From: a virus
Direction: 5' to 3' (one strand)
DNA: 36,048 bases
IMG/VR virus record: IMGVR_UViG_3300035145_003763
Coordinates: 1 to 36,048 of that record
A program made the translations under genes and the position numbers. The stretch's first letter is position 1; each line of letters opens with the position of its first letter. Shown here in pieces: positions 1-36,048 of the stretch. Under the pieces are notes generated by a model that ran no database searches, was not told the origin of the DNA, and worked only from the letters and a program-made list of their open reading frames with translations.

Positions 1-641
1 CTATTAGTTCAGTCTCGTCTAGCGGTGCAACAACATATTATCCTTTAAGAAGTTATGGACCTGCAGGTTGTAAAAGAGATAAAAGTATTGATGTTGCAGC
101 AGGACAAAACTCAATGAAATATCCTATCTTGGACGGTTATTCAACACGAGGTCCAGGAATTGATATTGTAGGAAAAGGCTCTGATACGTGGACTGCATAT
201 CCTACTTATACAATGGCCGATGGAAGATGGGGATATTTTAGTGGTACCTCTTGTGCAACCCCGACCGTTGTTGGAAAGGCCGCCTGTGAAATGGAAAAAT
301 ACTTTCATTATACTGGATCTTATCCAACTCCTCTTCAAGTTAAATCTTTATTACAAGGTTCTGCTAAAGAAAACGGATACGGCGTTGAAAGTACTGATTG
401 GTCTTCCGTTGCCGCAGCAAATGCAACCATTACAAGAACTGAAGATGAAGGGAACAGCAATCTTGCAAGAATCTCTCTTAATTCAAGTTTAAATGGCGGT
501 GTAAGATATACGGACGCAGTAGGAACACCAATTTATCGCGCGGCCTTTGATGGGCGAGGATTTAAAAGATCATTTACTGATGGTAAAAGAACAACTTCTG
601 GCGCGGTTTACCCAAGAGTAAAAGTACGGCAGAGCGGATAA
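1..641 (+). CDS. Subtilisin-like (S8) serine protease, C-terminal part, partial at 5' end
   Basis: The frame is open from the first bases of the window (first full codon at 3) to a TAA at 639-641, so the gene begins outside. The visible part carries the S8 nucleophile block FSGTSCATP, with the catalytic Ser codon at 249-251. About 30 residues earlier is a subtilisin-type segment, GYSTRGPGIDIVGKG. The Asp and His of the catalytic triad would lie upstream and cannot be checked. After the protease core come about 110 residues ending in a basic tail (YPRVKVRQSG) that I do not recognise. The gene sits directly upstream of the gp8 promoter in a structural cluster, so a virion-associated protease or a protease domain of a larger tail protein is plausible. 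That role is inference. Family membership rests on the Ser block and is fairly secure. Confidence 0.8.
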   Translation, partial: ISSVSSSGATTYYPLRSYGPAGCKRDKSIDVAAGQNSMKYPILDGYSTRGPGIDIVGKGSDTWTAYPTYTMADGRWGYFSGTSCATPTVVGKAACEMEKYFHYTGSYPTPLQVKSLLQGSAKENGYGVESTDWSSVAAANATITRTEDEGNSNLARISLNSSLNGGVRYTDAVGTPIYRAAFDGRGFKRSFTDGKRTTSGAVYPRVKVRQSG

Positions 642-644
642 ACT

Positions 645-652
645 TATAAATA
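645..652 (+). promoter_or_regulatory. T4-type late promoter (TATAAATA)
   Basis: This is an exact match to the T4 late-promoter box, TATAAATA. It lies in the 33-base gap between the protease stop (641) and the gp8-like start (675), with the box ending 22 bases before the ATG. T4 late boxes are read by host RNA polymerase carrying gp55 and gp33 with the sliding clamp; use of the same machinery here is inferred. It would drive the operon 675-10319. Confidence 0.8.
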
Positions 653-674
653 TAAGAAAAGAGTAAAGTGAAAA

Positions 675-2306
675 ATGGCAGAAATACTTACAACTGATTT
701 GAGTTCAGACACCCTGAGATTGTTTTATAACGATGTTCAGAATAATGACTACTACATATTCGTTTCAGCTGTCACTACAGCTGTTAACGACCGACTGACC
801 GCGGTTAATTCACAGTGGAGTAAAAATAACTTTTTGGAAAAAACTGTTTTTGGCAAAAAGATATTAAATACAGACGTTAATTTTATGATTAAATATTATC
901 CTTGGCAAAAAGGTCAAGTATTTACTCAATATGATGACAGGGCAAACTTTCAAGATGACAAATTTTATTGTGTTGTAGGTCCTACTGCAAACGATACTGG
1001 CGATTATCGCATTTATAAGTGTCTTTTCAATAACAATGGTGCTGCGGTTGAATCACCACCAAACTGGGTTGTGGATCAAACGGATCAAATATATCCTACG
1101 GGCGATGGATACGTATGGAAATTTATGTATGATCTAACCGAAACAGAATTTGAAGCATATAACGCAATCGGTTATATTCCAATTTTTGATATTCCTGATC
1201 TTGATCCTGTTGCCAATTCTCAGGTGACAATTCCTGACTCATCAGTTGACCAAATTTTTGTTGAAAATCCAACAGGAAACTCAGGTTATCCTTTTGCGAC
1301 CACAACAATTGCATCGCCTCCTACTTCAACTGGGACTATTATTGTAAACGGTTCTGGTGTAGAACAAATTGAAAACTTCTATGCAGGCATGTCAGCATAT
1401 GTTACTAATATTACAACAAATGAATCTTCTTTGTTTGAAATTGCATCGTCTACTTATGATCTTGGATCAGGATTTGCAACTATTATTGTAAGTGGAGATC
1501 CATCAGGCATACCTGTTTCTTCTTCGGTTCAATTATTACCGACTATTGAAATTGTAGGAAATGGAACCGGTGCACAAGCAATTCCAATTATTTCCGGTGG
1601 ACAAATTGGAAGTGTTCAAATGATTGCTAGTGGTACAGGTTATAATAATGTGACAGCAACAGTTAAAGATCCTCTATATGACTTTAATCCTGATGATGCG
1701 TTGTCAACAGATTTAAGAGCAACTCTTAAACCAATTTTGTCACCGCCAGGAGGTCATAATTTTAATAAGATTGATGAATTTAAATGTCGTCACCTTGGGT
1801 TTTATGGTTACATTACTGAAACGGATAACAATCAAATTGGAGCAACAGGATCCTATTCTTATATTGGAATAGTAAAAAATCCAGAATGGGCAAACACAGA
1901 TCCTAATTATACTACTCCTGACGTATTTGATAATAGAATTGCAATTATTACTGACGACTATGGAGCTATTTCTGTAGGAGATGTTTTAACACAGGTTGAT
2001 AATAATAACATAATCACCTTTTCAGGTACTGTACACGAAATTACAACAAGTGCAAATACTGTTTATTTGTCAAATTATATGGGAGCATATAGTAATATTG
2101 GTTCAAATGATACTCCACTTGATCCGGCGAAAAACTTTCAAACTCCAACAGGTAACATAATTACGATAAATAGTCCGACAGCAAATAATATAATAGAATC
2201 ACCATACATTCAACGTTCAGGCGAAGTATACTTTATGGAAGACTTTTTCCCACTCGAAAGAACATCCGCCTCAAGAGAAGAGTATAAACTGGTTTTGGAA
2301 TTTTAA
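675..2306 (+). CDS. 8: Baseplate wedge protein, T4 gp8-like
   Basis: This 543-aa protein resembles T4 gp8, a baseplate wedge subunit, at both conserved ends. An N-terminal region ends in YRIYKC followed by a GDGYVWKF block near residue 143 (T4: YRC...GDGYVWEY). The C-terminus has SGEVYFMEDFFPL from residue 515 and ends in an aromatic-rich strand, as T4 gp8 does (SGEMIYMENRPP...ILFTF). T4 gp8 is 334 aa; the extra length is roughly residues 175-345, a Gly/Ser/Thr/Ile-rich beta-looking insertion. Larger gp8 versions are usual in marine T4-like phages. The ATG follows a late promoter by 22 bases and the ribosome site is weak. It is the first gene of the operon, nine bases before the DUF4815 gene. 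The alternative of a different baseplate protein with shared motifs is unlikely. Confidence 0.85.
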   Translation: MAEILTTDLSSDTLRLFYNDVQNNDYYIFVSAVTTAVNDRLTAVNSQWSKNNFLEKTVFGKKILNTDVNFMIKYYPWQKGQVFTQYDDRANFQDDKFYCVVGPTANDTGDYRIYKCLFNNNGAAVESPPNWVVDQTDQIYPTGDGYVWKFMYDLTETEFEAYNAIGYIPIFDIPDLDPVANSQVTIPDSSVDQIFVENPTGNSGYPFATTTIASPPTSTGTIIVNGSGVEQIENFYAGMSAYVTNITTNESSLFEIASSTYDLGSGFATIIVSGDPSGIPVSSSVQLLPTIEIVGNGTGAQAIPIISGGQIGSVQMIASGTGYNNVTATVKDPLYDFNPDDALSTDLRATLKPILSPPGGHNFNKIDEFKCRHLGFYGYITETDNNQIGATGSYSYIGIVKNPEWANTDPNYTTPDVFDNRIAIITDDYGAISVGDVLTQVDNNNIITFSGTVHEITTSANTVYLSNYMGAYSNIGSNDTPLDPAKNFQTPTGNIITINSPTANNIIESPYIQRSGEVYFMEDFFPLERTSASREEYKLVLEF

Positions 2307-2315
2307 GGAAATCAC

Positions 2316-5300
2316 ATGCCTATTAATACAAATTTAAACATCTCTCCATATTATGATGATTTTGATGTAGAGAACCAATTCTATAAAATCATGTTTAAAC
2401 CGGCTTTTGCGGTTCAAGCAAGGGAATTGACGCAACTACAATCAATCTTGCAAAATCAGATTGAACAGTTTGGTGACAATATTTACAAAGAAGGTTCTAT
2501 CATTAAAGGTAGTAACTTTACAGAAATACAAGGCTTAAAGTTTGTTAAACTACAAGACGGTGTTGCTACAAACTTTGACCCTACTCTTTATATCAGCGGT
2601 GAAGTAACTGAGTCAATTAGTGGGGCTGACACTGTAGTAGATGTTGTTTATAAAGCAACTGGTTCCGACACAAACTTGTCTGCAAAAATCATTAGTGCTG
2701 AACGTGGTTTCCAAACAAGACCGCCAAATCTTAATACGTTCTTTATCACTTATTTGACTACAAACGAAGATACAGCAACACCTGCAAATACAGTTAAAGC
2801 ATTTGATCGTGGTGAAACTCTAACAATTACTAGAGAAAAATTCGTAGGAGGTAATCCTCACCCAACAGAACCAGGTCCGACTGTTGTTGCGACAATCAAC
2901 GTGACTGACCAAACAGCAGAAACCGGTTCTTCTTATGGTATTCAGTCGTCTCCTGGTATTATTTTTCAAAAAGGTCATTTTCTTTTTACTGCTCCACAAA
3001 TACTTATTGTAGACAAATATTCAAATGAGCCAGATGGAGTATCGGTTGGATATACGGTAACAGAAGAACTTATTTCTTATTTACAAGATCCGTCTTTGTA
3101 TGATAATGCAATTGGTTCTGTAAACCAAAACGCACCTGGCGCGGATAGACTTAAACTAACACCAACCCTTACAGCATTAAATACAATATTAGCAGATACT
3201 TCCGAAGACTTCTTTACTCTCATTCGTTATCAAAACGGGAATGCAGTTGCCTTAAGAGATATTGCTCAATTTAACGTTCTTGGTGAAGAATTTGCTCGCC
3301 GTACGTATGAAGAGTCAGGAAACTATATTGTAGATAAATTTGATGTACGCACAGATCGTAGAGGTACAGATTTACAAGTATTAGTTGGCCCAGGTAAAGC
3401 ATACGTTAAAGGATATAGAGTTGAAAATTTAGGTGAAAGAGATTTTACTATTCCTGATATTACTTCAACCACAGTTCAGGAAAATACGTCAGTATCATTT
3501 AACTATGGATCTTATATTGCCGTAACAGGACACGCAGGTACTCTTGATATTGACGGTACCCAAGCAAATCTACAAACAAGTGGCGGTGCAAACATAGGTA
3601 CTGCTTTTGTCAAAAACATCTTTGCAGATAAAGTATATCTTTATGGTATAAAGATGACAGGCTCGAATAGCTTTGCTAACGTAGAAAGAATATCAACAGG
3701 ATCAGGCCATGTTACAATTGCCGCAGGATCTACGCTTCAAGATGTTAGAAAGGCACCACTTATTTTTGACAGCGGTGTATTTAGCACAAAAAGTATTTCT
3801 GATATTGCTGTACCGATTAGAGAAAAGATTACAGGAGTTAATGCTTCAACTTCTGCGTTTACTCTAACTTCAGGAGTAGGATACGATTTTCCAGCAGGAA
3901 TGGCTGCAGGTGATATTCTTGTTATTGATAACAACAACCAACAATTCCCAGTATCAGGCTCAATTGCTTATTCGGTGAACAACTCACAAATTGACTTTAG
4001 CGTAACTGGTGTACCTGTAAACCCTTGTACTGTGTACGTTGATAAAAGAGATGAAGTTGCAACGCCTCATCCAAAATTATCCGTATCACCATATATTAAG
4101 GTTACTTATGCAGGCGGTACTATAAAGTATTCATTAGGTTTCCCTGACGTTTATAATATCAGACAAATTGTTGACTCGGCCGGTGATGACGTAACGAATA
4201 GTTTCCGTCTAAAGACAAACCAAAAAGATACTTATTATGATATTTCATATATGGAATTTATTCCAAATAGGCCTGAACCGGCTACAGGGCAAATGACAAT
4301 TTTACTTGACGTTTATCAATGCGACGGTGGTACAGGAATTAACTTCTTCACTGTTGACAGTTACCCAGTAGACGACACATCTGCAACCCTCGGCGCAGGA
4401 AGCATACGTTCAAATTCTATTCCTGTTTATCAAGGAACAAATGGTCGTAAATATAACTTAAGAGAATGTATTGATTTTAGGCCGCACGTAGATCCTGATG
4501 CAGCAGCAGATTATACCGCAACAAGCGCAGGCGCTGCTCCTGTAATTAGCGGAACGGTTGATGATCCTAATATTACTTTTGCGGATACGCCTCCACTAAC
4601 ACCTGCTCTAAACAGAGCAGCAACAGTTGATATTGAAAACTATTTAGCAAGAATTGATTTGGTTACAATTGATTCTTATGGCCGCTTTTCATTGCTTGTA
4701 GGAACTGAAGATGATGTACCAGCTCCGCCAAAAGTTCCCGCGGACAGAATGGTTATATCACAAATTGGTATCCCAGGCTTTCCTGCATTAACTCCAAGAG
4801 AAGCGCAACAGCAAGGTAAAAATCCATATGCAGTTAGTGTAAGCTCTAAGGGTATTGAAAACTATACTATGAAAGAGATTAATGATCTTGAGAAACGTAT
4901 TGATGCACTTGAATATTATACACAACTCAATCAACTCGAACAAGATACACTTAATTTGCAAATTCTTGACACAAATGGATTGACAAGATTTAAGAATGGG
5001 TATATAGTTGATCCATTTAGAAATCTTAATCTTGCAAATGTTGAGAATAATGACTTCTTAGCTTCTGTACCTTTTGATAGAGAAATTTTACAACCTGCTT
5101 TAAGAACATTCCCTATTGATCTTAAATTCAAATCATCAACGAATGCCACGATTTTCCCAGATACAAATATAGCGACAGCAGCAACGCTTGCGCGTAATGC
5201 TCATGCTTCGTTTATTAAACAAGACTACGCAACAAGATCAAGAAATTGTGTAAGTAACTTTTATAGCTATGTAGGTCTTGGAGAATTATCACCAGACCAC

Positions 5301-7682
5301 GATAATGTTCATGATACAATTGGCGACCCAGTTACTTTAAGTGCTGACTTTTTAGATCCATTCCAAAACTTTCTTGACAACTTACAGCAATTTGTTCCTT
5401 TAACCGGTACAACCGTAACAAGAACAAACAGAGTAGAAACAACAACTCGTAGAACTCTTGCCCTTACAGGTGAAGAAACAAAAACAACAAGTGGTGAATT
5501 TGTTTCAAACGTTAACTTTTCACCATTTGCTCGCTCAAGAGAAGTTAAAATTTATCTTTCTGGCCTACGTCCTAATACTCGCCATTATTTCTTCTTTGAT
5601 AAAGTGGATGTTAATGCAAATGTATATCCAGGAGCTGGCGGTGATGAAGCTCGAGAAGTAGCAAGATACGGTGCCGCAGGCGCTGCTGTTTTATCAGACG
5701 CAAACGGTGTTTTAAGAGCGGTATTTGTAATCCCAGCGGAAACATTCTTTGTCGGTGATAGAATGCTTGAGGTTGTTGACGTTAATGCGTATACTGATAT
5801 TGATTCTGCTTCAACTTCGTATGGTTCTCTTATGTACCATGCAGTTAATATTTCAGTAGAAAGAACTCATTTAACAATGTCAACTCGTATTCCTGAGTTT
5901 GGTGTTAATACAACTGTCACAGAGAGAAACCTTCCAAGACGGAGAAGAGAGCCCTCCCGTGATCGCGGTAGAAGAAGAGGTGATCCTTTATCACAAACAT
6001 TCTTTGTTAAAGAAGATATGACAAATGGCGATAACGCAGTTTATGCTTCAAAGGTTGACTTGTATTTTAGAAAAAAATCAACAACCAATGGGATTACCGT
6101 TATGCTAAGAGAAGTTGACAACGGTTATCCTGCTCCTGAAATTATTCCGTTCTCGCAAGTTCATTTATTGCCTTCACAAGTAAATATATCGGAAGATGCA
6201 AGTCAAGTAACAACAGTTGACTTTAAAGCACCTGTACGTTTAGATGCAAACAAAGAATATGCAATTGTTGTCATGCCAGACGCAAACGATCCTGATTATT
6301 TAATCTTTACTTCAAAGGTGGGTGAAGATAATATTGTTGCTGGGTCAGAACTCGGTCAAGCAGTTGTTCAAGACTGGGGTGACGGTGTTTTGTTTACGTC
6401 AACAAACAATCGTGCATGGAAATCTTATCAAGATGAAGATCTTAAATTTAATTTATACCGTCATGTATTTAGTAGCAATAGTGGATCCGTTACGTTTGAA
6501 GCGTCAAATATGGAATTCTTTACACTATCCGCTTATTCTGGCGCCTTTAACGTAGGTGAAAAAGTTTATGCACAACGTGCGCTTTCAGGTAGTACATCTG
6601 CAAACGTATTTGCATCAATTGGTTCTGACCAAGTTACAGGTACCGCATTAGATGATACTTATACGGCTGGCGATCAAATTATTCTTACAGACTCATCCAA
6701 TACATATAAAGATATATTTACAATTGCGTCCGTTGAAGGTGCAGCTTCAATGACATTAGAAAATCAGGTTTGGTTTGCTGTTTCAAATGGTACCTCATAT
6801 CCAATTACAATGGGAGAGTGCTTGTATCACAATCCACGAGAGCCTGAGAAGCTTTATTTGAAAAACAGTAATGCCACCGGAGTAGATATATTTGCAGCAT
6901 CAAACAACCTGACAGGGCTTGACAGCGGCACTACAGGCACTATTAGCACTGTTGATAATATCACAATTGGATATATCCAGCCTAAAATTACAAAAGCAAC
7001 AGACACAATTACATCAACAGGTATAAGTGGAAGGTTTGTTGACTCTAATAACGTATTGGCAAGTTATAATTTGCCTATGAAGTTTGCAGATAATAATTTC
7101 TTTAATAGAAAAGGTAATATAGTTTACAGTAAATCAAACGATGTTGGCGGAACACAACCGTTTGAGATTACGGTAACAATGGATAACGGCACGTCTGCAT
7201 ATGTTTCACCGTTTGTTGATTTAGAAACCGCAACTCTAATCGCATATCAATACAGAGTTTCAAATAGTTCAACAACTACTTCAAAATACATATCGAAAAC
7301 TGTTGAACTCGCAGAAAACCTTGATGCCGAAGATATGAATGTCATAATGACGGCGTACAGACCGACTGCTACTGATATTAAGTGTTATATAAAACCTCAA
7401 AACTATATGGACTCGTCTTCGTTTGATTCTTGTCCTTGGATTGAATTGGAATTGTTTGAAGGCGTCAATCAATTCTGCTCGGATATAAACATAAACGATT
7501 ATCGTGAGTTTAAATTTAGAGTTCCTGATTCAGCAAAAGACGGGAACGATGTTATTCAATATACTTCAGGCGCAGGACAGTTCCAAGGTTATAGAAAATT
7601 TGCAATTAAAATTGAGTTGCTTTCGGATAATACATATAGAGTTCCAACTGTAAGTGATTATAGAGGAATTGCACTAACATGA
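2316..7682 (+). CDS. DUF4815-type tail/baseplate structural protein
   Basis: This 1788-aa protein opens with NISPYYDDFD, then FKPAFAVQARELTQLQSILQ and a FGDNIYKEGSII block. This is the start typical of DUF4815 proteins encoded beside baseplate genes in T4-like marine phages. Residues 852-885 form a coiled-coil segment (EINDLEKRIDALEYYTQLNQ), followed by RFKNGYIVDPF. Residues 1208-1221 are a run of nine arginines in fourteen positions. The region after it (DPLSQTFFV, KVDLYFRKK, REVDNGYPAPEI) matches a beta domain shared by phage tail proteins. I saw no catalytic motif. An AAGGA ribosome site overlaps the gp8 stop. The stop overlaps the start of the next small gene. A structural role at the baseplate periphery is inferred from the family and position; its exact location in the tail is unknown. 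Confidence 0.8.
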   Translation: MPINTNLNISPYYDDFDVENQFYKIMFKPAFAVQARELTQLQSILQNQIEQFGDNIYKEGSIIKGSNFTEIQGLKFVKLQDGVATNFDPTLYISGEVTESISGADTVVDVVYKATGSDTNLSAKIISAERGFQTRPPNLNTFFITYLTTNEDTATPANTVKAFDRGETLTITREKFVGGNPHPTEPGPTVVATINVTDQTAETGSSYGIQSSPGIIFQKGHFLFTAPQILIVDKYSNEPDGVSVGYTVTEELISYLQDPSLYDNAIGSVNQNAPGADRLKLTPTLTALNTILADTSEDFFTLIRYQNGNAVALRDIAQFNVLGEEFARRTYEESGNYIVDKFDVRTDRRGTDLQVLVGPGKAYVKGYRVENLGERDFTIPDITSTTVQENTSVSFNYGSYIAVTGHAGTLDIDGTQANLQTSGGANIGTAFVKNIFADKVYLYGIKMTGSNSFANVERISTGSGHVTIAAGSTLQDVRKAPLIFDSGVFSTKSISDIAVPIREKITGVNASTSAFTLTSGVGYDFPAGMAAGDILVIDNNNQQFPVSGSIAYSVNNSQIDFSVTGVPVNPCTVYVDKRDEVATPHPKLSVSPYIKVTYAGGTIKYSLGFPDVYNIRQIVDSAGDDVTNSFRLKTNQKDTYYDISYMEFIPNRPEPATGQMTILLDVYQCDGGTGINFFTVDSYPVDDTSATLGAGSIRSNSIPVYQGTNGRKYNLRECIDFRPHVDPDAAADYTATSAGAAPVISGTVDDPNITFADTPPLTPALNRAATVDIENYLARIDLVTIDSYGRFSLLVGTEDDVPAPPKVPADRMVISQIGIPGFPALTPREAQQQGKNPYAVSVSSKGIENYTMKEINDLEKRIDALEYYTQLNQLEQDTLNLQILDTNGLTRFKNGYIVDPFRNLNLANVENNDFLASVPFDREILQPALRTFPIDLKFKSSTNATIFPDTNIATAATLARNAHASFIKQDYATRSRNCVSNFYSYVGLGELSPDHDNVHDTIGDPVTLSADFLDPFQNFLDNLQQFVPLTGTTVTRTNRVETTTRRTLALTGEETKTTSGEFVSNVNFSPFARSREVKIYLSGLRPNTRHYFFFDKVDVNANVYPGAGGDEAREVARYGAAGAAVLSDANGVLRAVFVIPAETFFVGDRMLEVVDVNAYTDIDSASTSYGSLMYHAVNISVERTHLTMSTRIPEFGVNTTVTERNLPRRRREPSRDRGRRRGDPLSQTFFVKEDMTNGDNAVYASKVDLYFRKKSTTNGITVMLREVDNGYPAPEIIPFSQVHLLPSQVNISEDASQVTTVDFKAPVRLDANKEYAIVVMPDANDPDYLIFTSKVGEDNIVAGSELGQAVVQDWGDGVLFTSTNNRAWKSYQDEDLKFNLYRHVFSSNSGSVTFEASNMEFFTLSAYSGAFNVGEKVYAQRALSGSTSANVFASIGSDQVTGTALDDTYTAGDQIILTDSSNTYKDIFTIASVEGAASMTLENQVWFAVSNGTSYPITMGECLYHNPREPEKLYLKNSNATGVDIFAASNNLTGLDSGTTGTISTVDNITIGYIQPKITKATDTITSTGISGRFVDSNNVLASYNLPMKFADNNFFNRKGNIVYSKSNDVGGTQPFEITVTMDNGTSAYVSPFVDLETATLIAYQYRVSNSSTTTSKYISKTVELAENLDAEDMNVIMTAYRPTATDIKCYIKPQNYMDSSSFDSCPWIELELFEGVNQFCSDININDYREFKFRVPDSAKDGNDVIQYTSGAGQFQGYRKFAIKIELLSDNTYRVPTVSDYRGIALT

Positions 7683-7858
7683 TGAAACGCGATATACACT
7701 CACAGGCACTTATAAACAACGATGTGCAAAGTCTTAATAAATATAAACAAGAAAGAGAATTGCATCGTAGGGTAGAAAAGTTAAGCCTTGAGATGAATAA
7801 TATTAGAACGACTCTTATTCGCGTCACGGAAGTATTAGAAAAGATAGAGAACACATAA
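7679..7858 (+). CDS. Small coiled-coil protein, 59 aa
   Basis: This short open frame runs from ATG 7679 (overlapping the upstream TGA as ATGA) to TAA 7856-7858, two bases before the next gene, so it fills the gap exactly. A GAGGA ribosome site lies at 7663-7667. The protein starts MMKRDIHSQALINNDVQSLN and continues as a charged helix with hydrophobic residues in clean heptads: L28, V32, L35, M39, I42, L46, V49, L53, I56. No membrane segment or cysteine is present. I do not recognise a family. The translational coupling and the heptads suggest a small oligomerising structural protein or assembly chaperone for a neighbouring fibre. That function is inference. That it is a real gene is well supported by its fit and coupling. 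Confidence 0.7.
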   Translation: MMKRDIHSQALINNDVQSLNKYKQERELHRRVEKLSLEMNNIRTTLIRVTEVLEKIENT

Positions 7859-7859
7859 A

Positions 7860-8720
7860 ATGGCAAAACCAAGTTTACAAAATATTGTTGTCAGTAATAC
7901 ATTCCAAAGTTGGTTTGACAAAACAAATGAATTAGTAGATTTATTTAAATCGGATGCGATTACAGCCTCTGCAACCGGTGATAGTACAACTGGTGATGCA
8001 ACTCTTGTCGGAGATTTTACAGCAGACAATCTTTTAGCAACAACTCAGGTAAGAACAAACGGCTTAGCCGCATATACAGGCGGTGGATCAATTAGCAGTA
8101 CTTCTCCTATCAATATTACAACTTCTTCACAAGAAGTTGTTCAAACATATACATATTCAGCCGCAGGCCCTCTTGTTCGTTGGTCTGACGGAACTACATC
8201 TTGGGATGTAGGAATTGATAATACAACAGATCTTAACTTTATTATTGACACTGGTACAGGCGTTACAAGATTTATTTTATCACCAGCAGGAACACTTACA
8301 GTCCCAAATTTAATAACGGTTGAAGACGTTACTGTAGGAGAGGATTTAACTGTTGGTGGTACGATGACTGTAGGCGACCTTGTGGCAAACAATGTGTTTG
8401 CTATAGGTGAAGTTACAACAGCATATAGTGGTTCAGATTTGAAACTTAAAGAAAACCTTGAAGTAATTACCGATGCTGTTGAAAAAGTATCTCAAATTAA
8501 TGGATACACATTTAACTATAAAGGAAAATCCGAACTTGCGACGGGTGTGGTAGCGCAAGAAATCGAAAAAGTTCTTCCAGGTATAGTTTACGATGCAACA
8601 AACGAAAACGGCGAAACGTATAAAGCTGTTCGGTATGGAAACATCGTAGGCCTTCTCATTGAGGCAATTAAGGAACTCAGCCAAGAAGTGGAAAAACTAA
8701 AAGATGGTGCTTCAGACTAG
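7860..8720 (+). CDS. Short fibre protein with C-terminal peptidase S74 chaperone domain
   Basis: In this 286-aa protein, residues 1-190 are Thr/Gly/Val-rich beta sequence with short repeats (VEDVTVGEDLTVGGTMTVGD), as in trimeric fibre shafts. From residue 192 comes an intramolecular chaperone of the S74 family: SDLKLKEN, then TGVVAQEIEKVLPGIV and VRYGNIVGLLIEAIKEL. In S74 proteins the Ser and a Lys five residues later form the self-cleavage dyad. Here they are S192 and K197, so release of the last 95 residues after trimer folding is expected. It begins two bases after the 59-aa gene, and its last 17 bases overlap the Gly-rich gene. The N-terminal 30 residues (QNIVVSNTFQSWFDKTNELV) probably attach to the baseplate, which is inference. 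Confidence 0.85.
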   Translation: MAKPSLQNIVVSNTFQSWFDKTNELVDLFKSDAITASATGDSTTGDATLVGDFTADNLLATTQVRTNGLAAYTGGGSISSTSPINITTSSQEVVQTYTYSAAGPLVRWSDGTTSWDVGIDNTTDLNFIIDTGTGVTRFILSPAGTLTVPNLITVEDVTVGEDLTVGGTMTVGDLVANNVFAIGEVTTAYSGSDLKLKENLEVITDAVEKVSQINGYTFNYKGKSELATGVVAQEIEKVLPGIVYDATNENGETYKAVRYGNIVGLLIEAIKELSQEVEKLKDGASD

Positions 8721-9510
8721 CGGACCGATAAGTCTATCAGATATTCAAGGCGAATTCTTAGGTAGTAATCCGATAAGTATATCGGAATATTATCGAGGTG
8801 GATTATATGTGCCTGAAGCTGCTATTAATGCAAACATTCCAACATCAGGTACAATTTCTTTATCCGACTTTTACGGAACTTCTCGAGCTGTTGACTTACA
8901 AGCTAAACTTGTAGGCGGCGGCGGTGGTGGTGGAGCAGGAAGGCCTATTGATAACTTCTATACCATCAACTATAATAACGCAAATTCCGGACAAACAAGT
9001 TCAACTACTATCCTTAAAGCTGATGGAAACAACGAAGGTCTTACTGGCGGTGGCGGCGGTGGCGGCGCTGCAGGTGGATCGAGTACTACAACAGGTACTG
9101 CAGGAGGTGCGTCGATTTTTGCAAACGGCGGTGCCGGTGGAGCACCAAATGAGCCAAATACGAACGCAATCTCGAACGCCGCAGGCGCCGGAGGGGGTGC
9201 TGGCACTAAAGGATCTGGTGGTGGCGGTGGTGGAGGAAACTCGGATAACTATTGTTTCGCGACTGACGGAAATGGAGGCAGTGGCGGCGGTGCAGGGAGT
9301 AGTCAAGAATTTAATGGATTGGTTGCATATGGATCAACTTTACCTTGGACATTAGGAGCAAGAGGTAACGGTGGGGCTAATAACAATCAGGCTGGCGGAG
9401 TGGGTGGTGCAGGTGGTCCAGGTTATGTCGAATACATTTATGATGGTGTAACGTATGCATACACAGCCGGAAATAATAATTCAACTGGTAATCATGTGGT
9501 AACAAATTAA
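8704..9510 (+). CDS. Glycine-rich tail protein, candidate receptor-binding adhesin
   Basis: This is a 268-aa protein. The first 65 residues hold two related short segments, GPISLSDIQGEF...ISEYYRGG and SGTISLSDFYGTS, a pattern common at the start of small phage tail proteins. From about residue 69 it becomes strongly glycine-rich, with five separate Gly clusters divided by Asn/Ser/Thr-rich stretches, ending in GGPGYVEYIYDGVTYAY. Gly clusters separated by variable loops recall the tip adhesin gp38 of T2/S16-type phages, which folds as a polyglycine-II sandwich; direct homology is not shown. The gene starts inside the S74 fibre gene (17-base overlap), and its stop shares a base with the next ATG (TAATG), so it is translationally coupled on both sides. 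A cell-surface binding role is inference. It could instead be a structural filler protein. Confidence 0.65.
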   Translation: MVLQTSGPISLSDIQGEFLGSNPISISEYYRGGLYVPEAAINANIPTSGTISLSDFYGTSRAVDLQAKLVGGGGGGGAGRPIDNFYTINYNNANSGQTSSTTILKADGNNEGLTGGGGGGGAAGGSSTTTGTAGGASIFANGGAGGAPNEPNTNAISNAAGAGGGAGTKGSGGGGGGGNSDNYCFATDGNGGSGGGAGSSQEFNGLVAYGSTLPWTLGARGNGGANNNQAGGVGGAGGPGYVEYIYDGVTYAYTAGNNNSTGNHVVTN

Positions 9511-10319
9511 TGACAAATAGAATTGATACTTTTAAATTAATAATGGATCAGGTAGCCGAAAAAGGCTCAATAGTTATTAATGACTCTATTTATGAAAAAA
9601 TGTTTGCAATAGGAATTCGTAAAGGAGACGCAGAAAAAACATGGGGATATGCTTTGCATGATGCAAATCAAACTCATATGGAAAAAATATTAATTGATAA
9701 TGGTAGAACTGCTCCTACTTATTTAATGTCTTGGTGGGAAGAATTTGCTGTAACATCAGATTGCTATCTAGGTATTGATTCAAGAACTTTTAATAATTCA
9801 GAAGAAATTGTTTTTGGTATTACAGGCCGTGAAAGTTTCAATGAAGTTTTAAGTATGTTTGATAAGTGGAAACAAGATGATGGTACACTCGTAGGAACAG
9901 ATCTTACGATTGCAGAAATTTTACGTGGCGGTGGATTTAAATTAACTTTTAATACTACTCTTAATAGATTTAATTATATTAAAGCATTTAGTAAAAGATG
10001 GAGATTTGAAGACGGCCAACACGTAACGACCAATTACACTTGGAGTATTGATGAAAACGATAACTTAACTTTGATAAAGTCACAAGACTGTATAAATCAA
10101 AGAGCCAAGTTTCCTAATGCACCTAACCCAGCTGTTTGCGGTGATAGATTTATTAATGAATGGAATACAGCTGTAACCATATATAATGGAATATTTGATA
10201 ATGTTATGATGACTCCTAAATTTTTAGAAAGAACAACACACATACACGGATTTTTCTTTGTGTTTATTACAGAAAGAGTAGATGTTGAACGGACTCCTTT
10301 ATTTCCTCCGTTATCATAA
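9510..10319 (+). CDS. Unrecognised protein, 269 aa, last gene of the gp8 operon
   Basis: I do not recognise this protein. It is not repetitive and looks globular and mixed alpha/beta. Tryptophans are frequent (TWGYALHD, MSWWEEF, DKWKQDD, KRWRFED, NYTWSID). There are three cysteines (DCYLG, QDCINQ, AVCGDRF) and a C-terminal block HIHGFFFVFITERVDVERTP that may be a buried strand. No signal peptide or clear membrane helix is present. Its ATG overlaps the stop of the Gly-rich gene (TAATG), so it is co-translated with that protein, and it ends 77 bases before the giant gene. Base use is like its neighbours. By position it may be a partner or cap of the adhesin or a minor tail component. Neither is shown by sequence. 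Confidence 0.6.
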   Translation: MTNRIDTFKLIMDQVAEKGSIVINDSIYEKMFAIGIRKGDAEKTWGYALHDANQTHMEKILIDNGRTAPTYLMSWWEEFAVTSDCYLGIDSRTFNNSEEIVFGITGRESFNEVLSMFDKWKQDDGTLVGTDLTIAEILRGGGFKLTFNTTLNRFNYIKAFSKRWRFEDGQHVTTNYTWSIDENDNLTLIKSQDCINQRAKFPNAPNPAVCGDRFINEWNTAVTIYNGIFDNVMMTPKFLERTTHIHGFFFVFITERVDVERTPLFPPLS

Positions 10320-10357
10320 CAAACTTTGATTTGAGATAAATACTCATTAGAAAGCTT

Positions 10358-10365
10358 TATAAATA
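10358..10365 (+). promoter_or_regulatory. T4-type late promoter (TATAAATA)
   Basis: An exact TATAAATA box lies in the 77-base gap before the giant gene, its end 31 bases from the ATG at 10397. A near match, GATAAATA, lies 23 bases upstream at 10335-10342 and may be a weaker second box. An AGGA at 10385-10388 is the likely ribosome site. This promoter would drive the operon 10397-27912. Confidence 0.8.
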
Positions 10366-10396
10366 AAATAAAAGAAAATGAAATAGGATATTTCGA

Positions 10397-13300
10397 ATGT
10401 CAAAAATTTCAGAACTCGGTCCAATAACCGGTGCCAATACGCGGACAGAAGATCTCTTCGTTATCGTCAACCTAATTCAAGGGGATGACGGTACAAAGAA
10501 CATCACAAGGGCCGAACTTGTACAAGCCTTACAATATGAAATCTTTGATAGAATTACGATCACTGGTGGTCTAATATCTGGTGTAACAATTTTCGACTCA
10601 AATGGTAGAAATCTTCTAATCACAGAGTCGCAGTTTAATACTGGGACCCTTGATAGTAACACCTTAACAAACTCTAATATATTAACTGCTACCGCAAACA
10701 ATATAACCATGACAAACTCAGTTATTACAAGTTCTGAGTTTAATAATGGTACTGGTAATAATGACGTATTTACGTTCTCAAGAATTGATTACTCTGACTT
10801 TTCCAACGGTACAGGTAATAATAACGTCTTTACAAATTCTCGTATTGACAACTCAGAATATAATAACGTCACAATTGAACAAGGTACTGCAAACGGTCTT
10901 ATCCTTACGAACATTTCTATTGATGAACTTATTCTTGAAGATGCTTTCATCTCGAATAGTGAAATCATTACAACGTCTTTCGCCAATGGTTCAATTTCAA
11001 ACAGCACAATCATTAATACAGATCTCGACGACGTTGATATTACAAACTCAAGATTCTCAAACGGTCAAATTTGGGATACCGCGGTAAGTAACTCTACAAT
11101 TACCGCAACAGACTTTAGCAATGGTACAGGTAACAATAATATCTTTACCAATACAACAATTGACCAAGGAATTATTATTAACTCCGTAGCGAATAACATT
11201 GTTATTACTTCTTCTGAATTTAATGACGGTACGGCAAATAATATAAACATTGTAAATTCCGACTTTTCCGATGGAACTGGAAACAATAACGTATTTACAA
11301 ACACAACAATTCAAGATGGTACTCTTGATAATAACGTAATTACTAATTCATCGTTCCAAGGTTCAATGGAAGATGTTGTTGCTACAAATATGACAATCAC
11401 AAGCTCTACCTCTCAAGGTATGGCAATCTCAAACAAGTCAAGTTTTGTAGACGGCGTTATTCAAGACACAGAACTTTCTAACACAACAATTGAAGATTCT
11501 AAACTTGTTGACTTTGACATGGAGCTGCATAAAGTATGGCAGCCAAACATGGATGAAGATAGCTACTTTGCAATCAAAAACTTTAAGACTGGTGATACAG
11601 AACAAATTACATATCGCCAATTCTTTGATGAAATTTCTAAATCAACAGAAAAAGCTCTTAAAGTCCACGTTGCCGTTGATGGCGATGACAACAACCCAGG
11701 TACATTACTTAAGCCTGTTAAAACTCTTGCTCGAGCATCTCAACTTGCAATTGAAAAAGCTGGTGGTGTAACAGATCGTAACGCACTTAACAGCGCTGTA
11801 CACATTTCAGTTGGCCCAGGAACATATTATGTGGATGATCCAATTGTTCTTCCTGATGATTGTTCTATGACTTCAACTGCAGGACAGTACGCAACAGTTA
11901 TTGAAAAGAAACCTGGATATGAAAGAACAAACGGTGTTCTTGTTGGTTCAGGTTGTTATGTTCAAGGTTTTGCATATATGAACTTTGAAGTTGATAACTT
12001 TGATTACCCTGAAGGTGGTTTTGCTGTGGCATATCGCCCAGGTGCATTGCTTCGCCGTTCTCCATATATTCGTGACTCCTCTCAGTTGTCAAACTTTAAC
12101 CGTCTTGACGTTGAACCACCTCTTAATCCATTTAACTCAAAAGGTACAATCGCTGACCTTGGTCAAGAATTCTATATGGTAGCAGGTCACTCAACCCAAG
12201 CTAACTTTGCAATTGATGATGAAGTTACTTTCTCATCTGGTGCGTCTGGTTTTATTTCATACATTGCGGACATTGACTCAAACTCACAAATTTACGTAAG
12301 AAACTTAAAAGGTAATGTTGAGCCAGGTGATATGCTTTATGCTGAGTCCGGTGGAACAGCAACAATTGATAGACTTGGTATTGACGACTTCCCTAACAGA
12401 CTTGTAGGTCGTGGCGGCGGATGTATGCTTGCTGATCGTCGAGTACTAGACCCTGACTCACTTTATACTTACGTACTATGTTTTGGTTTTACACCTCGTA
12501 CTCAAAACGGTATGGGTTATGTGGCAAGAGATGGTGCCGGTGTTAACGGTATTGGTTCATTGTCAATCTTTGTTCGTACTGCGTTCTATGCGTTGAACGG
12601 CGGACAAATGACCTTGAACAACTCAGGTACTCAGTTTGGTGACATCTCAATGCGCGCAAAAGGTTCAACTGCGGTATTTACACCAGCCGAAACAAGTGCT
12701 ACTTTGTTCTCAAATACAACATTTGCTGATATTATTCTTGATAACAAAGAAGAAATTGTTGAAGATATGGTAGTCTACCTAACAGCAAATACTGCAAATG
12801 GTGGTTTGAATTATCAAGGTTATGATGCAGCAAAATGCTTTAGAGATACAGGAATTATTGTTGATAGTGTTGGATATGATGTTGCTCTTAATACTAACTA
12901 TTGGGGCCGCTTAAACGGTATTGCATACGAAAGTCCAATTTCATACGTTGTTAAAAACGAGCAACAAACTGAAACGCTTGGGGCAAACCAACATCTTAAA
13001 TCAGAAATTAACAGACTATTTGCAAATGCAAATACTGAAGTATTAACTCGAGCAAATAGATCTCTTGATGAAACACTAAGCATACTTGACAATTCTGAGT
13101 CATATGCCTCTGATATTATTTGGCAAGATACAGGAAATGTTGCAAGAACAGCGGCTCGTGAATTAATTCAAGATAACCGTGATTTGATTATTAACGGTAT
13201 GATAGATTGGATTGATAATAACGATGAATTCTTCTCATATGACAGCAAAAAATGTCGTAGAGATATGCAAGAATATATTTTGCCTGCCGTTAAATGGGAT

Positions 13301-16300
13301 TCATTACTTGACACAAACTACAACTCAAATATTGCAGGTCAAGCATACTATTTCAAACAATCAGCAACAGTAGCAGATAAACAAAGAAATGAAACTGTTG
13401 CCACATTTGAAAAATTACGTAAAGTTACAGATGAACTTGTAGAAGCAAACTCTGCATTGATGGCAGAAAGATCGTTTGACAAGTTTAGCACAATTATTGA
13501 TATTCTTGATAATACAAGAACAACTAAATTTAGCCCAACCAAAGCAACTTACGAACCTGATACAGGAAGAATGGTTATCACAATTGGTAATCACACATTA
13601 CAAAAAGGTCAATTCGTAACTTTTGCTGAAGAGGCATTTACGTTTACTTGTACTTCAGATAATAACGTAATGGAAATTAAACACCCAAGAAGATCTGATA
13701 CAAAGAACTTTAATAAAGCATTACCAATTGAACACGTATCAGCAAAAACAATTACTGTGAACGCAGGTACAACTGGTGCAAACTTTGCTCATACATTTGT
13801 ATCCGCAAAACCAAAATCAGTATCCGTTCTTGGTGAAGTTATGACATTCTCTGATAGCCCATTACTTGACGGCGATAAAAAGAATGCAAGAAAACAACTT
13901 CAAGCAAATAAAGAATATATTCAAGACTATATGGAAGCTTGGGCTGACAACGAATGGTTCTTTTATGACAGTGATAAATGTCAAAGAGATACAACTCAGT
14001 ACATTATGCCTGCCGTTCAAAGAGACTTGTTGTTAGGTACGAACTTTAACGCTCTTCAAACAGGTATTGCTTATCGTACAAAATCAGGCGAAGTTTCAGT
14101 TACAGATCAACTTGAACAAACCGTTGGTGCAGTTAACTTTATGAAATCGTCAGCTGCTACAACTGCGGCAGGAAACTCAATTGCTGTTGATAGATTAAAC
14201 GACTCATTTGACGAAATCACAGGATTGTTGAATAACTATGGTAAAAAATATACTCCGACTAATGCGACATATAATCCACAAACTGGTGTAACAGTTCTTA
14301 CACTCGGAGACCACGATTTTGACATTGGTGATCATATTTACCTTGAGCCATTCAGCCTTATATTTACCTGCGCTCTTGACGGTAACGTAACAGAACATGG
14401 TTACCCAGCAACTACATTTACTGATTATACTCCAACTGATGCGTCATACGATCCTGCTTCAGGCGTATTCACAGCAACAATTGGTACACACAATCTTCAA
14501 GCAGGAGACAAGGTTGAATTTAAAGATGGCGCCGTAACATTTACATGTGCGCTTGACGGTAATACAACAAACCACCCTGCACCTGAGTCCCATCACCCAT
14601 TCTTTAGAAAACAAGTTGAGATTACTTCCGTAACATCAACAACAATTACTATGAATGTTGGTGCTGCAACTGATGGCGGTGGAACACATACATTTGTAAG
14701 CGCATTAGCAGACGGTATTCGTGCAGAACGTCAACACCCTGCATATAAAAAGCCAATCGTTATTTCTGATAGAACTGCAACCACGATTACAATTAATGTT
14801 GGTGAGTCAAGTGATACTTCAACACATACTTTTGTACGTGCTGATACTAATGCGGTTCGTGAGGCTGCGGATCCATGGTTAGGTCGCTATACTCCACAAA
14901 ATGTTATCTATGACCCAGTTAATGGTGATATGGAAATCTTTATTGGCTCACACACTCTTCCTGTTGGTAAATGGATCTCAATTGATCCTGAGTCAATTAC
15001 GTTATCTTGTGCAAATACATCAGCAAATACAACTGTTGAATTAACACACCCAAGACGTAAAGAAAAACCGCATGATGAACCAATTCGTATTCATGCTGTA
15101 ACTGCAACCTCAATTACAGTAAACGTTGGAAACGCAAACGGTTATACTGAGCCACATACTTTTGTATCAGCTACAAAAGGCTGTATCAATGCCCACGCGG
15201 TAAAACATACAGATGCCGCTAAATTCGTTAAAGCATTTACACCTACAACCTCTACTTATGACCCAGGTACAGGTATTATGAATATCACGATTGCGGACCA
15301 CGGTCTTAACCAAGGCGATCATATTCAAATCATGCCACTTGGTATTACATTTAGTTGTGTTAATACGGCAACCTCTGATACGGTTGAAATCTCACACCCA
15401 AGATTAGGTGAGCCACTTTACGAACATCCTATTGAAATTACAGCTGTAACTACTAACACTATTACAGTTAATGCAGGTACCGCAGGCGGTTACGGCGGAA
15501 CTCATACATTTGTAAGAGCTGACGAAGGATCGGTTATGCAAGTATCTGCGTCAGAGCAAGGTACATACGCTTCAAGACAAATTAAAAAGAATAAGAAATT
15601 TATTCAAGAAGAAGTCAAAGCGTATCTTAACGATAACTACTTCATTTACGAAGATGCAAAATGTCGCCGTGATACAGGATATATTCTTGACGCGGTAAGA
15701 AGAGACGTTGCGACGGGATCTAATCTTAACGCCGTAATGACAGGTATGGCATATAGATCTGGTACCGTGGGATCTGATGTTGTTATTAACGATCAGCTTA
15801 CAGAAACCGTCGGTTCAATTACATGGCTGAAAGGTGAAATCGCGTCTGACGTATTAACAGATGCAACAGCAATTTCTCGCTCAAACGCAGCATTTGACGA
15901 AATCATTGATATTATGCAAAACGGCAATGCCAATGCAGACACAATTGATTTTGGTACATACTCAATATCTCAAGAAGCGTTTAATGCGCGCAATGCGTTG
16001 CAAGAAAACAAAGCATTTATTCAAGCTGAAACAATTGCTTGGATCAAACAGAAATATCCAAACTTCGGATACAATGTTGATGCATGTAAGAGGGACTTAG
16101 GATACTTTATTGATACTGTATCTTGGGATATTCAACATGGCTCAACAGCGGCAACGGTAAATAACACAAGACTGTATTTTGAAAATGGTCTATCCGTTCT
16201 TGATGATGCAGAAATCGTTCCAACATCTGAATCATATAAGTTTATTGCAGGATTGGTTTCACGCATTATTAATGGTATTGACTGCATGGAGTATCAAGCA

Positions 16301-19300
16301 GTTGAAGCGCAAGTCTACGGAGAATACACATACTATACTCCGTCAAACGCAACTTACGATCCTGTCACAGGTGTAATGGAAGTAACAATTGGTACTCACG
16401 GGTTTGCGGTAGGAGATCGTATCTCAATTGACCCAGGTGGAATTACGTTTAGCTGTGGCTTTGGTGGCGGCGGTACTGACTCGCATCCAAACACAAACGA
16501 TCCAAACTACAAAGGTCAGTTTATTATTACTGCAATTTCAGGAACATCAATTACAGTTAATGCAGGTGCTGCAAACGGATACCAAGGAGCTCATACTTTC
16601 GTATCAGCAACAGCGGATTGTATTAGACCTGCAAATATGGCGGAAGCATATACACCAACCAATGTTGTATACGATCACGTCACCGGTGTTATGGAAATGA
16701 CCTTAGGTGAACGCCATAGTTTCGTAGCAGGAGATTATATCATCTTTGATGAGAATGCAATTACATTGTCTTGCCCAACGTCGCCGTCGGATCCAACACC
16801 AATTAATATTTCACATCCTCGCCCAACAGATCCAATTTATAACAAGCCAGTTAAAGTTGACTCTGTAACATCAACAACAGTTACTCTTCAAGTTGGTGAG
16901 GCAAAAGTTGATAAAGTTCATACTTTCGTATCAGCAACAACTAATGGTGTACGTCGTGCGGTTAATCCAACAATTGCAACAAAAGCATATGATCTGTTTG
17001 ATAACATTGGATTGCAAATCCGTAATAACAACGGTGCAGCAACAAGAGCAGAAGTTGAAATTGAGCCAACATTAACTTCCGATTATAACTCAACTGTTAT
17101 CGCAGACGCACAAGGTATTTTGGGTAATAAACAAAAGTATCAAGAAGACATTATTGAATTTATTAGAGATAACTATAACGGTCTTTCTTATAATATTTCA
17201 AAATGCAACAGGGATGTTGGTTATATTCTTGACGCAATTGATGAAGATATTGAATACGGCGGTAACGCTGCAACTATCAATGCAGCAAACTTCTACTTCG
17301 AAGCCACCACAAGGGGCGCAGGTAGCCTTTCTGATAATTCGCCGATCTCCGTTAACGTATTGCCAGAAGAACAAAGAGCACCTACAAAAGCTGCATTTTC
17401 TCACTTGGCTGATGTAGTTCAACTTGTAGTTAGAGGACAAACAGTTACTCCAACAACAGGCAATACCGTAGATCAAAATACATCTTTGACCGCTGCAGAT
17501 CTTGCAACTGGTAACCGTGCACATGATCTTATTGAAATTATTGCACAAGGCGTAGATGATTATTCTTCTGGTAAATTGCCTGCGGTTTCTGGTGCTCCTA
17601 TTATGCCGCCGTCAAGAACTTTTGCAAGAAAATCATTGGAGAAAAACCGTAAATGGTTCCAAGAAGAAATCGTTCGTTTTGTAGATAAAGAACACTTTAC
17701 TTTTGATGAAAACAAATGCGCAAGAGATGCAGGATTTATTCTTGACGCTGTTCGCAGGGATGTTCAAACAGGTTCAACCTATAATGGCAAATATGTTGGT
17801 AAATCATATCGTATTGGTACCGTAGGTGCTGATAAAGTTATTGAAGAACAACTTGCCGAAACAATTGAAGGAATCCAATATATACAAAAAGACATCGAGG
17901 CATTATTATCCGGTGTGGCACTATCGCGCGCTCAGGTTTCCTTCAATAATATTATTAGATCCATGGTGGATGACTATACTCCTGACGGAACAAACTATGA
18001 CTACGGTTCCGGAAACCAAGGCGGCAACTACGTAAATGCAAGAAACGGTTTACAAATTAACAGAAACTTTATTCAAGCAGAAGCAACAGCTTGGGTAAAC
18101 GTTAATTATCCTACTCTTGATTACTCAGAAGCAAAATGTCAAAGAGACACAGGTATTATGGTAGATGCGGTTTGTTACGACATTCAGCACGGATCAAATA
18201 CCGCAATGAGAGACGTAGCGAAACTTTATTTTGAGAACGGTCTATCTACATTGTCAGCAGATCAAAGGGCTCCAACCGCAGCTCTGTATACTCACCTTGG
18301 AGAAATTTGTGAAGACATTTTGAACAAAGTAACAATCACACCTTCAACTGGTAACGGTGTTGCACAGGATACTGGATTTGGTCCTGTAGCTGCAGCAATT
18401 GGCATTGCACAAAAAGATTTGTGGAATATCGTTGAAGATGTAATTGCAGAAGACTCATTAATTAATATGCCTGATGTACGTGAAGCTCAATCAACATCGC
18501 TTAGCGCAGTTGCATACGATTATGATGCAGAAGCACAAATCATCGCAGATCGTACACCAACAATTCAAGCAAATATTACCGACTATCTGAAAACAACGTT
18601 TAACTTCCTTGAGTATGATAGAGAGCGTTGTTTCCGTGATACAGGTTATATCATTGATGCAGTTGCTCACGATATTCAATACGGTGGTAACTCAGGTACT
18701 GTTAATGCTGCAGGACTATATTTCAAAAATGCAGTTAACGTATTACCTTACGATCAACGAGTTTCAACAAGAAGAGCATTTACTCACTTGGCAAAACAAG
18801 TTGAGAAAATTACAAGAGCAGAACCTGTTGGATATAAATTAGGTAACAAATGGACTCCACACGCAGCAAATTATGATCCTGCGTCAGGAATGCTTGATAT
18901 GACATTAGGTGGAGACTTTACTCCATTGAACGGTGATGAACAAGCAAAAATGTCAGCAACAAGCGCAACATATAACCCAGCAACTGGTGAGTCAGTAATT
19001 ACTGTTGCGGATGCTTCAACTATCTCTGCAGGCGATTTGATTATTCTTGCAGATAACAGCTTAACCTTTACTTGTACTCAAGACGGTAACGCAACTCAGC
19101 ATTCTTACCCAAGACCTACTGACCCAGCAAGCGGTACACCTTTGAGAGTATCAGCCTCTGATGCAACTACATTTACGGTTAATGTTGGCGCATCTGATAT
19201 TAACAGTCAATATGCTCACACATTTGTTTCAGCAACCGCCGATGGTATTACACATTATAATAATACCTCTGATTATGACTCGGCAACTGGTAACTTAAGA

Positions 19301-22300
19301 ATTAACATTGGTAACCACACATTAAAAATTGGTGACAAAATTGAAATTGCACCAGAAGGTATGACATTTAGTTGTGACTTTGACGAAAACAATACAACAC
19401 ATGCATATCCTCGTAAAAGAGTATATACACCAAAGACAGGTACAACTTACGATCCGACGTCAGGTGATATGGTATTAACATTGCTTGATACTGAACAATT
19501 TACTCCTGCTGCAGGTACAACTTACGATCCGTCAAATGGTAAAATGGTTGTTGAAATTGGTAACCATGATTTGAAAGTTGGTGAATATGTACACTTTGCG
19601 AATAACAGCTTAACCTTTACTTGTACTCAAGACAGTAACGTAACTCAGCATACATATCCAAGACCAGGTTCTGATCGTATTGTTGACTCGGCTGTTGTTA
19701 TTAGCGCAGTTACTGCAACAACATTTACAGTCAATGTAGGACCTTCACCAGAAGGACAACAATACGCCCACACATTTGTTTCAGCAACTTCTAATGCAGT
19801 AACAAAATCTCATAACCTTGAGAACGGTGAAAATGTATTGCTTGCACCTAACAGCATAAGATTTACTTGTGCACTTGATAGCCATGCAACTACACACTCT
19901 TATCCACAAATTGGACATCCTGCATATGATACACCTGTAGCGATTACAGCTCATACGCCAACAACAGTTACAGTTAATGTTGGTGGATACGCTGGCGGTA
20001 CTGCTCACATTTTTGTAGGAGCTGATGATAATGCCGTATCAAGTACAGATCCAATTTACGGTAAACGAACAGCAATTACTGCGGTAACAGATACATCTGT
20101 AACAATTAACGTAGGTGCATCACCGACAGGTTATCAACACGTACATACTTTTGTATCAGCACTTGCCGGCGCGGTTGCAACAGATCAGCATAACTTAAAA
20201 GTTGGCGATTATATCTTGATCCAACCGGAAAGCATGTCATTCACATGTGCTCAAGATAACTATGCAACAGTTCATGCTTATCCACAATCACATCACCCAG
20301 CATATGATACACCGGTCAAAATCCTTGAAGCGTCGCCAACAACAGTAAGAGTTGATGTTGGTAAAGCTCTTCCACCTAACAGCGGTGGAGTTCATCGTTT
20401 CGTAAGTGCAACAATTAACGCAATTGGTCATGTTATTGGTAACCCAATTAAACAAGATATGACAAACCTTGCAGCAAGAAGAGAAATTGCAGCAGAAGCA
20501 AAAGCACTTGCAATGATTATTGCGGATATTTCAGATGACAATAGCACGGATGCAATTCCGTTAGAAAGACCTCCATTGACAACTTGGATACAAGATGATA
20601 TTGTTGCATCTAAAGAAGCAATTGAAGATAGTATTCCAACTCTTGTAACTAACGTTATTAATTACATTACAGAAACTTGGAATGGTGCAAGTTATGCAAA
20701 ACAAAAATGTCGTAGAGACGTAGGTTCTATTATTGATGCGCTATCGCACGATATGAACTACAACACAAACTATGCAACAAGAATTGCTGCGCAACTATAC
20801 TTTGAATGGGGAGCAAGCGTACTGCCATTTGACCAACGTCAACAATCTGCTGACTTCTTCAAAGAAATGGCTGATGTTGTAGAAAATATCGTACAAGAAT
20901 TGCCTCTATACGAACAAGGATTTACAGCAACCGACGCATTCTATGATCCTGTTTCAGGTATGTTTACAGCAACACTTGGTGTAGGTCATGGATTTGAAAT
21001 CGGCGATTATGTAAACTTTGAGCCGAGCTCATTTACCTTCAGCTGTGACAACGGATCAGGACCGCAAAACCACTCTGTTCCTGAACCTGGTCACCCATAC
21101 TATAACAAGCCTTGTCAGATTACAATGGTAACAGCAGATAAGATTACCATGAACGTAGGAGACGGTGCAGGTTATACTGGTGCTCATACATTTGTTTCAG
21201 CAACTGAAGAAGGATTGAAACGAGCAATTAGAGTTCCATATACAACGCAAGATACTTCAGGTTCAGCCGCATCAGCAGTTGAAGGCGAACAAGTTGCAGA
21301 TCTTGTACGTATCATTGAAGACGCAATCAGAAGAAACAGCCTTGACGCAGTACCAAGATTGGTTGAGCCTGATACTTCTTGGGTTGATAGCTCAATGAGA
21401 TGGGCAGCGAAACAAATTGAAATGAATAAAGATGAATTGGCAGACGAAGTCATTGAGTTTATCAATTCAGAATTTAATACACTTGATTACGATAAAGCAA
21501 AATGTCGCAGAGATACAGGTTATCTTGTTGATGCGTTTAGTTATGACCTTAACTATGGCGGTAACTCAGCTTCTCGTTGGAACGCAGAGTTCTATTTCTG
21601 GAATAACATTTTCAGATTGCCTGAAGATCAGCGCATTCCAACTGCGGTATCATATCGTAAGCTTGGTGAAATTGCTCGTGACGTATTGCTCGAGAAATAC
21701 CCAGGTACAGTTATTAAAGGTGAATCAACAACCGAATACGAGGCAAACCGCGTCGCGGATTTGGCGAATATATATTACAGAACATTCCTTAACAAGGATG
21801 AAAAAGATCTTGGACCAACAATCTTGCCAGACTTTACTTGGGAAGATAACACAGAGTTTAAATTTGCGAGAGATATTCTTATTAACAACAAGAAAAAGCT
21901 TTCAACAGAAACAGTTAGATATGTTGGTGCACAATACAAGTTCTTTGATATTAACAAAACAAGAAGAGATGCAGGTAACTTGCTAACAGCATTGACTAAT
22001 GACTTTAGATTCTCAAATGTTGTCACACAACAAGACGGATCTCAAACTGCTATGAGAACATATGCAGCGGCATTCTTTGATTATCAAGGTCGTCATGTGT
22101 TCCCAGTATTTAACGCAACAACAGCAGGATTGAGTTTCCAAGGTACATTAGAAAACTTAACAGCACTATCAGCTATAACAGGTCAAAAACCAAATCATGC
22201 ATACATTGTTTCAACTGACTATACTGGCAACCGTTACGCCGGCGATATATATTATTGGAATGGAACAACATGGGTGAATGATGGAGCTAACAACACAGAC

Positions 22301-22744
22301 TTGTTGTATGTCTTCTATAAATCATGGGAAAGAATGAAAAACTATATTAAGAATAACTACACACCAGATACAGATCATGATGACATGATTGATGGTCTAT
22401 TTGTAGATGTTCTTGAAGCTTCAGTATTAAGACCAACAACATTGAACTTTGGATCACTTGTTGAATCAATTGCGCACCAGTTTAACGGTGCATCGGCCGG
22501 TGTTAACAGAAATGCGTTGCCGATTAACTTTAGAAACCTTGGTCTGCCAATTTCTGCCATCGCCTCTGTCCTCTCTGAGGATGGCGGTAGAGTACGTTGG
22601 TCAGGAGCAGACGAATTGAATAACCAATACTTTGCAAGAGGATTGAGAATTAACGGTAGAACAGGTAGGATTGAGGGCCGACCGTTTACTTCATCGGTTC
22701 GTAAACTTGCAAGACGAGCTTCAAACTCTAGAGCTGTAGTATAA
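10397..22744 (+). CDS. Giant modular tail fibre / virion structural protein, 4115 aa
   Basis: A 12.3-kb open frame. Residues 1-55 (ISELGPITGANTRTEDLFVI) are a short head typical of marine-phage fibre proteins. Residues 60-345 are pentapeptide-like repeats such as NGTGNNNVFTNT. Residues 425-770 look like a right-handed beta-helix of pectate-lyase type (DGDDNNPGTLLKPVKTLARA, VGPGTYYV). From residue 813 to 3854 two module types alternate. Type A, about 12 copies, is marked by KCxRDxGYIxDA. Type B, about 13 full or partial copies, is marked by YTPTxATYDPxTG...TFSC...HxYPR...TVNVG...HTFVSA. A WNGTTWVNDG segment near residue 3955 and a basic tail close the protein. No S74 domain or clear enzyme motif is present. 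It is probably a very long fibre or whisker on the tail; location and receptor are unknown. A 151-aa gene follows after 19 bases. Confidence 0.85.
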   Translation: MSKISELGPITGANTRTEDLFVIVNLIQGDDGTKNITRAELVQALQYEIFDRITITGGLISGVTIFDSNGRNLLITESQFNTGTLDSNTLTNSNILTATANNITMTNSVITSSEFNNGTGNNDVFTFSRIDYSDFSNGTGNNNVFTNSRIDNSEYNNVTIEQGTANGLILTNISIDELILEDAFISNSEIITTSFANGSISNSTIINTDLDDVDITNSRFSNGQIWDTAVSNSTITATDFSNGTGNNNIFTNTTIDQGIIINSVANNIVITSSEFNDGTANNINIVNSDFSDGTGNNNVFTNTTIQDGTLDNNVITNSSFQGSMEDVVATNMTITSSTSQGMAISNKSSFVDGVIQDTELSNTTIEDSKLVDFDMELHKVWQPNMDEDSYFAIKNFKTGDTEQITYRQFFDEISKSTEKALKVHVAVDGDDNNPGTLLKPVKTLARASQLAIEKAGGVTDRNALNSAVHISVGPGTYYVDDPIVLPDDCSMTSTAGQYATVIEKKPGYERTNGVLVGSGCYVQGFAYMNFEVDNFDYPEGGFAVAYRPGALLRRSPYIRDSSQLSNFNRLDVEPPLNPFNSKGTIADLGQEFYMVAGHSTQANFAIDDEVTFSSGASGFISYIADIDSNSQIYVRNLKGNVEPGDMLYAESGGTATIDRLGIDDFPNRLVGRGGGCMLADRRVLDPDSLYTYVLCFGFTPRTQNGMGYVARDGAGVNGIGSLSIFVRTAFYALNGGQMTLNNSGTQFGDISMRAKGSTAVFTPAETSATLFSNTTFADIILDNKEEIVEDMVVYLTANTANGGLNYQGYDAAKCFRDTGIIVDSVGYDVALNTNYWGRLNGIAYESPISYVVKNEQQTETLGANQHLKSEINRLFANANTEVLTRANRSLDETLSILDNSESYASDIIWQDTGNVARTAARELIQDNRDLIINGMIDWIDNNDEFFSYDSKKCRRDMQEYILPAVKWDSLLDTNYNSNIAGQAYYFKQSATVADKQRNETVATFEKLRKVTDELVEANSALMAERSFDKFSTIIDILDNTRTTKFSPTKATYEPDTGRMVITIGNHTLQKGQFVTFAEEAFTFTCTSDNNVMEIKHPRRSDTKNFNKALPIEHVSAKTITVNAGTTGANFAHTFVSAKPKSVSVLGEVMTFSDSPLLDGDKKNARKQLQANKEYIQDYMEAWADNEWFFYDSDKCQRDTTQYIMPAVQRDLLLGTNFNALQTGIAYRTKSGEVSVTDQLEQTVGAVNFMKSSAATTAAGNSIAVDRLNDSFDEITGLLNNYGKKYTPTNATYNPQTGVTVLTLGDHDFDIGDHIYLEPFSLIFTCALDGNVTEHGYPATTFTDYTPTDASYDPASGVFTATIGTHNLQAGDKVEFKDGAVTFTCALDGNTTNHPAPESHHPFFRKQVEITSVTSTTITMNVGAATDGGGTHTFVSALADGIRAERQHPAYKKPIVISDRTATTITINVGESSDTSTHTFVRADTNAVREAADPWLGRYTPQNVIYDPVNGDMEIFIGSHTLPVGKWISIDPESITLSCANTSANTTVELTHPRRKEKPHDEPIRIHAVTATSITVNVGNANGYTEPHTFVSATKGCINAHAVKHTDAAKFVKAFTPTTSTYDPGTGIMNITIADHGLNQGDHIQIMPLGITFSCVNTATSDTVEISHPRLGEPLYEHPIEITAVTTNTITVNAGTAGGYGGTHTFVRADEGSVMQVSASEQGTYASRQIKKNKKFIQEEVKAYLNDNYFIYEDAKCRRDTGYILDAVRRDVATGSNLNAVMTGMAYRSGTVGSDVVINDQLTETVGSITWLKGEIASDVLTDATAISRSNAAFDEIIDIMQNGNANADTIDFGTYSISQEAFNARNALQENKAFIQAETIAWIKQKYPNFGYNVDACKRDLGYFIDTVSWDIQHGSTAATVNNTRLYFENGLSVLDDAEIVPTSESYKFIAGLVSRIINGIDCMEYQAVEAQVYGEYTYYTPSNATYDPVTGVMEVTIGTHGFAVGDRISIDPGGITFSCGFGGGGTDSHPNTNDPNYKGQFIITAISGTSITVNAGAANGYQGAHTFVSATADCIRPANMAEAYTPTNVVYDHVTGVMEMTLGERHSFVAGDYIIFDENAITLSCPTSPSDPTPINISHPRPTDPIYNKPVKVDSVTSTTVTLQVGEAKVDKVHTFVSATTNGVRRAVNPTIATKAYDLFDNIGLQIRNNNGAATRAEVEIEPTLTSDYNSTVIADAQGILGNKQKYQEDIIEFIRDNYNGLSYNISKCNRDVGYILDAIDEDIEYGGNAATINAANFYFEATTRGAGSLSDNSPISVNVLPEEQRAPTKAAFSHLADVVQLVVRGQTVTPTTGNTVDQNTSLTAADLATGNRAHDLIEIIAQGVDDYSSGKLPAVSGAPIMPPSRTFARKSLEKNRKWFQEEIVRFVDKEHFTFDENKCARDAGFILDAVRRDVQTGSTYNGKYVGKSYRIGTVGADKVIEEQLAETIEGIQYIQKDIEALLSGVALSRAQVSFNNIIRSMVDDYTPDGTNYDYGSGNQGGNYVNARNGLQINRNFIQAEATAWVNVNYPTLDYSEAKCQRDTGIMVDAVCYDIQHGSNTAMRDVAKLYFENGLSTLSADQRAPTAALYTHLGEICEDILNKVTITPSTGNGVAQDTGFGPVAAAIGIAQKDLWNIVEDVIAEDSLINMPDVREAQSTSLSAVAYDYDAEAQIIADRTPTIQANITDYLKTTFNFLEYDRERCFRDTGYIIDAVAHDIQYGGNSGTVNAAGLYFKNAVNVLPYDQRVSTRRAFTHLAKQVEKITRAEPVGYKLGNKWTPHAANYDPASGMLDMTLGGDFTPLNGDEQAKMSATSATYNPATGESVITVADASTISAGDLIILADNSLTFTCTQDGNATQHSYPRPTDPASGTPLRVSASDATTFTVNVGASDINSQYAHTFVSATADGITHYNNTSDYDSATGNLRINIGNHTLKIGDKIEIAPEGMTFSCDFDENNTTHAYPRKRVYTPKTGTTYDPTSGDMVLTLLDTEQFTPAAGTTYDPSNGKMVVEIGNHDLKVGEYVHFANNSLTFTCTQDSNVTQHTYPRPGSDRIVDSAVVISAVTATTFTVNVGPSPEGQQYAHTFVSATSNAVTKSHNLENGENVLLAPNSIRFTCALDSHATTHSYPQIGHPAYDTPVAITAHTPTTVTVNVGGYAGGTAHIFVGADDNAVSSTDPIYGKRTAITAVTDTSVTINVGASPTGYQHVHTFVSALAGAVATDQHNLKVGDYILIQPESMSFTCAQDNYATVHAYPQSHHPAYDTPVKILEASPTTVRVDVGKALPPNSGGVHRFVSATINAIGHVIGNPIKQDMTNLAARREIAAEAKALAMIIADISDDNSTDAIPLERPPLTTWIQDDIVASKEAIEDSIPTLVTNVINYITETWNGASYAKQKCRRDVGSIIDALSHDMNYNTNYATRIAAQLYFEWGASVLPFDQRQQSADFFKEMADVVENIVQELPLYEQGFTATDAFYDPVSGMFTATLGVGHGFEIGDYVNFEPSSFTFSCDNGSGPQNHSVPEPGHPYYNKPCQITMVTADKITMNVGDGAGYTGAHTFVSATEEGLKRAIRVPYTTQDTSGSAASAVEGEQVADLVRIIEDAIRRNSLDAVPRLVEPDTSWVDSSMRWAAKQIEMNKDELADEVIEFINSEFNTLDYDKAKCRRDTGYLVDAFSYDLNYGGNSASRWNAEFYFWNNIFRLPEDQRIPTAVSYRKLGEIARDVLLEKYPGTVIKGESTTEYEANRVADLANIYYRTFLNKDEKDLGPTILPDFTWEDNTEFKFARDILINNKKKLSTETVRYVGAQYKFFDINKTRRDAGNLLTALTNDFRFSNVVTQQDGSQTAMRTYAAAFFDYQGRHVFPVFNATTAGLSFQGTLENLTALSAITGQKPNHAYIVSTDYTGNRYAGDIYYWNGTTWVNDGANNTDLLYVFYKSWERMKNYIKNNYTPDTDHDDMIDGLFVDVLEASVLRPTTLNFGSLVESIAHQFNGASAGVNRNALPINFRNLGLPISAIASVLSEDGGRVRWSGADELNNQYFARGLRINGRTGRIEGRPFTSSVRKLARRASNSRAVV
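10743..11340 (+). repeat. Pentapeptide-like coding repeats in N-terminal part of the giant protein
   Basis: About five related units of the form [N/D]GTGNNNxFTNTxI recur, separated by SNSTI/TNSxI-type strands. At the DNA level they recur as AATGGTACAGGTAATAATAA-like stretches with many third-position changes, so they are old repeats rather than recent copies. They probably form a beta-solenoid at the base of the fibre, which is inference. Confidence 0.6.
19053..19084 (+). repeat. 32-bp exact direct repeat, copy 1 (copy 2 at 19602-19633)
   Basis: The 32 bases at 19053-19084 recur exactly at 19602-19633, coding for the NSLTFTCTQD core of two type-B modules. Homology continues on both sides with scattered changes. 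This is the closest nucleotide match I noticed between modules of this gene and suggests recent duplication or gene conversion. Confidence 0.75.
19438..19531 (+). repeat. Stuttered start of a type-B module
   Basis: AGGTACAACTTACGATCCG occurs at 19438-19456 and again at 19513-19531. The protein reads YTPKTGTTYDPTSG then FTPAAGTTYDPSNG within 25 residues, so the first strand pair of a type-B module has been duplicated in frame. Confidence 0.7.
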
Positions 22745-22763
22745 ACGACAAAGGACACAGAAA

Positions 22764-23219
22764 ATGTCATATACATCATATGTAGACTCAAATACAGGTA
22801 TCACGATTATCGTCACAACTCAGGCGCCCGATGCCCTGCCTATTGCCAAAAGTTTTGAGGTGACAACAAACTATAAAGAACTTATTACAGTTCCTCAGTT
22901 TAAAGTTCCTGAACTGGTATTCGGTGGGTCAACCACAATTGAACCGGGTGTTGGCGAGGTGATATCTCCACTTATTGTAACAAATAAAACAGCCTCAACC
23001 GCAAACATCGATGTAAAGATATATAGATTTGTAGAAAATACAAATTTTATGTTGATAAGTAATATGCCAGTCCCTGGATATGATACAATTCCGCTTCCAC
23101 TGAACGGGCAATTCTTTGCGTCAGGAGATACTCTTGAGATTAAATCTAGCGCAAATACAACTATTGATGCAACTATATCATTTACATTAGGTCAAGCGGA
23201 GGAATATGATGTCGACTAG
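22764..23219 (+). CDS. Small beta-rich structural protein, 151 aa
   Basis: I recognise no named family. The sequence is rich in short beta strands and polar residues, with a segment KTASTANIDVKIYRFVENTN, then DTIPLPLNGQFFASGDTLEI and a C-terminal strand TIDATISFTLGQAEEYDVD. It has no cysteine, signal peptide or helix-rich part, and the whole length looks like one or two beta sandwiches. It follows the giant gene by 19 bases (AAAGGA ribosome site) and its last 14 bases overlap the start of the collagen-like gene. It therefore sits between two long fibre genes and may be an adaptor or collar joining one of them to the tail. This role is inferred from size and position only. Confidence 0.65.
   Translation: MSYTSYVDSNTGITIIVTTQAPDALPIAKSFEVTTNYKELITVPQFKVPELVFGGSTTIEPGVGEVISPLIVTNKTASTANIDVKIYRFVENTNFMLISNMPVPGYDTIPLPLNGQFFASGDTLEIKSSANTTIDATISFTLGQAEEYDVD
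23198..23203 (+). promoter_or_regulatory. Strong ribosome binding site for the collagen-like gene
   Basis: GGAGGA lies inside the end of the 151-aa gene. Two in-frame ATGs follow at 23206 and 23209. The spacing to the second (5-6 bases) is more usual than to the first (2-3 bases), so the true start may be 23209, giving one Met fewer. Confidence 0.65.
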
Positions 23220-26200
23220 ATTTAAGACATTACGTGGGAAAACCGTTACCCTCGGTCATGGTATCCCACAATCATTTCCAATAGGATTGGATCCAGCCCC
23301 GTTTGAGGGCTCAATCGTATATGCCGATAATGGCACGATGAAATACTCAAACGGTACTCAATGGCAAGATATGGGTACTGGGCCGCAGGGTGTTCAAGGT
23401 AATCAGGGTACTCAAGGAGTCCAAGGCGTTCAAGGTGATTATGGTCCTGGTTTTACAATCATTGGATCAGTTGCTGATGTGGACTCGGGTGGTGACCCCC
23501 AGGCCACCTTAAATGCCGCCTTTCCATCTGCTAATATTGGCGAAGGTGTTATTGACCAAGCTGATGATGAGCTTTGGATTTATGACGGTACAAATTGGGT
23601 AAATATTGGATCTTTCCGTGGTGTCCAAGGTTTTCAAGGTACTGATGGCTCTCAAGGTGTTCAAGGTATTTTGGGTCAGGAAGGTATCCAAGGTACTAGA
23701 GGTTATCGTGGTTTCCAAGGCGTTCAAGGTTTACAAGGTCAACGTGGTATTCAAGGTATCCAAGGTGTTCAAGGTTTACAAGGCATTCAAGGTGTACAAG
23801 GACTTCAAGGCGTCCAAGGGTTACAAGGTGTTCAAGGTTTGCAAGGACTTCAAGGTGTCCAAGGTCCGCAAGCTTACCAAGGTGTCCAAGGTACTCAAGG
23901 TGATACAGGTTTTCAGGGTTTTCCTGGCGATGACTCAGGAATGGTTGTTCAATATAACGTATCTGAGCAATTTTCTGAAGCTAACCCAGGTTCAGGATTT
24001 ATGCGTTTCAATTCGCCTACGGCTGATACAGGATCATTTTCTGGCGCTACAAAAATTTGGATAAGTGAGTCTGACAGTTTTAATGTAGATCTTGCGAATT
24101 ATTTCGCTTCTATGGATACGTCAACTTCTGTAAATAAAGCATATATGAAAATCACATTGCGTGATAATCCTAGCAAATATATTATCTTTACAATTCAAGA
24201 TTTTACGGATGACGGCGTATATCAAGAACTCGACGTTACTTATGTTAACGGTGTAGGTGTTAAAGAAGATTTTGTTTACGAAGATTTACCTTCTAACCCA
24301 GGTACATATATTTCCCTACCTTGTATCGTTGCGTTTAGCGTATCAGGTGACCAAGGTATTCAAGGTGTACAAGGACCTCAAGCTTATCAAGGTGTTCAAG
24401 GTGTACAAGGCGTTCAGGGAGTGCAAGGTGTACAAGGACCTCAAGCTTATCAAGGTGTTCAGGGTGTTCAAGGAGTTCAAGGACACGTTGGTATTGATGG
24501 CGGTTTTTCTTTTGATTGGAACTTTGCGAATAACGTAATTGCTACAACGGATCCAGGCGCAAATAACTTCAAATTCAATAACCAAAACCCAGAACTTGCA
24601 ACAATTATTACGATTGATGATATTCCTGAAGATCAATTTTCAACAGAAATTGATGACTTCTTTGATTATCTTGACGCTGCTCCTGGCCCGCTTAAGGGTC
24701 ATATTGTTATTAAGAGCAGGGCATTAGGTGCAAGCGGAATTGGTGGCCACCATTATTCAATGTATGAAATCACTAATTTTACTTGGGATAGCGTAAGTCA
24801 AAACTGGGGTTGGTTTAACGTAAACTATATAGATGGTAACGTTACAAACTGGGATACACAAGTTAACGCAACCCACGGTCCAAGAACACACATTAGTTTT
24901 GTTCCACAAGGACCTATTGGTGTACAAGGTGTTCAAGGCCCGCAAGGGACAACAGGTATTCAAGGTTTAACTGGTATTCAAGGTACTCAGGGTGTTCAAG
25001 GTAATCAGGGTACTCAAGGAATTCAAGGAATTCAAGGAGTTCAGGGTTTACAAGGAACACAGGGTTTCCAAGGAATGCAAGGTACACAAGGAGTCCAAGG
25101 TGTACAAGGGGATGAAGGTCTTCAAGGTACTCAAGGTTTCCAAGGTCTTCAAGGTGATACCGGTTTACAAGGTGACGAAGGCCTTCAAGGTATTCAAGGT
25201 GTACAAGGTCCACAAGCTTATCAAGGTGTTCAAGGCGTTCAAGGATTACAAGGTCTTCAAGGTAATGAAGGTGCTCGTGAATTTACAGTTATTAATAACG
25301 GTGCATCAGATTATCAAATTGATGGCGTAAACGATCCACCCTTACACCTAATTCGCGGATTTACTTATATCTTTAACGTAAACGCGACAGGTCACCCATT
25401 TGAGATTAGAGTTTCAAATGGCGGTGCTCAATATAATACAGGTGTTACAAACAACGGTACTCAGAACGGACTGATTTATTTCCGTGTACCATATAACGCA
25501 CCTGCAACTCTTTATTATCAATGTACTATCCATGCTCAAATGGGTAATGTCATTTATACTTCGGATCTTGGCCCACAAGGTACTCAAGGCGTTCAAGGTG
25601 TACAAGGAGTTCAAGGATTACAAGGTGTACAAGGACTTCAAGGCGTCCAAGGTGTACAAGGACCACAGGCATTCCAAGGTGTTCAAGGTTCGTTAGGTCC
25701 TGCCGGTGAATTTGGTGGTATGACATTTGATTATACCTTTAGCACAGATACAAACGCAACAGACCCAGGTGTTGGTATTCTTAAATTCAACAATGCTAAC
25801 CTTGCTCTTGCAGGCGCACTTTATATTGACGACCGTGATGATAACTTTACAGATATTCAATCATTCTTACGTACTGTCGGAGATCCTACAAGTTCACCAA
25901 AAGGTCACTTAAGAGTTATTGATGGTATTACAACAAGTAACTACGTTGCGTATGAAATTAATACAGTTAACGAAAGTTCAGGATACTTCAGCTTAGGAGT
26001 TACTTTCCTAGCAGGATCTGTTACTTCGTTTCCAAACTCACGTGATGTTCGTATTACTTTTGCAAGAACTGGTGATCGCGGCTTCCAAGGTGTTCAAGGC
26101 GTGCAAGGTTTGCAGGGTACAACTGGTATCCAAGGCTTACAAGGTACTGACGGTGATGATGGGCTTCAAGGTATCCAAGGTGTTCAAGGTAATGAAGGTA

Positions 26201-27912
26201 ACACAGGTGCACAAGGTGCTGCAGGTGCTGGTGCTCAAGGTATCCAAGGTTTACAAGGTCCTCAAGGAACTGATGGTATCCAAGGTGCTGATGGCGCAAA
26301 TGGTTTCCAAGGTAACCAAGGCGTTCAAGGTCTACAAGGTCTCCAAGGTGACGGTGGTGCACAAGGTCTGCAAGGTATTGGCGGTGTAGGTGCATCAGGT
26401 TCTCAAGGTGTTCAAGGTGTTCAAGGAGACCAAGGAACGCAAGGTATCCAAGGTAACGATGGTCCTGCAGGATTTGGTGCACAAGGTCCACAAGGTATCC
26501 AAGGTTCTGCTATTCAAGGTACAACTGGTGCTGGTATCCAAGGTGTTCAAGGTATCCAAGGTATTGGCGCACAAGGTGGATTTGGTGTACAAGGTATGCA
26601 AGGTCCTCAGGGTCCACAAGGTATCCAAGGTGATGATGGTGTAGGTGTTCAAGGTATCCAAGGTGCCTTAGGTGCTGGTGCAACAGGTGCTCAGGGTCCA
26701 CAAGGTACTCAAGGTCTACAAGGTAGATCCGGTGACGAAGGTGGAGAAGGTACTCAAGGTATTCAAGGTTTCATTGGTATCCAAGGTGATACTGGTATTG
26801 GTGGTGCTGGTCCACAGGGTGTCCAAGGTATCCAAGGTGGTCCTGGTATTCAGGGCGCTGTTGGTGGAGCTGGGCAAGGTGGTGTACAAGGTATCCAAGG
26901 TGTTCAAGGTGATTTTGGACCACAAGGTGTTAGCGGTGGCGGAGGCGTTCAAGGTTTCCAAGGACCGCAAGGTCCAGAAGGTGACCCAGGTACTCAAGGT
27001 TTTGCTGGAGCTGGTAACCAAGGTGTTCAAGGTTATCAAGGTGTACAAGGCGATATAGGTCCACAAGGTGTACAAGGTTCAGGTACCGACGGGTTCCAAG
27101 GTAACGACGGTCCGCAAGGTCCACAGGGTGCTAATGGCGATCCAGGACCACAAGGTGTTCAGGGTATTCAAGGTGACTCTGATGCGACAGCAATTACAAC
27201 GCTTGACGTATATACAAGTACACTTCAAGGTACTCCGCTGTTCATGACATTTACTCAATCAGGTGGTGGCGCAAGACCTCTTTATGCAACATTATCACCT
27301 AACCCAGGTTCAGAAAGCAACTTCTTCTATCAAGCTAACATTGATGAATTAACAGTTGAAAACCTTGAAGTTGCTGGTAACCTTGTCGTAACAGGTACAA
27401 TCAACGGAGGTTCAGGTGACTTCCTCGAGGCTGCTGTAGCCGATGCAAAAACCGCAGGTGATTTGACATTCTATACTGGAGTTAAATTACACTATGGTAC
27501 CGGTTCAGGTGCTGACTTCTTCTTTGAACAAGCGTCGCTTGATATGGTTATAGATATGGATACTGGTATTGATTTTGCGTTCCGCAGTAACGGTACAGGT
27601 ATTGCAGCACTGACATCTGGTGGTACAATGTCAGCAACAAACTTCAATTCAACTTCTGACGTAGCAACAAAAGAAAATATTAATACAATTGAAAACGCAC
27701 TTGAAAAAGTTTTAAGCTTGCGCGGTGTTGAGTTTGATAGAATTGGTACCGGTAATCGTGAGATCGGTGTTGTTGCACAAGAAATTGAAAAGGTATTGCC
27801 TGAAGTTGTTGAAAGAGGCGTCAATGGATGGAAAACAGTTTCTTATGGAAACATTGTTGCCGTACTTATTGAAGCTGTTAAAGACTTAAAGGAGCGTCTT
27901 GATAACAAATAA
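23206..27912 (+). CDS. Collagen-like tail fibre protein with cupredoxin-like domain and C-terminal S74 chaperone
   Basis: This 1568-aa protein consists of six Gly-X-Gln collagen-like stretches (residues about 59-82, 139-245, 381-433, 569-689, 789-838, 956-1325) separated by folded domains. A short YDGTNWVNIG domain follows the first stretch. Three related domains of about 120-135 residues lie at about 245-380, 434-568 and 838-955. A cupredoxin-like domain lies at about 691-788, with H730, C773, H776 and M779 in ligand positions. The C-terminus is an S74 self-cleaving chaperone starting S1484-D and with K1489 (SDVATKEN, then REIGVVAQEIEKVLPEVV). Release of the last 85 residues after trimerisation is expected from the family. 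A terminator follows directly. A long trimeric fibre is the likely form; the ligand is unknown. The start may be 23209. Confidence 0.88.
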   Translation: MMSTRFKTLRGKTVTLGHGIPQSFPIGLDPAPFEGSIVYADNGTMKYSNGTQWQDMGTGPQGVQGNQGTQGVQGVQGDYGPGFTIIGSVADVDSGGDPQATLNAAFPSANIGEGVIDQADDELWIYDGTNWVNIGSFRGVQGFQGTDGSQGVQGILGQEGIQGTRGYRGFQGVQGLQGQRGIQGIQGVQGLQGIQGVQGLQGVQGLQGVQGLQGLQGVQGPQAYQGVQGTQGDTGFQGFPGDDSGMVVQYNVSEQFSEANPGSGFMRFNSPTADTGSFSGATKIWISESDSFNVDLANYFASMDTSTSVNKAYMKITLRDNPSKYIIFTIQDFTDDGVYQELDVTYVNGVGVKEDFVYEDLPSNPGTYISLPCIVAFSVSGDQGIQGVQGPQAYQGVQGVQGVQGVQGVQGPQAYQGVQGVQGVQGHVGIDGGFSFDWNFANNVIATTDPGANNFKFNNQNPELATIITIDDIPEDQFSTEIDDFFDYLDAAPGPLKGHIVIKSRALGASGIGGHHYSMYEITNFTWDSVSQNWGWFNVNYIDGNVTNWDTQVNATHGPRTHISFVPQGPIGVQGVQGPQGTTGIQGLTGIQGTQGVQGNQGTQGIQGIQGVQGLQGTQGFQGMQGTQGVQGVQGDEGLQGTQGFQGLQGDTGLQGDEGLQGIQGVQGPQAYQGVQGVQGLQGLQGNEGAREFTVINNGASDYQIDGVNDPPLHLIRGFTYIFNVNATGHPFEIRVSNGGAQYNTGVTNNGTQNGLIYFRVPYNAPATLYYQCTIHAQMGNVIYTSDLGPQGTQGVQGVQGVQGLQGVQGLQGVQGVQGPQAFQGVQGSLGPAGEFGGMTFDYTFSTDTNATDPGVGILKFNNANLALAGALYIDDRDDNFTDIQSFLRTVGDPTSSPKGHLRVIDGITTSNYVAYEINTVNESSGYFSLGVTFLAGSVTSFPNSRDVRITFARTGDRGFQGVQGVQGLQGTTGIQGLQGTDGDDGLQGIQGVQGNEGNTGAQGAAGAGAQGIQGLQGPQGTDGIQGADGANGFQGNQGVQGLQGLQGDGGAQGLQGIGGVGASGSQGVQGVQGDQGTQGIQGNDGPAGFGAQGPQGIQGSAIQGTTGAGIQGVQGIQGIGAQGGFGVQGMQGPQGPQGIQGDDGVGVQGIQGALGAGATGAQGPQGTQGLQGRSGDEGGEGTQGIQGFIGIQGDTGIGGAGPQGVQGIQGGPGIQGAVGGAGQGGVQGIQGVQGDFGPQGVSGGGGVQGFQGPQGPEGDPGTQGFAGAGNQGVQGYQGVQGDIGPQGVQGSGTDGFQGNDGPQGPQGANGDPGPQGVQGIQGDSDATAITTLDVYTSTLQGTPLFMTFTQSGGGARPLYATLSPNPGSESNFFYQANIDELTVENLEVAGNLVVTGTINGGSGDFLEAAVADAKTAGDLTFYTGVKLHYGTGSGADFFFEQASLDMVIDMDTGIDFAFRSNGTGIAALTSGGTMSATNFNSTSDVATKENINTIENALEKVLSLRGVEFDRIGTGNREIGVVAQEIEKVLPEVVERGVNGWKTVSYGNIVAVLIEAVKDLKERLDNK
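23380..23452 (+). repeat. Collagen-like segment 1
   Basis: This is an eight-triplet run of Gly-X-Y (GPQGVQGNQGTQG...), joining the N-terminal head of the fibre to its first folded domain. Confidence 0.8.
23620..23940 (+). repeat. Collagen-like segment 2
   Basis: About 107 residues of Gly-X-Y with Y almost always Gln and X mostly Val, Leu, Ile or Phe. At DNA level it is a GGTNTNCAA-type array with mixed synonymous codons. Confidence 0.85.
24346..24504 (+). repeat. Collagen-like segment 3 with 38-bp exact internal repeat
   Basis: About 53 residues of Gly-X-Gln. Bases 24361-24398 recur exactly at 24424-24461, a 63-base (seven-triplet) offset, so part of the segment has recently duplicated in frame. 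The GPQAYQG variant unit also appears in segments 2 and 4. Confidence 0.8.
24910..25272 (+). repeat. Collagen-like segment 4
   Basis: About 121 residues of Gly-X-Y between the second of the three related folded domains and the cupredoxin-like domain. Acidic units (GDEGLQG) break the Gln pattern. Confidence 0.85.
25273..25569 (+). other. Cupredoxin-like domain coding region
   Basis: The region codes for about 98 residues: FTVINNGASDYQIDG, LIRGFTYIFNV, GHPFEIR, GLIYFRVPYNAP and YYQCTIHAQMGNV. The His of GHPF (730) and the C-x2-H-x2-M loop (773/776/779) match type-1 copper ligand order. The loop spacing is like that of amicyanin. Domains of this pattern occur in other marine phage proteins, to my recollection; copper binding here is inference. 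Confidence 0.7.
25570..25719 (+). repeat. Collagen-like segment 5
   Basis: About 50 residues of Gly-X-Gln just after the cupredoxin-like domain, including a GPQAFQG unit, leading to the third related folded domain. Confidence 0.8.
26071..27180 (+). repeat. Collagen-like segment 6, the longest
   Basis: About 370 residues of Gly-X-Y with occasional breaks (GAGAQG, GSAIQG, GAGNQG). X is more varied here than in the earlier segments, with more Pro, Ala and Asp. It ends in GDSDAT before the non-collagenous beta region and the S74 domain. Confidence 0.85.
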
Positions 27913-27934
27913 CTTGCCCTTGCATTGAACTTAA

Positions 27935-27960
27935 AGAGGGGGCTATGTGCCCCCTTTCTT
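27935..27960 (+). terminator. Rho-independent terminator after the collagen-like gene
   Basis: GGGGGC at 27938-27943 pairs with GCCCCC at 27949-27954 across a TATGT loop. The stem extends by A-T, G-T and A-T pairs, and a T-rich tail (TTTCTTATTT) follows. It starts 23 bases after the stop codon and before the next late promoter. It is the only clear terminator I see in the window. Confidence 0.88.
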
Positions 27961-27981
27961 ATTTAAAACTAATTCCAAAAT

Positions 27982-27989
27982 TATAAATA
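27982..27989 (+). promoter_or_regulatory. T4-type late promoter (TATAAATA)
   Basis: An exact TATAAATA box lies 22 bases after the terminator, its end 29 bases before the ATG at 28019. It would start the unit 28019-34947. Confidence 0.8.
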
Positions 27990-28018
27990 AAAGAAATAGT
28001 ATAGAAGAGATTGTAACA

Positions 28019-28348
28019 ATGGCATCACGCGCAAACATTTATATAGATCAAGGTTCTGACTTTCGTATCAGCTTTGATCTATTTGATGCAGACGATCAAG
28101 AACTCGGCATCTCAACTTATGACTTCTTTTCTTCAATGAAAAAGATGTACTCAGAATTATCAGTCGCTGATTTTGATATAGAAAAATCAGCAAATAACGA
28201 TGTTACTCTACTGCTCGATGCAGACGTAACAAGTTCCCTCAAACCTGGGAAATACCAATATGATGTGTTAATGCGAAAAACTACCGGGGAGATGTCAAAG
28301 ATAGTTGAAGGGCTAGCTTTTGTAGTATCAACTGTCACGGAGGTATAA
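28019..28348 (+). CDS. Small structural adaptor-type protein, 109 aa
   Basis: The protein begins MASRANIYIDQGSDFRISFD and ends LKPGKYQYDVLMRKTTGEMS followed by KIVEGLAFVVSTVTEV. This looks like a single beta-sandwich domain of a type found in small virion proteins next to fibre genes in marine T4-like phages. It also resembles N-terminal domains of upper-baseplate/fibre adaptors in other phages (BppU-like), a weaker comparison. I start it at ATG 28019, because the late promoter and terminator lie upstream of it. An in-frame ATG at 27947 falls inside the terminator stem and is unlikely to be used. The GGAGG for the next gene lies at its 3' end. Its likely role is attaching the following fibres to the baseplate, which is inference. 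Confidence 0.7.
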   Translation: MASRANIYIDQGSDFRISFDLFDADDQELGISTYDFFSSMKKMYSELSVADFDIEKSANNDVTLLLDADVTSSLKPGKYQYDVLMRKTTGEMSKIVEGLAFVVSTVTEV

Positions 28349-28351
28349 TCG

Positions 28352-31300
28352 GTGAGCATTAAGGTCAAGATCGGTGGCTCAAGGAATATACGGTCCGTCC
28401 CAAAGCAGTCTACTAACCGTCCTATAATTACACAAGGTGAAAAGAAACCTATTATTGTTCCTGACTCAGTTGTATTGGGTACGGATACAATCGGTAATTA
28501 TATTGCGAATATTAGTGTAGGCGCAGGACTTGATATTACTCCTAATTATAGTTCACAAACTGAAACCGCAAATGTTGTTATATCGCATACGGATACTTCA
28601 AGTTTTGCTAATACAACAAACTCATCTTTAGGATTTATAAGAAATATAAGTGTTGACCAATTTGGACACATTATTGGCAACGAGAACCTTTCTCTTAACC
28701 CAACGAATTTTTTATCAGCAAATGCTGTTATCAGTTCCGCCCAAATAACTTTTGGTAATACCGCAATTACTCTTGGTGGATCAACTAACGAGTTCCGCGG
28801 ATTGAATCTTGTTGAAGTTGGCGATCTTACAATCAGTACTGATACAATTGCATCTCCTGGTGACATTCAATTACAGCCATCGGTTGATGGAATTATTGAT
28901 GCAACAAACCATAGAATTACGAACGTACGTGATCCTATTGGTGCATATGATGCAGTATCTGTTAACTACCTTGGCGATACACTTGAAGCACTTGAACTTA
29001 GCCTCTTAATTATTCAAGACCCTGTAAAGCCAACAGATGCAACAAATAAAAGATATGTTGACAATGTTGCACAAGGACTTGCTGTAAGACCGTCTGCACT
29101 TGCAGGAACTACAGCTAATCTTAACGGTACGTTTGATTCTGGAAACAGTACAGTTACTGCAACGCTTACTTTACCACCTCAAGATCTAAATATTGATGGT
29201 GTTACTGATTTTAGTTTGGGATCTCAAATTCTTGTAAAAGATCAAACAAACCCAGTTGAAAACGGTTCATACGATATTATACAAGTTGGTGGACTTGTTG
29301 CAAATACAGAATGGATTCTTGGTAGATCTCAATTTAATAACGATAGCGTTGAAATCCCAGGATCATTTGAATATGTCACCGATGGTATCGTAAACAAAAA
29401 TAAAGGTTTTGTGGCAACAGTACAAGATGCCGAAACTTTTGAAATTAACGTAAATTCAATTAGTTGGGTACAGTTTGCAGGTGTAGGAACATTTACAGCT
29501 GGGCAAGGTTTATCTATTCTTGGTACAGAGTTTAGCGTAAATGAACAACAAATTTTAGACACAATCACAACGCCTGATAATGTTTTAACAATTGTTGGCA
29601 CAGGTGGTCTTACATTGCCTTCAGGTACTTTGGCAGAAAGAACACAACCTGCACAAGGTATGTTGCGTTTCAATACAACCGACTCAAGGTTTGAAGGTTA
29701 TGATGGCACAGCGTGGGCAGGACTTGGAGGTACTATTGATACCGACCAAGATACTTTCGTTCAAGCAGAAACCGCATCAAATGCAGATAACGATGAACTG
29801 AAATTTTTTGTTGGTGGATTACAAGCTTTAATTATTAACTCCGATAAAACAATTGAAGCAAATACTTCTATCACAATTAACGACGATATTATATTAGGTC
29901 ATAGTCAAGTTGCAGAGTTTAATTTAACCGGTGCAATTCAATTCCCAAAAGGTACAACAGCAGAAAGACCTGCGGCTCAAACCGGGATGATCCGTTATAA
30001 CACAACTGATAATAGATTTGAAGGATTTGATAATACAGGTTATTGGAGTTCAATTGCAGGTTCAGTAATTGACCTTGACCGAGATACAAAAATTGTTGCG
30101 GAAACAAATAGCGGCGATGATAATGACCAAATTCAATTCTTTACAGCTGGCACATTAAGAAATCAAATTGACTCAAACGGTCAGTTCCAATTTGGTGACG
30201 GTTTAAATAAATTCACAATAGATTTTGCTACAGGTAATACCGCAATCGCGGGTAGTCTAGACGTAACAGGCAATGTTACTATTGGTGGGAATATTACAAT
30301 CGGTGATGCCGATACTGATGCAATTACAGTTACTGCTGATTTTGATAGTCATCTAATTCCTGATGCAACAAATACATATGATCTTGGTTCTAATACAAAA
30401 GATTGGCGTACTGCATATATTACTGAACTTAAAAATTCTGCTGATAGAATTACTTTAACTGCTGATGTTATTGATTCTAATTCAACAGGTGGTTTAATTA
30501 TTCCTGTCGGTAACGTATCAGAACGTCCAACTGCAGAACAAGGAATGATCCGTTATAATACAGAAGATGCAAGGTTTGAAGCATATAACGGAACTGCTTG
30601 GACTGGTTTAGGTGGGGTAATTGATGTTGACCAAAATACTTATATTGTTGCTGAATCTTCACCTGGTGCAGACAACAATGAATTAGATTTTTATACTGCT
30701 GGAACTCAACGCCTACAAATACAATCTAATGGACAATTTGCATTTGGATCAGGATTATCAAAATTCTTAATTGATTATACAACAGGCGACACGAATGTCA
30801 ATGGAAAAATTACAGTTGGCGAGAAAATAATTTCAGCTAACGGTAATCTAATTCTTGAACCATCATCGAATACTCACGCGGTTAGTGTAAACGGTTTTAA
30901 ACTTACAGGTCTTGCGGATCCAACAGCTAATACTGACGCAGTATCTTTAGGTTATTTACAAACATCATTCACTTCAGATCTAACTCTTGAAGATGGCGCT
31001 AATACTTATAACCAAGTAAACCTAATTAATGATCCTACAATTATTCTTGGACAAGGTCTTGGTGTTACATATAATTCTGAAGATAGCGCAAATAACGAAA
31101 TTGGAATTGAAATTAAATCAACTGGTGTTAGTGCTGGACAATATGGGCAAGACGGATTTACTCCGCGGATCACAATTGACGACACTGGGCGTATTACATT
31201 TGCTACCGACATTCCAGTTGAACTACAGGCAAACGCAATTCCTGACTTTACGGAAACCGTGCATGACCTTATCGGTCAAATGGTTAGCCTACAAGGCGGC

Positions 31301-32704
31301 GCCGCAAATAACAGTTTTCAATCAGGTATTAGCGTAACTTACGATGACCCTAATGACAAACTTGATTTTGTAATTACTCATAACTATGTTGAAGATCTTA
31401 ATGCAGGTACAGGATTAACTGTTTCTCACACTCCCGCGACAGGATCTGTTGCGAACGTCGCAATTGATATTAACTTCTTTGACGCAAGATATGCAAACAT
31501 TACTGGCGACTCATTTACAAATGATATTTCAGCACCACGTTTTGTTGACCGAGATGATACAGATTTTTATGCTGACCCAGCTGGACAATCAAGATTTAAC
31601 TCATTAAACATCGGTTTCCAACAAACTGCAGCTCAAATTTTAATGTCAGGTTCTCAAGGTACAGCTTATTTGTATTCTGACGGTAATAAAGTTGGTATGC
31701 TTAATAACACATTTAACTATGCGTTTTATGGCAGACAAGATAACGGAAATTTTTATGTAGAAGGTGGAGATGTTGAAGCCGAAAGATTTGTTGATACTGA
31801 TAATACAACGTATTTCTTACATCCAGCCGGTACAGATTCATTCTTAAAACAAATTGAAGTTGAAACTCAATTAGATGTTGCAAATCTTACATTTAGTTCA
31901 AATCAAATTAGCTCTGATAATAATATTATTGATGTTGATAATGCAAGAATTACAAATGTAGTAAATCCAACAAGTGGGCAAGATGCAGCTACTAAAGCAT
32001 ATGTTGATGCTGTTGCCCAAGGACTTCGAGTTATTCCTGCTGCGCTTGCCGCAACAACAGCAGATCTTAGTGCAACATATAGTCTTGTAAACGGAACTCT
32101 TACTGCTCAATCAAATGGGGCGTTTAGTCTCGATGGAGTAACCTCTTGGTCTGTAGGAGATAGAGTACTTGTTAAAGATCAAACAAATGAAGATGAAAAC
32201 GGTGCTTATGAATTAACAACTGTTGGCGATGGTAGTACACCTTGGGTATTAACAAGAGGTGAATATTTTAACGAAGACTCTGAAATTCCAGGTTCATTCC
32301 AATTTGTTACTGATGGTACAGTTAACCGTAATACAGGATATGTTGCAACTGTTGCTGATTCTGAAACATTCGCAATTGGCGATGATATAGTTTGGTATCA
32401 GTTCTCAGGTGCAGGTACTTATACAGGCGGTGATGGTTTAACTTTAACAGGAACAGATTTTTCTGTTAACGTAGATGATGTAGGAATTGAAATTGTAGCT
32501 GATACATTACAGCTTAAGGATAGCGGGGTTACAAATGCTAAACTTGCCAATCCGTCTTTTACAATCGTAGATGAAACTAGTGCAAATACAGAAATTACTC
32601 TCGGGCAAAGTTTGACGTTCCAAGGTACAGACGGTGTAGATACAACCGTAACCGCAGGAACAGTTTCTATTGCTGTAAACGAGATTGATGGTGGAACTTT
32701 TTAG
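28352..32704 (+). CDS. Long tail fibre protein, 1450 aa, GTG start
   Basis: The GTG at 28352 lies eight bases after a GGAGG (28339-28343) and three bases after the previous stop; no better ATG fits. The N-terminus (IKVKIGGSRNIRSVPKQS) is basic. Then come fibre modules. The ISHTDTSS...VDQFGHI type is near residue 75. A RITNV...DAxxKxYVD...QGLxVxPxALA module occurs at residues 188-396 and again at 1199-1377. Three copies of RFEGYDGTAWxGLGG...DQxTxIVAE lie between residues about 417 and 826, and two FVDxDxTxFxxxPAG units near 1063 and 1145. The modules resemble those of T4-like long tail fibres in marine phages, though I cannot assign gp34-37 equivalence. No chaperone domain is visible. It is followed by the 736-aa fibre gene. 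Confidence 0.82.
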   Translation: MSIKVKIGGSRNIRSVPKQSTNRPIITQGEKKPIIVPDSVVLGTDTIGNYIANISVGAGLDITPNYSSQTETANVVISHTDTSSFANTTNSSLGFIRNISVDQFGHIIGNENLSLNPTNFLSANAVISSAQITFGNTAITLGGSTNEFRGLNLVEVGDLTISTDTIASPGDIQLQPSVDGIIDATNHRITNVRDPIGAYDAVSVNYLGDTLEALELSLLIIQDPVKPTDATNKRYVDNVAQGLAVRPSALAGTTANLNGTFDSGNSTVTATLTLPPQDLNIDGVTDFSLGSQILVKDQTNPVENGSYDIIQVGGLVANTEWILGRSQFNNDSVEIPGSFEYVTDGIVNKNKGFVATVQDAETFEINVNSISWVQFAGVGTFTAGQGLSILGTEFSVNEQQILDTITTPDNVLTIVGTGGLTLPSGTLAERTQPAQGMLRFNTTDSRFEGYDGTAWAGLGGTIDTDQDTFVQAETASNADNDELKFFVGGLQALIINSDKTIEANTSITINDDIILGHSQVAEFNLTGAIQFPKGTTAERPAAQTGMIRYNTTDNRFEGFDNTGYWSSIAGSVIDLDRDTKIVAETNSGDDNDQIQFFTAGTLRNQIDSNGQFQFGDGLNKFTIDFATGNTAIAGSLDVTGNVTIGGNITIGDADTDAITVTADFDSHLIPDATNTYDLGSNTKDWRTAYITELKNSADRITLTADVIDSNSTGGLIIPVGNVSERPTAEQGMIRYNTEDARFEAYNGTAWTGLGGVIDVDQNTYIVAESSPGADNNELDFYTAGTQRLQIQSNGQFAFGSGLSKFLIDYTTGDTNVNGKITVGEKIISANGNLILEPSSNTHAVSVNGFKLTGLADPTANTDAVSLGYLQTSFTSDLTLEDGANTYNQVNLINDPTIILGQGLGVTYNSEDSANNEIGIEIKSTGVSAGQYGQDGFTPRITIDDTGRITFATDIPVELQANAIPDFTETVHDLIGQMVSLQGGAANNSFQSGISVTYDDPNDKLDFVITHNYVEDLNAGTGLTVSHTPATGSVANVAIDINFFDARYANITGDSFTNDISAPRFVDRDDTDFYADPAGQSRFNSLNIGFQQTAAQILMSGSQGTAYLYSDGNKVGMLNNTFNYAFYGRQDNGNFYVEGGDVEAERFVDTDNTTYFLHPAGTDSFLKQIEVETQLDVANLTFSSNQISSDNNIIDVDNARITNVVNPTSGQDAATKAYVDAVAQGLRVIPAALAATTADLSATYSLVNGTLTAQSNGAFSLDGVTSWSVGDRVLVKDQTNEDENGAYELTTVGDGSTPWVLTRGEYFNEDSEIPGSFQFVTDGTVNRNTGYVATVADSETFAIGDDIVWYQFSGAGTYTGGDGLTLTGTDFSVNVDDVGIEIVADTLQLKDSGVTNAKLANPSFTIVDETSANTEITLGQSLTFQGTDGVDTTVTAGTVSIAVNEIDGGTF

Positions 32705-32714
32705 GTATATACCT
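32703..32714 (+). repeat. 12-bp perfect palindrome between two fibre genes
   Basis: AGGTATATACCT starts at the stop codon of the 1450-aa gene. The stem is too short and AT-rich for a strong terminator. It sits in the only gap (32 bases) between these two genes, with an AAAAGGA ribosome site downstream. Confidence 0.5.
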
Positions 32715-32736
32715 ACTATAACAAAAGGACATAGAT

Positions 32737-34947
32737 ATGTCAACAACAATTAAGCTGCGCAGGAGTTCTGTGCCAGGTAATGTGCCAACAACGGCACAAC
32801 TTGATTTTGGTGAAGTTGCTATCAACACAGCTGATGGTAAAGTATTCTTTAAATCAGGTAATACGACGTTTGGTGAAATACAAGAATTATCACCACACGC
32901 TCAAGACATTCTTGATCTTATTAAAACAGTTGACGGCGCAAACACCGGTTTAGACGCTGACCTGTTAGATGGTCAAGAAGGCACTTATTATCTTGATTAT
33001 AATAACTTTACAAACGTTCCTGCTTCGGTTATTACTCTTAACTTAACTGGTGATATAACAGGATCTGCTACTTCAAATGCTGGCATAATTGATCTTGTTA
33101 CAGAACTTGCGAATACAGGTGTAACACCTGGAACTTATGGCTCAAGCTCTGCAATACCTGTCATTACAGTTGATGAAGATGGCCGCATTACAGCAGCGAA
33201 TACAGCAGCTGTAGGAGGTGTACAGGACCTAATTTGGACAACGGCAAACAATACACTAATTCTAAATACATCAGATGGAACGAATTATTATGCTGTTATC
33301 AATAGTTTTAATGACATATCAGCAAACAATATAACAGTTGCAGGTTTAGTTGACGGCCGTGATATTGCGGCTGATGGATTAAAACTTGATGGCATTGAAG
33401 TAAACGCAACGGCAGATCAGACCGCAGCAGAAATACTCGCCGCACTTATTACGGTTGATGGAACGGGAACAAATCTTGATGCCGATTTGTTGGACGGACA
33501 AGAAGGTACTTATTATCTTGATTACAATAACTTCACAAACGTACCAGCATCATCACTTGATTTAACTTTAACAGGAAAAGTAACAGGAACCGCATTTACA
33601 AACACAGGTGTTATGTCTATTACCACCGAGTTGGCAAATACAGGTGTAACAGCTGGTACTTACGGTTCATCGTCACAAGTACCTGTTCTCGTAGTTGATG
33701 AAGACGGTCGTATTACATCAGCAAATACAGCGGCTGTTGCCGGTGTTTCAGGAGTAACCTGGGCAACGAGTAATAGCACATTATCTATTTCAACTTCCGA
33801 CGGTTCTGTATATAACACAGTTATTGATACTTTTGACGAAATAACAGTTAACGGTAACATAATTGTTTCTGGGCTTGTTGATGGCCGGGATGTTGCCGCC
33901 GATGGATCAAAATTAGACGGTATTGAAGTTGGTGCTACTGCCGACCAAACGGCCGCAGACATCCGTGCTCTAGGTTTCTTTGATATTACTAATGATGGTA
34001 CAAGTTCAGGACTTGATGCCGATCTTCTTGACGGATTACATGCTTCTGATATTTTGGCACAAGCCGCAAATACTGCATCCGCTGGTGTCGGTAATGGTTT
34101 AGTTACAATTACAGCAAACAATGGCTTGCTTGGTACAGGTCAATTTAATCTAAACGATACCGGTCCTACAACTATTAATTTATCACACGCTGATACTTCA
34201 TCTGTTGCAAATACCTCTTTGTCAGGCGGCAATGTAGTAACAGGAATAACATTTGATACTTATGGTCACACGCTAGCGGTTACATCAACCGATCTTGACG
34301 GTCGTTATTATACGGAAACAGAATCCGATGGATTATTTGTTGCACAAACAATTCAAGTACTTTCAGGAGCAGGTTTAACAGGCGGCGGTCCATTAACGGC
34401 TAATGTAACAATATCACACGATGATACGTCATCTCAAGCTAATGTGGCATTAGGATTTACAGAGTTTGTAGACTCAATTGATGTTGATGATTTTGGGCAT
34501 ATTACAAGTGTCACAAAAGGTGTTAGAAATTATTTAGATCTAGCTACCGCTGATACAAGATATGTAAATGCTACCGGCGATACAATGACAGGCAATTTGA
34601 TTCTGTCAAATTCTGAACTTGAATTAAATCAATCAAGGCTTCACAACTCAACTTATACTTCTACTACAGTATTTGCACAAACAATTTTTGATTTTGCTAT
34701 GGCAGATTATGGATCCGCTGAAATTGTAATCACGGCAAAACAAGGATCCGATCGTCATATTACAAAATTGTTGGTTGTGCACGATGGGTCAACTGCATAT
34801 GGAACTGAGTTTGCTTCAATGGCAACTTCAAATGAATTAGCAACATATGACGTAACTCAAGCTTCAGGTGATGTAAGAATTCAGGCAACACCAGCTTCGT
34901 CTACTTCAACTACTTACTATATCGTCGCAACACTTATTGACGTATAA
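32737..34947 (+). CDS. Tail fibre protein, 736 aa
   Basis: The N-terminus, IKLRRSSVPGNVPT...LDFGEVAINTADGKVFFKSG, matches the short head domain found at the start of many phage fibres and of the major tropism determinant of Bordetella phage (Mtd_N-like). Two large repeats follow, each with LDADLLDGQEGTYYLDYNNF, VDEDGRIT and VDGRDxAADGxKLDGIEV, starting near nucleotides 32960 and 33470. Then come two SHxDTSS...FGHI-type modules and a C-terminal domain (IVITAKQGSDRHITKLLVVH and beyond) that I recall ending many marine-phage fibres. The final strand IVATLIDV runs to the stop, which overlaps a late promoter. It follows the 1450-aa gene by 32 bases. It is likely a distal or separate fibre; its receptor is unknown. 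Confidence 0.82.
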   Translation: MSTTIKLRRSSVPGNVPTTAQLDFGEVAINTADGKVFFKSGNTTFGEIQELSPHAQDILDLIKTVDGANTGLDADLLDGQEGTYYLDYNNFTNVPASVITLNLTGDITGSATSNAGIIDLVTELANTGVTPGTYGSSSAIPVITVDEDGRITAANTAAVGGVQDLIWTTANNTLILNTSDGTNYYAVINSFNDISANNITVAGLVDGRDIAADGLKLDGIEVNATADQTAAEILAALITVDGTGTNLDADLLDGQEGTYYLDYNNFTNVPASSLDLTLTGKVTGTAFTNTGVMSITTELANTGVTAGTYGSSSQVPVLVVDEDGRITSANTAAVAGVSGVTWATSNSTLSISTSDGSVYNTVIDTFDEITVNGNIIVSGLVDGRDVAADGSKLDGIEVGATADQTAADIRALGFFDITNDGTSSGLDADLLDGLHASDILAQAANTASAGVGNGLVTITANNGLLGTGQFNLNDTGPTTINLSHADTSSVANTSLSGGNVVTGITFDTYGHTLAVTSTDLDGRYYTETESDGLFVAQTIQVLSGAGLTGGGPLTANVTISHDDTSSQANVALGFTEFVDSIDVDDFGHITSVTKGVRNYLDLATADTRYVNATGDTMTGNLILSNSELELNQSRLHNSTYTSTTVFAQTIFDFAMADYGSAEIVITAKQGSDRHITKLLVVHDGSTAYGTEFASMATSNELATYDVTQASGDVRIQATPASSTSTTYYIVATLIDV

Positions 34948-34950
34948 ATA
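34943..34950 (+). promoter_or_regulatory. T4-type late promoter (TATAAATA)
   Basis: This exact box overlaps the TAA stop of the 736-aa gene and ends 38 bases before the next ATG (34989). The overlap with a stop codon shows how compactly the late units are packed. Confidence 0.75.
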
Positions 34951-34988
34951 ACTAAAAAATAAAAGCCAAACTGGGGAGAGTGAACCGA

Positions 34989-36048
34989 ATGGCCAGCAAG
35001 AAATTTGTAGTCAAGAATGGTCTCTTGACTGAACAAGATGTTATTATTGGATCCACGACAGATACAGGTGAAAGACTTCAGGTTACAGGTTCGGCGCTTG
35101 TTACTGGTGATACGGTTATAACTCAAGCAACAGGTTCAACCTTTTCTCTTGAAGTTAAAAATACCGCAGGTTATCTCAATACTCCAAAGCTTGCAAAATT
35201 TCAAGGCGACTCTGACTCACTTGAAATTACAAACCCATTTCAAGGCGCATATAAACTTGTAAACAGTCAACAAGATAATGGTATTATCTTTTATGATAGT
35301 ACCGCAGGTTTAAAATTCTTATATTCAAACACAGTTAAGTTTGAGATTACTTCAACGCAAATTGATTTTAAATCAGACCCAACTGTTAATAGCTATACAA
35401 TTTGGCACGAAAATAATGATGGCTCAGGATCAGGTTTAGACGCAGATGTACTTGACGGATTACAAGCATCACAATTCTTAAGATCTGACGTTGACGACAC
35501 GATGAATGCAAACCTGATTATCACAGGTGACTTGACTGTTAACGGTACAACAACTACACTTAATACACAAAACGTATTAATTGAAGATAATATTCTTACT
35601 CTTAATAGTAATCATACAGGTGCGCCGTCAGCAAATGCTGGCTGGGAAGTTAATCGTGGTACATCAGCAAACTCATCTGTATTATGGGATGAAAGTAATG
35701 ATTGGTTTAAACTTATTTCAGCTGGGACAGATTTAGGTCGTATTATTACAACAGCCGACGAGGGTTCAGGAAATGGATTTGACTCGGATACAGTTGACGG
35801 CTTAGAGGCAGATCAATTCTTACGTTCAGACGCAGATGATACCGCAACCGGTAATATTACAATTGAACAAACACTTACTATAGGGGACGGATCTACAGGC
35901 GCATTTATTTACATGGATGGAGTTGGTAATAATGGTACACTCTATTCAAATAACGGCGAAATTGGTTTTCTTGACCAAACACTTGCATACGGTGCAAAAT
36001 TAGACGCAAACAATAATTGGATCGTATCAGCTAATACTGTTGCTAAAG
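34989..36048 (+). CDS. Tail fibre protein, partial at 3' end
   Basis: The open frame runs from ATG 34989 to the window end (353 codons seen, no stop). A GGGGAG ribosome site lies about 12-17 bases upstream. The protein begins MASKKFVVKNGLLTEQDVII, with the motifs LDADVLDGLQASQFLRSD and FDSDTVDGLEADQFLRSD (two copies of one fibre unit) and LNTQNVLIEDNILTLNS, a segment common in fibres of T4-like phages. The LDADxLDG units are shared with the 736-aa protein upstream. It has its own late promoter, so it may be made at a different level from the other fibres. The C-terminal domain, and any chaperone, are outside the window. Confidence 0.82.
   Translation, partial: MASKKFVVKNGLLTEQDVIIGSTTDTGERLQVTGSALVTGDTVITQATGSTFSLEVKNTAGYLNTPKLAKFQGDSDSLEITNPFQGAYKLVNSQQDNGIIFYDSTAGLKFLYSNTVKFEITSTQIDFKSDPTVNSYTIWHENNDGSGSGLDADVLDGLQASQFLRSDVDDTMNANLIITGDLTVNGTTTTLNTQNVLIEDNILTLNSNHTGAPSANAGWEVNRGTSANSSVLWDESNDWFKLISAGTDLGRIITTADEGSGNGFDSDTVDGLEADQFLRSDADDTATGNITIEQTLTIGDGSTGAFIYMDGVGNNGTLYSNNGEIGFLDQTLAYGAKLDANNNWIVSANTVAK

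Follow-up and report, generated by a model that had tools for sequence, protein, structure and literature searches.

A short S74-terminated tail fibre and the Gly-rich protein encoded behind it very likely form a gp38-type capped fibre tip in an uncultured phage lineage, with an exchangeable Gly-rich part and with a third protein serving as helper of the adhesin. Linkage of the genes in a survey of relatives, agreement with the layout of phage S16, a Rhizobium phage protein joining the N-terminal module to a Gp38 match, and divergence of the adhesin together make a receptor-binding cassette well supported. The window, i.e. the whole stretch of 36,048 bases analysed here, contains T4-like tail genes and several fibre genes. 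The features relevant for this study are:

675-2306: baseplate wedge protein (phrog_438)
2316-7682: 1788-aa protein, labelled gp10-like
7860..8720, + strand: short S74-terminated tail fibre gene, 286 aa (ORF; Peptidase_S74; tail PHROGs such as phrog_8215)
8433..8588, + strand: Peptidase_S74 intramolecular chaperone domain, 49.7 bits
8704..8720, + strand: overlap of fibre and adhesin genes, 17 bases
8704..9510, + strand: Gly-rich tip protein (P0002, candidate adhesin), 268 aa
8704..8886, + strand: putative N-terminal docking module, residues 1-61 (phrog_30374, E 1.2e-9)
8914..9423, + strand: Gly-rich region, residues 71-240, with eight Gly-rich motifs
9508..9512, + strand: TAATG, coupling the adhesin stop to the start of the third gene
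9510..10319, + strand: third gene (P0003), 269 aa, predicted ABBA (PT-barrel) fold
10397-22744: giant-family gene, 4115 aa, start MSKISEL

Gene layout and its occurrence in relatives

The overlapping trio had been proposed in a first-pass annotation, and its ORFs, coordinates, 17-base overlap and TAATG were all recovered in our analysis. The name gp10-like for the 1788-aa protein is our own and presumptive. The C-terminal S74 domain of the fibre lies above the curated cut-off of 22 bits, also in a second run (46.6 bits). The fibre would trimerise via this C-terminal chaperone, which is presumably cleaved off. According to one report, the fibres of S16, like those of T5, possess a C-terminal intramolecular chaperone that is removed by autoproteolysis (PMC7289586).

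Several other tail genes were seen in the window. A second S74 fibre of 1568 aa with collagen-like Q-G repeats is encoded at positions 23206-27912. The 133-aa protein encoded 34 bases behind it (27947-28348) resembles L-shaped tail fibre assembly proteins (phrog_3304, E 2e-15). The 175-aa ORF at the start of the record (114-641) matches the C-terminal part of a subtilase (PF00082, E 1.8e-6) as well as tail fiber phrog_15006 (E 3.3e-34), and is perhaps a truncated protease-bearing tail protein.

The searches for related S74 fibres, one of which kept the best 80 of 186 matches, yielded 116 loci that contain a fibre ORF; 80 of these are distinct. The 74 distinct loci that had a stop within the locus, together with the window, gave 62 clusters at 95% identity. 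The group considered here comprises the 42 clusters with a motif near the fibre N-terminus, the window included; this rule left out L051, L103, and L127, although an adhesin is present in all three. Among the matches listed, the fibre in these 42 IMG/VR clusters was followed by a module protein in 20, directly by the next tail gene in 16, and by another gene in three, while the remaining three were too short (less than 300 bases left after the fibre), including L086, which has the start of an adhesin. In the 20 adhesin clusters, the module protein begins at -29 to +3 bases from the fibre, and in 14 of them the giant gene follows at a greater distance. In the 16 clusters lacking the adhesin, the fibre leads directly into this giant gene with its start MSKISEL. 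The latter start was seen directly after the fibre or after the cassette in many relatives.

The exact 17-base overlap recurs in 8 of the 42 clusters among the matches listed (window and L086 included) and, together with the preserved gene order, indicates that the arrangement is more than chance. A third ORF was present in all adhesin clusters with a sufficiently long locus (18 of 18 among the matches listed) and belonged to family A, the P0003 type, in nine, to families B and C in four each, and to another type in L106. The adhesin and the third gene therefore look like one insertable unit. L103, which is outside the group, has an adhesin but no third gene. An 'ANNVFA'-like stretch before the S74 domain is common to the adhesin-bearing fibres of the window's group; it was considered as a docking signature and set aside, since it may reflect ancestry only.

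The N-terminal module and similarity to gp38-type tips

The first 63 aa of P0002 matched 131 of the 50,697 records in the 'phages' collection (E 0.01 or better). The module was described by our own HMM with 13 seeds, the window sequence among them. Gene context was retrieved for 25 of the 131 records. In 11 of these 25 (L008, L010-L014, L016, L019, L022, L024, and L026), the gene directly preceding the module gene, by overlap or at a distance of up to 3 bases, was annotated as tail fiber, S74, baseplate wedge, or receptor-recognizing. An annotated tail fiber gene also touches the module in L015, where the module itself carries no annotation. Within the stretches fetched for five Vibrio phage records (F86, 6E35.1a, KVP40, nt-1, and D479), no annotated tail gene was located near the module gene. 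In KVP40 and its relatives, the module is continued by Ser/Thr-rich repeats (L006, 5938-6531) in a gene away from annotated tail genes, and the protein of such fusions is named 'cell wall mannoprotein' in some records. Rhizobium phage IC12 (L028, 3821-6176) has two adjacent adhesin-size genes after a tail fiber gene, with the module on the second.

Scanning IMG/VR with ten modules gave at least 411 matches, of which the best 80 loci, comprising 69 distinct ones, were analysed. Among these best 80, an S74 ORF, called with an HMM built from the fibres of this study, directly precedes the module protein in 25 of the 66 distinct proteins whose upstream sequence spans at least 300 bases. The Gly content was at least 18% in 43 and lower in 25 of the 68 module proteins with a long enough remainder, again among the best 80 of 411. 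This survey and that of the S74 fibres are not fully independent, since the contigs of L086 and L089 recur among the 80 module loci (as L245 and L311). The module is joined to diverse C-termini: some are Gly-rich, and others carry Ser/Thr-rich repeats, FG-GAP (as annotated), or other sequences. In our reading, the module serves for docking at fibre tips, and the C-terminal part attached to it can be exchanged. By means of these approximately 61 residues, the Gly-rich protein would dock on the exposed fibre tip, and the Gly-rich domain would be presented to the host.

Gly makes up 60 of the 181 residues at positions 65-245 of P0002, as compared to 9.8% (1099 of 11214) across the 11 further ORFs of the window that were counted. 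The codons used in P0002 are mixed (GGT 29, GGA 21, GGC 17, and GGG 3), so this richness is not a simple DNA repeat. P0002 is 35-42% identical to 11 relatives, values inflated by Gly, and the Gly columns are kept throughout this set.

Phage S16 was used as a control. Its gp37 contains Peptidase_S74 (E 1.4e-11) and is followed, after a gap of 27 bases, by gp38 (PF05268, E 4e-73) and then by a holin gene. The assertion that a Gly-rich adhesin follows the fibre gene in S16-type phages therefore stands, and the layout seen in the window is the S16 layout, S74 included. The reported likeness was borne out as well: in both cases an S74-terminated fibre gene precedes that of a Gly-rich adhesin, which at 249 aa in S16 is close in length to P0002, and the rule that gave eight Gly-rich motifs in P0002 gave six in S16 gp38. 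The two systems differ in that the window genes overlap and another gene follows. S16 gp38 has Trp residues at positions 7, 20, and 36, whereas P0002 has a different N-terminal module devoid of Trp and a single Trp at position 215. The T2/S16 systems comprise a PF13884 fibre and an adhesin with PF21721 (Gp38_N) and PF05268; in contrast, P0002 matched neither of the latter two families, and its search against Pfam gave no match at all. The earlier remark that homology is not evident thus holds for gp38 but not for the N-terminal part with its many phage homologs.

Some connection to gp38 is provided by Rhizobium phages of the Pootjesviridae. In RHph_N34, an S74 fibre is followed by a module protein deposited as 'putative tail fiber adhesin', which gave a GP38 match of 25.9 bits (cut-off 25) over positions 60-118 of 218; the phiM9 score of 22.9 bits was below the cut-off. 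The RHph_N34 protein, with its window-type module, links the module to gp38, although weakly. The match was absent in L083, L106, L109, and four other relatives. RHph_N34, RHph_Y68, and RHph_I46 share with the window the same N-terminal module, an overlapping S74 fibre, and a next gene with a 1-base overlap. They differ in their third gene, which carries a tail fiber annotation, and, in N34, in the marginally GP38-like nature of the Gly-rich part. The initial proposal of a gp38-like receptor-binding cassette is supported by the S16 layout, the RHph_N34 link, and the adhesin divergence described below, but the docking domain is not that of gp38. In all likelihood, P0002 works like gp38 while not being a gp38 member by sequence.

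Divergence of the adhesin between close relatives

The fibre of the window is 56-59% identical to those of L029, L030, and L032. Between L030 and L032, the adhesins share only 77% identity, as compared to 96% for the fibre and 99% for the third protein; overall, the gp10-like protein, the fibre, the third protein, and the start of the giant protein are 96-99% identical. The dS value was 0.80 for the adhesin and 0.05-0.20 for the other genes compared, making the former by far the most divergent of the five. At the DNA level, identity is 71-83% over positions 4800-5700 (adhesin), 91-100% before, and 95-100% over the third gene, and it falls again to 81-94% from position 6900, inside the giant gene. 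The adhesin is the strongest divergent stretch, not the only one. This suggests allele replacement. Positive selection was not seen in the adhesin, for which dN/dS was 0.15-0.21.

The loops between Gly clusters had been suggested as the variable, host-specific sites. This was not corroborated: the identity of non-Gly positions between L030 and L032 was 0.74 in the N-terminal module, 0.61 in the Gly-rich motifs, and 0.73 in the loops, and in none of the three pairs formed by L029, L030, and L032 were the loops more variable than other non-Gly positions. In these relatives, Gly is retained, and the remaining residues of module, motifs, and loops vary to a similar degree.

The Gly-rich part may be exchanged in various ways, with relatives possessing divergent alleles, a whole inserted domain, or no cassette. 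The adhesin of L077 contains approximately 133 extra aa within the N-terminal module relative to that of L076, while the fibres of both are 95% identical. By eye, these extra residues (L077, 4914-6428) are similar to a segment inserted into the Gly-rich region of the L079 adhesin. The L076 adhesin (4914-6344) has extra C-terminal residues; Pfam gave no match, and we take this end to be like lectin-type (LamG) domains. The 580-aa adhesin of L083 (4893-6635) appears by eye to combine two Gly-rich domains of different type.

The AlphaFold2 model of P0002 was poor (pLDDT 57.5; 104 of 268 residues below 50), with low confidence through the Gly region. Regarding a polyglycine-II sandwich, the top VIA match of this model, the Bxb1 tail tip (9d93_Qb), had a Z of only 4.1, too weak for use. 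A Foldseek search of PDB for the Gly-rich fold gave nothing significant, and sequence searches of PDB with P0002, P0003, or their profiles revealed no credible relative. According to PMC6851490, S16 gp38 was also modelled poorly in CASP13, so the low confidence is weak evidence for disorder. It is highly improbable that P0002 acts as a disordered spacer and takes no part in receptor binding, as this low confidence might suggest; the conserved Gly columns, the divergence of its gene between relatives, and the marginal GP38 match of a module homolog speak against this.

The third protein and its probable role

Single-sequence searches with P0003 were blank, but it is not an orphan: syntenic homologs surfaced in L029, L030, L032, L076, L079, L083, L085, L087, and L089 when the search started from the S74 fibre. 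There was no credible family match for P0003, only two unnamed PHROGs at E 0.001-0.002. Of the 247 stretches in genome_contigs that matched a pattern, none encodes a relative, and the search of named phages with the L085 homolog gave no match at E 1. The comparison with predicted viral structures yielded none at E 0.001 or better, the best being at 1.1e-3 and the next, A0A1D7SG87 of Cyanophage S-RIM44, at 4.9e-3. Families A, B, and C showed no demonstrable homology to each other; hhalign aligned only a 21-column C-terminal stretch of A5/A6 (E 0.051, probability 1%).

The AlphaFold2 model of P0003, based on an alignment of ten sequences, was better (pLDDT 83.8, pTM 0.81) and displays five strand pairs, four with preceding helices. 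In this predicted model, P0003 has the form of a ten-stranded alpha-beta-beta-alpha barrel. The first 28 PDB rows from Foldseek were aromatic prenyltransferases, and all 50 matches listed by VIA-align were ABBA prenyltransferases (Z 9.5-11.6, 216-242 residues aligned). PatF was the top match among those listed (Z 11.6, 227 aligned), which also include the peptide-acting PagF, LimF, and KgpF. For a few rows, such as PatF, AmbP3, and CdpNPT, the assignment to the ABBA prenyltransferases does not come from the title.

The third protein most likely folds or modifies the adhesin and does not bind the receptor. Its adjacency to the adhesin gene, the TAATG coupling, and its conservation point to a helper of the adhesin. 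We see about an even chance that it is a chaperone without catalytic activity that assists assembly of the Gly-rich tip, with the job that gp25 of cyanophage Pam3, an unrelated protein, performs for gp24. Besides adjacency, coupling, and the conservation of the third protein while the adhesin diverges, this agrees with the fact that three third-gene families lacking a detectable relationship follow different adhesin groups. Precedents are described in two reports: Pam3 gp25 is the chaperone for the Gly-rich fibre gp24 and is encoded beside it (PMC9608196), and V22 gp27 is likewise encoded beside its fibre (PMC7289586). Pam3 gp24/gp25 resembles the window in having a Gly-rich distal domain and a separately encoded helper; in contrast, gp24 is a single fibre protein that forms trimers and has a baseplate end of its own, and P0003 has no Tfa-type match. 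Neither P0003 nor any of the ten family members matched Tfa-type or other fibre-assembly chaperone families in Pfam and NCBIfam, and the fold matches among those listed are enzymes, which speaks against a chaperone.

The 269-aa protein had initially been included among the receptor-binding components. Its gene sits between two tail genes, as would suit a second receptor-binding or tip protein, but this role is unlikely for a predicted compact ABBA barrel that is 99% identical between relatives whose adhesins are only 77% identical. Conservation of P0003 while the adhesin diverges makes a helper likelier than a receptor binder.

Rather improbable, too, is a peptide prenyltransferase-like enzyme adding an isoprenoid to the adhesin or the fibre. 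The uniformly ABBA-type PDB matches, with PatF as the best and peptide-acting enzymes among those listed, favour it, as do basic residues at positions 144, 158, and 237 in all ten P0003 family sequences. However, a fold shared with prenyltransferases is no proof of function, and the best match, PatF, is itself not known to be active. None of the ten family members matched prenyltransferase families in Pfam or NCBIfam. The hhalign score of the P0003 profile against seven TIGR04445 proteins, one of them incomplete, was 14.8, which falls among the scores of 60 column shuffles (median 13.0, maximum 22.6); these proteins came from a search of 24 cyanobacterial genomes, four of which had a match over the cut-off. 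According to one study, EpzP binds diphosphate through R49, K117, R232, and K283 (PMC3485228). Comparing strands by eye with this text, R37 of P0003 lies on strand 1 in 7 of 10 sequences, but strands 4, 8, and 10, where K117, R232, and K283 are placed, carry no conserved basic residue; the conserved set of P0003 differs from that of EpzP. P0003 is therefore like PatF, PagF, and EpzP in its predicted barrel, which spans residues ~1-255, and unlike them in that no sequence relationship was detected and the canonical diphosphate residues are not evident. Very doubtful is the broader idea that tail-tip adhesins of this T4-like lineage are matured by a prenyltransferase-derived ABBA-barrel protein that adds or binds an isoprenoid, so that receptor binding would depend on lipid modification. 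No literature plainly linking the ABBA prenyltransferase fold with a phage tail-fibre adhesin was found in one open-licence library.

The cassette extends the S16 design, an S74 fibre with a Gly-rich cap, to a docking module that is widespread in phages, with 131 records in a single collection. If the predicted fold of P0003 is right, an ABBA-barrel protein adjoins a tail-fibre adhesin. In this uncultured phage lineage, the gene that diverges between close relatives is now marked. Joined to very different C-termini, the module would offer phages a plug-in means of recognizing hosts.
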